Assembly: GCA_030407315.1 (NCBI GenBank)
Contig: JALQPE010002610.1
Span: 1 to 64,000 of the forward strand
From: Asparagopsis taxiformis
Lineage: Eukaryota > Rhodophyta > Florideophyceae > Bonnemaisoniales > Bonnemaisoniaceae
Direction of reading: 5' to 3'
Length of the DNA: 64,000 nt
Part shown: in pieces, positions 1 to 64,000 of the stretch
How the letters are laid out: every line of letters starts with the position of its first letter
Position numbering within the stretch: the first letter of the stretch is position 1
Notes under the pieces: model-generated
What the model saw: the letters and a program-made list of their open reading frames with translations, nothing else
The model's database searches: none
What the model was told of the DNA's origin: nothing
Translations under genes and position numbers: made by a program

Positions 1-607
1 GCGCCAGAAAATTGTTCTTCCGTGCCCTGCGCAACCCAGCGCCAAGGTCCGCGTATTGTGAAACCTCCCCGGCTTGTCCGTCAAGTCTGCGAAACTTGAG
101 TGGGCGAACAATCCAGCAAGAGGCGGAGGAAGTCTTTGCCAGCGAGAGTAGTTTCGCGGGCGGCGCGACCTACGTTTCGACGTGTACCCATGTCACTAGA
201 ATCCTCCCAAGGGCTAGCGGTTTCGCGCAGATTGGCACGGTTGCGTCGTCAACGATCGGATTGCTGTGCGCCTGCGCTTATTCGTCATAATGGAATGAGT
301 GGAAATTCGGTACAGGATGGCGGACCGCTCGGCGAGACAGTCAAATTTTGACGACGTTATCTCGTGACGTTTGCACTCTTCGTGAGGACACTGGTTGATA
401 TCGAACGGAACAGTATACGGGTACACAGCACTGGAAAGGTCTTGAAACCCGTAACCGGTGTAGGTAATAGTTGTGACGGACGTAGCGTGGAAACAAATTT
501 AAAAAGATTGTGATTCCCTGTCTTTGAGGTTGTACTGCACGGCCGCAATGGCGGCTGTGATGCAGTCACATAGGTTGTCACAGGTGCATCACGCTTACCA
601 GGTGAGC
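1..607. other. Non-genic stretch, no recognised feature
   Basis: Short overlapping ORFs occur in several frames on both strands, but none shows a recognisable motif or a consistent coding frame. I see no RNA gene. The stretch precedes the first copy of the dispersed repeat family. Confidence 0.4.
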
Positions 608-619
608 GACATCGGACGG

Positions 620-812
620 CCACTGGACATGGGATGTCCAGCTCAGATGCATTGCTGGCCAGACCAGAAATTCTACAATTTCGGCAGCAAAAATAATTGC
701 AAAAAACATCGATTTGGGCGGTCGATTGTGCCGTACGCACACCCCCATCTCAAAAACATGTTCACATGTGCATGTTTTTGAGAATAGCCCAAATTTTAAT
801 TCAATCAGGATG
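620..812 (+). repeat. Dispersed repeat, isolated degenerate copy
   Basis: This is an isolated copy of the family that forms the arrays at 1825-2885 and 7430-8965. It keeps the GATGTCCAGCTCAGATGCA block, the ATCGATTTGGGCGGTCGATT block and the perfect 12-bp-stem hairpin (stems 749-760 and 771-782, loop TTCACATGTG). The 14-bp palindrome seen in better copies has lost one G here. The copy ends near ATTCAATCAGG. Confidence 0.85.
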
Positions 813-1112
813 CAGATATTCGTCTTCTGCATTGTCAGAACACATTCGTATAACCACATTTGGAGAACCTGAGCCCAGAGCTATCGGTTTTGGCGGGAGC
901 TAAGCCATATCTCATATAATCAGTAAACTACTTCCCGCCAGCTGAGTGGTGGAACCCTGCTATTTCTACCAACGAGACATACGGGGTGTCAACTCGGCAA
1001 TCGTATATGATTTGGGTGCTATTTATTCAAGAGACGATGGGCTTCGAAAAGGAGCCCAACACGTCTTCTTGTGATCCATGGGTATAGGACTACTCTATTT
1101 TCTCAGCTTCCA

Positions 1113-1345
1113 CCATAGCCTCCTCCACCCACCTCCGTTAATGGATCGAATATCCAACCGCACCTCAACATGCTTTTCTTCTCATCCATGGGTACTGACA
1201 TCTGCGAGATGTGAGTCACATGTTCTCCAGGCTTGCACCATAGCCTCCTCCACCACCTCCGTTAATGGCAACATGTGAGATGTCAAGTACCGGACAAGTT
1301 CTCCAGGCTTCCTCCGTAGCCACCTCCTCCACCTCCGTCTGTGGG
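1113..1345 (-). pseudogene. Three degenerate tandem repeats, possible glycine-rich coding remnant
   Basis: Three related blocks start near 1113, 1238 and 1314 on the plus strand, each a CCATAGCCTCCTCCACC-like run followed by CTCCGTTAATGG or a variant. Read on the minus strand, two of them give the same style of peptide: NGGGGGGYG followed by A/G-SLEN. The first has an extra base that breaks this frame, and the second runs into a stop soon after SLEN. This looks like a decayed glycine-rich repeat segment. With such low complexity, convergence of simple sequence cannot be excluded, and no complete gene is visible. Confidence 0.3.
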
Positions 1346-1824
1346 AATCACACAACAACACCACTGCGTCTTACCTCACATCCACATCTCTCCGGGATGA
1401 AACGGACGGACGACATAGGGTTGTAAGACGTTTAGAATCTTGTTAGAAAAAAGAAACGAAGAGAGAAGTTCTCTTTCATGGAATGATATCTCGTCCCTGT
1501 CGCAATATGTTCCATTTTCATTGTCTCGGGTTGCACAACCATCATGGGTGATCAAGGCCTGGATCGAACCCTCCGAGGGTCTTCGATGGATAGGACAGAT
1601 AGTGGAAGGCTTTTAAGCCTGTGACCAAGCGGCTATTGATTGGTTGGAGGAAGAAATTACAGAGGAAATATAGCTGAGTACGGTGCTCGCGATAGCTGTT
1701 GGTGTAAAGTCAAATATGTTTTTCGATTATTTTTCGTACGGAAATGCTTTCGAAAGACGATGGAGAGACATCGTCATGAAGGAGAGGATTCTTTTCTGCT
1801 TGTTAGAATCGTTTAGAGGATAGC

Positions 1825-2885
1825 TAATGCATTACTGGCCAGCCCAGAACTTGGTAGAATTTCGGGCAGGAAAAAAATTGCAAATTTTTATCGATTAGGC
1901 GGTCGAAAGTGCCGTACGGCACACCCCCATCTCAAAACATGTTCACATGTGCATGTTTTGAGAATAGCCCAAATTTTAATTCAAATCAGGTGTCTAATTT
2001 GGCCAAACGGCCCCAGGACCGCCGCGCCGCCGAGTGGGGTTGTCACTGGCTTCTGTAGCACTAACTGTAAGGCTAAATGGCGTCCGACGAAGGGTCAATT
2101 CAGGCTCAATACGCCAGGGACAGGTCTTGGTCCTTGTTCCATCATGGTCCCGCCTCACTCTCTCACGACCAACCTGAATGGACGTCCGGTGGAATGTCCA
2201 GCTCGATTCACTGCTGGCCAGCCCAGAAATTCTAAAATTTCGGCACAAAAAAATTGTAAAAAATCATCGATTTGGGCGGGTCGATTGTGCCGTACGGCAC
2301 CCCCCATCTCAAAAACATGTTCACATGTGCATTTTGTTGAGAATAGCCCAAATTTTAATTCAAATCAGGGTGTCTAATTTTTGCCACAACGGCCCCCGAA
2401 CCGGAGCCGCCGCCCCGAGCGGGGTCATCACTGGCTTCTGTAAGCACTAACTGTAAGGCTAAATGGCGCCGAAAGATGGGTCGATTCCAGGCTTCAAGCC
2501 TAAGTTATGCTAGGTACGCATCTTCTTCGTGTTTCATATGGTCCCGCCTTACTCCCTCAACACAAACACTACTCACCCATCACGTTACTCATATTCCGTG
2601 CACTTTATATTAGTAGTGATCCCGCCTGCTTAGTTACTGCAATGCGTGGATGTAGGCAGCACACGATCAACCTGAAATGGGCGTCCGGTGGATGTCCAGC
2701 TCGATTGCACTGCTGGCCAGCCAGAAATTCTAAAATTTCGGGCACAAAAAATCTTGCAAAAATCAACGATTTGGGCGGGTCGATTGTGCCGTACGGCACA
2801 CCCCCATCTCAAACATGTTCACATGTGCATGTTTTTGAGAATAGCCCAAATTTTAACTCAAATCAGGGTGTTCCCCGGATAAAGG
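1825..2885 (+). repeat. Dispersed repeat family, left tandem array
   Basis: Three consecutive units of a roughly 500-bp repeat: a partial unit from 1825, then units from about 2165 and 2663. The block CGACCAACCTGAA..GGACGTCCGGTGG recurs about 500 bp apart. Each unit holds the TGGCCAGCCCAGAA block, the ATCGATTTGGGCGG block, a GTGCCGTACGGCAC palindrome, the hairpin and the GGTGTCTAATTTGGCC block. The hairpin of the first unit (1931-1962) is one base pair shorter in both stems. The array lies just upstream of the gene at 3214, in the same orientation as the right-hand array at 7430-8965. Confidence 0.9.
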
Positions 2886-3213
2886 GGTGCTCGCAGCCGC
2901 CCCAAAAGCCGCCTAGCTTGACAGCTGTAATTTTAACACATTACACATCAAGGACACTGCCTGCTTCACGCCACCTCGTCAGGTTTCGAGAGCCCGACTC
3001 GGGCCCGTTCCGAACGGACACTCACATCTCGATTGCCTGTCTTGCATTCCAGCGGTCACGATAGGTGTGTACCTAACAAATTTCGGTTGTATTGTATTAT
3101 TATTTCCAGCGATTGGCGTTCACGACCATTCTTCAAGCAACGTGAAACCTACCATCCACATCACTCGAATACGTCAACGTCAACCATCTCTTTTACTTTC
3201 CAACTCAACAATC

Positions 3214-6200
3214 ATGGCGGATACGCATTTCAGCAGTTTGTTTTCAACGGTTTGCGGCGATCAAGTGAGCGCGTCAGCGGAGTCGCGCGGACTCAAGCGC
3301 GGCGTCGATGTCAATTTGTTTGCGGACGTGGACGGTGCGGCTGTGCATATTGGGACGGCTTCGGTGAGCACTGCTGGTGGCGATGTTGGCCTTCCGCGCA
3401 CGCTGCACAACCACAAGCTGCCGGAAACCGACGAGGCCGACTACATCGTCGTGCGCAACATTGCGACTAAGGACAAGTTCAAGGACCTCCCGTTCCCGTA
3501 CATGTTTGATGGCGCCGAGGGACCGCCGGAGACGATGGGGGAGCATACGCCGCGGCGTTTTACCCTTGGGATACTCGGATGATGCGCCCCGCTGCGGAGG
3601 ATGGCCCTAGCGACATTCGTACCCCTGCTGCAGCGTCAAACTTCAACGCAGCGACGAACCAGGCCAGCTCGGGACGGATGCCCAGTACCGGTCCGGCAGG
3701 CGAAATCACTGGTTCGGGGGGTACGAAGCATCCAGCACGCTCCGTCCCGGTTTCGGGAGGCACGAAGCGCCCTGCTCGCTCTGCAAGACCCTCCAGTGGA
3801 GGCACGAAGCACCCTGCTCGCTCCAACGTCACCGAAGCTACTACGCAGGACGTAACCGAAGTGGACGACGAACCGGAGGTGGCGGAAAGCATTCGTGAGC
3901 AGCAGGGGACGCAAATTACGGTGCCCAAGTTTGTGACGTCGGATTACGTCGGAGAAGGAGCGACTGTGCTGGTGAGGCAGCTAGTGGAACCGGCCGTGAC
4001 CCTTCGGGATGTGAAAGAAGACCACGTGGAGGACCTGCGCAACAATATGTTGGCTGTGGGGTATGTGAGCTCTTCGCGTATCACTGTGACGGTGCTGAGG
4101 TCGCAGAACACGCATCTGCCCGCCGACACGCGTCTGTTCCAGAATGGCAAATTCCATGCCAATGCGAACGTGACCGTGATCGACGGACTGCATCGTCTCA
4201 ATGCTATGCATAGCATTGCCGATGACTTCACGCGCGTCACCCGTATGCACAGAACCAAGCTGCCACAGGACGCAAACCGCTTGCGCTGGGTTACTCAGCC
4301 TCTGGATGTGTACTACCTTCGCCGCAAGGACGACAGTGATCTTCAGCCTCATGAGATCATCCACAAGAGTGCAGAGTCGAACCATACGACTGGGACGCAA
4401 CTGACGGAGCGCTCCCTGGTTCGAATCTTGTCGTCCATCCAGCAGTTCATCCGTACGATTGCTGTTGCAAATAACGTGGAAAACGCTGGCGACTTGCGTG
4501 AGTCTGATGTCATCCGAACATTGTTCGAGGCGCAGTTCATGGGGATGATGAATTCAACGAACACGGCCCGGCGGTGGACGCGTTTGGCTATAGCAACGCT
4601 GAAGCATCCTGTTCTCGACGAAGTGTTGCGTGAGCTGAACAATTCCGAGCGCCGCAACGAGATTGGGATAACGCACCTGGACCACAAGATAGTGCGCGAG
4701 TTGCTGGAAGAAAACTTTGTCTTCGTCTTGCGTGGTCTTTCGGAGTACTTGAACCCTGCTCATGGTGGACGTCCGGATGGACGCTTTGACGTGAACGACT
4801 TCTATACATACGTCCGTCGCGTGACTGCAATAGCAAATTCTCTGTACGCTGCGTATGGGCGCCCAAAGAGTATTATGCGCAAGTCATTTCTGAGCACAGA
4901 GATGGCAATTGGGTCGGTTAAGCAGCCGAAGGAGTTGCAATGGCATCTCACCAATGCCATTGCAATGTATAGAGGGGACGACCGGAGCAGTGAGGTTCGA
5001 ATGCGACGGAGAACCACGCGTTTACAGGATTTGGAAACGAACTTGAAAGAGTTTTTCAATCCGACATTGAAGAAGAAGACTAAGGCTCGACGCAAACGCC
5101 GCCCCTTCTGCTGCCAATGTGAGACTCACTCACAAGAAGCAGCGGAATGTCGAACATGAGCCTGCTTCGCATGGCATCCGCCGCCGTTCACAGCGACTTC
5201 GCTCGACGGGGAGCACACGCCTCGAGGAAGAAGAGCCGGTTGTGGTACAACAATCCGCCGGGGAAGAAGAGCAGGCCGTTGTTGATAAACCCACCGATCA
5301 ACAACAAGCCACTGCTTCCGGTGATGAGGTTGACGAAGACTCCGCCCGTTCCCCGATTCTGCCGTTGAGATTGTCCCCCAAGATAACCAACGTGCTGGTG
5401 CGACTCCCTCCAACCAAGAATCTGTCCATACCGCTTCGGACGAGGAAGACAAACAGGGTGCAGACGTGGGCCAAGTCGAAAGCAAGGGGGTCCGCGAAGT
5501 GACAATTACATTCACTGTTCCGGAAGGAGTGGAAGTCGATGAAGACGGTTACATCGTTCGTGACTCTCCTTCTGAACACGACCTCCTGTTCGACGACCGG
5601 ATGCCATCTCTTCCCGACGATTTCGAAGTCAAAGACCGAGCTGAAGGGCATCATCTGGCGCAGCGTCCCGCGGACGTCATCGCATCGGTGAGGGTTGGCT
5701 GTCTGCCCCCGATTGAGCTCAGGTTGTTATTGGAGAGTGTGGAAATCGATGAGGAGGGCAGAGAGGTGAGGTATTTGAAACAAGTGGCGATGGACCCTGT
5801 GTTTGAGGGGCTGCATATTCCGGAACAACATCGGGCTCGTCATCTTGTTTTCGAGATCGACACCATCTATCCGATGTTTTTCGCAGCGTGGAAGATGGCT
5901 GCCAAGGCGATGTGTGAGCCTACATCGACGTTTCTACCCTCGAGGCTGGACTTCGCCCAGGTTGCGCGAATGTCTACAAGCTGGAAGGATTCGTATGAGG
6001 CCGGCACTGGTATGGCGTACTTCCACAATTGCCGAACGGAAATCAACGAGCGAGGGTATACGGTGATGCACAATTTCGCGGATGTAAGCTACCTCGATGC
6101 GTCGGACAAGTTCCCATTTGACTTGGGTCTCATGGAAGAATTCCTAACCAGGAATTGTTTCGGTACTTTTGGGAACGTGGGAGGGGGAGGAGGTGCACAA

Positions 6201-7165
6201 GGACCCTGGGAACCGGCAGCTGTGGAGTCCCATTGTCAATACTGGGGACGATGAAACAGATGAGAAGAACCGGAATGAGGGGAGGGCTCGCTTCACGTCT
6301 ACGCGCCACTGCCTGGTTGACTATGCCGAGAACGATGAGACGCATATCGACCGTTCAAGTTTGTGACGCGGCGAGCCCTGCTGGATGTGTGGTTGGGAAT
6401 CCTTGTCCGGCTGATAGGGCTGGAGGAGTGCGGTTTACCGGGAGAAAAACTTGTCATGCCGGCATCTGGGGGACGGTTTTTGATAACGGGAAAGGGGTGT
6501 CCTCGGCAGGTCCCACACAATGATTTCCCTGTTCCTCCTCGCGACCGCAAAGATCAACTTCCGGGTTACTTTGTTATTGCCAACGGAGATGACCCATTCC
6601 CTATCTGGGTGTGTCCAGGGTCCCACAAGTACGTCTTTTCCAAAGCGCTGGAATTAGATATGTACGCCAAGACGATGAAGCTGAAGAAGGTAATCGTTCC
6701 GCCACGTTCAGTCTTCATCGGTCACGGCCATGTACAACATGCCGGGGCAGGGCATGTCGACAGAGTTGTGTCACACACGACAACGAGGTATCACACGTAT
6801 TTCAGGAATGCGTCGTATCCGATTCCCGACAATGTTTCGTTTGGTTTCATCAGGCGGTTGGGATTCGAAGAAGAAGTAATCGCCAATGCTCCGCGCCGGT
6901 CTGCCAGGCAAAGTCAACCGGCACCTGTCAATGTTCGCCACAAGACAGTTGTTCCCATCCCGGTCAAGAAAGATCGTAGGCCGAAGACAGGGCAACTCGG
7001 AATCATGCGGATGAAGACGACAGAAGCTCCCAAGAAGAGAACCCTCACACCGGTCAAAAATTCATCTTGAGCTATTCAACTCCACAGTTGCCGATAACGC
7101 CTATTCTGCCGGGAGATCCTGAATATAGTGAGGACGAAGAGGAAGAACAATTTTCCGACGGCTAG
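3214..7165 (+). pseudogene. Frame-broken ParB-like / 2OG-Fe(II) dioxygenase-like gene
   Basis: A coding trace runs from MADTHF (3214, good ATG context) to a TAG at 7163-7165, but it changes frame near 3577, 5100, 5345, 6165, 6355 and 7060. The 3214 frame ends at TGA 3580-3582, overlapping ATG 3579 as ATGA. Segment 3579-5159 has three copies of SGGTK[HR]PARS and then a ParB/sulfiredoxin-like core with IDGLHRL at about 4179-4199. A lysine/arginine-rich stretch and an acidic linker follow. Segments 5345-6160 and 6355-7070 form a PhyH/2OG oxygenase-like domain with ERGYTVMHNF, an HND iron-binding motif (near 6520), a distal GHVQHAG histidine (near 6730) and TRYHTYF. The natural C terminus is acidic (EDEEEEQF), in a third frame. 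I infer one ancestral protein of about 1300 residues, perhaps acting on DNA. It could instead be several overlapping genes, or carry assembly indels. Confidence 0.55.
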
Positions 7166-7429
7166 ATAGCTTAACAACTACTACTTTGGTAAACAATTAT
7201 CGAGAATATAATCATCTCCTTTATCACTTCAATCTATGAACCTAGTATAATGTACTTCCGTTCCATGCTTTCAAACTAGATTGTCCATTCCCTCGTGGGT
7301 TGGAGCATGATTTCCAGGACGATTCCCTCACATCTCTAGACTCGATGGTCTATGGTAGAAATAGCAGAACAATTGGGTTTGTACGTGCTTCATCGCCTAC
7401 TTGCTTCCGGTAATGGGTGGACGTGCACG
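7166..7429. other. Intergenic gap after the ParB-like gene
   Basis: AT-rich DNA lying between the TAG of the broken gene and the first unit of the right-hand repeat array. I see no gene or structured element in it. Confidence 0.4.
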
Positions 7430-7556
7430 ATACACGATCAACCTGAAATGGACGTCCGGTGGATGTCCAGCTCAGATGCATTGCTGGCCAGCCCAGAAAA
7501 CTCTACAATTCGGGCACAAAAAAATTTGCAAAAAACATCGATTTGGGCGGTCGATT

Positions 7557-7570
7557 GTGCCGTACGGCAC
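7557..7570. repeat. 14-bp perfect palindrome in the repeat unit
   Basis: GTGCCGTACGGCAC is identical to its own reverse complement. It sits 8 bp before the hairpin and recurs in several units (for example in the units at 2165, 2663 and 7937). Single-base changes disrupt it in the copies near 735, 1913 and 8560. Confidence 0.85.
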
Positions 7571-7578
7571 ACCCCCAT

Positions 7579-7612
7579 CTCAAAAACATGTTCACATGTG
7601 CATGTTTTTGAG
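7579..7612. repeat. Hairpin of the repeat unit (12-bp stem, 10-nt loop)
   Basis: CTCAAAAACATG (7579-7590) and CATGTTTTTGAG (7601-7612) are exact reverse complements around the loop TTCACATGTG. The same hairpin lies at 749-782 and in the unit at 7937. At 1931-1962 both stems have lost one A:T pair together, so pairing is kept. The loop varies at 8577-8608 (ACATCTG). Confidence 0.9.
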
Positions 7613-8965
7613 AATAGCCCAAATTTTAATTCAAATCAGGGTGTCTAATTTGGCCACAACGGCCCCAGGAACCGGAGCCGCCGCCCCGAGCGGGGTCATC
7701 ACTGGCTTCTGTAAGCACTAACTGTAAGCCAAAATCGCGTCTTACGAAGGTTCGATTCCAGGCTTGAAGCCTAAGTTATGCTTGGGGACATCTTTTTCCC
7801 TGTTTCATCATGGTCCGCCTTACTCCCTCAACACAAACACTACTCACCTATCACGTTACTCATATTCCGTGTACTTTGTATTAGTAGTGAACCGCTGGCT
7901 TAGTTTCTGCAATGCGTGGATGTAGGCAGCACACGACCAACCTGAAATGGACGTCCGGTGGATGTCCAGCTCAGATGCATTGCTGGCCAGCCAGAAAATT
8001 CTACAATTTCGGGCACAAAAATATTGCAAAAAACATCGATTTGGGCGGTCGATTGTGCCGTACGGCACACCCCCATCTCAAAAACATGTTCACATGTGCA
8101 TGTTTTTGAGAATAGCCCAAATTTTAATTCAAATCAGGGGTCTAATTTGGCCACAACGGCCCCAGGAACCGACCGCCGCCCCGAGCGGGGTCATCACTGG
8201 CTTCTGTAAGCACTAACTGTGAGGCTAAATGGCGCCGAAAGATGGGTCCGATTCCAGGCTTCAAGCCTAAGTTATGCTAGGTACGCATCTTCTTCCGTTT
8301 GTTTCATAATGGTCCCGCCTTACTCCCTCAACACAAACACTACTCACCTATCACGTTACTCATATTCCGTGTACTTTGTATTAGTAGTGAACCCGCTGGC
8401 TTAGTTTCTGCAATGCGTGGATGTAGGCAGCACACGACCAACCTGAATGGACGTCCGGTGGATGTCCAGCTCAGATGCACTGCTGGCCAGCCCAGAAATT
8501 CTAAATTTCGGGCACAAAAAACTTGCAAAAATCAACGATTTGGGCGGTCGATTGTGGCCGTACGGCACACCCCCATCTCAAAAACATGTTCACATCTGCA
8601 TGTTTTTGAGAATAGCCCAAATTTTAATTCAAATCAGGGTGTCTAATTTGGCCACAACGGCCCCAGGAACCGACCGCCGGCCCCGATCGGGGGCCATCAC
8701 TGGCGTCTGTAAGCACCAACTGTAAGCCGGAGCCGGCTGCCGCCCCGATCGGGGCTATCACTGGCTTCTATTAGCACCAACTGTAAGCCAAAATCGCGTC
8801 TCACGAAGGGTCGATTTCAGGCTCAACACGTCAGGGAAAGGTCTTGGTCCTTGTTTCATCATGGTCCCGCCCCACCTCTCTCGCGACCAACCTGAAATGG
8901 ACGTCGGTGGATGTCCAGCTCGATTGCATTGCTGGCCAGCCCAGAAATTCTAAAATTTCCGAAAA

Positions 8966-9292
8966 ATCAATTTGGGGGCCCAGCATCTCCTGTGCCGAAA
9001 TTCCCGCACTCACTTCTGATATACGTCTAGACTTGTTTCCCACTTGTACGCATCAGGGAAGGCGTCACGGAAGGTTGACACTACGCTACTTGTGTACCGC
9101 GTCGTCTGAAATAGCGAGTAGTGTTTGTTGTATAGTTGTGGGTATGCGTCTAGTGTTTGTAAAGCTTGCCGAACGGGATAGGGATGTGGGTGGCCCTATT
9201 TTATGAATACATGAGTACCAATATTCAGGGTTGACAAAGCGGAAAGGCATAGGCTCATACATGTTTGAGATTGCATAGTAGAGAAAATATTT
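8966..9292. other. Non-genic gap
   Basis: No recognisable gene lies between the end of the right repeat array and the purine-rich block. The short ORFs here carry repeat-derived sequence or no motif. Confidence 0.35.
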
Positions 9293-10250
9293 TCATCGAA
9301 ATTTACATGGAGCTGATGGAGGTTTTAAGGATGAGGTATGAGAGGAAGAAAATTCTTCTGTGGTATGAGGATGTGTTCTTGTGGGGGATGGAATCTTGGG
9401 ATGGTACAGGGGGAGGTGGAAATGTACGGAGTGCGGGTTTAGAATGGATTGTGATTCGGAGAGGAGTGCCGACAAGCATATTATGGGGATTGGGGAGACG
9501 CTGCGGGGTGTTGGGGTAGTGAGGGCGGAGGAGGTGTTTAGGTGGGACCGTAGGAGGGTGCGGTTGAAGGCGCCGAGAGGAGGGGGTTTTTTAGGAAGTG
9601 AGGAGAAAGAAGGGGAGGGGGTGGCGTCTGTTCTGGCTGTGGTGAGTGGGGATGTGATGGAGAAGAAGGGGTTTTTGTATTTGGGGAGGGAGGGGAGTGG
9701 GAGAAGGGTGCGAAGTGGGGGGTTGATATGTGTTTCAGAGCGGGGAGGTTTCTGGGGATACGGCGGGGGAGCCACCCCGCAGTGCGGAGCGTGGGCCGGT
9801 GGTGGTGGTGTATACGGTATCGAAGATGCGGATGGCGTGGGGGCATGGAGCAGCTGAGGGAGGGAGGGGTGGAGCAGGTCGGGTACGGGATGGGGAGTGA
9901 GAGGTTTTGGAAGAGTAAGCTGCAGGGGAAGTTTGTGTAGAGGGCGAAGGAGAGGGGTTGAGGGTAGAGGAGAGAGGGTACTGAAGAACAATACGTTTCA
10001 AAGGTGATGGGGGAGAGCATGGTCGAGGAGATAGGGGGTGTTTTGCCCTATTCTGAGGTAGTATGAGGACTGGTTATACGAAATCTGTACGGTAGAGCAG
10101 AAAAGTAGGTATGGAATGGAGGTGTGCACCGTGGAAGCGGGGATAGGTATCTGAAAATGCGTGCTAGAGTGGTATTGGGGGTGTTTGAGGTACAGTACGG
10201 GGGAGGTGAGCACCAACAGGAAGGGGGTGTGAGCGAGAGGATGAAAAAAT
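9293..10250 (+). other. Purine-rich (G-rich) strand-asymmetric block, about 950 bp
   Basis: The plus strand is dominated by G and A, with frequent GGGG, GGAGG and GGTGG runs, whereas the flanking DNA is mixed. Long ORFs are open on both strands because stops are rare in such sequence. The minus-strand ORF reads as a Pro/Ser/Thr string. The plus frame 9381-9857 contains a cysteine/histidine cluster (KCTECGF..DCDSERSADKHI) resembling a zinc finger, followed by Gly/Arg-rich sequence. I cannot say whether that frame is a real gene. Runs of G make quadruplex formation plausible. Confidence 0.45.
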
Positions 10251-10279
10251 TAAAGACGAAATTGGAGTCGACCGACAAG

Positions 10280-10602
10280 GAAAAATAGAGTGGTCGCCGT
10301 GATGGATGCGGACATCCATGTCGAGCACGGCGGCAGAAATTTCTGGGGTCGAAATTTTTGAATTTCTGAACCGGCGCCCGTCCTAGGTGGACATAGACAT
10401 GGCGGAAGTCCATCCCGAGGGGGACATCCGTGGTACTAGAAACATTGAATGTCGCCCTAGTAATACTAGACGTACTAGACCGCATGGACGTCCAGTTCTA
10501 GGCGGACATCCAAAAATACTGGAGAACATGGACGTCCGCCTAGTAATACTAGGTGTACTAGAGGTTGTGGACGTCCGCGTCCATTTCCGAGAACACAGAC
10601 GA
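10280..10602. repeat. Local repeat with GGACGTCC and CCTAGTAATACTAG motifs
   Basis: CCTAGTAATACTAG occurs at about 10456 and 10539, 83 bp apart, each followed by GTACTAGA and then TGGACGTCC. CATGGACGTCC recurs, and GGCGGACATCC lies in inverted relation to it. The GGACGTCC...GATGTCC words echo the dispersed repeat family. The block abuts exactly the point where the retroelement fragment at 10603 loses similarity to the complete copy, so it marks an insertion or rearrangement junction. Confidence 0.6.
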
Positions 10603-11420
10603 ACTCTGCCAGTAGAGGCATATGGGTCTATGACCTTCTCGACAGGTTGAGCATTAGCATTTTCGGCTGCTGCCTTCTCGGCTTCTGCTCGAGCAGCCTC
10701 GCGGCGCAATTCTTCTTCCCTACGCTTTCGAGCGTCCGCCAGTATCTGTTGGTTGCGGCGACCATAGTCCTCATAGGGATTCGCTGAAGCGTCACGACCA
10801 GAAGAGGTACGAGCCGCCGGGGCGGAAGGACGAGAAGTAATCGGACGCGAACTTGGCGAAGGCCTGACGTTCGGCTGCCTTGTTGGCCTGGGCGTAGCGC
10901 CTCCCTCGGCGACGACTTCTATCACCTCCTCGGTGTCGGCCGGCATGGCTCCCCTTGGGGACGGGCCGGCGGCCTTCGATGACTCACCTTCGCGTGACGG
11001 CGGATTAACCGATGACGGTTTGACACTAGCCACTGGGGTGGAAGGCTTCGGGGAAGCAGGCGATTCAGCCGGAACAGAGTCGCGCTCTTGTGCGCTTGCC
11101 CTGGTAGGGGGGACCGTCTCTTCGGAACGCGCTTGCGCACTCACAACCTTGCCAGCAGGCGACGCTGGATCAGCGGTGCCTTTGGCGGCAGTCGAACGCG
11201 TTCGCGTTTGCGATTGAGCCGCGGTGGCTGACGGCACGCGTGGCGCTGAAGTCGACGAAGACTTAGCCGGTGTAGGCGGGACCCCGGTGCGGGAAGAGGA
11301 AGCCTGGTGGCGAGTCGTGGGTCGGCGAACGCTGGAGCGTGTGGTAGGACGGTTGGGCGAACCCATATTGTCTCCTTCCTCTTCGGAGGATTCGAATTGA
11401 ATCGGAGCACGAGGGGTCAT
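10603..11420 (-). pseudogene. Truncated antisense ORF of retroelement copy 1
   Basis: The frame starts at ATG 11418-11420 (MTPRAPIQFESSEEE) and matches the N-terminal 270 or so residues of the ORF at 14829-18095 almost residue for residue. It has a low-complexity Ser/Pro/Thr/Ala stretch, then the charged helix region (ARKRREEELRREAARAEAE). Beyond 10603 the frame runs on into unrelated local repeat sequence and encodes a chimeric tail. The C-terminal three quarters are absent. Confidence 0.8.
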
Positions 11421-11919
11421 CCTAAAAGCCAGTAGAGGCGATGACGGACGTTGATAAAAACCCTGAAGCGGGACGAGCAAGTGGCCTATTGGCTTAAGTC
11501 TCCGGGAGGGAGCTGCGCTATTCAACCCAGGAAGGGGGATCGCGAGGCAATGGGCCGAAACGGCGAATGCAAGCCTCGAATTGGCACCGCTCGTGCGATC
11601 ACGCGGCTAATTATTTAGCAGATGTACGCAAAAACCCTTTGAGGGATAATGGAAAGGACGCGAATGCGTGGACGCAGTTGGACACCGAAGTGGTGAATAC
11701 GCTGTTTTGCGTTAGGACGATGATGAACCTGAAACAGGTATTGATTCCAATAGGAAACGGTCGGCGGAACTCGGGAAGAGTCGGATGGACAACACATTTA
11801 GTGTGCACGCGCCGCGCGCGGGAAAATTTTGAATTGCACAATGCAACGGCCACAGCCAAAAATTGTAATTTTATTTGATCAAATTTTGTCGGGACGACAA
11901 ATCTCTCAGGAGGGGGCCG

Positions 11920-12599
11920 TGTCGTACCGCCTGGCGGTCCTCGCTGATCGAGCCGTGTCGCTTCCCTATTGGGTACCCACTTACGGGATGTGCCAATCAG
12001 AAGGCACCAGCCAACTGGCGTGTTTCCTATGCTTAGGACCAGCTATGGCTGACAAATTACCCCACCCGGGCCTATCGGCCCCGGCCAAGACCCACAAGGG
12101 GCAAATTTAACTTAGGCTGATCAGCCATACATTACAATGTAAGCCTATTGGCAATGACCTCGCGGGTAGGCGAGCGCCAGTAATTGGGTTCTGATTGGTC
12201 ACTAACTGGATATTTATTCCTAACCACTAACCCTAGCTTACAGTAGACTTAGTATAAAACTGCCACTGGAATAGCCAGTAGGCACGGTTCTAGAGTAACG
12301 TAAACTCAAGTGGAATTACGACCCACAGGAACAGTGTTCGCATACCTATTGTTCAACCCCTCTCCGGGAAAACCTTAGGGTTAGCCAACAGCTCGACGGA
12401 TTACGTCATCTTGCTCCATTAATACGCACCTCGCGTGAGCGCTATAATCGCACAACCCCCTCCGGGTAGCGATACCTTCTCTCTTACGAGATTACCCGCC
12501 GGGTACCTATAAGGTTCATCTGCTCTACCGCTTCCTCTACCGAGGCTCGGGACACCTGTCGGGTGGTTTGCCGCTCTAGCGGATTTTCTACCTGCTACA
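11920..12599 (+). repeat. 3' LTR of retroelement copy 1
   Basis: The LTR starts TGTCGTACC and ends CTGCTACA (TG...CA). A TATAAAA box lies at 12253-12259. It is 680 bp long, against 683 bp in the complete copy, with only scattered differences by eye. A polypurine tract precedes it, which fixes it as a 3' LTR in plus orientation. Confidence 0.85.
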
Positions 12600-12949
12600 G
12601 GACCGATGTTGCCACCTTGTGCACTTGCCCTAGTGGGAGGAACCGACTTTTCGGAGCGCGAAGGAGTCCCGACGACCTTGCCGGAAGGCGATGCTGTTTC
12701 AGCCGAAGCCTTGGCGGCAGTCGAACGAGTCCGCGTCTGCGGTGGAGCCGCGGAGGCGATCGGCGCACTTGTCGCAGGAGTCGAAGAGGACTTAACCGGC
12801 GTTGGCGTAACCCCAGTGCGGGAAGAGGATGCCTGGTGGCGAGTGGTCGGGCGGCGAACGCTTGAACGCGTGGTTGGACGGTTGGGCGAACCCATGTTTT
12901 CCCCTTCCTCCTCTGAGGACTCGAATTGAATCGGAGCACGAGGGGTCAT
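12600..12949 (-). pseudogene. Truncated antisense ORF of retroelement copy 2
   Basis: The frame is open from ATG 12947-12949 (MTPRAPIQFESSEEE) for about 117 codons, until it runs into the LTR of copy 1. Aligned with the ORF at 14829, the first 57 codons differ at about 20 synonymous and 3 amino-acid-changing codons (D/E, P/T, A/V). That pattern points to protein-level constraint while the two lineages diverged. Confidence 0.75.
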
Positions 12950-13640
12950 CTTAAAGCCAGTAGAGGCGACAGAGGATGCTGCGGAAACCCTTAGCGGGAT
13001 GAGTGAACCGCCTATTGGCTTAAATCTCCAAACGGGAGCTGTGGTACGCAACCCTGAATGGAATTCGCAAGGCAATTGGCCGGGGTGACGAATCCAAAGC
13101 CTCGAGTTGGCACCGCTCACGCGATCGCGCGGTAAGTTATCTTGCAGATGGATGCAAAAACCCTTTGAGGGATGACGGAAGGGACACGAATTCTCGTCCA
13201 CTGTGGACACCGAGGGGGTGAGTACGCTCTTTCGCGTGGGATCGATAAAGAAACCTGCAACGGGTGTTGATTCCAATGGGAAACGGTCGGTGGACTTCCG
13301 GAAGAGTCGGATGGGCTAAAACGAAATTATCAAACACGCGCTGGGCGCGGGAAAATCTGAATGCAGAAAATGCAACAGCTATAGCCCAAAAATTGTAATT
13401 TTTCTAATTTTGTCGGGACGACAAACCTCTCAGGAGGGGACCATGTCATACCGCCTGGCGGTCCTCTCATTCAGAGTCGTGTCGCTTCCCTATTGGGTGC
13501 CCACTTGAGGGATGTGCCAATCACAAGGCACCAGCCAACTGGGCGTGTTTCCTGTAATTGGGACAAGCGCAAGGCTGTAAACACCCTATTCGGGCCTACT
13601 GGCCCCGGCCAAGACCCCACAAGGGACAAATTTCTAACTT

Positions 13641-13645
13641 AAGCT
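13641..13645. repeat. Target-site duplication AAGCT (left)
   Basis: AAGCT directly precedes the TG of the complete element's left LTR. The same five bases follow its right LTR at 26103-26107. A 5-bp duplication is usual for Ty3/gypsy integrases. Confidence 0.9.
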
Positions 13646-14328
13646 TGTAGCAGGTAAAAAATCCGCTAGAGCGGCAAACCACCCGACAGGTGTCCCGAGC
13701 CTCGGTAGAGGAAGTGGTAGAGCAGATGAACCTTATAGGTACCCGGCGGGTAGTCTCGTGAGAGAGAAGGGATCGCTACCCGGAGGGGGTTGTGCGATTA
13801 TAGCGCTCACGCGAGATGCGTATTAATGGAGCAAGATGACGTAATCCGTCGAGCTGTTGGCTAACCCTAAGGTTTTCCCGGAGAGGGGTTGAACAATAGG
13901 TATGCGAACACTGTTCCTGTGGGTCGTAATTCCACTTGAGTTTACGTTACTCTAGAAACCGTGCCTACTGGCTATTCCAGTGGCAGTTTTATACTAAGTC
14001 TACTGTAAGCTAGGGTTAGTGGTTAGGAATAAATATCCAGTTAGTGACCAATCAGAACCCAATTACTGGCGCTCGCCTACCCGCGAGGTCATTGCCAATA
14101 GGCTTACATTGTAATGTATGGCTGATCAGCCTAAGTTAAAATTTGCCCCTTGTGGGGTCTTGGCCGGGGCCGATAGGCCCGGGTGGGGTTATTTGTCAGC
14201 CATAGCTGGTCCTAAGTATAGGAAACACGCCAGTTGGCTGGTGCCTTCTGATTGGCACATCCCGTAAGTGGGTACCCAATAGGGAAGCGACACGGCTCGA
14301 TCAGCGAGGACCGCCAGGCGGTACGACA
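13646..14328 (-). repeat. 3' LTR of the complete element
   Basis: 683 bp, reading TGTAGCAGG...TACGACA on the plus strand (TG...CA ends on either strand). In element sense it follows the polypurine tract. The minus-strand TATAAAA lies at 13993-13987. Differences from the other LTR, seen by eye, are an A/G near its start, CCC/CTC in the CAGAACYCAATT block and GTA/GCA in CCTAAGYATAGG. Confidence 0.95.
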
Positions 14329-14331
14329 CGG

Positions 14332-14340
14332 CCCCCTCCT
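14332..14340 (-). other. Polypurine tract (plus-strand primer site)
   Basis: On the minus strand AGGAGGGGG is followed by CCG and then the TG of the 3' LTR. Equivalent tracts precede the 3' LTRs of copies 1 and 2. Its place next to the left LTR proves that the gag-pol strand is the element's sense strand. Confidence 0.85.
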
Positions 14341-14346
14341 GAGAGA

Positions 14347-14363
14347 TTTGTCGTCCCGACAAA
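14347..14363. repeat. Conserved 7-bp hairpin beside the polypurine tract
   Basis: TTTGTCG and CGACAAA are exact reverse complements around a 3-nt loop. The same sequence is kept at 11885-11901 (copy 1) and 13409-13425 (copy 2), although bases on either side of it differ in copy 2. Confidence 0.75.
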
Positions 14364-14828
14364 ATTTGATCAAATAAAATTACAATTTTTGGCTGTGGCC
14401 GTTGCATTGTGCAATTCAAAATTTTCCCGCGCGCGGCGCGTGCACACTAAATGTGTTGTCCATCCGACTCTTCCCGAGTTCCGCCCGACCGTTTCCTATT
14501 GGAATCAATACCTGTTTCAGGTTCATCATCGTCCTAACGCAACACAGCGTATTCACCCCTTCGGTGTCCAACTGCGTCCACGCATTCGCGTCCTTTCCAT
14601 TATCCCTCAAAGGGTTTTTGCGTCCATCTGCTAAATAATTAGCCGCGTGATCGCACGAGCGGTGCCAATTCGAGGCTTGCATTCGCCGTTTCGGCCCATT
14701 GCCTCGCGATCCCCCTTCCTGGGTTGAATAGCGCAGCTCCCTCCCGGAGACTTAAGCCAATAGGCCACTTGTTCGTCCCGCTTCAGGGTTTTTATCAACG
14801 TCCGTCATCGCCTCTACTGGCTTTTAGG

Positions 14829-17800
14829 ATGACCCCTCGTGCTCCGATTCAATTCGAATCCTCTGAAGAGGAAGGAGACAATATGGGTTCGCCCAACCGT
14901 CCTACCACACGCTCCAGCGTTCGCCGTCCCACGACGCGCCACCAGGCTTCCTCCTCCCGCACCGGGGTTCCGCCTACACCGGCTAAGTCTTCGTCGACTT
15001 CAGCGCCACGCGTGCCGTCAGCCACCGCGGCTCAATCGCAAACGCGAACGCGTTCGACTGCCGCCAAAGGCACCGCTGATCCAGCGTCGCCTGCTGGCAA
15101 GGTTGTGAGTGCGCAAGCACGTTCCGAAGAGACGGTCCCCCCTACCAGGGCAAGCGCACAAGAGCGCGACTCTGTTCCGGCTGAATCGCCTGCTTCCCCG
15201 AAGCCTTCCACCCCAGTGGCAAGTGTCAAACCGTCATCGGTTAATCCGCCGTCACGCGAAGGTGAGTCATCGAAGGCCGCCGGCCCGTCCCCAAGGGGAG
15301 CCATGCCGGCCGACACCGAGGAGGTGATAGAAGTCGTCGCCGAGGGAGGCGCTACGCCCAGGCCAACAAGGCAGCCGAACGTCAGGCCTTCGCCAAGTTC
15401 GCGTCCGATTACTTCTCGTCCTTCCGCCCCGGCGGCTCGTACCTCTTCTGGTCATGACGCTTCAGCGAATCCCTATGAGGACTATGGCCGCCGCAACCAA
15501 CAGATACTGGCGGACGCTCGAAAGCGTAGGGAAGAAGAATTGCGCCGCGAGGCTGCTCGAGCAGAAGCCGAGAAGGCAGCAGCCGAAAAGGCTAATGCTC
15601 AACCTGTCGAGAAGGTCATAGACCCATATGCCTCTACTGGCAGAGTTACCCGAAGTGGGTCTGGTGCGGCTGCCGCCGATGCCTCTGTAGGCGTAAGACC
15701 GTCGGGCACCGCCCTAGTTGACCCTTACGCGGTTGCGTCTGCTCCAGCACCAGCTGTTCCGTCACACGACACTCCCCCTCGGGCACCTAAGCCGACTGCC
15801 AATTGGCGCTCCATGGGAGAATTCTACCCAGCCAATGCTGATGAACTGGTGGTATTCGACTCGCAAGCCTTGCCTTTCAGGCGTGAGCTCGCCGCTCCTT
15901 GGGAACACTACCCGTTTGCGCGACTCCCTCGTAGGGACTTTACGGATCGCCCGAGAAGCGAGTTACGTCGCGATATGCTTCTCATGAGCTCCCTCCGGGG
16001 TCAAAACCATCAGGTTCAAAACGAATGTTGGTCGGCGTATGCCCGTCTCCCCTCGAGTCGCCCTATGCGTCACTTCCGTGTCCCCCATACGCTATGCAGC
16101 GACAGGACTTTCCTGCTCCATCCCGGAGATGCGCTTTACGTCGAACGTATGAATCGTCGCTTGTTCCAAGAGGGATCGTACCAAGGCTCCGTAGCGGATC
16201 TACCGATGGTTCGGTCACGCTGGTTTGCGTACCCTCCACGTCCCGATACGGGTAGCTACGAGCATCATATGCGTTTGCACGCTAGGGTTACTTCCCGAAG
16301 GATGGGGCGTCAGGTGACGGCGAATGATTATCGCGTGTTCGCGCACCGTCATGGTAGCTCTGCTGAGCCGGCCACTAGACCCATGAAGGTAGCTAGGGAA
16401 GCTTTGGACCCGCTATGGGATGATCCCACTTGGGAAGGCAAGTCATCTCCACCGATGTGTTTGCCCGTTGCCGACCCTCCGTCGCTGGTGTATTTCCACA
16501 ATTCCGCTCTTCGCGACGCGCCCGAATGGCGAATGGACAGGTTCCGATCGTACCTCGAGTTGGAGAGGGATATCCTTATAGGGATCGAGTTGGCTCGTAC
16601 CGCCGAGACGCGGGGCTTTGTGCCGGTGATGGCGGAGGAACTCCTCAATAGGGTGAGCAGTACTTGGTACGATATCCCGAAGGTTCCGGTGTCGGACGTG
16701 GTCCCCTATAGTCGGGAGTTACCTGGTTCGGTAGTGCGTCGGTTGCTGAAGGTGGCCCTTGGGGGTGATGATTATCCGCAGGAATTGGTCAGTACCAACA
16801 TCACGGGAGTGGCACCGGAGAAGGTGGTTATCTACAGGACTGTTGACTTGCCGGTGAGGGCGTTACGTATTAACGTGTTAAACCATCGAGATGGTACAGT
16901 CGCAGAGCTGCCGCCTTATCGCAGAGATGGTGAGTTCACCGAAGATGGGTATTACGGCGTGGAGCCTGACAGGTATTCCGACGGTCACCCCGACTCTTAC
17001 AAATATCAGCCTGTTGGCGAGGCATTTGTGCCGCGTCCGTGGTGGACGGCCGCCGAGGCGGGAGGCCCAGCTGGGCGTTCGCCTTACGCAGGACGGAGCT
17101 TCGCTCCTGTTGCTTCCTTACCACCCAGTGGTGCTGATGACTTGTACGAAAGTCAGGTCCCGATGACCGTCGCGCCTACCGCGCCAACCCCTCAGCCTAC
17201 AGCTGCCCCTTCATCCCAAGTGGGTCCCGCCATGGAGGCGCTTCTGACATCCGACCAAGGCTCTGAGCCATCCGTGAACGGTGATGATGTAGTCACGCGT
17301 CAGCCTCCTGCTGTTGATATCCTACGTGGGGAATTGTCGAGTCGCGAATTGCTATCGATTCCGCATGTGCGGCGGTTGGCCGATGATCTCGGGGATGGTA
17401 CGGTGGCTTCCATTTTTGCCTCTGCCAATGGGCGTTACATCGTAAGATCCGCGTTGGATGGACTCGCATTGTCGTGCATCACGTTAGCTGCTCGCTATAA
17501 GCAAGGACGCGAACAGCGTAACATCGCCCGAGAGCGTCGCCGCACAGCGGATAGGGAGGTTGAGGCCGCACGCCTGGAGGCAGCAGAATTGCGAACCCGG
17601 GTTGGGGAATTAGAAGGTGAGTTGGAGGACGCCAGGCGTCTACTGCAGCAAGCAGTTATTCCCGAAGAGGGTGGCGAGGAGGCCGTTCAGCCTGGTTACT
17701 CGCGTCGTCGCGCTAGGTCTCCCGATGAGGGTCTTCCCGAACGCAACGTGCGTACTCGTCTTCATTCCCCCGTGGGTGCTGCGGATGCTAGTAATCCTTT

Positions 17801-18095
17801 ACTTGCGCGTCTTGATGCCCGGTTAGGGTCGCCTGAGTCGCCAGATGTTTCTCCGCCTCCCGCGTCCATCCCAGCAGTTGGGTTATCCGCCTCTGCGGTT
17901 GCGTCTTCGCATGGCCCTGTGCCTGCCCGTCGTCGGGGTTCTAGTGCAGTTCCGCAACGCGGTTTGCGTCGTAATCCTACCTTCGCAAGGGTTGCACCCC
18001 GCCATCCTCGTCCTTCGACGAATGTACGCGCTCCTGCCCCTACGGCACCGTCTGCCTCTCATCGGCCTCGGCCTTCTAGCCATTATCGTCGCTAA
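14829..18095 (+). CDS. Antisense ORF of the chromovirus, unknown protein, 1088 aa
   Basis: I do not recognise this protein. The start chosen is ATG 14829 (MTPRAPIQFESSEEE), the first ATG in the frame and shared by all three copies. Residues 1-240 are Ser/Pro/Thr/Ala-rich and probably disordered. Around 245-275 lies a charged helix (ARKRREEELRREAARAEAE). The middle, about 330-760, has folded-protein composition with Trp, Tyr and Pro (GSYEHHMRLHARVTSRRMG, YFHNSALRDAPEWRMDRF). Near 890-945 is a second helical coiled-coil region (EVEAARLEAAELRTRVGELE), and the tail is Arg/Ser/Pro-rich. It occupies the place where some retroelements carry env but runs on the opposite strand, ending 306 bp from the end of pol. 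The synonymous bias against copy 2 supports it as a real gene. A capsid-like or nucleic-acid-binding role would be guesswork. Confidence 0.8.
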   Translation: MTPRAPIQFESSEEEGDNMGSPNRPTTRSSVRRPTTRHQASSSRTGVPPTPAKSSSTSAPRVPSATAAQSQTRTRSTAAKGTADPASPAGKVVSAQARSEETVPPTRASAQERDSVPAESPASPKPSTPVASVKPSSVNPPSREGESSKAAGPSPRGAMPADTEEVIEVVAEGGATPRPTRQPNVRPSPSSRPITSRPSAPAARTSSGHDASANPYEDYGRRNQQILADARKRREEELRREAARAEAEKAAAEKANAQPVEKVIDPYASTGRVTRSGSGAAAADASVGVRPSGTALVDPYAVASAPAPAVPSHDTPPRAPKPTANWRSMGEFYPANADELVVFDSQALPFRRELAAPWEHYPFARLPRRDFTDRPRSELRRDMLLMSSLRGQNHQVQNECWSAYARLPSSRPMRHFRVPHTLCSDRTFLLHPGDALYVERMNRRLFQEGSYQGSVADLPMVRSRWFAYPPRPDTGSYEHHMRLHARVTSRRMGRQVTANDYRVFAHRHGSSAEPATRPMKVAREALDPLWDDPTWEGKSSPPMCLPVADPPSLVYFHNSALRDAPEWRMDRFRSYLELERDILIGIELARTAETRGFVPVMAEELLNRVSSTWYDIPKVPVSDVVPYSRELPGSVVRRLLKVALGGDDYPQELVSTNITGVAPEKVVIYRTVDLPVRALRINVLNHRDGTVAELPPYRRDGEFTEDGYYGVEPDRYSDGHPDSYKYQPVGEAFVPRPWWTAAEAGGPAGRSPYAGRSFAPVASLPPSGADDLYESQVPMTVAPTAPTPQPTAAPSSQVGPAMEALLTSDQGSEPSVNGDDVVTRQPPAVDILRGELSSRELLSIPHVRRLADDLGDGTVASIFASANGRYIVRSALDGLALSCITLAARYKQGREQRNIARERRRTADREVEAARLEAAELRTRVGELEGELEDARRLLQQAVIPEEGGEEAVQPGYSRRRARSPDEGLPERNVRTRLHSPVGAADASNPLLARLDARLGSPESPDVSPPPASIPAVGLSASAVASSHGPVPARRRGSSAVPQRGLRRNPTFARVAPRHPRPSTNVRAPAPTAPSASHRPRPSSHYRR

Positions 18096-18401
18096 GGACT
18101 GGCAATTGCCTTTGGGAGAATAACCTCTAACGGTAGTTTGAACACGCTTTTGCGTTGCGCCATTGTTCATCAGGTAGTCCTGAGGCACCTCTGAGGTACA
18201 TTAAAGATGCATCATCACGCTGACGTGCGGATTTGTTTGTTGAAACCTTTTTTGGTCAATTTTTTCATTTCCTGAAATCTTAATTTCCACAATGGCTCCG
18301 GTTGGCGGTGATAAAGTGCGCCCTTTTTGGCTTGACCCTCCGAGGTTTGGTAGCTCCACCCAGTGGGTACCTTGTTAGGTTCTTATCCCTGTGGGGTTAT
18401 T
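18096..18401. other. Convergent spacer between antisense ORF and pol
   Basis: A 306-bp gap between the stop of the plus-strand ORF and the stop of the minus-strand pol ORF. It contains T-rich sequence (CCTTTTTTGGTCAATTTTTTC near 18245). Transcripts from both strands would overlap or end here. I see no clear AATAAA on either strand. Confidence 0.4.
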
Positions 18402-21400
18402 CTACTTCTTCCCTCTCTTGGGTTTGCGCGTGCGCGCTCGGCGTGGTTGCCGGTCACCTTCGCGGTGTTGTCTTCGACGGAAGTACCTTGATGCCCATTC
18501 AGGGGGGACGTTCGCGCGTTGCGTCCATGTCGGCTTTCGGTAGCCATACCACTTCACCAGGAACCATTGTTCCCCGTCGTCGTCAGTGACGTAATCTAGG
18601 AGATCATCGATGGGATATTCCTCCTCTGAGGTTGCGCGTTCGGCGTCGCTACTTCCCTCTGGGGTTTCCTTCGTCCCTTCAGGGAGAGCTACTCGTTCCG
18701 AGTTCGGCTGCGTGCCCTGTGGCGCTTTCTCTTGTTCCCCATTGGGGGTGGCTTCCAAAGACCTTACGGGGTTTGCCGTGGCTATCTTCTTCGCACTTGA
18801 GCGAGTGTGTCGACCCGGTTTGGGTTTTGCCAAATGGGCGGGTGCTTGACTTGCTTGGTTCGCTATGCGAAGTTCGGCTCCCGATGGAGGGTTCGCGTCC
18901 CGTTGAGGGGAAGTCGGCGTGTGTATGCGTGCTTTGATTGAGCGTCGCCTGGTCGCGTTTGCGTTGGTCAAATGCCTTGGGGCTGAGTCTGTGGCGTCGG
19001 TGCCTGCCATACTTCGGCGAGTTGCTCGCTTGTGCGACGGGAGAGCCCGGTCTGGGTTGACGTATTGGTCTTGGTCTGCATTGGCAGAGTTGTCGTGGCG
19101 TCTTTGTTGACTTCTTCGCAATTGTGTGCGATTGCGGTTGGTAGTTACCGGCTGTGTGGGTGAACGACTTGGGTCGTGTGCGTCGTTCCCAATTGTGGGT
19201 GAGTTACCGAAAGGTGAAAGACTACAAGGTTGATCCCGAGAGGGTGTTGCGAAATTTTTGCTTACGCGCACAGCGTCGGGGGCCCCCTCCTGAAGGGTGG
19301 TTTGTCCCAAACCACTACCTTCAGGTGTTATCCTAATTGTAGGTTGTCGTGGAGACGATAGTTGATCCCTGAAGGGGTATTCCTGATTAGGAGTTGGTGA
19401 AGGTGATTTGTTTGGCGCGTATTGTTGGCCGTCGCCCGGCGGTTGGCGTGATTGTGTATTTGGCGCGAGGGCATCTGCACCTGATGGTGACGCTTGTGCG
19501 TTAGCGGCATGTAGCCGAGGTGGTAAGGTTGGTTCCTCGGTTGGTCGCGGAGCGAGTGCAACTCTATCGAGACTAACCTTTTCGGTGATACCATCGCGGT
19601 CGATGTAAACCGTTCGCCGTCCGGCACGGATAACCCTATAGGGACCTTGAGCTATTGGAGTTAGCTTGTTCCGTTCACGGACTTCTGGATTATCCAGATA
19701 AACGTAATCATCGGTAGTGATGAGTCGTTTAGACTTCCGGATTGACCGGTCGAAGTTACGCTTGTAGCGTGCTTGCGCGCTGTGAAGGCGTTTACCTGCC
19801 ATATCAATGGTATCCGTAATACGGCGTAAGAAGTCTTGCTTCGTGAACGCGTCTGGCGTTGCCCTCCTTTTCACCGAATGGTGTGTCGCATATGGCGGTG
19901 GAGGTCGGCTTAGTATGAGGTCGAAGGGTGTAGTTCCCGTTGTGCGATGCACGTGCGTGTTGTACGCATAGGTTAACGCTGATGCGTAGACATCCCAGTC
20001 GTCCTGGTTATCATTGACGTAATTACGTAGCATGCTCAATAGAGTACGGTTATACCGTTCGACTTGCCCATTTGTCTGGGGATGGTATGCCGTCGTGAAG
20101 ACGTTCTTCGTTCCTAACTGGAGGCAGACAGCCTGGAAGAACTTCGACGCAAATTGCGGACCGTTATCGGATAGTAATGTCCGTGGAGGACCATACTTAA
20201 ACACCCAATGTGTACAAAAGGCTACTGCCACATGGTAAGCCGTAATGCTTCGCAGGGGCACCACTTGGGTGAGCTTGGTAAAGCGACACGAAATCACCAG
20301 TAGGTGCACGTTACCTTTCTTGGTACGAGGTAGAGGACCGAGGAGGTCAATTGCAACGTCATCCAATGGTGTGGTAGCTGGGAACAGCTGGAGGGTACTC
20401 GCATGTTTGCGCAACCGTAATCGGTTTCTCGCGCACGCTGAACAGCGTTCAACCGTTCCGGTTATGTCCGCAGCCATTGCAGGCCAGTAGTAAGATAGGC
20501 GCATCGTGTCGTACATGCGATTCTGACCAGGATGTCCTGCCAATATGCCGTGGTGGCACATCGTCAATAGACGTTGCCGTAAGGCTTTGGGTACCACAAT
20601 CTGGGATGACCCGTCCAATTTGGACTTCCTACAAAGGACACCGTCTTCATCTTCGAAGAAGAGAGAGTCAGACTTCTGCGAGGCCAGGGCCTGTTGACAG
20701 AAGTCGTCTGTTCGTTGCTCTTCGAGCCACTCTTGGAGAGTTATCGGGCAGTAGTTTTCCGTTTGCGGATGAGTTGTTAAGACGGGGGTACCGTTGCGAT
20801 TAGGCGCCTCCTCGGCGTGGTCTCTTGCTAGAGAAAGGTCGTAGAACCAAACATCAGTGTCATCATCCAAGGATGTTTCACCTTGCGGTGCGTGCGTGGC
20901 CAACAGAGTTGGTATTTCATCGTCAATAGTGACGGGCGTCTCGCCGTTAGTTTCAACACGCGAAAGGGCGTCTGGTAGTTGGTGAACCCGGCCGGGTCGG
21001 TAGACTATTTGATAGTCAAATTCCGCAAGTCGGAGGCGCCAACGGCATAGTCTCCCTGAAGGGTCGTTGATATTCATGAGCCAACGCAGCGCGTTATGGT
21101 CCGTCCGGACTACAAACTTTGTTTGCTCCAAGTATGGACGTAGGATAGTGACAGCCCATACGACGGCTAGACATTCACGCTCCGTAGGGGAGTAACCTCT
21201 TTCAGGTTTAGTCAAGGTCCGCGACCAATAGCCAATTGGCTTGAGATCGTTCTCTTCCCCTTGCTGCTGAAGCAGAGCGCATCCTATTTGGTATGCGGAA
21301 GCGTCCGTGTCTACGGTGTAGGGTTGACCCAACTTGGGTAGAGCCAGTATCGGCGGCTTGGTCATGACCTCTTTGAGAGCGTTGAACGCGCGGCGTTGGT

Positions 21401-23417
21401 CCTCGGTAGGAGGTTCTTTCCCGAATTTAGGGAGGCTGTCTTTGGTCAGCATTTCGTTCAAGGGGTGCGCAATTGCGGCATACCCTTTGATGAATCGTCG
21501 AAAGACGCCACAGCTTCCGAGGAAGGATCGCATTTGCGTAGGCGTTTGCGGAAAGATCGCGTCAGCGATAGCCGAAGTGGCGTTCTGTGCAACAGCTAGC
21601 TTTCCTGGCATCACGACATGTCCCAGGTAATCAACCTTCTTTTCGAAGAAATGACACTTTGTCAACTTCAGGGTGACACCTGCTTCCCGTAGGAGGGAGA
21701 GTACTTGGTCCACATGGTGGAGATGTTCGGCCTCGTCCCGAGAGAATACGATCACATCGTCTAAGTAAATCAGACAGGTCTGCCAGCGAACGCTGCTAAG
21801 AATAATGTCGATGGCACGCTGAAACGTTGCCGGAGCATTCTTTAAGCCAAAAGGCAAACGCTTGAAGCGATATGTCCCCAAGTGGGAGGTGAATGCCGTT
21901 TTGTCACGGTCGTCCTGTGCAACAGGGATCTGCCAATAGCCAGAATTACAATCCAATGTGGTGAATACTTGAGCATCTCCGAGGGAGTCAATGCAATCAT
22001 CCATTCGTGGAAGGGGGTACACATCATTGACAGTGATGTCGTTAAGACCCCTATAGTCGACGCAAAAGCGTAATTTACCATCCTTCTTCGGGACAAGAAC
22101 CACTGGGCTAGCCCATTCGGAGGTCGACGGTTCGATCACTCCCTTTTCCAGCATGCTGGTTATTTCCTTACGGGCAATCTCTCGACGAGCGGGTCCCATC
22201 CGGTAGGGTTGTTGCCGTCTAGGCTTGCTCCCTTCGACTATGTCGATTCGGTGTTCCGTAGCGCGGATGTCCCCTAGGGATCCATCCCACATAGACTCGT
22301 GTCGAGATAGCATGCTAAGGATGCGTTCCCTCAACGGGATTTGACCAAGGTGGTCCAGAGAGACTTCTTGCTTCCAGCTTGATGGTTGGGTGGCCTCGGC
22401 CTTTTGCTCCTGATGGAGAGTAGTCACCATAGTGGAGGCCTCTTGGGAGGAAGGGGTAGAACGGCTGAGAGCCATGGGGCGCATTGGCCGTTCGGGTGCC
22501 CGGAGGGCATAGCCTATAATGGTCCCTTTAGGGAGGTACTTGTCGGATGTACCGAAGTTAGTTAATATAGTCAGGAATTCCTGTCGCGGGATGACTTCCG
22601 CAACCCCATTCGGGATAGAGACACGATGTCGGTGAAGGATCCGATCTCTCGGAGAGAGTATACTCAAGCCGCCACCGGCGCATACAACAGTAGTTGTTAC
22701 TTGACTCCGCGGAGGAACATTCACACTTTGTGACAATCGAATGCCATGAGGCTGGCGGTCTAAGTTAATCCCATTAGAGGGTCGCGAGGCATCCACGTAG
22801 CACGAAAGGGTGGGGGATGTTTTACGCGTAGGCGACATCACTAGGATAGCTATCGACCCGCCGTCGTGAATATCAATTCGTTGGGCCCGGCACCTAATTG
22901 CGTCTACGTGGGTATTCATTGCCCCAGTTCCCAAGATGAGGGGTACGGCCAACTTAGGCGCGACGAAGAATTCTTCCTCAAAGGACTTGTGGCCTAACTG
23001 TAAGGACAGTATTATCTTGCCTTTTATCCGAAGAGGATTGCCGTTAGCATCGGCCAGTTGCGGAACTTTCCCCGTAGGGACTTGGAATTGTTCCCAATTT
23101 TGGGGTAAGCTCCTTTCATGGATGACCGATGGTCCGGACCCGGTGTCCATCACCATACGCATAGGCGTGAGAATTGACGGATCGAGTCCGATGGAACCCA
23201 TTACTACGTAATGGGCGGCCTTAAGCAGGCATGAGGCTTTCGGCCTTGAGGTTCGAGTCCCTGTGGGGGAACCCGAAGGGGTTGGTGTCTGGGAAAGACT
23301 TTGGTCCCTAGAGGGAGTTGCAGCCTTTTCCTGCGGAGGTGGTTGTGGTGAGATGTCCACCGAGTAGCGTAATCGCTCCACCTCCTGACGGGAGTGCGAC
23401 ACCTCACTCCCCGTCAT
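18402..23417 (-). CDS. pol: Ty3/gypsy Pol polyprotein: PR-RT-RNaseH-IN-chromodomain
   Basis: 1671 residues, uninterrupted. An aspartic protease has its DTGSG active site at 91-95 and a second ILGTG near 161. The reverse transcriptase (about 400-600) carries LPFGLKNAP and the catalytic YLDD at 551-554. The RNase H domain (about 698-815) has TDAS and RTDHNALRWL. The integrase has an HHCC zinc region (H955/956 and H962, C992, C995) and the DD35E triad D1024, D1084, E1120 (SDNGPQF, NGQVE). A long Pro/Ser/Arg-rich tail leads to a chromodomain at about 1601-1647 (DDLLDYV, WFLVKWYGY, TWTQRANVP) and a basic end. The start overlaps the gag stop as TAATG, in the -1 frame, so translation may be by reinitiation or -1 frameshift. 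All catalytic residues I checked are present. Confidence 0.95.
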   Translation of the reverse strand: MTGSEVSHSRQEVERLRYSVDISPQPPPQEKAATPSRDQSLSQTPTPSGSPTGTRTSRPKASCLLKAAHYVVMGSIGLDPSILTPMRMVMDTGSGPSVIHERSLPQNWEQFQVPTGKVPQLADANGNPLRIKGKIILSLQLGHKSFEEEFFVAPKLAVPLILGTGAMNTHVDAIRCRAQRIDIHDGGSIAILVMSPTRKTSPTLSCYVDASRPSNGINLDRQPHGIRLSQSVNVPPRSQVTTTVVCAGGGLSILSPRDRILHRHRVSIPNGVAEVIPRQEFLTILTNFGTSDKYLPKGTIIGYALRAPERPMRPMALSRSTPSSQEASTMVTTLHQEQKAEATQPSSWKQEVSLDHLGQIPLRERILSMLSRHESMWDGSLGDIRATEHRIDIVEGSKPRRQQPYRMGPARREIARKEITSMLEKGVIEPSTSEWASPVVLVPKKDGKLRFCVDYRGLNDITVNDVYPLPRMDDCIDSLGDAQVFTTLDCNSGYWQIPVAQDDRDKTAFTSHLGTYRFKRLPFGLKNAPATFQRAIDIILSSVRWQTCLIYLDDVIVFSRDEAEHLHHVDQVLSLLREAGVTLKLTKCHFFEKKVDYLGHVVMPGKLAVAQNATSAIADAIFPQTPTQMRSFLGSCGVFRRFIKGYAAIAHPLNEMLTKDSLPKFGKEPPTEDQRRAFNALKEVMTKPPILALPKLGQPYTVDTDASAYQIGCALLQQQGEENDLKPIGYWSRTLTKPERGYSPTERECLAVVWAVTILRPYLEQTKFVVRTDHNALRWLMNINDPSGRLCRWRLRLAEFDYQIVYRPGRVHQLPDALSRVETNGETPVTIDDEIPTLLATHAPQGETSLDDDTDVWFYDLSLARDHAEEAPNRNGTPVLTTHPQTENYCPITLQEWLEEQRTDDFCQQALASQKSDSLFFEDEDGVLCRKSKLDGSSQIVVPKALRQRLLTMCHHGILAGHPGQNRMYDTMRLSYYWPAMAADITGTVERCSACARNRLRLRKHASTLQLFPATTPLDDVAIDLLGPLPRTKKGNVHLLVISCRFTKLTQVVPLRSITAYHVAVAFCTHWVFKYGPPRTLLSDNGPQFASKFFQAVCLQLGTKNVFTTAYHPQTNGQVERYNRTLLSMLRNYVNDNQDDWDVYASALTYAYNTHVHRTTGTTPFDLILSRPPPPYATHHSVKRRATPDAFTKQDFLRRITDTIDMAGKRLHSAQARYKRNFDRSIRKSKRLITTDDYVYLDNPEVRERNKLTPIAQGPYRVIRAGRRTVYIDRDGITEKVSLDRVALAPRPTEEPTLPPRLHAANAQASPSGADALAPNTQSRQPPGDGQQYAPNKSPSPTPNQEYPFRDQLSSPRQPTIRITPEGSGLGQTTLQEGAPDAVRVSKNFATPSRDQPCSLSPFGNSPTIGNDAHDPSRSPTQPVTTNRNRTQLRRSQQRRHDNSANADQDQYVNPDRALPSHKRATRRSMAGTDATDSAPRHLTNANATRRRSIKARIHTPTSPQRDANPPSGAELRIANQASQAPAHLAKPKPGRHTRSSAKKIATANPVRSLEATPNGEQEKAPQGTQPNSERVALPEGTKETPEGSSDAERATSEEEYPIDDLLDYVTDDDGEQWFLVKWYGYRKPTWTQRANVPPEWASRYFRRRQHREGDRQPRRARTRKPKRGKK

Positions 23418-25342
23418 TAGTTTTCCGACGACGTGTCGGAGTCGTCGGAGGTTTCCAAGGCGTCGGCAACGTCTTGAGCCGTTACGGAAGATCCGTTACG
23501 TTCTAAAACGTCTCGCCTCAGAGGGCCCAATTTGGGATGATTTTCGTCATCGGCGAACGCAACCATGCGTGTTGGAGGGTTTGACCGTTGGAGCACGGCT
23601 TTAGGGTAATCCCTTTTTCGGTTGAACCGATTGGACTGGCGCTGTTGGCGGCGCATAACCTGCTCCGGTTCTTGCTGGTAAGCGTAGTTCGCAAAGGCGA
23701 AGTAAGTTCCCACTGAGGGTGGTAGGTAAGGACAAGTGTATAACACGTGCCCTGGTTGGCGACAGCCAGAGCATCTCCAAGTAACAGCCCCTTCGGGGAT
23801 CATACTCTCAGCGAGTTTAAGATGTTCTCCCGTTAGGGTAGGGGCCTGCATTGGCGCGCCCATTGGGTTCCCGGTAGGGGAAGGTAAGGTCGGCGGCGGG
23901 GTCCGCGGTATCACAGCCGGTTCTCCGGGTACGGTAGCGAGCAACGCTTTGCGTTTACGTTCCGCGATTTCCCGAGTAGGGTAAGCCTTCGGCTTTGCGG
24001 GTAGCGAAGCTCGTAGAGAGTCCCCGAGTCCTTTAGCAAGGTTACGGACAGCAAGAAAATCTTCTCCGCCACTGCGGCCTATAGTCACCTTGACGGTGTG
24101 TTTAACCTCTGGGCGTAGGCCCTTGAGGTAGTAGTTGACCAAGTCTCTTTCCGAGAAGACGTTCGCACACAGGAGTGCAGCGTCCTGCAGTCTGTCTGCG
24201 TATGCAGCTTCATCTTCATCCGGCCCTTGCCGTATACGCGTTACTGCGTCATATGCGTCCGCTAGGACATTGTCCGTCGCGTAGCGAGCCAGAAGGGCGT
24301 TAACGGCTTGAGGCCAAGTGATCTGCTGATGCAGGTGGTTGAGAAGCTTGCGCTTTCGCGCCTCAGCGGCGATAAACCGTTGAGGTTCTCCTTCCAGGAA
24401 ATACTTGAGTAACTTGGTAGCTTCTCCCTCCGAGACTCCGCATGAATCACATGCATCTTGAAATTCCGCGAGGAACCGGAGGATATCGATGGGTTCCGTA
24501 CCATCGAACGGCGTGAATGACGCGTTGAAATTACGGATCTTCTCCGTTAGCTTATACAAGCTTCTTGATTTACCCATTGGGGTATCAGTCGTTAGGGACT
24601 TGTTCTTGAGTCGGTAGTACCGATAGGAGACCACTAGGTCGAACGCGGGTTCGCGGGCCTTCAAAGGCACTAAGCCTTCCTCAAGAGGTCCTTCTTCATC
24701 ATCCCACGAGGGATTTTCCGGTGCAGATCCGGTGGCACGAGTGTGCTGTCTCGTGCGAGAGATATTCCCTGTTTGGGATAGTGATTCGGCGAGGGCGTCG
24801 ACACGGTCCGACAGGTGTCGGGTTGCTTCTGCGACTTGATCCAATCGGGGATCTTCTTCTTCCTCCCTACCGGATGTAGGGTCAGGGAAGTCAGCCGATC
24901 GGATGCGGCGAGCAGGAAACTCCTGTTGTCCTAATGGACTGGCACTAAAGCCGTGAATCGAAAGCTCCTCCAGACGAGTTTCCAAAAGGGACACGCGTTT
25001 AGCGAATTCGGCTTTGACCTGATTCCAGGTTTCCGCTAGGAACTCGGCGTCCCGATCTTGGGTGGCTTCTCGGCTGGCGGCCATCAGCTTTGGCTCGACC
25101 AGTTCCATGACGGTTTCGACCGTAGCGTCTACGATTTCCGCCCTGCGGTCTTGAACAGTCTTCTCGACGACGGTGCTGAATTCAGCCTTGAACTCTTCCA
25201 ACCGTTCGTTGAAGATTCGGTCGGCTCGGTCTTGCAGGGTGTTAATCACCACGCCTTCTTCGGCGATCAGATCCGAATCGGATAAGTCGCTGGCAGGCGC
25301 TATGTCCTCACTAGAGGGTCCCGCTGTAGGGTTACGAGGCAT
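23417..25342 (-). CDS. gag: Ty3/gypsy Gag protein
   Basis: 641 residues from ATG 25342, 78 nt after the 5' LTR. The N-terminal half is acidic with predicted helices (FNERLEEFKAEF, EFLAETWNQVKAEFAK). A capsid-type retrotransposon gag domain lies at about 265-420 (FTPFDGTEPIDILRFLAEFQ, WPQAVNALLARY, ADRLQDAALLCANVF, LKGLRPEVKHTV). A CCHC zinc knuckle follows at about 523-536 (C-x2-C-x4-H-x4-C, with CRQPGHVLYTC), then a basic region and an acidic Ser/Asp-rich C terminus. Gag forms the particle and binds the element RNA. The stop TAA shares its last base with the pol ATG. Confidence 0.9.
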   Translation of the reverse strand: MPRNPTAGPSSEDIAPASDLSDSDLIAEEGVVINTLQDRADRIFNERLEEFKAEFSTVVEKTVQDRRAEIVDATVETVMELVEPKLMAASREATQDRDAEFLAETWNQVKAEFAKRVSLLETRLEELSIHGFSASPLGQQEFPARRIRSADFPDPTSGREEEEDPRLDQVAEATRHLSDRVDALAESLSQTGNISRTRQHTRATGSAPENPSWDDEEGPLEEGLVPLKAREPAFDLVVSYRYYRLKNKSLTTDTPMGKSRSLYKLTEKIRNFNASFTPFDGTEPIDILRFLAEFQDACDSCGVSEGEATKLLKYFLEGEPQRFIAAEARKRKLLNHLHQQITWPQAVNALLARYATDNVLADAYDAVTRIRQGPDEDEAAYADRLQDAALLCANVFSERDLVNYYLKGLRPEVKHTVKVTIGRSGGEDFLAVRNLAKGLGDSLRASLPAKPKAYPTREIAERKRKALLATVPGEPAVIPRTPPPTLPSPTGNPMGAPMQAPTLTGEHLKLAESMIPEGAVTWRCSGCRQPGHVLYTCPYLPPSVGTYFAFANYAYQQEPEQVMRRQQRQSNRFNRKRDYPKAVLQRSNPPTRMVAFADDENHPKLGPLRRDVLERNGSSVTAQDVADALETSDDSDTSSEN

Positions 25343-25405
25343 CGTGAAGATGATTGTGAAGGAAAATTTCTCTCAAAGAGACTTACCCGAGGGTACAAGG
25401 TTCTA

Positions 25406-25418
25406 GGTCGAGAGACCA
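25406..25418 (-). other. Candidate primer binding site
   Basis: In element sense TGGTCTCTCGACC starts one base after the end of the 5' LTR. TGG matches the complement of a tRNA 3' CCA, and the position is standard. I cannot name the tRNA: it is not the usual initiator-Met PBS. Confidence 0.65.
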
Positions 25419-25419
25419 A

Positions 25420-26102
25420 TGTAGCAGGTAGAAAATCCGCTAGAGCGGCAAACCACCCGACAGGTGTCCCGAGCCTCGGTAGAGGAAGTGGTAGAGCAGA
25501 TGAACCTTATAGGTACCCGGCGGGTAGTCTCGTGAGAGAGAAGGGATCGCTACCCGGAGGGGGTTGTGCGATTATAGCGCTCACGCGAGATGCGTATTAA
25601 TGGAGCAAGATGACGTAATCCGTCGAGCTGTTGGCTAACCCTAAGGTTTTCCCGGAGAGGGGTTGAACAATAGGTATGCGAACACTGTTCCTGTGGGTCG
25701 TAATTCCACTTGAGTTTACGTTACTCTAGAAACCGTGCCTACTGGCTATTCCAGTGGCAGTTTTATACTAAGTCTACTGTAAGCTAGGGTTAGTGGTTAG
25801 GAATAAATATCCAGTTAGTGACCAATCAGAACTCAATTACTGGCGCTCGCCTACCCGCGAGGTCATTGCCAATAGGCTTACATTGTAATGTATGGCTGAT
25901 CAGCCTAAGTTAAAATTTGCCCCTTGTGGGGTCTTGGCCGGGGCCGATAGGCCCGGGTGGGGTTATTTGTCAGCCATAGCTGGTCCTAAGCATAGGAAAC
26001 ACGCCAGTTGGCTGGTGCCTTCTGATTGGCACATCCCGTAAGTGGGTACCCAATAGGGAAGCGACACGGCTCGATCAGCGAGGACCGCCAGGCGGTACGA
26101 CA
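25420..26102 (-). repeat. 5' LTR of the complete element
   Basis: 683 bp, same length and ends as the left LTR. In element sense TATAAAA lies at 25767-25761, about 335 nt into the LTR, so the U3 part would be about 365 nt long. It is followed by the PBS and the gag leader. Confidence 0.95.
25761..25767 (-). promoter_or_regulatory. LTR TATA box
   Basis: TATAAAA on the minus strand, the same strand as gag and pol. It is kept in the other LTR (13993-13987) and in copy 1 (12253-12259). Confidence 0.65.
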
Positions 26103-26107
26103 AAGCT
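26103..26107. repeat. Target-site duplication AAGCT (right)
   Basis: It directly follows the CA end of the right LTR and equals 13641-13645. Confidence 0.9.
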
Positions 26108-26609
26108 AACCAGCTGAACATTACAATGTAAGCCTAACTGGCAATAACCTCGCGGGTAGGCGAGTGCCGTTAACTGGGCTCTGGTTGGTCAATAACTGGA
26201 TATTTATTCCTAACCACTAACCCTAGCTGACAGTAGACTTAGTATAAATATGCCACTGGAATAGCCAGTAGGCACGGTTTCTAGAGTAACGGAAACTCAA
26301 GTGGAATTACGACCCACTGGGTCGTACAGTGGCACTGGAACAGTGTTCGCATACCTATTGTTCAACCCCTCTCCGGGAAAACCTTAGGGTTAGCCAACAG
26401 CTCGACGGATTACGTCACTCGCTCTATCCATACGCCTCTCGCGTGAGCACCCCTTTGTCGCACAACCCCCTCCGGGTAACGACACCTTCTCTCTTACGAG
26501 ACTACCCGCTGGGTACCTATAAGGTTCATCTGCTCTACCACTTCCTCTACCGAGGTTCGGGACACCTGTCGGGTGGTTTGCCGCTCTAGCGGATTTTCTA
26601 CCTGCTACA
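26108..26609 (+). mobile_element. Copy 2 retroelement, remainder of its 3' LTR
   Basis: This continues the LTR broken off at 13645. It resembles the copy 1 LTR but is more diverged, with a small insertion (GGGTCGTACAGTGGCACT near 26320). A TATAAAT-like box (TATAAATA) is near 26244. It ends CTGCTACA at 26609. The flank GTAAC would be its target duplication, but the partner end is not in the window. Confidence 0.85.
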
Positions 26610-27251
26610 GTAACGTACACGTGCACAATTGTAACGGGAGAATCCTCCCGCTCGCACACGTGTGTGACTAGTCGCGCCTATATCGCTACACGTGGAACGC
26701 TCGCCGAAGGGTCCCGCACAAGCAATGTGGCCCGGTGCCAATGCAAGGCGGCACGCGCCCATTCGCCCTTGGGCGACAATTCCTTTGCCACGTCACCGCG
26801 GCTAGTGATTGCCAACGCGGCTCTTGGCGGCTGATTCCTTACCGAACACCCACTCACGCTCTCGAGCGTACCGCTTAAACGACCCCTCCTGGCGCCCATT
26901 CCAGACGCCTGGAATTATCCTCCCGCGACCGCTCGCAGCGCAATACGGGACGAGTCCCACACTTCTGATACGCCGAAGACAAAGTAATATCGCAGACTTT
27001 ACACTTGTACACGCGCTTGTCAGATGGGGGCTTTGTACTCTTGTTAACTCGTGACTGAGCGACCCGATGAGTGTTGACAGAGGCTGCGTGGGGAATCAGC
27101 TGTAAAGTGCGACCTGCAGCACTTTCGCCGACCTTTGGGAGGTCAGAAGAGGATGAGGGGCGGTTCGCACGCGCGGTCTGGGTGATTTGATCGGTATCCG
27201 CGAGGAGTTCCCAATCTGTATTAAGGACAGGAGTGCTAGGCCTTGTGAGGG
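26610..27251. other. Non-genic gap between retroelements
   Basis: No gene, RNA or repeat that I can recognise. There is a short inverted motif around 26650 (CGGGAGAATCCTCCCG). Confidence 0.35.
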
Positions 27252-27256
27252 CCTGG

Positions 27257-27726
27257 TGTCATTCTTTACAGACTAGCTACTGTAATTCTTCGCTGCGAAA
27301 AAATATTTGGTCAAATAATTAGCTAAAAATTAGATTTGCTTTATTATATCTACCACCGCCGCCGCCGCACAAATTAGCTTTACACCTGGAGGAGGAATTT
27401 TCCTCGCCAGTTGATAGGTATATAACCAGCGATACCAAACCGGTTCCTGGAAATTCCGTCCCATCATCGAACAATCAACCCACCCCTTTAGCGTCAATAA
27501 AGCACTTCCCTTGGTAATCCCCCGCCCTGCGCGTGTCCCAGTCGCGATTCACAGCCACACTCCTCGAGCCCCGCGATCGGTAATTAATCCCCGCCGCCCC
27601 TCGGGCAACTGCACCCGCCTCTTGAGAAGGCAACCCTATCCTTACACGTGTCAACATTTTCTGGAAATCAAAACATTCAGGAAATTTGTACTGGAAACTA
27701 TCATTTCGGACTGAGTTTTTCTGACA
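27257..27726 (+). mobile_element. Solo LTR, 470 bp, plus orientation
   Basis: The sequence begins TGTCATTC and ends CTGACA, and CCTGG is duplicated on both sides (27252-27256 and 27727-27731). It carries TATATAA (27419-27425) and AATAAA (27496-27501) in the same orientation, as an LTR promoter and poly(A) signal would. No internal retroelement sequence follows. It is unrelated to the 683-bp LTR family, and its partner lies in reverse at 28137-28606. Confidence 0.8.
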
Positions 27727-27731
27727 CCTGG

Positions 27732-28136
27732 GCACAGTCGGACGGGGCACTTTCTGGTCCGTTGGTGGCTTGGTAGGCCCTTTGGACCCGTCTTTCTTGC
27801 TCCTGTATGACCTGCGGGTCGTTCGACGCACGCTTAGTTCTCGCCACTGTAATTCACGTTAGCTTCCAGTTTTCACCTTCTTTTCGGGGTTATTTTCATT
27901 TTTACTTACTTTTCCTTTTTTGGGTTTTACCTTTTCTGCTTTTTTTGTTTTGGGGTTCTTCCCCTTTTTCTTTTTAGATCCCTTGTTTTGTTAGTTTCGA
28001 TAATTATTACCGAAGTAATCAGACAGGAGTCCGCCAAATGTTCCGTACAGTTTTAAACAAAAACGTTGTAGTAAAACTGTCACGCAATATTTGGAATTCA
28101 AATTTCAAGATGCGGGTTTCCTTGTTAAGTCTAGAC
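27732..28136. other. Spacer between the two solo LTRs, polypyrimidine-rich
   Basis: Contains a T/C-rich plus strand at about 27870-27990 (runs of TTTT, CCTTTT). The ORFs found here run into the LTRs and show no motif. Confidence 0.4.
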
Positions 28137-28606
28137 TGTCAGAAAAACTCAATCTGAAATAATAGTTTCCAGTAAAAATTTCCTGAATGTTTTGATTTCC
28201 AGAAAATGTTGACACGTGTAAGGATAGGGTTGCCTTCTCAAGAGGCGAGTGCAGTTGCCCGAGGGGCGGCGGGGATTAATTACCGATCGCGGGGCTCGAG
28301 GAGTGTGGCTGTGAATCGCGACCGGGGCACGCGCAGGGCGGGGGATTACCAAGGGAAGTGCTTTATTGACGCTAAAGGGGTGGGTTGATTGTTCGATGAT
28401 GGGACGGAATTTCCAGGAACCGGTTTGGTATCGCTGGTTATATACCTATCAACTGGCGAGGAAAATTCCTCCTCCAGGTGTAAAGCTAATTTGTGCGGCG
28501 GCGGCGGTGGTAGATATAATAAAGCAAATCTAATTTTTAGCTAATTATTTGATCAAATATTTTGTCGTAGCGAAGAATTACAGTAGCTATTCTGTAAAGA
28601 ATGACA
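28137..28606 (-). mobile_element. Solo LTR, 470 bp, minus orientation
   Basis: This is the reverse complement of 27257-27726 with scattered substitutions and equal length. TG...CA ends, TATA box and AATAAA are all kept. I see no target duplication: TAGAC lies before it and GTCAA after it. It may therefore have been moved by recombination after insertion. Confidence 0.75.
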
Positions 28607-29370
28607 GTCAAACAAGCGGGTAGATTTAGGTCGGGAAGTACAAGAGCTTGGCGGATACCCTAGCTGGCTAACGGTAGCGGAAGGATACCCTCACTGGCCT
28701 CCATCAAAAAATGTACAAGTGGAGCGAGCACAGAGATTATGTGTTTAACAAATCAAGAACGGGAGTCCCTTATATCTATGCGGACGAGCCAATCACAGCC
28801 CTCTATTCACAACATGCGCGAGCATGCTCGAGCATATTCTGCTCGTGAGAAAGGCCCTCAGGGCTGAGAAAGGCCCTCAAAATGACGGAATGGAGTTTCT
28901 TACATCCATGCTTTTCCGATAATTTTTATCGGCGGGACATCTCTGCTGTTACGCTTGAACCAACGCCGACAAGATGATTTTATGGTCGCTGGTCCCCTCG
29001 CCTTGAAAACCGCTCTGAGAGACGTCGCTCTCTAGGCACAAAAAGGCAGAAGGCGAATCGGGCGAACGCGCAATTTTCTAAGGCGAGATGGAGTATCGAA
29101 TCGTGTGTCAAGTTTCGTTGCCAAATCGCCCCAATTGTGTATTTTATCCGGTTATACTCATACGAGATTCTTTGTTTTGATCACAATCGTTGAAATCATC
29201 ACAAAATTGCACGGCACAACCCAACGCCACGATCACCCAGCCCACCGAACCAGCTGGTCCTGCAATGCATTACACCTCTTTCCCCTTATCGAAGTTGAGC
29301 CAAAGGCAATAAATATCGGCCGCATCATCTCTATCACTCCCCTTCGCCCTTGTTACATGTGTTAGTCGCA
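28607..29370. other. Intergenic region before the DUF4246-like gene
   Basis: No gene recognised. GAGAAAGGCCCTCA is repeated directly near 28850 and 28865, and a palindromic AGCATGCTCGAGCAT lies near 28820. Confidence 0.35.
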
Positions 29371-31052
29371 ATGACAAGCTTACCCAAAGTATTGCTGGCA
29401 ACCGAGCTGCCGGAAGTGCCAGAGCCAGTAGATGCAGACACTGGCTTTGTCCACGAGTTTGTAGAGGAAACCAATCAGCACGACAGTATACGCTTTGTTG
29501 TTGGTGACAAAGTATCTCTTCCAATTTCATGTGACGGCTTCCAGATCGATCCAACAGTTATTCAGGCCGAAAAAGGTGAAGAGAAGTACGCGCCGATCTT
29601 CGAATGTACTGTCACTCTTCGACCAATTTCCGATGACCTTGATCCACTGCCGGAAACCATTCATGTCAAAGGGTTGGCATCTCTCTCCCAACTTCGAAGT
29701 TATGATCATACCCCTCTTCCGATATCTCTTCGTTCGGATGGCCCCTATGCACAATACGTTTCTGTCAATAAGACGACGAATGAAATTTCTTTACGTATCA
29801 GTGTCTTATCCGAAAGTTCTGATGACGATTCGCCAGATTGCATTTACCTCTTCGACGAGGCATGGATGATGATAGGATTAGAGTCCCCACTTTTCCAAGG
29901 CGTTTGGAACAAACATCAAAACAGTGAGGTACAGGAAGGTGTCTTATACCACGATGACGCTGTTCCTCCAATCTGGCAGAGACATTGAACGCACAAATTG
30001 ACCAGCTGGCTGAACAAGAAGCTGTGGATTGGCATCCGGGTTCAAATGACTGCGTGCGAGATCTGGTGCACCCCTCATTGTATCCATATGTACGTGGCGA
30101 ATCTAAACTTGGAGATATAAGCCCTGAGCTCAAAAGCAAGTTACCTTCTCCCAATTCTGAGCAAGACGAATTTGAGCCTGACTTTGATAGATTCGGTCGT
30201 CCATTTGAGATATCCACTTACCAGTGGCTTCCATCTGTGTTCCAAATTGCTGACGATGGCCGGACGACGATTCGCAGTTACATCAATAATCTTGATGAAG
30301 GAAAGTATGCTCAACTGTATCAGAATCTTTGTCGCCTCTTCGAAATATTCCTACCAAGATTTGAGCGCGTTTATGCTTATTTGAAAGAATTGAAGTTTGT
30401 AGAAGGAGGTGAGGATATGGTTCTGTGTGATGTGGAAACAAGCTTCCAACCCGATATTTCTTCATCGCTTCTGCGTGGCAGGGAGTTGAATGTCATCACT
30501 AAAATTGTAGACTATGAGTTACAAACATCCACGGACAAAGTGGATGGCGTGTTCCACGTGGAAGGTATGAGTTCAGATCACATCATAATGACAGGATTGT
30601 ACATCGCACACCGAGATTCCACTTTTCATGGGGGAGAGATTCTGTTCCAACGTGCCTTCCTAGACTATGAGGGCTCATACATTTTCGAGGAAGTCGTTCA
30701 ATCGAGGCATTGGAAATCAGAAAAGATAGTCGAAGATGGGTTGAGACCACTTGGAAGGTTGGAGACTCCACAAGGGCGCATTGTCGTCTTTCCAAACTCT
30801 CATGTGCACAAACTCACCGAAATGACACGTGACGAATTGAAGATGCAAGGTTGCTCGAAGCGCAGAATTGTTGTCTTTTGGGTTGTTGATCCTGACCGCA
30901 CCGTGTTGACAACTCGGGAGGTACCAAAACAGCAAGGAGTGTCGATGAGTCATGAGCGCGCTTTGCACCATAGGATCTTGCTCATGGAAGAACGAAAGAA
31001 ACATAAGGGAAAATTCAACGCCGATCGGAAAATCAGTCTATGCGAACATTAA
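29371..31052 (+). pseudogene. DUF4246-like 2OG-Fe(II) oxygenase, one frame break
   Basis: The coding trace starts at ATG 29371 (MTSLPKVLL); the frame changes near 29980, where the first part stops at TGA 29986-29988. The second part continues one frame back (LNAQIDQLAEQ) to the stop at 31050-31052. Family landmarks are DWHPGSNDCVRDLVHPSLYP and HVEGMSSDHIIMTGLY. The iron-binding HRD (AHRDSTFHGGEILF), a distal histidine (PNSHVHKL) and an arginine (KRRIVVFWVVDP) are all present, so the catalytic core is intact. Total length would be about 560 residues. I see no GT...AG intron that would join the frames cleanly. Either this is an early pseudogene or one base is missing in the assembly. Substrate unknown. 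Confidence 0.65.
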
Positions 31053-34000
31053 CATCCTCTGTGTCAGTGATCTGATCAGTTTGAGTATATGGCGACGGAA
31101 CTTGGCGTCAGCAAAAAGTCGGTAAACGTCACTTTGCGTTGTTCTTGGTGACTAGGCGTTGACGTTTTCTAGTGCCAGCGGAGAATCACTGACTAATGTT
31201 GTGCTTGATGCAATGACCAGCATTTCTATTCATCGCTTGCACTCGGGTAGATTTACAAGAACAGCAGTATAATGTAAGTTGGGTTGGATAGCAGTTTTGC
31301 TGACCACATGACTCACCGAGGCTTCTGAATGGTATAACGAATAAAGCAGTACAATATGAAAGGTCCGTGCTGGACTTGGTTGAGGAGAATTCCTATGGTC
31401 GTATGGTTGGAGATAGTTGTGATATGGCGGATAAAGTGCACTTTCTATGTATTCCGTCTGAAGGTTTTCACAAACTGTGAGTACAATAGCATTCGAACTG
31501 GATAGTTACTGAGCCTGACAGAGACCATGAAGGCCAATTTGTGCGTATTATGTGTACAGTATGAGGCATATTAAGTAATGGGTATGCTTGTTACACGCTA
31601 ATCCTGCAGATGCACGGCAGAATTCCGCGAGTAAAAACGATTTACAAGCATCACACAAATGAGCCGCCGCAAATACACCTGCATGATAGACTTGAGTCAG
31701 TGCGAGATGGGACGGGACAGCACAGGACAACTCATGAATACACCAATCCCAGTATGGCGAGCAACCCGGACAAAAGCATGACGGCACCAAAAATTGATTG
31801 TATGAAATTTAGGCAGCGCCTGGAAGAGCGTAATTTTTGGGCATTGCGCGAGAGATTAAACTATTGATGCATCTTTGAGCATTGCGACCATCGCAAGACG
31901 GTGGGTTATTGTTGGATGCCTCGCATTAATCTAGAAGAACGCGAGACACCTACTGACTGGGAGCTGCGCTGCGGCATGTATGCAAAAACGGGTCGACGTA
32001 TGACGCCTCCCGGTCTGCTCCTGTGGTGGAATGATGTGTAGGGATGGGAAGGACTCAGAAACAGCAAGAGAATTACACCCTGGACAAAGCGCCGACGGTC
32101 CTGCATGGGACGCAATTTATAGAGTGACCGGTAATGTTGCCAGAAGCACTGGTAAATGAAGAAAATAAATTCCGTACAGACAGACTGTATGAAAGCTGAA
32201 ATAGGATTCCATGAGAATAACTCTCAATAGAGGTATGTACATTGCCGCGCTAAGCATTTGAGTCTCGAAATTCCTACACAATCGTATGGGACAATTTAGT
32301 CGGAGAAAATCAAGGCTTTGTCGAGAATATCTCTGAGTTCAAGCTTGAAACGGATGTCGCTTCGGAAGAAATTGTTCTGAACGAGTATAGTACAGAAATC
32401 CTATTAAAAAACGACAACATTGCGTGGAGATATTATTCACCTTTGAAGCGATGAAAGTTTTCTCATTGGTGAGGACGAGTAATGCCTTTTTGAACTACGT
32501 TTCGTCTACAAACATTTGAAGACAGATGTTAGTCCCTGTTGTAATGTCTTGCAGTGAATGAATGATAAGCATAGTGTTGCGAGCTTTCCCATACGATTAG
32601 ATATCTAGTGTGCCAGTAGACTTGACGCTCAGAATTCACGTGATATGTCCATGAGGTAGTTGGAGAGGCATGTATGGATCTGTATACGCAAGGGCGGCGC
32701 CGAAAATGATGATGATTGGTGTTGTGGACGCCTCCCGTCTATGTGCACGGCGCAAATGTTTGCAACACATGATGGGCAGTTATGTTCATTTGTGCGTACT
32801 ATGGGTATGAGTGTAGAGTATAACTCCCAAACAACGCATACTATGTATGTGGCATTGTAAAATTGCGTTGAGGTCCTCGACATTCAGATGTTTTTTCATG
32901 CAATGGTTCACGCACAGCATATTCCACGACCAACAAATTTGTTTTGATAACATGTTATGTCAAAGTAAATACACAAACCAAAACGTGTATGTAATGGAAA
33001 TTGACGTTGAGAGTAACATGCTTGTACCCATGGCAAAGGCATATCTGCAACCAGCGGTGGCTCCTGTAAATATGCCGAGCAATGCACAGCGCCATCATAC
33101 TCGCAACGGAATGCAGCAAAGACATGATGGCAGAAGGAAGGCTTCATTCAGTTTGTCTCAAATTGGCCTTATCAGCCACAATCAATGTGGAAGATCTGTT
33201 CAAGGTGGAAGACGTCCGTCTGGGACACCGTTGAAAATCATCATTTCCATCTCACCCTCGTCGTTACAGTTATTCAGCCGATGCATTCGTTAGTATACTC
33301 GTGGCGCCGCTGTCAACTCCCAAATTGCACCAAAGCAGCAGTACGTCACAACAATCACTGCAAAAGTTGAAATTTAAAATATGTATGGCGCAAGTAAGGT
33401 GAGCCAATCCAATCCTGGCGTACCAACAAAGGTACAACCTTGCTGGCATCTTACCTTGCAAACCTACCTATCTTCTCTTCCAACGCTACGCTACGCACCC
33501 CTGCCCGGCCAACACTCCGTACCGGCTTTCTGTAACCAAACACCTTTTCATAACGACATTGTGTAATTGTCCTCAGGCCCATCCACATCCCACCATGACT
33601 CCAGCGCTTAATATCTCGCTGTGGTTATACTCGTCCCTCCACCATCTCAAGACAAATTATGGAGGAGGAGCCTTATATTGCCTTTTTCCCATTTCGTAAA
33701 CTCGACATAGTACCGCCTTGTCTTCAAGAAAATAGGTATCGACTGGTGTTGTCCAATTTTCATCACTTTCCAAGCCAATACGTATGGTATCTTCAACATT
33801 TGAGATGATTGGGTCAGTTTATTTAGCTGGCAAAGTTTAAACTTCTTCACAAGCATAATAATATCCTCAGCGTACATCCATGCACTCTTATCTTTAGCTC
33901 TCCTGCTAAACCAATTTATCACATTGTGCATTCACATACTTCCATCGTTCCATCCTCCTAGTCAATATCCGCATAAATGTCTCAACGAAAAGACCTCAGC

Positions 34001-34140
34001 AAATTTACAAACTTCCAATAGCTTCCATTCCTTTAAACACATCACACAAAATGATAAAGAATGACCATATGGTATCGCTGTATGTACGACTGAACCGCAG
34101 GGATCAAAAGTTTTTCTTGTATATCCTTACGCACCGTCAA
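31053..34140. other. 3.1-kb intergenic region, no supported gene
   Basis: AT-rich DNA. ORFs are short, overlap on both strands and lack motifs (for example at 32847-33293, 33647-33931). I see no repeats or RNA genes. Confidence 0.35.
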
Positions 34141-34148
34141 TATAAAAA
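34141..34148 (+). promoter_or_regulatory. TATA box of the first GSDH-like gene
   Basis: TATAAAAA lies 120 nt before ATG 34261. Initiation about 30 nt downstream would put transcription after the in-frame ATG at 34155 or at its very edge, which supports the later start. Confidence 0.65.
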
Positions 34149-34260
34149 GGGTGCTTGGCCGCGCAGTACCAGAAAGAAGAGAGAACAAACCAACCACCTG
34201 AGCGACCCAGCTTCAACCAGACCCACTCAGATATCGCCCGCATTCATTTCTTCACCACAA

Positions 34261-35702
34261 TGAATACAGTGTATATTACCTTTGCTTTTTTGCTTTCTAC
34301 CTGTGTACTTGCCCAACGCCCACCGCTAGTGAACCCAATTTCGACACCGATTCGGGATGGAAACCTCAGGGTGACTACTCGTCTATTCGCAAAAATTCCC
34401 AACTTCAATGGAGGACCTGCTCGCATCAATCATCTCACTTTCCAGGGAGATGATCTCTACGTATCTACTGAAACCTCTGGTGGTCTAGTCTACAAGATTA
34501 CTCCTACCGGTTCAGTCTCTCTCTTTGCAAACGTTGCTGATTTAGTGAGAGTGGGAACAGGTCGCCAAATGGATTTCACGAACAGAGCACATGGAGGCCT
34601 TCGAAGTATTGCGTTCCATCCCGGGTTCAACCGAAATGGACTGTTCTACGCAAGTTTCATGGAGCGCCGACCGCCAAGGAACGGGCCCAACAATCTCCGC
34701 TATCTGTCTGATGCCTCACCACGACCGATTCCCGCAGACAGTGTCGTCGCTGAGTTTAGGTTTAACCGCAGAACGAACAGGGTTGCTCGTCGCAGCTACC
34801 GTCAAGTTCTGAGAGTGGGAATGCCAGTGTATGACCATCCCATCAAGGATATCGCTTTCCGCGGAAACCTACTCTACATTACGCATGGTGATGGTTCTGT
34901 GCAATCTGCTACCACCGGTGGTGGCCAGAGGAACGATGGTCTCGGAAAGGTTTTGAGAATCAACCCACGCAAGAGAGGCAATCTTCCATACACGGTTCCG
35001 CGCAGCAATCCGTTTGTTAACAACCCGATGTATCTGGATGAGATTTGGGCACTTGGATTCCGTAACCCGCATAATTTGTGCTTCAGTAACAGAGGGGAGC
35101 TATTCGTAACCGAGGTTGGACGTGACAACGTTGAAGAAATCAACATTGTTCGCCCTGGAGGAAACTATGGCTGGAGTGAACGCGAGGGAACATTTGTGCT
35201 GCTACCCGAACCTGGAGTTCTGACGGGAGTTGCTCCTCTACCCGCCGATGATGCTCGATTTGGATTTATCTACCCCAACGTTCAGGTGGGACATCGTGCA
35301 CCCGAGGGACGTTTCTTCGTCGGGCAGGCATTGGTCGGATCGTGCCCAGTAGAAAACGGTTCGCCCAATAACGGCGTTTTCTTCTATTCCAACTTTCCTA
35401 CTAACGGAGAGTTGTACTACTCAAGATTGAACGACATGCGACGGGCGAGAGTAACAGGGCCGCCGAATCAATTGACTCAGGCGCCTGTTTTCCAGGCGAA
35501 GATCCTGTTCGATCATGACAATCTGCCGTTGACGCCTCCGCGCGAATACAACCGACTGGGAGACCTCTTGCGGGCGGAGAACGGCCTCGGAAGAGACGGC
35601 CGAGTGGATATTCGTATGGGTCGTGGACGTCGTGGTGAACTTTATTGGACGAGTAAGAGAACGGGTGAGGTTTACCTGTTCACGTCTACTCTTCCGGCAT
35701 GA
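34261..35702 (+). CDS. Secreted glucose/sorbosone dehydrogenase-like beta-propeller protein
   Basis: 480 residues from ATG 34261. A signal peptide is evident (MNTVYITFAFLLSTCVLAQ). The rest is a GSDH/YliI-type PQQ sugar dehydrogenase-like propeller: FTNRAHGGLRSIAFHPGF, then DHPIKDIAFRGNLLYITHGD, GGGQRNDGLGKVLRINPR, ALGFRNPHNLCFS, EVGRDNVEEINIV, GGNYGWSEREGTF. Family members oxidise aldoses extracellularly. The DH of YDHPIKDI matches the position of the catalytic histidine, but cofactor and substrate are inferred. An ATG at 34155 would add 35 residues before the signal peptide, which makes it unlikely. A close relative lies 2.2 kb downstream at 37921, pointing to tandem duplication. Confidence 0.8.
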
Positions 35703-37863
35703 GAATTTTGTAATCGCCCATGGCGATGTCGTTTTTGACTTGGAAACGTTTAACATCTAATTGACCTGTTGTCCTACGTTGTCGCGCACTGTGGTGTGCT
35801 TTGTGTAGTAGAGAATAATATACTTGTCAATGAAGTGTTTTGGAAGCCCCAATTCACTTTTTTGCGTAATGATTAAAGTGGTGTCGTTGTTGAAAGCTGT
35901 GCGCGATTGTGTCGGGAGATATTTTACGGTATGTGGCCCACATGGCAGTGATCGAGATGCGAAATGTGTAGGGTAGAGTAGTAAATGCATATGAGCGGAG
36001 CTCAACAAGGTGAGCAGTATTGGGTTTTCTCTATGAAGAAAGAATACAGGAGATATACTCGTACATGGAAATGGCTTTTCAACTCGAGGTTTGATGAGGC
36101 ATCGGGACGTGCGCGAGATTGTGCAGATAAGTGGTGAAATGAAATGCGGGGGCTGGAGGATATGAAAAGCGAAAACGCGCAAAAACGGACAGTTGGTACA
36201 GCAAGGAGCAGTGTGATAGGAAATAGGGGAGGGGGGGCGGAAGGTTGGGAAGCTGGCATGATTGCAACAAGGATGGTACTCGACCAGGGGTACGGACAGT
36301 ACGGGATGAGAAATAGCTTGTCAACATATGACGAATGCAAACACGCAGCTACATAGTTTGCAATGATGGCTGTAAAGAAATGTACGGACTGTGTGGTTGG
36401 TCGAGATGAGCGGGGGAAGCATATAGTCATTTATACAACTGGCATCAAAACATGCCATCATTGTCATTGGTTACACGTACAATACACGCCACACCATCGC
36501 GCGTCGTAAGGCTCGCGCACACACAGTTTCGCAACGCGCTGCAGAGAACGGCATGCTGATGTAACCGCGCTGCTCTTCTGCTGCATGCGCGCATCCGGCC
36601 TTACTACATGAGCCGGACAAGACCACGAGACATACAACAGCGCGGCGTCGAGCGGCATCCATCGACGTCCTTACTAGCGCTGACGCAATCGTTGGCGCAT
36701 GCGCCGATGACGCAAGCTGTCGGGGCACGGTTCGCACGTGGCTTTGCACCCAGCCACCAGAGATGGATGTACCGTCGATACGGTCCCGACCGCTTCGCGT
36801 CGCGTCGCGTCGGGCCATTCTCGACCTGTCCATCCCAATGATCGGAAATGCCGCAGACGTGATGGTTGCCACTTTGCAACGCAGCGCACACGTGTCGGAT
36901 CGAATCGGCGTCGATGTTGACGTCATATCCTTGGCGTGTATCTAACTGCGTACAGTACTATCGCACAATCATCCGTGTTAGCGCCGTTGATAACTAACCT
37001 CGTGCCAAGTGCAGTGCTGTACACGTTTGCACCGATCCAGCGAGGCGCCCAACCCAACAGACGTTGTGCAACGTCTGTGTACGATTGCATCCGCGCCAAT
37101 CACATCGTTGACGTCGAGTCGTTTGGTTCGATGCTCGCGATTTCGGCGCATGGCAAACGAAAATTTCTCAATCGCTGCTTACATATCTTCACGCTATGTG
37201 CATGTCGTCGTCGTCGCGCGACATGAATTCAAGGCAGATGCCCTTTTGGAAACGCTGCCTTTCGTTTCTTGGCCCGTGCCATTCCGCGTCGTCTGCTGCC
37301 GTATGGCGTCGCGACGCGACGCGACATTTCGGGAATACAGTGCGATGCAGCTCGACGTGCGAGCGGGAACACATGCCGTTTTCAAATGGAAGAGCAACGG
37401 TTGGATTTCGACCGCGATGGTATTTTCGTCCAATCGTTGACAAACGGTCCGGTCGAATCGTTTACCCGTTGTTCAATCCGCCTTGTGTTTGCTCCATATG
37501 TGCGAAGAGATGATTGTCTTGTATATGTCTATTATCGACCCAATTACAGCGTAATACGCCCGTTACCGACCGCTATCTCTCCGCCGCGTCGCGCGTAACG
37601 CCGTGACGCAACGTGAGCCACCATGACAATTGACCAACGGACAAAACTGTACTGTAATGAATCGACACCAGGACGTGGAATAACATACACGTATTGCGAG
37701 AGCATGACCTCGTATTAATCCCAAACATGCGACGTGTCTACATCAATTCTGTCCCTGTCTCAGCGACTCGACTCGCATCATACCAGAGCCCATCCACGCG
37801 TACCCGAGGGTACACCATCTCCTGACATCCGATGGATGCAACTTGTTACCGACCATTTCAACA
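35703..37863. other. 2.2-kb intergenic region between the two GSDH-like genes
   Basis: ORFs of up to 151 codons overlap on both strands at 36.4-37.6 kb. None shows a motif, and their open frames reflect GC-rich, stop-poor sequence (repeated GCGTCGCGTCG words near 36795 and 37310). No RNA gene seen. Confidence 0.35.
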
Positions 37864-37870
37864 TATAAAA
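37864..37870 (+). promoter_or_regulatory. TATA box of the second GSDH-like gene
   Basis: TATAAAA lies 57 nt before ATG 37921. The in-frame ATG at 37843 is upstream of this box and so would not be in the transcript. Confidence 0.7.
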
Positions 37871-37920
37871 AACCAATCCATCCAAACCACCATCCCACCT
37901 CCCATCCCCAATTGCACATC

Positions 37921-39414
37921 ATGACCCCGCTCGCCCTCCTCACCGTCCTCCTGCTCGTGCGCACAACGCTCGTCCACTCGCAAAACCTCTCCGTCCAACC
38001 CACACCAATCCCCAATCCAGACCCCGATCCCTCCCCAATCGTCAGCCCCCTCGACCCGCCACTCCGCGGCGACATCCCCATCCACACCCGCTTCTTCGCC
38101 CAGATTCCAGACTTTGACGGCCTGCCCTCCCGCATCAACGCCATCATCTGCTTCGAAGACCACCTCTACATCTGCACCGAGACCTCCGGCGCCCTCATCT
38201 ACAAAGTCTCCTTCAACGGCACCGTCTCCCTCTTCTTCGACGTCGCCTCCGCCGTGGAGGCCACGACAGGCCGTCGTATCGATTTCACCAATCGCGCACA
38301 CGGCGGTCTACGCAGTGTCGCTTTCCATCCCGACTTTCGTCGAAACGGCCTCTTCTATACCAGCCATCTCGAACGCCGTCCACGCGTCAATAACACCCTC
38401 TCCTACCTCTCCGAGCCGGACGACACCCCCATTGGCGCCGACAGTGTCGTCGCAGAGTTTCGCGTCAATTTGCGCACTGGTCGCCCCAGGAAACGCAGTT
38501 ATCGACAGGTCATGCGCATCGGACTGCGCGAATTTGATCACCCCATCAAGCAAATCGCCTTCCATGATCGCTATTTGTACATCGCCCATGGAGACGGCTC
38601 GGTGCAATCCGCCTCGTTTGGTGGCGGACAGAATAACGACGGCTTGGGGAAAATTCTGCGCATCGATCCGCGACGAACGCGCCGTCGACCGTATCGTATT
38701 CCGCGTTCAAACCCCTTTGTCGGTAATCCAAACATGCTCGATGAGGTTTTCGCGCTCGGCTTCCGTAACCCGCATAATATTTGCTTCAGTCGTCGCGGCG
38801 AATTGTACGTCGCTGAGAGCGGGCGCGATAACATCGAGGAGATTAATATCGTGAAAGCGGGCGGAAACTATGGATGGAGTTTGCGTGAAGGCACTTTTGT
38901 GCACAAAGCCGAGGGCGGCACCGTGACGGGTATCGATCCGTTGCCGAGAAATGACAGAAAGTTGGGGCTGGTGTACCCAAATGTTCAGGTGCCACATATC
39001 GCACCGTTGGGAAGAAGCTTTGTCGGACAGGCGATTGCGGGCGCGTGTCCGGTCGAGAATGGATCGCCGTTGCATGGATTGTATTTATACTCCAATTTTC
39101 CAGTGACGGGCATTTTGTATTATTCGTTTATCAGAGAAATGCGGGGGGCAAGGGTGCGTGTGCGACCGTCCAAATTGACACAGGCCACGACTTATGTAGC
39201 GAAAATCATGTTTGATCATGACAATCTGCCGATTACACCGCCGATCTCTCTGAACAATCTCGGAGCGGTAATGCGATTCGATCCGGAATTTGCGGACGCG
39301 GTGAGAGTCGACGTGCGATTCGGACGGGGGAAACAGGGAGAGCTTTATTGGTCGAGTAAGGTTAACGGGCGCATTTATCTAATTACTTCAACACTCCCCA
39401 GCGAAAGTGAGTGA
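37921..39414 (+). CDS. Secreted glucose/sorbosone dehydrogenase-like protein, second copy
   Basis: 497 residues from ATG 37921, with a signal peptide (MTPLALLTVLLLVRTTLVHS) and a Pro/Asp-rich spacer (TPIPNPDPDPSP) absent from the first copy. The propeller repeats the same landmarks: FTNRAHGGLRSVAFHPDF, DHPIKQIAFHDRYLYIAHGD, GGGQNNDGLGKILRIDPR, ALGFRNPHNICFS, ESGRDNIEEINIV, GGNYGWSLREGTF, CPVENGSPLHG. It is clearly a paralogue of 34261-35702, in the same orientation and with the same TATA-ATG layout. Codon use is more C-rich at the start than in the first copy. Substrate unknown. Confidence 0.8.
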   Translation: MTPLALLTVLLLVRTTLVHSQNLSVQPTPIPNPDPDPSPIVSPLDPPLRGDIPIHTRFFAQIPDFDGLPSRINAIICFEDHLYICTETSGALIYKVSFNGTVSLFFDVASAVEATTGRRIDFTNRAHGGLRSVAFHPDFRRNGLFYTSHLERRPRVNNTLSYLSEPDDTPIGADSVVAEFRVNLRTGRPRKRSYRQVMRIGLREFDHPIKQIAFHDRYLYIAHGDGSVQSASFGGGQNNDGLGKILRIDPRRTRRRPYRIPRSNPFVGNPNMLDEVFALGFRNPHNICFSRRGELYVAESGRDNIEEINIVKAGGNYGWSLREGTFVHKAEGGTVTGIDPLPRNDRKLGLVYPNVQVPHIAPLGRSFVGQAIAGACPVENGSPLHGLYLYSNFPVTGILYYSFIREMRGARVRVRPSKLTQATTYVAKIMFDHDNLPITPPISLNNLGAVMRFDPEFADAVRVDVRFGRGKQGELYWSSKVNGRIYLITSTLPSESE

Positions 39415-41819
39415 GCGCGCGGGCAAGCGATAGCGACGAGGAAAGTATAGTTATTTTTCGAACAAGCAGAGTATGCAAAGTGTAAAGCGGTGTCCATACC
39501 GTTGTTTCAACATGTGCTACAGATCGACAGGGAATATCGATAGTCTATTCCAATCAATTGAGTTCATCACGCGCACAGGCGAGACGCGGATGAAGAGGCC
39601 CGACATGCGGTCGCTATTTGCACTTTGCATTGGGCGTGCGACGAACCAACCATGTCATACGTCACACACAAACCGCCTTCGGAACAAGGCATCGACGAGT
39701 GACGGTTTCGAGGTTGGACTGCTCCGCACGTTGTCATAACTGAATGTCTGTTTGTCCATCGCTTGGCGGTGTAAGCTCACGGACACTGTTTCAATCATCA
39801 TCCATCAGACGCGGAAACACCTCCAGGTTTGGATCTACGTGCGCACGACATCTTGCCTGTCACGGAAGGCATGGTTGCATTGCTACTAAATTTAACACAG
39901 TATATTTCCTACCTCGTTTACCCTAAGGTTCACTCGCATAGCATAACGCGAAACAACAAGTCCTCGACACAAGTGGCTTTCCGTCGAGGGTTTGCAACAC
40001 TATTTCCACCGGTCAAGCATGACATAGAGGTCACCATCTTCTACAACGGGACACTCATTTAGTTTACACAAACTGAATCTCCAAATGGAATCCTGTCCTT
40101 CGATGTATTCTTACCCTGCCCAATGCACGTATGCTAAATCCATGCAACAAATGAACAAACGTACGCACGCCACACCACGCTTACGCAACCAACCGTACCA
40201 CGAGAAGAATGATGCATTTTATCGGGAATCAAAGTTGCATACACAAATAACCAGTCGCTTTATCATCATCACCGCACGCGAGCGGTAATGATGAATGTTT
40301 CCGCGCGGATGAATCTCCGCGTTATATCGAACGGTTGCTTCCAAACCAGCTGGAATGACACTACATCAGTCCGACGCAGCGTACCAATTCGACGCATTCA
40401 CTCGCTGCCGACCTGGTTGCTCGTCATGCGCACGCCCTGCCCGCAATTCGAGCATGTAGGTTTATTGTACTATACCGTGTGCGGTATGCATGCTGCAATG
40501 CCGCACAGCATCCCAGCTCGGATTTGTCATATACTTTGCTGTGCTTGTAATTCGATCCGCTTCGATTTTGCCTACCCTAGGGTACACGCTTTTGTAAATT
40601 TCGTTCCCATGGCACGTCTGCCCCGATTGGACCTACCTCCCATCGATTGTGGCTCTGCATTGCGAGCGTGAAAATGTTGATATGGTCTAGTTCTACTTTA
40701 TCGTGGATGTGTGCTCATGCGCCAGTTGCATATTGTGCATGTCGCGCTTCATATGCATGCGGATGCTTGGCCGTATCCCTTCCCGAGTTCACGGTGAATG
40801 AGCACAAGGTCATGCGCGTCGTATTGACTGCAAATGATATTTGCGATGTAATGCGTTGCATCGATGTGACAACCATCGCGCTGGCCTGAAATGCACAATT
40901 TGAATTTGACAATCGAGGTGGTGATGGCACGGTGCGCAGATTCTTTCAGGTTTCTTGATGTTGATTCGCCCAGATATGAGCGTGTAGAGCTTTGACGAGG
41001 CGACTTTATTGCTCAAGGGTTCGATTCACATGACTGGGAATCGTCGGACATCTATTGGACAGTATGGAAGCGGTAGAAGACATGGCTCTATCGACTCGAC
41101 TCGTACATGACGCGTCGGAAGAGGATTCAACTGACGACTCAGAGATATCCACGACTGCCACCGTGTAGATGGAGGTGGTGCATGCATCAAAAAAAATTCA
41201 TGTGGATTATTTCAAACGTTTTGAAAATCTACAAGTGCAACTTGCCACCGCAGCGCAGCAAGATCGCTCCATTTTCATTGGCTCACCTCCATTCAAGGAC
41301 GCTATCGCTGCATCTGCAGCCACCAATCCCAACGAAGAGTGGCTGCTGGTTTTATCGCGCCGATGATCTAGCGCCGCAACGTCACCAATTGCATGTTACG
41401 CAACTTGAACGCACCGCCATCAATTCGGTGGACGAGATAGGTCGGTGATTGCGCACGTGTCCGGCTCATTCCGCGTAGACTTGCACAATGTTGACAACGA
41501 AGCATATCTGTGAAAGAGAGGCAACCAATCACATTTCTTCGCATGGAGGGCTGCCGCCATTTCTGTTCCTATAATATGCTGTTACACTTTCCCTGCTCTC
41601 CCATTGGCTGCAGATTTGGCATCATATTTCGACCCGTCGTTCCCGTTCGTGATTGGCTTTTATGGATCGGCGATTCGACAACATACGGCTCTTCTCTTCT
41701 GTCAACACGATCCTGCATCATCTCGCAGAAAAACATATATGAAATTTCGTACACACACCACTTCCGCCCGTCTCCACCCTTGATCCGACCTCCTTACCCC
41801 CGACACTGCCACACACACC
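39415..41819. other. 2.4-kb intergenic region
   Basis: No supported gene. Small ORFs on both strands lack motifs. A CATATATGAAA stretch near 41735 could be the TATA element of the ABC transporter gene. Confidence 0.35.
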
Positions 41820-44800
41820 ATGGCGGACTACGATCCTGTCCAGGCGCCTGCGAGTACAGACAGCCCCCCAAAGCAATCCCCATTTGCAAAATGGAAAGCT
41901 GCTCGCGCTGAGAAAGCGGCCGAGAAGAAGCTGAACGACGAGCAATCTGACAAACTCCCCCCAGTTCCCTTCCTTGCTCTATTCAAATATGCAACCAATT
42001 ACGAATACATGATCATGTTGCTCGCTTCCATCGCCGCTATAGGTCACGGCGCTCTACTCCCCATATTCACCATTCTCTTCGGCGACATCATCACCTCCTT
42101 CGAGGTTCCAGACGCCAATTCTCCAGAAGACACAACCAACTTTGACTTTGACTCCCTCGTGGATGAAATCGGTTCCGTTGCCAAATGGTTTGTCGTTCTC
42201 GCCGTGATCGCCTTTATAACCTCCCTCATTCAGGTCCGTTTCCAGCTTATATTTGCCCAGCGCGTATCAGCTCGTCTGCGCAGTCTCTTCTTCCGCAGTC
42301 TCATGAGCCAGGATTACACCTGGTACGACACCAACAATGGCGGCGAACTCACCGCCCGTGTAGCCGGTGACGTGGACCTCATCCAGGCCGGTATCGGTGA
42401 TAAATTCACCTCCGCAGTGCAATTCATGTCCCAATTTCTCGTCGGTATTATCATCGCTTTTTCGTACGGCTGGAAGCTCACGTTTGTCGTTCTGGCCGTC
42501 TCGCCTCTTCTCGCGATCGCTGGCAGCGTGTTCGGCAATCTCGCCGCTGAAAGCACCTCGGATGGGCTTGGCGCCTACGGCACCGCAGGCGCCATTGCTA
42601 ATGAAGTCATTGGTCTTATTCGCACCGTCACAGCGTACAATGGCCAGCAAAGTGAGATGCGACGCTATGACGTCGAGCTTCAGAAAGCTTACAAGTCTGG
42701 CGTGCGCAAATCCATCTTCGGTGGACTCGCACTTGGCTCTACCTTTTTGCTTGTCTTCTGCACCTACGGTCTGGCCTTTTGGTTCGGAGCCGGTCAGGTG
42801 CGTAATGGTAGTATGGAACCCGGTGCTGTTCTCACAACGTTCTTCTCAGTTCTTATCGCTGCGTTTTCGCTCGGTCAGGCCGCACCTGCTTTCAATGCTT
42901 TGTCCGTCGCGCGTGGAGCTGCACCGCGTGTGTATGATGTCATCGAGCGCCAGTCGGAGATCAATCCGCTTGATGAGGACAATGGCGAAATTCTTGATAC
43001 CGTTCGGGGTCACATTGAGTTTCAAGGCGTCGATTTCGACTACAAGAATCGTGTGCGAGATGACCTCGATGAAGATTCAGGTCGACAATTCGTGTTGAAT
43101 AACTTCAATCTCAACGTTGCTTCCGGGTCCTCGCAGGCACTGGTCGGCCCAAGTGGCTGCGGTAAATCCTCCTGTGTTAGACTAGTCGAGAGATTCTACG
43201 ACGTTCAGAATGGTAAGGTGCTCATCGATGGTCATGATGTAAGAGACCTCAATGTGCGCTGGCTTCGCAGTCAGATTGGATACGTGGGTCAAATGCCCTC
43301 ACTGTTCATGCTCTCCATCCGTGACAACATCGCTCTCGGAGCCGCCATGGAGCCCGTGCTCGATAAGGACTCTGGAAAAACAGTGCTGCAACGACAGGAA
43401 GTCACAGAGGAACAAATTATCCAGGCCGCCAAACAGGCGAATGCACATGACTTCATCATGGGATTGCCCGAGCAGTACAATACAATGCTTGGCGAGCGCG
43501 GTGCACTTCTCAGCGGTGGTCAGAAGCAACGCGTGTGTATCGCCAGAGCCATCATTAGAAATCCCAAGATTCTCATCTTGGATGAATCTACCGCCGCACT
43601 CGACGCTCAGTCGGAACGTATCGTGCAGGATGCACTCGAAAAAGCATCTGAGGGGCGAACGACGATCACCATCGCTCACAGACTCAGTACGGTGAAGAAT
43701 GCAGACGTTATCTCTGTTATCGAAAAGGGAACCGTTGTGGAAAGTGGCACACATTATGAATTGTTGGCCAAAGAAAATGGTGCTTATAAGACTTTGGTTG
43801 AACATCAGAATGTGGTAGCACAAAAGATTGAGACCACTGCAGCTAGCCGCAAGTCTGACAGGAGTTCCATGGATGCCGCCAATGTATTTAACACGTCCAT
43901 TTCCAAGACTGGTCAGGTACAAGAAGGCGAAGGTACATCTGAGGATGATGATGAACCAGACGTTGATCGTAACGTCTTACGGCGAACGTTCGGTTTGAAT
44001 GCCACTGAGTGGCCGCTAATTATCCTTGGAAGTTTTGGTGCGGCCCTCGCTGGAGCCTCTTTCCCAGTTATGGCAATCATTTTTTCCGAGGTAAGTATTC
44101 GTCCCGATTGCGTGTGAAACGAACCTGCCATTTTTTGTCGTACTAACTTGTCCACCGTGTTGTGACATATGCAGGTTATCAATGTTTTGGTCACGACCAA
44201 CACGCCGTCAGAGGTCCGGAGATGGTCATTGTACTTTGTTGCCATTGGTGGTGGAGCTTTCATTGGAAACTTCCTCCAGCAGTTCATGCTTGGTGTCAGT
44301 GGTGAGCGTTTGACCCGAAAGTTGCGAAGAGAATCGTTTAGGGTCCTGCTTAAGCAGGAAATGGGATTCTTTGATGAGAAAAAGAATGCTGTCGGTGCAC
44401 TTACCACTCGTCTGGCTACGGAGGCTACTCTTGTGAAGGGCATTATCGGAGATACTCTTGGTGCGATTGTTTATGTATCTAGTGCAATCCTTTCTGGTTT
44501 CATTATTGCATACGTCGCTTGCTGGCGTGTCGCATTGGTCGTCACAGCAATCTTTCCGCTGATGGCGATCGCTGGTGCCCTTCAAATCAAGGCGATTTCC
44601 GGATTTGATGCTGATTCGCATAAAAAGTATGCGGCGGCAGGCGCTGTTGCATCAGAAGCTGTCGATAACTTTGATACCGTCACAGCCATTGGTGTGCAAG
44701 ACATTTTCATGGATCGCTATGGAGAAGAGCTAAAGATCCCGATTCAGAACGGACAACGGACCGCGTTGGTGGCTGGTATTTCGTTTGGAGTCTCGGAATT

Positions 44801-45821
44801 TATGGCGCAAGCGCTGTGGGCTGTGAGTTTCTGGGTTGGTTCCATCTTCGTCGGCCCAGACTCGGGCGATTGTTCCTTCCTTGGTCTCATGAAAGCAATC
44901 AGTGGGCTATTATTTGCTGGAATGTCGATTGGTCAAGTGTCAACATTTTTGCCTGATGTGGCCAAGTCCAAGTTGGCTGCCACGAAGATTTTCAGACTTC
45001 TCGACCGGGAATCGCAAATTGACCCATCCAATACCGATGGTATCAAGGATGCTGTACGCGGAAGTGTCCAGGCTAAAGACCTGGAATTTGAATACCCGAC
45101 GCGACCGGACGTACATGTGTTGCGAGGCCTGTCAGTGAAGGTGTCTCCTGGTCAGACTCTGGCACTGGTTGGTGAGTCAGGTTGCGGGAAGTCCACGATT
45201 GTTGCGTTGATTGAGCGATTCTATGACGCGAGAACTGGAGTTCTGTCTGTTGACGATAGAGATACTACAGAGTACAACCTGGGTAGTATCCGAGGCCAGA
45301 TGGGGCTTGTATCTCAAGAACCGGATCTTTTCGATAGATCTGTGCGCGACAACATTGCCTACGGGTTGTCACAAGAGGACGGAACTGCCGTAACGGAAAG
45401 TATGATCACTACAGCTGCTCAAGCGGCGAATGCACACGGTTTTATTGTTGATCTACCAGATGGTTACGATACAATCGTTGGACCAAGAGGGAGCCGACTT
45501 TCTGGTGGACAACGGCAGAGAGTGGCTATCGCTCGGGCGCTCGTTCGAGAGCCGAGAATACTTCTGCTGGACGAAGCAACATCTGCGCTGGACGCGGTTT
45601 CAGAGAAGAACGTGCAGCAGACTCTTGATAAAGCAAGGTTGGGCAGAACAACTATTGCTATTGCTCACCGGCTGTCGACAATCAAGGATGCTGATATCAT
45701 TGCGGTCGTGAAGAATGGTCGCGTTGTGGAGAGCGGACGTCATGAAGCGCTGCTGAAGATTAAGGATGGTGTATATGCCAACCTTGTGCGCAATCAAATG
45801 GAGGAAATTGCCGCTGAATAA
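41820..45821 (+). CDS. ABCB-type full ABC transporter (P-glycoprotein-like), one intron
   Basis: Exons 41820-44090 and 44175-45821 give 1305 residues, the usual size of a full ABCB exporter with TMD-NBD-TMD-NBD order. It would pump hydrophobic compounds across a membrane using ATP. The first NBD has Walker A GPSGCGKSS (about 443), signature LLSGGQKQR (about 563) and Walker B ILILDESTAALD. The second has GESGCGKST (about 1090), RLSGGQRQR and ILLLDEATSALD. Both catalytic glutamates and H-loop histidines (TIAHRLSTVK, AIAHRLSTIK) are kept, so both sites look active. The first TMD begins at about residue 50. The ATG has a CACC context. Substrate unknown. Confidence 0.93.
44091..44174 (+). other. 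Intron of the ABCB gene, 84 nt
   Basis: GTAAGT at the 5' end, TACTAAC branch site at 44141-44147, and ATATGCAG at the 3' end. The phase is 0. Although its length is a multiple of three, an in-frame TGA near 44115 would truncate an unspliced product after the first half-transporter. Confidence 0.92.
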
Positions 45822-46200
45822 TTGTTGGTACCAGATGATGATTTATGTGTTTTCCCCGAGCCACGACTCAGTCATCCTTTTCGTGCGGAGATGATTGCTA
45901 GAATGATAATGCAAATGTTGGGAAAGGTACCAATGTTCAGTAGACTTGTTTATGCAGATGTTTTAGATTCGCTTCTCCATAGTTGGCAATGGAATACTAC
46001 ACAATACACGGACATTTTTTGTTATCCGGCTTACTGAATGCACTATGCACTCACCGATTCCAATCAAGGGCAGATCAAAAATAAATTCGCAAATTGATGG
46101 AGTAGACAAAGATTCAAGTTTATAAAACTGATTTTCTAGCTTTTCATAATCTGATCAACAATCAGAACGAAAAAAACTGCATTAACAGTCAATCAATCAA
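45822..46200. other. Convergent intergenic gap
   Basis: Lies between the stops of the ABCB gene and the Myb-like gene on the opposite strand. It is AT-rich near 46080-46190 and should hold both 3' ends. No gene is seen. Confidence 0.4.
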
Positions 46201-47892
46201 TCATCTCTTCTTAGCACCATCCTCCTTCGACGCCGGCAGCTTGCCCTGCGCGCGCAGAATCCTCAAATGGTTGGCGCATTGCTCATGCGAGCGACGCGGC
46301 GAAAACTTCTTTGCCAGCATCCTCCGCAAATCCATCTCCTCCAGGCTCTGATTCTCCAGCACAAGCTTTGAGAACTCCCCATTCTCCTGCTCCGTCCAAT
46401 TGTCCCTCCGTCTCTTCCCGATCGCGGCGACGATCCCGCTCTTCAATCGCGCACCACTACGGCCCCGATTCGCCGCGCCTCTCCGCCGTTGCATCTCCGT
46501 CGCGCAGGCGCCCGACGCTTCGCGACCATTGACGCTACCCAGCGTTCGCAACGGCGGCAGACGAAATTCTTCCGCGACATTCGTCATTTCCGCCTTGCCG
46601 AGCCTGTCGGTACTGTTCACGCGCCTGCCCGTCGTCACCCCGCGCTCGGGCGTATAGCCCGCTTGCGTCTCGTGTGCGTTGCGATGCACACCCGCAGAGC
46701 TGCCGTACGCCGCGACTTTGTGCGCCCCGCAGCCGCCCTTCTCCCGCTCCCCGCCATGGTGCACCCGCATTTCATCGTCCTCCATGCCCGCTTGCTGCTG
46801 CCCGCCCCGCTCCATGCCGGACCCCTGTCCCCTGCCGTCGACCGCGTGCACACCCGCCGTGTGTCGATAGGGCAAGACTTGTAAATTAGAACCCTGCCGC
46901 TCCCGTTCCAGTTCTGCTCGGTTTTCCATAGAAGCATACTGTCCACGCGTCGGTTCCATGTCGACGTCTTGCCCGTCTTCCAAGCGCGGTTTATTCAGAT
47001 CCATACCGCAAGTGGCTCGGTCTGGATCCGAATCGCGCTTCCCTTCGATCGCTCCAGCGTTGTTGAAGTGCTGATCGTTGGCTGCGTATTCGTCGGGATT
47101 CTGCGTGGGAGAGAAACCGTTAATCTGGTTGATGACGTATACATTCAGATTATCGGACTTTCTCTGTTTCCCTTCCGGCTTTCGCAAGAGAGACCTGGTC
47201 TTCTCTTTCTCAGCGAAATACTGTTTCTTCCGGATGCTCTCTTGGCAAGCATTGCACCTTACGTCAGCACTAGCACCGGAGATATTCGCTCGTAGCAGCG
47301 CATTGGATTCGACAATCATTTGTTTCAATTGCTCTATTTCATGCATGAAATCCCTGCGCATGAGATTCATAGATTGCTGAAGATGTTCATAAAGCTCTGA
47401 ACAAGTCCTCTTCTGCTCAACTGCTCTGTACCTGAAACTCATAGCTTTCTGAGCGTAATCAGCAGGAGCATAAAGGTCGTGCAGACCAGTTGGAGATACG
47501 TTTCTTGAGCCGGCATTTAATTGCTCGCCGTCGGTGCCCCTGTATCCAGCTGAGTGTCCGCCTACTGACTGTCGTGCTATTGCTGGTTTTTGATTTTTTA
47601 GGGGAAGAGCAGCAACCTGACAAGCCACGTTTGCAATTGTTGATAGAGGACAATCTTCCACTGCAACTTGCCTCTCCAATTCGCGAATCCTGGTGTAGCT
47701 CAGAAGCGGCGCAAGTTGTTCACTAGAGCTTTTGTCGTTGGCCTGCGTATTGGGTTCGGAGTGATTGGCATTGAGTGTCTCACGAACACGCTGGTTGTGG
47801 CCATCATCAGTGACGTCGCTCGTGGGGGAAGGAAAACGCAGCTCGGAATGTTGATGCTGGTCCTTAGCGTTGTCGTTGTTGAATGTCGACAT
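46201..47892 (-). CDS. Protein with C-terminal Myb/SANT-like domain
   Basis: 563 residues from ATG 47892 (MSTFNNDNAKDQ). The in-frame ATG at 47997 is only about 26 nt from the TATA box, so probably lies at or before the transcript start. Most of the chain is low complexity and polar. A helical stretch near 165-215 (YRAVEQKRTCSELYEHLQQ, HEIEQLKQMIVESNALL) may form a coiled coil, and two CxxC-like cysteines (CNACQES) follow. The C terminus has a Trp-containing helical unit (NWTEQENGEFSKLV, LRRMLAKKFSPRRSHEQC, ANHLRILRAQGKLP) resembling a Myb/SANT DNA-binding domain. A nuclear DNA-binding role is inferred from this alone. The middle is rich in Gly, Arg and His. Confidence 0.55.
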   Translation of the reverse strand: MSTFNNDNAKDQHQHSELRFPSPTSDVTDDGHNQRVRETLNANHSEPNTQANDKSSSEQLAPLLSYTRIRELERQVAVEDCPLSTIANVACQVAALPLKNQKPAIARQSVGGHSAGYRGTDGEQLNAGSRNVSPTGLHDLYAPADYAQKAMSFRYRAVEQKRTCSELYEHLQQSMNLMRRDFMHEIEQLKQMIVESNALLRANISGASADVRCNACQESIRKKQYFAEKEKTRSLLRKPEGKQRKSDNLNVYVINQINGFSPTQNPDEYAANDQHFNNAGAIEGKRDSDPDRATCGMDLNKPRLEDGQDVDMEPTRGQYASMENRAELERERQGSNLQVLPYRHTAGVHAVDGRGQGSGMERGGQQQAGMEDDEMRVHHGGEREKGGCGAHKVAAYGSSAGVHRNAHETQAGYTPERGVTTGRRVNSTDRLGKAEMTNVAEEFRLPPLRTLGSVNGREASGACATEMQRRRGAANRGRSGARLKSGIVAAIGKRRRDNWTEQENGEFSKLVLENQSLEEMDLRRMLAKKFSPRRSHEQCANHLRILRAQGKLPASKEDGAKKR

Positions 47893-48015
47893 GGTGAGGT
47901 AGAGTTTTGGCGAGTGGTGTGTTGAAGAGATGAAGTTCTTGCGATGGTTGTGGTAAGCTTGCAAGGTTGAAGGGTTGGGTTGGAGGCTGGAAGACATCGC
48001 TAGGGGAGTTGCACG

Positions 48016-48023
48016 TATTTATA
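48016..48023 (-). promoter_or_regulatory. TATA box of the Myb-like gene
   Basis: TATAAATA on the minus strand, 124 nt before ATG 47892. Confidence 0.6.
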
Positions 48024-49017
48024 CGGCGGTTAATGAACTGCTCTTGCATGCTAACAGGATGAAGAATGTGTCAAAAACGAGAGTCTAATATGACCGAATA
48101 CTGAACATCCATTGAATCGGGAGAGACAAACGATTACAATTTGCACAGATTGTCCATGAAAGCAATCGTTTACGGGTCTATTGGAGCTGATCAGTCTGTT
48201 AGCACTTCTAGGGACCAAGACTTGTGGTAATGCAAAGGCGAATTGTGTGTTTTGTCGGGCCAGAGACTAACGAGATTCGTTGCGGGAAGAGACAACGAGT
48301 TGCTTTGCAATGCATTCGGTTGAAAAAATTTCACCCGTTGGAGAGATGGACGGGGATTCACCGAGTGCGATTGACAGCAACCGACAGAATATTGCGGCTA
48401 TTTTCTGTCGGTTGAGAGGGAGCGGTTTGTATCGAACAGAGAGAATGCAATACTGACAAGTTGAGTTGTTGTGCAAGAATGAACAATATTATGAGACAGG
48501 AGTCATCATTCTTTGTAGCAAGAAATTTTTTCAACAGTGACTCTAGTCTACTGGTACTCTGCCCAACTGACAGGCTAGCCATTGTATGGCGTAGGGCTTG
48601 CGAGTGGGACCCAATTTCATTAGTTACATAGTGGAATCCGCTTTCCTTTCTAAAGACAAACTGAGCATACACCCGACAGATATCCAACTAAAGCTGTCGC
48701 GGCTAAATGCTCGGGTTTTATGCCACGAGTATTTCGCCTACAGCAACCGGTTAGAATGTGTGAGTGGACTTGTAACATGTTACTGTTAGGTATAGGTGAA
48801 AACATCAAGACACCCGTTCCACCCTAGCGGCGTGATTAGAGTAGATGTAACAAGTCATGCGATGAAAGACATGCTGGAGAAAGCCAAGATGTTGCGACTT
48901 TCAGAGGTAGTGCACTCAACGCAAAATATCCGCAGTTTGTTTTACAGGTGCAATTCTCCTATCGCGCAGCTTAGTCACGGGAATCTGGTACACAATTTCT
49001 CTACGTGAAATACATCA
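48024..49017. other. 1-kb intergenic region
   Basis: Lies between the Myb-like gene's promoter and the 3' end of the ABCG gene. Only motif-free short ORFs. Short inverted words (TTTTCTGTCGG and CCGACAGAATAT) occur near 48380-48415. Confidence 0.35.
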
Positions 49018-51310
49018 TCACTGCCAGCTTGAATTGCTTGGCTTATGTGAGGTATGCAATAACTTGAGAGCGAAATAGCCCATCGTCCGGAACACCATTA
49101 TCCAAATTAACAGAATAGTAATGTTGGTTGCCATTGACAGCACCCCTTCGATCTGCGCGCCTGCGAGTAGAGAGTCGGCGTTGATCGGGCACTGCTCCCC
49201 GTTGTTCGAATACACAGAGGTGATGGTGCTGGAGCACTGCAAAACACGGCCGTTCATCATTTCGTTTTGTACAAATGCTTCGTAAGAATACTACAAGGGA
49301 TACAAAAAAAGGGATCACCGCCAGTCAGAAAGAGGTTCAAAGTTTGCCATACGCTTGTATGAGAAGTTTCCAAAATGTGAACAAACCTTGATAAAACTGA
49401 AGTACCGCAACGGCCTAACAAAGTCTGGAATATTGTCAGGATTCACATAGTAGCCTGAAACCAACATAGAAAATAATAAAGTCAGCGAAGCTGCAACCTG
49501 CGCTTGCCTCACATCCATCATCACCGCAGAAATGAATAGACCAACGCTTTGAGCTGCAAGAACGGTGAGGATAAGAATAATCAAGAAAAGGAGGAACGAG
49601 GGGAAGTAAGGGTTGAGACCGATTGCATAGTACACAATAGATGTGTATATAAGAGGGTATACCATATCTGCCGGTGTCTCAACCTAGTTGTGTAAAGCAC
49701 CAAAGCAAGGGATCATGGATACGAGCCAGTCAGTAAATGACAAACCGCAAACAAGCAACCATAGAACAATCGATGAACACACGTACAGTTGTCTTTGCAA
49801 AATAGTATGCACTCAGTCTATAGCTGCCACCAGCACGGTCTTTGCTCAAAACCTGTTTCTCAGCTGGGAAAGCGAACAAAGCGGAGAACGTGCTGAAGAA
49901 GGACCAAAAAATACCTGAAAAGCTAAGAAAGCCGAGACGATCCTCGACTGTTTCCTCTGCGGGTTCTATTCTGAACCAGATGAGTGCAGAGATAATCGTA
50001 ATACACACAACTTGTATAATATAAATCTTTTGAAAGATTGCGCCACTCTTTTGTTTAAAAGCTCTTCGACTTAGAACCGCAACCTGAGCAATCCAATTAT
50101 TTGTATATTTGTCTGCTCCCGTGAGCTGACTATGCCTCCCAGTGAAGTCATAAGCCCTCTTCGTGAGTGCTCTTTTGATCCTGGCACCTTGACCTGCTGG
50201 GGACACGGGATCCAATGCTTCTGGTTGCTCCTTTGCGTTTACAGATGAAGTTTGCGATGATGATGATTGCTCTTCCATGTCGAGGATGAGCTCCTGTGCA
50301 TTCTGATGCACATGGAGCAATGGTGTAGCTACATGACCAGCTTGTGCAATGTACTGCTCCCATGCGGTAATGATACGAGCCTGGACGGACGGCTGCTCGT
50401 CGCCGTCTTCGACGCGGTCATCTATGGCCAATTCCAGCATATAGTCTGCGGGATTGTAGGAGGTCTTCGGAAACGGGAAAGAAATCGAGGTGAAATATGG
50501 CACTACATTTTCAGGGGTGCCAAAGTAGGCTACACGGCCGGCGGCAAGCAGAAGAATTCTATCAAATAGGGAGAACATTTGACTAGAGGGCTGGTGAATA
50601 GTCGCAATAACTGTGCGCCCCTCGTTACACAATTGCTTGAGTAGATTTATAACAGTGAATGCGGAAGAACTGTCCAAACCGGAGGTGCATTCATCTGCGA
50701 GAAGCAGGGATGGATTATGTAACAATTCATTGGCAATGTTAACACGTTTTCGTTCGCCACCGGAAATGCCCTTGTCAAATTGTTGATCGCCGATGCGCGT
50801 ATCTTGACACTTTTCTAGACGCAGACGTCGGAGCATTTCATCAACGCGAGCTTTCTTCTCCTCGGACGACATGGACTTGGGAAGGCGAATGTCGGCTGTG
50901 AATTGCAGCGTTTCACGCACGGTGAGTTTGGAGAAGAAGACGTCATCTTGCATGACGTATCCGATATGGCGCTTTGTTCTCGGCACGCGTGGACGACCCG
51001 CGAAAAGAATTTGACCGGAGGAGGGCGGATGCTGCGATCGAGCTGCGAGTAGATTGAGAAGCGATGTTTTCCCGGAGCCGCTTGGACCCATTATGGCGAG
51101 GGAGGTTCCGGCAGGCACATAGCCAGATATGTTTTCCAAAATAGTGGTGGGAGTGTTGGACTCGGACGAGGATCGAGTGAGACAGTGTCTGAGCTGTGCG
51201 AGTGGCGATGAACGCGGTGGCGGTATGTGATAGGAAACATTTGTAAAGGTGACATGCACCGATTGCGAGGCGAGGATGGTCATTTTGGAAGGGGTTGGAA
51301 GTATGCACAC
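49018..51310 (-). CDS. ABCG (WHITE-type) half ABC transporter, two introns
   Basis: Exons 51310-49787, 49683-49387 and 49290-49018 give 697 residues. The NBD comes first: Walker A GPSGSGKTS (75-83), signature GISGGERKR (about 178) and Walker B LLLADECTSGLDS, then TIHQPSS. A Ser/Glu-rich linker follows (EEQSSSSQTSSVNAKEQPE). The TMD has helices FQKIYIIQVVCITIISALIW, FLSFSGIFWSFFSTFSALFA and, after the first intron, LIYTSIVYYAIGL and FLLFLIILILTVLAAQSVGL. This order is typical of ABCG half transporters, which dimerise to export lipids or other hydrophobic compounds. Splicing restores the continuous AKTT-VETPADMVYPLIY segment typical of the family. ATG 51283 (MTILASQ) is an alternative start. 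It is divergent from the PPR gene, 386 bp away. Confidence 0.88.
49291..49386 (-). other. Second intron of the ABCG gene, 96 nt
   Basis: On the minus strand GTTTGT opens the intron after ...FSFIK. A CTGAC branch-like site lies near 49325 and TTGTAG closes it. Phase 0. Exon 3 resumes YSYEAFVQNEMM. Confidence 0.82.
49684..49786 (-). other. First intron of the ABCG gene, 103 nt
   Basis: On the minus strand GTACGT follows ...AKTT. A TTTACTGAC branch-like site and CAACTAG precede VETPADMVYP. Phase 0. Confidence 0.85.
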
Positions 51311-51351
51311 ACGAATGGACGTGTTAGGAACGGACGAGGCCGAGCGCGCGG

Positions 51352-51358
51352 ATTTATA
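51352..51358 (-). promoter_or_regulatory. TATA box of the ABCG gene
   Basis: TATAAAT on the minus strand, about 48 nt before ATG 51310 and 75 nt before ATG 51283. Confidence 0.6.
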
Positions 51359-51696
51359 GGGTTGTGTGGAATATGAGTTTGACGTACATATGAAAACAGT
51401 TGAGATAAAGACAGGGCGACTGACGTGGCTGATGTGGCATTAAGCGACAGCCGTCAATTCATGATATATGAATCGCATCAAGACGAACAACTGCCACAAT
51501 TATCCATAGCATGCGATACCACCTCACGACTCATTCATCGTCATTTCTGTGATCCCAAACCAACGATCCCCGCAACAATAATAATCCAACCAATAACCAT
51601 CCGCCAATTCACCACCTCATCTCCCGACCACACCCGACCACCCATTCACTCACGCATCCTCCCCCACCCCGCCCCGCCCCGCCCCACCACGCATCC

Positions 51697-52713
51697 ATGT
51701 CCGTCTTCATCGCGCACCCCGCGCCATTCCCGCGCATCCCCGCGTCGCCCGCGCGGCGTCGTCCGCCAGTCTGCCAGCAGACGCACGAGCCTGCGCGCGC
51801 GCCGACTCGGCGCGCGTCGGGGGTGCGCAAACCGGCGCCGACGGAGCAACAAACATGCGCACGTATCAATGCCTGTGCGCGACGCGACGATTGGTACGCG
51901 GCACGTTCAGCCTTTCTGCATTACACATCTTTCTCGCGTCCATCATCGCGTCTACTAGCATGCTACGTCTCCGCGCTGTGTCGTCTGCGACGCGTCGACG
52001 ACGCGCAACACGCGCTCAAACGCCACCCCGCCGCGGACAGTCCCGTCGCGCGCACCGCTGTCATTGCCGCAATTGCGCGCGCGGACGATCCGGACATCGC
52101 GCGCGACATGCTACGTCGCTGCCAGACGCGGCTGGACATGTCCGCGCCGCACGCGCACACAGCCGTGATGCATGCGTACGCGCTGCGCGGCGACGCCAAT
52201 AGCGCGCGGCTCGTGCTGCAGGACGCCGAGCGCGGTGGCGTGCGCGTCGATGTGCAGATGTATGATTGTATGATTCGTGCGTATGGTAGGGCGGGCAGAA
52301 TGCGCGAGGCGTTTAAAGTGCTGCGCGTTTTGAGGGAGAAGCAGTTTGCTCCTACTGAGCATACGTTTGAGGGGCTTATTTATGCGTGCGCTCATGGCGC
52401 CGCGACGCTGGATACGCGCGCGAGTGGGCTTGCCGCTAGGGCGTATGTTGTTTATGACGCCGCCGTTTCGGAAGGCTTTCGTTCGGTGCGTGTGATGAAC
52501 GCTTTGCTCAGTGCCGTTTTGAGAGGTGGTTGGGTTTCGGATGAGCGGACTGGGCGCTTTTTGGAAGACTTGAGGTCGATGAAATCGGAGCTGACTGAGG
52601 AGAAGATTCGTAGCGTTGGTTTGGATCCGGCGAGGTTTCTGAGAAAGGTTGCTGATTTGGAGAGGCTTTATTGCAAGCATGCGAGTGATCGACATAATCG
52701 AAGCTCGTTTTAG
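51697..52713 (+). CDS. Pentatricopeptide repeat (PPR) protein
   Basis: 338 residues. The N terminus is Arg/Pro/Ala/Ser-rich without acidic residues (MSVFIAHPAPFPRIPASPAR), as in organelle-targeting peptides. Helical PPR-type repeats follow from about residue 55: CARINACARRDDWYAARSAF, LLACYVSALCRLRRVDDAQH, AHTAVMHAYALRGDANSAR, and the best one MYDCMIRAYGRAGRMREAFK followed by THTFEGLI-like sequence. PPR proteins bind organellar RNA and act in its processing or translation. The RNA target is unknown. The first 600 bp are strikingly GC-rich, with strong G/C third positions, while the last third is less so. No partner domain (SMR, DYW) is seen. Confidence 0.8.
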   Translation: MSVFIAHPAPFPRIPASPARRRPPVCQQTHEPARAPTRRASGVRKPAPTEQQTCARINACARRDDWYAARSAFLHYTSFSRPSSRLLACYVSALCRLRRVDDAQHALKRHPAADSPVARTAVIAAIARADDPDIARDMLRRCQTRLDMSAPHAHTAVMHAYALRGDANSARLVLQDAERGGVRVDVQMYDCMIRAYGRAGRMREAFKVLRVLREKQFAPTEHTFEGLIYACAHGAATLDTRASGLAARAYVVYDAAVSEGFRSVRVMNALLSAVLRGGWVSDERTGRFLEDLRSMKSELTEEKIRSVGLDPARFLRKVADLERLYCKHASDRHNRSSF

Positions 52714-52852
52714 ACTTTTGCATGGTGCGTGTTTGTAAATATATTATTTTTTTTTCAAACAAAATCTCCTGCGTTACTCGGTTTACAAGCGCCGAGATCC
52801 CGACTCGTCTCTGCAAACTTTCCTAGCCACTTGTTCCCAGCGCACACCAACA

Positions 52853-54430
52853 ATGACATTTGCTTTCTCCTCCCCAATCCGAGTTACCGGTTGCTGCCAT
52901 CAACTGCCACCAAAAACCTGCATACAACGCAAACTACCAATTTGTACAGCATCAAACGCTCTTCCTTCCCAATCCGCCTCCCACGCTCCGATAACCACGC
53001 CACCAAAGCAACGCAACCTCGACATAGTCATCACCCATTCAACGGCCGATTTTGACTCCCTTGCCGCTGCGGTCGGGCTAGCCAAACTACGCGGCCCACA
53101 AACTCTCGTTGTCACTCCTGGCGGTGAAAGCCCCTCTCTGCGACGCTTTCTCGCACTACATCGACAGCTCTACAAGATCATCGACGCCAAAGTGATCGAC
53201 CCTGAAACTTTGCGATGGGTCGGCGTTGTAGACACCGTTCGTAAAGATCGTCTCGGCGTTGCTGCAGAGTGGCCCGCGCAGGCCGAACAAGTTGTGGTGT
53301 TTGATCATCATCTTGGTAAAGAATGCGATATCACTAATGATAACATCCAAGTCATAGTTGATGGTGTTGGTGCTGTTGCAACACTTATCTGCGAACGACT
53401 CAAAGATGCTGGCCATACCATGACATCTGCCGAGGCTACTTTACTCGCTCTGGCTATTCATTCCGACACGGGCAGTTTGACGTTTGAACAAACGACAGCA
53501 CGCGACGCAAAGATGTTGTCATGGTTGATGGAACAGGGTGCTTTGCAAAGGTCCATTGCAGAGTTTACACATACCTTTCTCACCGATGAACAACAACAGC
53601 TGCTGAGTCAGGGGCTTGCCGAGCTGTCGAGACAAAAGGTGAACGGCGTTGAAATTGGGTCACTTGTTTTGGTAGGTAGGACATTCATGAAGGGCATGAG
53701 TGCGGTAACACAGGACTTGTTGGAAATTGCCAATCTGGACGTGCTGATATTATGCTATGTGAACTGTCGTGGACGTCGGGCCAAGAAGAAAAAGTCGATG
53801 GACGACGACGTATTTTGCGGACCGGAGCAATTAAAACAAGTGTCCATTATCGGTCGCGCGCGCGCACGAGTAGACGGTGTCGATTTCCGAACGCTATTTT
53901 GCGAGCATGGCGGGGGCGGGCATGCACGAGCGGCGTCTATATCGCTGAAAGCGACGGAAGCGGAAGCGGAGGAGCTGGTGGAAGAGCTCGTAGCGGGGGT
54001 GGTGCATCAAATTCCGGACGCGCGACCGGTGCGAGAATTCATGACGGAAGATTTGGTAACGATATTCCCGGGCGCGACGATCGGCGATGCGGCGCGTCTG
54101 ATGGGTTTGCACGGGCACCATATTCTGCCGGTGGTCGACGAGAAGGGCGTGTTGAAAGGACTGGTGAGTCTGCAGGGCGTGAAACTGGCGGAGAGAAAGG
54201 GCGGTGTCGACGCGTTGTCATCGCCGGTGAGCGCGTGGATGCACCAGAACGCGACGACGGTGGCGGCAGACACGCCGTTTTACATGGCGGAAAAGGAGCT
54301 GGCCGACGGGTCGCTGGGCATGCTACCGGTTGTCGACGCGGATGGCAAGCTGATCGGCGCGCTCGGACGGACTGATGTGCTGATTGCACGCCGATTATTC
54401 GTCGCTGAGCACAGCGCGAATGAAGTGTGA
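52853..54430 (+). CDS. DHH-DHHA1 phosphoesterase with two CBS domains
   Basis: 525 residues. The first 50 are Ser/Pro/Thr-rich and basic, like a plastid transit peptide. The DHH domain begins at about 55 with IVITHSTADFDSLAAA (metal-binding Asp), DTVR and FDHH (DHH at 151-153), then AIHSDTGSLTFEQT. DHHA1 carries the FCEHGGGGHARAA motif (about 355). Two CBS domains follow at about 395-515 (REFMTEDLVTIFPGATIGDA, SAWMHQNATTVAADTPF), which usually sense adenine nucleotides. This order matches the N-terminal part of cyanobacterial DHH-CBS-poly(A) polymerase/tRNA nucleotidyltransferase proteins, but the nucleotidyltransferase part is absent. A plastid phosphoesterase acting on nucleotides or short RNA is inferred, not shown. 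Confidence 0.82.
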   Translation: MTFAFSSPIRVTGCCHQLPPKTCIQRKLPICTASNALPSQSASHAPITTPPKQRNLDIVITHSTADFDSLAAAVGLAKLRGPQTLVVTPGGESPSLRRFLALHRQLYKIIDAKVIDPETLRWVGVVDTVRKDRLGVAAEWPAQAEQVVVFDHHLGKECDITNDNIQVIVDGVGAVATLICERLKDAGHTMTSAEATLLALAIHSDTGSLTFEQTTARDAKMLSWLMEQGALQRSIAEFTHTFLTDEQQQLLSQGLAELSRQKVNGVEIGSLVLVGRTFMKGMSAVTQDLLEIANLDVLILCYVNCRGRRAKKKKSMDDDVFCGPEQLKQVSIIGRARARVDGVDFRTLFCEHGGGGHARAASISLKATEAEAEELVEELVAGVVHQIPDARPVREFMTEDLVTIFPGATIGDAARLMGLHGHHILPVVDEKGVLKGLVSLQGVKLAERKGGVDALSSPVSAWMHQNATTVAADTPFYMAEKELADGSLGMLPVVDADGKLIGALGRTDVLIARRLFVAEHSANEV

Positions 54431-54798
54431 CGTCAGACGTATATATCTGCAAATGGCTTGGCCCTGTTATTTTATGCAATTATTATGATCTGACGCGGCG
54501 TGGCCCGTCTCGCGTGAGACGCGGGACATGTGTGTGACATCATGTACTGTACAGCGCTGCGACTTGTGTACGCCGAATATCGTAAATTGTTTTGAAACAA
54601 CAAAGTTGAACATGATTGGTTGTTTGTTAGCTCATAACGCGCGATCAATCTTGATTTCGTCAACCGCCAGTCCAGCTGTCCTCTGTCCTGCAGCTCACCG
54701 CCGCTCTGCCGGTACAAATACAGCTGCAGCCAGTCGCGCTTCTCGTCTCGTCCCGTCCCGTCCCGTTCACCACCGACCAACACTCACCCGCTTTCAAA
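54431..54798. other. Intergenic region between DHH-CBS and UMPS genes
   Basis: Contains the 3' end of the DHH gene and the UMPS promoter. Pyrimidine-rich direct repeats (CTCGTCCCGTCCCGTCCCG near 54745) lie just before the UMPS start. No clear TATA box. Confidence 0.4.
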
Positions 54799-56445
54799 AT
54801 GGTCCAACACCCACCGCCATCCTCCGCAACCTCCCCCGACAACAAAGCCCTTATCCTCGCCCTCTTCGATGCAGGCGCTGTCAAATTCGGTTCCTTCACT
54901 CTCAAGTCCGGCATCCAATCGCCCTTCTACATTGATCTACGCGTCACCGTTTCCCATCCCGCCCTGCTCAAATCCATCGCAGCCGCCCTGTCAAATGCAA
55001 TCAAATCGCTTCCCCACGCCCTCCTCTGCGGCGTCCCGTACACCGCGCTGCCCTTCGCCACCGCCATGAGTCTCGACTCCGATACGCCCATGCTCATGCG
55101 TCGCAAAGAGGCAAAGTCCTACGGCACCAAGAAGATCATCGAAGGCGTCTGGAATCAGGGCGATATTTGTCTCGTCGTGGAGGATCTCGTCACCTCCGGC
55201 GCGTCCGTGCTGGAGACCGTTGATCCCCTGCTTCACGCTGGATTGAAAGTGAACGATATCGTGGTTCTCCTGGACAGACAGCAGGGAGCCCGTGAGTCTC
55301 TCAGCGCTCGTGGTCTCAATTTGCATGCTGTCACGACGATCTCAGAAATGATCGCTGTGCTTGTTGACGCCGGAAAAGTTGAACAGTCGGTTAAGGACAG
55401 TGTGCTCAAGTTTGTGGCTGATAATCAAGTCAAGCCACCTGCAGAGACAAAACCATCGGAGAAGATGGAAGATGTCGATAAGGAGGCTGCTAGTGCAAAT
55501 GGTAAGGACGAAAAGAAGCATGACGCCGCTGTGGAGCCGTCAAAGGAACCAGAGGAGAAGAAGCAAGCTGATGCAGCGATGGACACAGAGGCGCCTCCAA
55601 AGGCAGACGATAAGAAAGAGCAAGTGGATGCATCCGAACCAGTCAAGCCGCTGACTTATGCACAACGAGCTGAAAAGGTTGACAATACTGTCGGGAAGCG
55701 ACTCCTGGAGCTCATGGAGTCCAAGAAAAGTAATCTTGCTGTGGCAGCAGATGTAACAACCAAAACACAGCTTCTCGAGCTTGCAGAAGCTATCGGACCA
55801 GAGATCTGCATTTTGAAGACACATGCAGATATCATTGCAGACTGGGATGAAGGAACAGGTCCTGCTCTAGCCGAAATCGCCAAGAAGCATCAGTTCATGA
55901 TATTCGAGGATCGAAAATTCGCCGATATTGGAAACACTGTCCAGCATCAGGTTTCCGGTGGTGTTCATTCCATTTCACGATGGGCCGACATCATTAACGC
56001 ACATTCAATCCCTGGACCCGGCATCATATCTGGTCTTGCGAGAGCATCCGACAGCTCGGATGACAACGGCACCAAGACAATGGGGCTATTGCTTTTGGCT
56101 GAAATGAGCAGTGAGGGAAATCTGGCATCTGCGCTACCGGACTATACGAAGAAGACTGTCGACATGGCGAGCAGTCAGAAGAAGTTTGTGTTTGGCTTTA
56201 TCAGCATGGGTAAAGTGGCAGGTGATGACTTTGTGTATATGACGCCTGGTGTGAAAATGGTGAGTGGCGGTGATGATCTTGGGCAACAGTATGCAACGCC
56301 GGACAGTGTCATTGGTACGAAGGGATCCGATGTAATTATTGTCGGTCGCGGAATCTACAAGGCGGATGATCCAGCAAAGGCCGCCAAGGAGTACCGCCGG
56401 TCGGGTTGGGTTGCCTATGAGAAGAGATGCGGTGGTGTGCAGTAA
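54799..56445 (+). CDS. UMPS: UMP synthase (OPRT-OMP decarboxylase fusion)
   Basis: 548 residues. It catalyses the last two steps of de novo UMP synthesis. The N-terminal orotate phosphoribosyltransferase has [24 protein letters not shown] (101-112) and the PRPP loop [11 protein letters not shown] (126-136). The C-terminal OMP decarboxylase has [10 protein letters not shown] and the catalytic array [10 protein letters not shown], with D371, K373 and D376, plus [15 protein letters not shown]. The OPRT-then-ODC order is that of animals and plants. Between the domains lies an extra Lys/Glu/Asp/Ala-rich linker of about 85 residues (205-290), which explains the length above the usual 480. Both active sites look complete. 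Confidence 0.95.
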
Positions 56446-56707
56446 ACAGCATTCCGCACAAGCAGCTGGCAGGTTTACAAGCATAATTTTCCCCGTTGAA
56501 AACCGTTCATGCAAGGGGTTCCGCACGCAAGATGACGGGCATGCCAACAAAGTCTGTGCGGTATAGACTGTAAAAATTTAGAAACCGGCTGGTGAAGGCG
56601 CGATGTGTTTTATTCTGATTAAAGCGTACCTGCCACTCATGAGCTAACAATAGTATGGACAGTTTGTGGATCCAGCACAGAGTGGCACGGCAGTTCCAGA
56701 ACTCTAC

Positions 56708-59700
56708 CTACTTTGTTGTTGAGCAAATAAGTTCCACAATTTCTGCGAATGAAGGACGGGTGGAAGGCACAGTTCCCCAGCACATCTGAATGAGATTCAC
56801 ATATGCCCTCTGGCAAGTTGGAGGAATCGTTGGGCGGATATCGTCGTTCACAACGCGTTCGCCAACCTCCCTGGCGTCCATGCCGGCGAAAGGAGGCGTA
56901 CCAGATACAATTTCACACAACAATTGCGCGTATGCAAATACATCCGACTTGGGCGTATGCGGTTCACCGCGTAATACCTCTGGTGCCATATACTGGTACG
57001 TTCCTGCGATCCCGCTGCCTTGCGGTGCATTTTCATACCGAGAAAGACCAAAGTCTCCAATCTTCACATTGTAACTCGTGTCGACAAACAAGTTCATCGA
57101 CTTTAAATCCCGATGGATTATGCCATTCTCATGCATATGTCCCATGCCTTGTGCGATCTGCAATGCAATCTTTCGAATCATCGCCCATGTCAGCTTGATT
57201 CGGTTCTTGTGCAGTACATCGAACAAGGTTCCTCGCTTCATAAACTCGGTAACAAACACAATGTTGGGCTTCTGAAGTGAAGCGCCCAGACACTTGAGGA
57301 TGTTTGGATGATTGAGAGAGCACATTACTTGCACTTCATTTGTAAACTCTTCAACTATCACCGACGATTCCATCATCGTCCGTGTCAGCTTTTTCAGGGC
57401 GACGGTTTCCCGGTTGTATTCGCCTTTGTGGACAACTGCGCCTGACCCTTCCGAAATCTTATCTCCTGTGCGCAACTTTCTCAAATTGAGTTGAAACTTG
57501 GGCTCAAGTCTGAAGACGTATTCCTGTGGCGGAGGTGGAGCGAACACCGGAGCGGCTTGGGAAACAATTGGCTCAGGTTGGCGTTCTTCATACAGAGCGG
57601 CAGGTCCGGGTTCTTCTCGACTGTACTCCACACTTTCGTAGGAATCATAGTCATCGTAGTAAGATTGTGCAGCAGGTCGTGGTACAGAGGACCGGGGTGC
57701 GTACGCTGCAGCACCATTCTCATTCCCTGCCCCGCTTTCGACGTAATCGTTTCCTTCGTGCTCATAGTATCCTTGATTGCCATTCCCTGCATATGTACCA
57801 TCATCAGTGCCATCCTGGCTCCTATAATAATCGTCGGGCGGTGGTCTTGCATCCGTAGGTTGCCTTTCTTCGTCTCCGTATCCTTCAACCGCACTGGACT
57901 GAGCTTGCTGGGCAGCTGCTTGCGCTTCTTCTTGTTGAGAGACGCCACATTGGTAGAAAGCAGGATGTGACTTCTTCGCTGTATTGGCAGCACCACTAAC
58001 AACGAGTGCTCCACCACCATATCGCGATCTCGCCGCCCATGCCGCTGTACTGGATCCCTGCGCTGAACGCGTCTGCACTTCATGTTGACGCGCCTGGTAT
58101 TCTTGGTATGCGCCATTATCCTCTTCGTCGTCACCGTAACCTCCAGGAGCGGGTAATGCTGCATACTGACCACCGACAGATTCTCCAGCCACCCCGAAAG
58201 CAGACGCAAGAGCCTGCGCATTGGACAGCTCCGCAGGCGGTCTTGGAGCAGATTCGGGTATAGCCACATGATTACGTGGTCCGTCGTCAATTGCAAGCAA
58301 ATCACCGAACATTGTGGTAACAGCCGCTGCTGCTGCGTCACCAGCTCCATGGACGACTAGAGCCCCATCTGCTGCAGTGATATCATCAGTCTTAATCTCA
58401 GAAGTAGATTGCTCTTCGACTACCCTTTTCTTTTTCTTCTTCTTCTTTGACTCCTTTTTTCGTTGCTCTTTGAGAATTTCTTCGGACTCACCCCAACCTT
58501 CATTGGGGAAATCCGCTCCCTCCGAGCCCACTACGTTATTCTCCTTGGCTTGCGCCTCGGCAACAATGTCTGGTGGGTGCTCGTTCGCAAACTGTTCAAC
58601 CCATTTTTCACCACCAGCGGATGGCACTTTTTCGACAGCAAAAACTAGCGCGCGCGCAGCATGGTACAATCGCTCAATTCCCGGGGCCATCTTCTGTGCT
58701 TCGTGTACCGTTTCCACGTCATGAGTCAAGCTCATCGCTCCATCAAAAGCAAGACAAACTTCACTAACAAATGCACCGAGTGCAGCATGTTTGATAGGAG
58801 CCTCCTCATCTGTCGCGTCTGCTAGCCGACAGCCCAACTCGGAAGCCATCTCCATGACATCCGCCATCCCTGATACGACTTTTCTCCGGCGAGTGGCGAG
58901 AACATCTCGCCCATCAGCATGTACAGCTCCTGTTCTTTCCCATCGGCCAGAAAACCCACCTGCTGCAAGCATGTGGAACCGAGCCTTCCTCCGAAGTAGA
59001 GCAGAATAGAACGCGAGTTCTCCAGATGCAAAACAGTACACAGAGGAATGTGTTTCTTCCGGATCCTTTACCGCCTCGATGGCTTCCCTTGTCCACGACG
59101 ATTCAATCCAATCCATAAACTTATCATTTTTCCTCACAGCAACCAACATGGTGTCAGGAGCATCCAACATGAGGTTATGAAGCATTGTGAGTACACGCAT
59201 TGCACATAAAGGATCCTTACTCATTGGCTTTTTGAAAAGAGCAGCAAAAATCGCGATTGGTACTGCTTCCGGTTGTGCATCAAGATCATTAAGAAGAGCA
59301 GCAAATGCCGAAGCAATATCCACACCAGATGCTAATCGGTCCACGTTTCGTTCAGTAGACTGGGCTTTCTGCTTTGGCAATGCTGGCAACTCGCTCTTCT
59401 TGGATACATCGACAACCGGTGCACCTGGTTCGGCTCCTGCTGCTAATGCGGCATCGTACAAAGCCTTTGGTTGCGGCCTATCAAACGCCAAAGAAACAAT
59501 ATCAAGTAGGCGTGGAGAATATGGCGCATCGTCGGGAATTTCCAGAGACTCCGATGGAGGGGTACCAAACATCAGCGTGTACAAGACAAGTCCGATATCG
59601 AATGCGTCATCGGCGGGAGAAAACGAAGGATTATCTCGAAGAATTGCGGATCGATGCGCACCGAATCCGGAAAGTTGCAAGCGACCATCATCATTGACAA

Positions 59701-60166
59701 GCAAAGACTCATACTCGATGTGGGCGTGCGGGGCATCTAGCGCGGCGGCGGCAGCTGCAAGATCTGCAGCAACGGTGAGAAGCACCGGCTCGGAGAGCGG
59801 TGGCTGCTTGGGTAGAAGACCGCGTGCGCAAAATTGGGAAAGAAATGTGACGGAAAAGGGCGCTGTTCGCACGACGAAAACATCAACAAGTTCGGGAATT
59901 GTAGCGGCAGCATCGGAGAGACATGCTTGTCGCCATGCGGCAGCTTCATCTACGAGAGAATCGATTTCTGGAAGCGAGGCCAATTGTTGGCGTTTAGCGG
60001 CATACAGACGTGATGAAGATTTGTCGCGTACTAGCCATACGGAAGAAGCTGGATTGGCGGATTTCTCGCCCGGACGCGGAGCTAGACGTCGTTCGAATCG
60101 TAATGTCCATTTCTGACCCGACGCACCTTCGAGGGACGACTCGGTGCCCAATGTACCCCAGGTCAT
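56708..60166 (-). CDS. Pseudokinase / ANTH-like / TKL kinase multidomain protein
   Basis: 1152 residues in one exon. Residues 20-245 form a degenerate kinase fold: a lysine is kept (YAAK, K58), but the HRD position reads HIE (149-151) and DFG reads GFG (167-169), so this half is probably inactive. Residues about 275-530 are helical and ANTH-like (AIFAALFKKPMSKDPLCAMR, VLTMLHNLMLDAPDTMLVAV). A long low-complexity region follows, with a poly-lysine run near 595 and Tyr/Gly/Asp/Glu-rich stretches. Residues 891-1152 are an intact TKL (Raf/MLK-like) Ser/Thr kinase: VALKKL (K925), HRDLKSMN (1018-1020), DFG (1038-1040), YMAPEV. The ANTH-like part suggests membrane or clathrin-coat association, which is inference. 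The gene overlaps nothing; it converges with UMPS. Confidence 0.82.
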   Translation of the reverse strand: MTWGTLGTESSLEGASGQKWTLRFERRLAPRPGEKSANPASSVWLVRDKSSSRLYAAKRQQLASLPEIDSLVDEAAAWRQACLSDAAATIPELVDVFVVRTAPFSVTFLSQFCARGLLPKQPPLSEPVLLTVAADLAAAAAALDAPHAHIEYESLLVNDDGRLQLSGFGAHRSAILRDNPSFSPADDAFDIGLVLYTLMFGTPPSESLEIPDDAPYSPRLLDIVSLAFDRPQPKALYDAALAAGAEPGAPVVDVSKKSELPALPKQKAQSTERNVDRLASGVDIASAFAALLNDLDAQPEAVPIAIFAALFKKPMSKDPLCAMRVLTMLHNLMLDAPDTMLVAVRKNDKFMDWIESSWTREAIEAVKDPEETHSSVYCFASGELAFYSALLRRKARFHMLAAGGFSGRWERTGAVHADGRDVLATRRRKVVSGMADVMEMASELGCRLADATDEEAPIKHAALGAFVSEVCLAFDGAMSLTHDVETVHEAQKMAPGIERLYHAARALVFAVEKVPSAGGEKWVEQFANEHPPDIVAEAQAKENNVVGSEGADFPNEGWGESEEILKEQRKKESKKKKKKKRVVEEQSTSEIKTDDITAADGALVVHGAGDAAAAAVTTMFGDLLAIDDGPRNHVAIPESAPRPPAELSNAQALASAFGVAGESVGGQYAALPAPGGYGDDEEDNGAYQEYQARQHEVQTRSAQGSSTAAWAARSRYGGGALVVSGAANTAKKSHPAFYQCGVSQQEEAQAAAQQAQSSAVEGYGDEERQPTDARPPPDDYYRSQDGTDDGTYAGNGNQGYYEHEGNDYVESGAGNENGAAAYAPRSSVPRPAAQSYYDDYDSYESVEYSREEPGPAALYEERQPEPIVSQAAPVFAPPPPQEYVFRLEPKFQLNLRKLRTGDKISEGSGAVVHKGEYNRETVALKKLTRTMMESSVIVEEFTNEVQVMCSLNHPNILKCLGASLQKPNIVFVTEFMKRGTLFDVLHKNRIKLTWAMIRKIALQIAQGMGHMHENGIIHRDLKSMNLFVDTSYNVKIGDFGLSRYENAPQGSGIAGTYQYMAPEVLRGEPHTPKSDVFAYAQLLCEIVSGTPPFAGMDAREVGERVVNDDIRPTIPPTCQRAYVNLIQMCWGTVPSTRPSFAEIVELICSTTK

Positions 60167-60615
60167 TTTGGCAATGTTGGTCGGCAGAAGGAGAGAGCGA
60201 TTGCTGGAGCCGGGCTCGGAGAGATGTGTTGGAAATGATGCAGCAATGCAGCGATGAGCGATTCACTGGTGGCCTGCACTATTCGGTGCGATGTATTTGG
60301 CAAGATATGATTGGCTGTCGCTATACAAGCGCTATATTCACTTTCACGTATTCCTGATGTCGGATGGTGAAACATCGCTTGCAGGGCAACACAACTTGTT
60401 CTGCTGCGCTCTTTATCGATCAACGAACATGGTATAATCTCATTCCATACAAAACATAATCTGCTGTTCTCATAGCTGCCAAACTGCTTTGCACCTCAAT
60501 CAACCACCTGATCTGTGCTTCGAAATGGCACACACTATCCACAGTTTGTCTCATGTATACCTATTCTATAACCAAAGCACATGCACACCTATCTAAATAT
60601 CTACCTTGAGCCTAT
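60167..60615. other. Intergenic region upstream of the kinase gene
   Basis: Lies between the kinase ATG and the 3' end of the proline iminopeptidase gene, both on the minus strand. No gene or clear TATA box is seen. Confidence 0.4.
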
Positions 60616-61897
60616 TCACACAACATCTCTCAACTCTTCTCCAAATCGATCAGAGGCCTCCAGCAAAGCCTGTTCAATCCCAGGTTCAAACGTGGAATGG
60701 CCTGCATTCTCCACAATAATCAGCTCGGCACTCTCACTCAGCATTTGCTTCAGATCATACGCCGACTTCCTCGGGCACACCATATCCCATCTGCCCTGCA
60801 CGATACATGTCTTAATATCCCTCACCTTGGCCATGCGTTCTTCCGAAAGCAGCTCGCCGTCCTCCTTCAAAAATCCGCCATGTACAAAAAAGTGCGCCTC
60901 AATCCTGGCAAAGATGAGGTTTTCCAGGTCACTGTACACTTCCTCAAACTCTTCCATTGGCTGTAAGACACCATCTGCATCCTCATGTGTGCGCGGGAAG
61001 CACGACAGCGCCAGTTCCCACTGGCTCCACGCCTTGGCCGCATGATTGCGCTCGGCAGTGTCCTTATCACTGGCCAGTATTTCGTAATATGTCGTCATCA
61101 GACACTGCTCATTTCTTTTGTGCTCCGGCAAACCACCAAGATACGATTGAAATGCCTCCGGATACAGCATGGCAGCGCCGTTGCGGCCGTACAACCAGTC
61201 CAGTTCTTGCTTGCGCAACAGGAAAATGCCACGCAGAATTAGACCCGCAACGCGCTCCGGATATTCTTGCGCATACACGAGAGCGAGAGTGGAACCCCAA
61301 CTTCCGCCGAACAGGACCCATTTGGACACTTGAGTAGCCTTGCGAATTGCTTCCATGTCTGCAACCAGCGACCATGTTGTATTGTCGTCTAAATTGGCGC
61401 TCGGTTGCGATTTGCCACAGCCGCGCTGATCGAATAGAATGATTTTATACACTAATAGGATTCCATGTTGGTTACCTCGTTGGTCAGCATGGTTGAACGG
61501 TGCAGTTGTGCGAATCGAATGAAAACAACTTACCATTAGGATCAAAAAATCGTCGGTGCGTGTCCTCGGTTCCGGCACCCGGTCCGCCATGCACGAAGCA
61601 CACAGGGAGACCGTCGGGATTGCCAGATATTTCGTAGTACACAAGATGAGTATCGGAGACTTGAAGATGAGTTTTGTAATATGGCTCTATGGCCGGATAC
61701 AATTGCTTTGGCTTTCCTTCCAAACTGAGCTTGAGAGTGTGATCTGCAAGTTGCGATGCCATCGCTCGATATGGACGCTTGACAGTTGGTTTAACGGATG
61801 GCTTCAATTCTCTCTGACACGATCGTCTAGTCTCTGCAGTATAAGTTGGCAGTTGATAGGTATTGAGATTAGTTACAAAGGCCGACTCCATAGCCAA
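60616..61897 (-). CDS. Proline iminopeptidase (alpha/beta hydrolase), one intron
   Basis: Exons 61897-61534 and 61451-60616 give 399 residues. The enzyme removes N-terminal proline from peptides (family S33). Seen in order: oxyanion motif HGGPGAG, then across the splice FDPN-VYKIILFDQRGCGKS, the nucleophile elbow FGGSWGSTLAL, the acid in QGRWDMVCP and the base in ENAGHSTFEP. DLHGGL-type spacing is normal for the family. The first 45 residues (MAMESAFVTNLNTY, then a Lys/Arg/Ser/Thr-rich stretch) exceed the usual N terminus and may be a targeting peptide. MASQLADH at 61762 is an alternative start. No TATA box is evident. Confidence 0.9.
61452..61533 (-). other. Intron of the proline iminopeptidase gene, 82 nt
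   Basis: On the minus strand GTAAGT follows CCTAATG. A TGCTGAC branch-like site lies near 61484 and TATTAG closes the intron. Phase 1: the split codon makes Val in DPN-V-YKI. Confidence 0.88.
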
Positions 61898-64000
61898 ATT
61901 CCATCCGTCACAATGACGTGCAGACGATCAAGTAAAATTTTCTCGGTCGATTTTGGCCCGCCACGTCCAAAGTTGCTGTTTTCTGCAATACAAACCCTAA
62001 CTCGCATCTGGAAAGCGACCTACTCTCAACTCCACTTTGACTCTTGAAAGGTCATGGAACCTTTCATGTCGATTACTCGCGAGACTTTCTACGTAGCATG
62101 TATTGCAAACTTCTGCGCTTATAGCCGTGCGCCCAGTGAGTACAGATCTTTCTCTACCCAAACATATTCTCGTAACACTCAACCGGCTCGAGTCAATTCG
62201 AGCGGCGCCACTCGTTGTAACGCTGCGATTAGGCTGATATTTACGCAGACAACATGATAGGAGCCCGTCCACACCACTCAGTCTGTCCGCTTTTCATTGT
62301 ACTGACGCACGCGGTATCACCCCGGATTTCACATGCCTGCTCCCAAGCGGTGGTCCTGCGGATCGGCTTTAAATATCAATATTCCATCGCTGTGCTCGAC
62401 GTGTGATCCTAGGTAAAATGGCGTGCTTCCTTTCGTAAATCTCATTGGTACCAGGGCAAAGTCGTCCACCAGTGGTACTCGATTGTCAAGTCGAAGCATA
62501 ACAAGTGCTTCCAATTCGACGCAAACATCACCAGATCATGGACGTTACTGTACTTGGCCAAACTTGTGTACCTTTCTCGTTTCAGCCAATGACACTTTAC
62601 GTATCGGCAAGACAGGCCGTAGCAACGGCCATCACACAATCCGCCTTGTGCTCGTCGCCCAATTTTGAGCAGATCTGGCCGCCGCCCTCCCAAAACAAAA
62701 TCTATTTAAAACTTCATTGCACAAATTCAATGTGAGACTTGTCAATTTTGTGATGCAGTCTTTCCACTCTTCACAATCTATCTTGCAACGTTCGGTTCGT
62801 AACAATTCGAAGCTCTGTGCTTTCTGGATGATAGTAGGGGTGAGCGCATTCTTCACAGCCACCATTCGTGGTATTCATCGCCTGCAAACAGTTATTTTAA
62901 TGTACATCTACGCACGATCATACATCCCAGTCGTTCCTGCCTGACAACAGATCATCTCATCTAGAGACGTAGCACAAAATTCGCGCGCAACCATCGTACG
63001 GGCTTCCTCTATTTAAAACTTGTAAGAAGTCCGACACGGGAAAGTTACTATCACCACTCATGGAGATGCCCACACTTCCCAATCTGTAATTTACCGTTCC
63101 ATCGCACGGAATTAGGTGTTACTGCTACAGGACTGCCAACATCGTCATTGCTGTCACCTCCAAGACCCATGAGGTCAAGACTACTACAGTTTAGAATTGT
63201 CAAAGAACAGTATTTACTCATGACACGATACTTATCGATCATCCTTATGAAGACACTACCATGAACGTACAAAGTCAGTGGGATTAAGTTTTACAACCAC
63301 AGGGTCTGACACGGCTTTGACCCAGACATCTGCGGCAGTAGTGCAGAAGCCACAGAGGACCGCCAACTGCTATGAAGTACTGCTCAGCCGCTTGGTGATG
63401 ACAAAGTACATATAGTAGCCGGATACCAACAGACGGTGTCGATGAATCCGTTCCAGCAGAAATTGTTCAAACTGGCTGTCTTCGCCGAGGCGGACAATAC
63501 AACTGCGTGAAAGTCTGACAAATCCCTGTAATCACGAGCAGATACAACGAACGTCAGTAATTGCCATCGGACAACAGTAATTAGGTACTCAGAAACAGTA
63601 CTTTATAATCATTGGGACTCATTGGAAAGAGAAGTCGTATATTTGATTATCTGTGGGGAATCATCAGAAGGAACCTGGGGAGTGAAGGGAGGCTTCGATA
63701 CGTACAGGATCGGCAACTTTGAGATGGCACAGGCACTGCGAACAGACAAAGTTCACAGAGGGGGAACTTCCTCTTCGCCAGCGATGTGACTTGTCGCAAC
63801 GGTTCGACACTCCGTCCTAGACGGGGCATTCAAGCTTTCAGGGAACATGTTCCATTCCCATCATCAGTCCCCGATGGTGGTGAGACTCGTCACTTGGCTC
63901 ATGACGCTGAAACGGTTGTTGCTGGATGGGTGGGAAAAATCTGATTGCACGGAAGTCAATGGGGTCTTTTTATACCCACGGATCAAGCTGACCAGTCTCC
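61898..64000. other. 2.1-kb region to the window end, no supported gene
   Basis: Only short ORFs without motifs on both strands. No repeat of the families seen elsewhere in the window, and no RNA gene. The window may end inside an upstream region of a gene lying beyond it. Confidence 0.35.

Follow-up and report, generated by a model that had tools for sequence, protein, structure and literature searches.

A large antisense reading frame, very likely an accessory protein gene, in a Ty3/Gypsy element of Asparagopsis taxiformis

Does a 1,088-codon open reading frame that runs against gag and pol in a retrotransposon encode a protein of the element, and what would such a protein do? The question arises in the window, by which we mean the whole 64,000-nucleotide stretch of Asparagopsis taxiformis DNA that was analysed. 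An earlier note, made from the letters alone, had described a complete LTR element whose plus strand would carry, opposite gag-pol, a large accessory gene of no recognisable family. The element, the ORF and the absence of a known family are all borne out by our analysis. We consider it very likely that the plus-strand ORF is a real gene, encoding an accessory protein of this Ty3/Gypsy element, and regard nuclear, trans-acting regulation of the element as the likeliest putative role of its product.

Architecture of the element

Positions 13646-26102 hold a complete Ty3/Gypsy LTR element with its sense on the minus strand, as seen from two LTRs in the same orientation, the AAGCT target duplication, gag and pol (Table 1). 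Gag matches Retrotrans_gag (1.5e-6). In pol, RVT_1 (5.7e-36), RNase H, H2C2 and rve score above cut-off, and the order protease-RT-RNase H-integrase is that of Ty3/Gypsy, with the protease match (RVP, 0.008) below cut-off; among PDB entries, pol best matches the Ty3 Gag-Pol polyprotein (6.5e-115). Chromo matches on pol in the window element (E = 0.04) and in its B and C relatives described below (0.0052 and 0.0061) all lie under the Pfam cut-off, and we class the window element, putatively, as a likely chromovirus. The proposed primer binding site stands in part: a plausible TGG-containing stretch adjoins the 5' LTR, but no matching tRNA was identified for it, and self-priming was rejected because the LTR holds no 8-12-nt complement.

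The antisense ORF converges with pol and fills the space between pol and the 3' LTR. The three copies that had been counted in the window reduce to one intact copy and two fragments (residues 1-273 and 1-111). The shorter fragment apparently comes from the element whose LTR (13444-13645 + 26105-26609) received the window element.

Table 1. Coordinates of the element and of related ORF fragments in the window.
Feature	Position	Strand	Remarks
Second-copy ORF fragment	10602..11420	-	residues 1-273, 99%; own LTR 11920-12599(+)
Older-copy ORF fragment	12617..12949	-	residues 1-111, 80%
Target-site duplication AAGCT, left copy	13641..13645		5-bp; flank read
3' LTR	13646..14328	-	683 bp; 3 differences vs 5' LTR
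Polypurine tract	14329..14342	-	approximate limits; alignable in B and C too
Leader, 3' LTR to antisense ATG	14329..14828	+	500 bp; would contain the ORF promoter
Antisense accessory ORF	14829..18095	+	ATG 14829, stop 18095; 1,088 aa
Spacer, convergent pol / antisense ORF	18096..18401		306 bp
pol	18402..23417	-	1671 aa; RT, RNase H and integrase; protease match weak; C terminus weakly chromodomain-like
gag	23417..25342	-	641 aa; CCHC knuckle
Putative primer binding site	25399..25419	-	plausible TGG-containing stretch adjoining 5' LTR
5' LTR	25420..26102	-	683 bp; TATAAAA at LTR position 336
Target-site duplication AAGCT, right copy	26103..26107		5-bp; flank read

Conservation and loss of the antisense ORF

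The source genome contains at least four subfamilies of the ORF (A, A2, B and C), whose products are 43-83% identical to that of the window. The A and B products share 44% identity over 1,009 codons and a common C-terminal end. Reading of the surroundings showed an ORF convergent with pol and adjoining the 3' LTR in A, B and C; in A2 it is placed next to pol. Leader and spacer hardly align between A and B, and a TATA-like box right upstream of the B-type ATG is not present in A.

Selection on the protein was assessed from A-A2 and B-C, the two unsaturated comparisons, which gave dN/dS values of 0.158 (0.133-0.192 in 300 bootstraps) and 0.193 (0.161-0.230), respectively. The corresponding B-C value for pol is 0.127. 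Four of the other five reading frames returned 1.2-2.7, and the one with common third positions returned 0.25-0.30. Differences by codon position number 137/83/372 for A-A2 and 173/126/411 for B-C, and all eight indels (21, 15 and 3 nt in A-A2; 6, 18, 3, 9 and 3 nt in B-C) are multiples of three. Purifying selection thus acts on the ORF, and the divergence of the subfamilies, together with these ratios and in-frame indels, identifies the ORF as a protein gene rather than a chance frame. A within-A dN/dS of 0.185 (29 copies against the window copy, out of 42 listed) carries little weight, since ranking the copies by the similarity of their proteins biases the estimate.

Individual copies have often lost the frame. 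Within subfamily A, the ORF is open in 35 of 42 scored copies, which proves little by itself because these copies are 98-100% identical. Of 69 rows, 38 span all of P0001, a stretch covering the last three fifths of the ORF, and 35 of these 38 have no stops. A collection of copies, as had been suggested earlier, gave a divided answer: among 14 copies with a full-length, stop-free pol, eight keep the ORF but six do not, four being frameshifted and two, a near-identical pair, interrupted. Across all pol copies examined, the ORF is kept in 13 of 26, and a shorter ORF whose homology stops at nt ~1844 is common to three copies. Seen from the other side, a single stop-free block covers the pol tail in 12 of 30 loci ranked by the ORF. 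Compared as proteins these tails look divergent; at the DNA level they are mostly 92-100% alike, with frame breaks and a single variable block (74-99%), although identity in locus L025 drops to 44-74% at the far end, and no DNA alignment was obtained for the tail of L030. ORF-intact copies thus often have damaged pol tails, and pol-intact copies often have damaged ORFs. Frames broken beside an intact pol had been named in advance as evidence against a gene; they do occur in part, but selection between subfamilies outweighs them. The losses resemble decay of individual copies and would be compatible with a product that copies share in trans. The counts (6 of 14 broken, 13 of 26 kept) show that not every copy requires the gene in cis.

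A putative nuclear product and its alternatives

The predicted product, of about 118 kDa and pI 9.6, has an N-terminal third rich in Pro, Ser, Thr and Ala, a conserved core at about residues 311-745, a charged helical stretch at about 891-945 that is coiled-coil-like by eye, and a basic tail of pI 11.8. The A product contains one putative bipartite-NLS-like stretch (residues 221-234), and plain basic clusters do not occupy the same positions across the A, B and C products. The profile and structure searches proposed earlier returned no family: Pfam gave none for four members of A1 at E up to 10 (most weak matches are lost to the HMMER filters), PHROGs gave no match, and the PDB profile search gave two matches alone, to Myc box-dependent-interacting protein 1 (E 4) and amphiphysin (E 6.5), both falling roughly on the charged helical part. 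No match was found by tblastn against phages, and none of three IMG/VR stretches that fit a peptide pattern was confirmed. AlphaFold models were poor, both for residues 300-744 from four sequences (mean pLDDT 32.7) and for a 111-residue piece (pLDDT 57.3, pTM 0.45), and the best Foldseek match to the latter (E 2.8) was uninformative. A BAH-like fold for the core, suggested by recall of a motif, was rejected: none was found in Pfam, and no ORF copy was among nine BAH matches in the source genome at E up to 10. Within the searches run, the product thus appears, on sequence grounds, to be a protein without relatives outside these elements.

As the best overall explanation, with a probability of about one half, we propose an accessory gene with its own transcription and a putative basic, nuclear, trans-acting product. 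The ORF would be transcribed from a promoter of its own, lying either within the ~500-bp leader or in the LTR next to it, to yield a basic protein with conserved core, coiled-coil-like stretch and basic tail that would work in the nucleus, in trans on the element family. Candidate tasks are to control how the element is transcribed or its chromatin, or to handle the pre-integration complex; nuclear or DNA-linked roles have been proposed for plant counterparts (PMC7264820, PMC11963269). With the product shared in trans, the frame could disappear from single copies and still persist in the family. More tentatively, and well short of even odds, the ORF could define an antisense protein family confined to these elements, present throughout a radiating Gypsy lineage, acting as a putative trans control protein and exchanged as a cassette by recombination.

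The large size and coiled-coil-like stretch could also suit a structural, envelope-like or particle-assembly factor, and env-like genes sit between pol and the 3' LTR (PMC7264820). We regard such a function as unlikely: the opposite orientation makes the ORF unreadable from the 5' LTR transcript, and its product ends in a basic, disordered-looking tail and lacks a Pfam match. It is equally unlikely that the ORF is a passenger, derived from a host gene that was captured or left over from another mobile element. Its orientation opposite to gag-pol would suit a capture, as would the B-C comparison, in which the ORF (72-82% nucleotide identity in 400-nt bins) is more diverged, synonymous sites included, than LTR (90-92%) and pol (86-96%) and which therefore suggests cassette exchange. 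Purifying selection across subfamilies is, however, not the behaviour of a passenger, and protein searches, with about 8,000 candidates scored each, recovered only members of these subfamilies. An ancient capture may still lie at the origin of the ORF.

Slightly less probable still is control of the element by the antisense transcript itself, as RNA, double-stranded RNA or small RNA, with the protein incidental. The convergent layout could yield complementary RNA ends, and regulation by antisense transcripts is discussed for other cases (PMC7264820), but selection acts on the amino-acid sequence, indels stay in frame, and little of the leader and spacer is conserved between A and B; RNA may have an added role beside the protein. 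A frame open by chance or only through recent amplification, which the near-identity of the A copies might suggest, is highly improbable given the divergence and dN/dS of the four subfamilies and 500 first-order Markov simulations of 14329-18401, in which the longest open stretch across all six frames had a mean of 189 codons and a maximum of 382.

Comparison with antisense genes of other LTR elements

Botrytis cinerea is an ascomycete, and Zhao et al. reportedly described Boty-like elements with brtn in 2011. The antisense gene brtn of its Boty-like elements also figures in PMC4227169, PMC8365987, PMC5987419 and PMC7264820. Fungal Boty and the plant elements Grande, RIRE2 and Retand already provide examples of an antisense gene in the interval from pol to the 3' LTR (PMC7264820), which narrows the novelty implied earlier: the absence of a known family stands, but the kind of gene had been described. 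What appears new, on present sequence comparison, is this large ORF family. The function of antisense genes in LTR elements is described as an open question (PMC7264820, PMC11963269), and the present elements offer a large conserved case, in which many near-identical copies, with ORFs intact or broken beside an intact pol, and subfamilies at 43-83% identity make ORF conservation and loss directly comparable.

The plant Retand elements, a non-chromovirus lineage, have antisense ORFs with a TRP28 domain (PMC11963269), whereas TRP28 (PF04195, the number given in PMC7264820) was absent among Pfam matches of the four A1 members at E up to 10. This lack of a sequence link would fit, without proving, a repeated origin of antisense genes. 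Boty resembles the window element in its gag, zinc finger, RT and integrase and in an additional antisense gene, which PMC7264820 lists among antisense ORFs lying between pol and 3' LTR; its chromodomain would correspond to the weak chromodomain-like end of pol here. The likeness considered is one of layout. Antisense genes of HTLV, a retrovirus, likewise lie on the 3' side of the retroelement and serve as a comparison of working only (PMC7264820, PMC11963269). Maize Grande (gene23), rice RIRE2 and PvRetro13 are plant elements that we liken to the window element by description only; each has an antisense accessory ORF adjoining the 3' LTR, and for that of Grande an own promoter and a nuclear product are reported (PMC7264820).

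Anatomy of the element and its surroundings

The earlier note had described a complete LTR retrotransposon with a long ORF opposite to gag-pol, and this description held: the Ty3/Gypsy element has two LTRs of 683 bp that differ at 3 positions, AAGCT on both flanks, gag, pol and the plus-strand ORF. It is hosted by the LTR of an older relative, parts of which remain on both sides. The gag product (641 aa) contains Retrotrans_gag and a CCHC knuckle. The pol product (1671 aa), whose best PDB match is Ty3, matches RT, RNase H, H2C2 and integrase above the cut-off; its protease and its chromodomain-like end score below that level. The antisense ORF begins at a distance of 500 bp from the 3' LTR, and 306 bp separate its end from that of pol. 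When 14329-18401 was simulated 500 times under a Markov-1 model, none of the six frames stayed open for more than 382 codons.

Features of the window
Feature	Positions	Strand	Details
LTR retrotransposon	13646-26102	minus	
Antisense ORF	14829-18095	plus	ATG at 14829
Short inverted repeat	14347-14363		adjoins polypurine tract
Remaining parts of host LTR	13444-13645; 26105-26609		
Tandem repeat, then block	7432-10601		500-bp period
Inverted repeat, arms	27257-27726; 28137-28606		470 nt each, 98% complementary, 410-nt gap
Two-domain ORF	54799-56445		phosphoribosyltransferase + OMP decarboxylase

The joining of phosphoribosyltransferase and OMP decarboxylase domains in one ORF is unusual for fungi. 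A match to DUF4246, a mainly fungal domain, is present; an intron-blind search of the genome, in which controls were equally silent, gave no match for Fungal_trans, Zn_clus or hydrophobin. The two-domain ORF and these missing matches are at most suggestive of a host other than a fungus; DUF4246 points the other way.

Subfamilies and selection on the antisense ORF

We searched the source genome (141.5 Mb, 3,156 contigs) with the window-type (A) ORF and scored the best 42 of the 4,534 candidates from a first look; each of them covers query residues 1-1089 and 35 are stop-free, in a sample that best-candidate scoring biases towards intact copies. A first protein search (base of 5.77 billion; 7,983 candidates scored) returned a sole match, P0001, at 42% identity. 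Since P0001 is 99% identical to copies within the source genome itself, it revealed two further subfamilies, B and C. Its 69 genomic matches include 38 that span the whole of P0001, 35 of them without stops; the remaining 31 are partial and some contain stops. Two more proteins, P0002 (96% to A) and P0003 (which by eye looks near-identical to the C protein), came from a profile search, and a search limited to the core returned P0001 only. None of the candidates scored in the protein, profile and core searches was a relative outside A, B, C and a fourth subfamily, A2, whose loci (L043-L045) were reached via pol, not via the ORF.

The loci representing B (L031) and C (L032) are laid out as in A: the ORF, of 1,062 or 1,067 aa, converges on pol, and past its start lies an LTR match. 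The products have 44% of residues in common between A and B (over 1,009 codons), 76% between B and C, and 82-83% between A2 and A (80-81% by tblastn). Comparing the A ORF with three A2 copies gave dN/dS values of 0.158-0.175, and B against C gave 0.193; the ratios of A to B or C carry little weight because synonymous sites there are at or near saturation. When the five other frames were put to the same test, four exceeded 1.2 and the frame sharing third positions gave 0.25-0.30. Indels are all multiples of three in both nucleotide comparisons (3/3 and 5/5). Two A2 copies set against each other gave a dN/dS of 0.51 on very few changes, as expected after insertion. We hold the antisense ORF to be a selected protein gene, with a probability of about 0.95.

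Nucleotide identity between L031 and L032 in 400-nt bins is 72-82% in the ORF, 90-92% in the LTR and 86-96% in pol, and dS between B and C is 0.77 against 0.30. That the ORF is less alike than the LTR and pol suggests an exchange of the ORF, or its surroundings, between elements by recombination across subfamilies. In the 500-bp leader, where a promoter of the ORF would lie, the alignment between A and B is poor apart from the polypurine tract and the short inverted repeat beside it, which is also present in C (shorter) and in the old copy. About 25 nt upstream of its first ATG, B carries TATATAAGG and C has TATTTAAGG at the matching place; the A leader has neither there. The true start may be a methionine further in, at residue 19 of the A product and residue 12 of the B and C products, after which comes a better conserved stretch.

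Retention and loss in individual copies

Copies for the loss count were picked by pol, which avoided ranking by the ORF (31 rows, 28 places). Ten of the 28 places are also in the ORF list, all 10 without stops. The ORF side was fetched for 16 further places, leaving out C553 and C670. It is kept in the three A2 loci, in one of which (L044) homology begins at residue 18, and not kept in the other 13: a frame break lies between two ORF blocks in five (L033-L036, L046), the ORF is broken at several points in L042, other sequence interrupts it in L037 and L038, all or nearly all of it is gone in L039 and L040, and homology stops at nt ~1844 in L041, L047 and L048. Of these three, L041 still has a frame of 620 codons; P0002, too, ends close to this point.

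On counts that rest on pol, not gag, of the other copies and whose frame breaks may include assembly errors, the ORF is retained in 13 of the 26 pol-found places examined and in 8 of the 14 in which pol 1-1671 lacks a stop (C2482, C2686, C1601, C2065, C1804, C72, C945, C67); one frame break in four (C2664, C1861, C2771, C2118) and an interruption in two (C2797, C768) account for the other six.

L037 and L038 are 99.5% identical over 3.9 kb and thus probably record a single interruption event. A block 94.5% similar to the one ending at 10601, which lies against a broken ORF copy in the window, adjoins the ORF break in both. From these similar blocks at ORF breaks, the block appears to be a further mobile element that inserts into the antisense gene.

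Predicted product and known antisense genes

The N-terminal third of the predicted product (118 kDa, pI 9.6) is rich in Pro/Ser/Thr/Ala. A core follows at about 311-745 and a charged helical stretch at about 891-945; the tail has a pI of 11.8. With E values up to 10 allowed, the window protein matched no family in Pfam, and the four members of the set A1 gave weak matches only (Filament, Wtap, WD40_alt, Macoilin; E 0.07-7.8). Searches of PHROG and PDB returned no family and no relative, respectively, which bears out, for the searches made, the earlier description of the ORF as having no recognisable family. Structure models were too poor for use. The basic composition, one bipartite-NLS-like stretch in the A product and plant counterparts point to nuclear action, and we give even odds that the product would be a nuclear trans-acting regulator.

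In the open-licence literature, where unopened papers were judged by title and the start of the abstract, none was recognised as describing this antisense-ORF family, and the passages seen of PMC3248453, PMC4007536 and PMC12477816 make no mention of such an antisense gene. Complex elements with additional inserted domains are mentioned in a passage of PMC3248453. Antisense genes of LTR elements are described for Retand of plants (PMC11963269) and for the Boty-like elements of Botrytis cinerea, whose antisense gene is brtn (passages of PMC8365987, PMC4227169 and PMC5987419). The antisense ORF is a real accessory gene for which no relatives were found, and such genes are, as a kind, already known.
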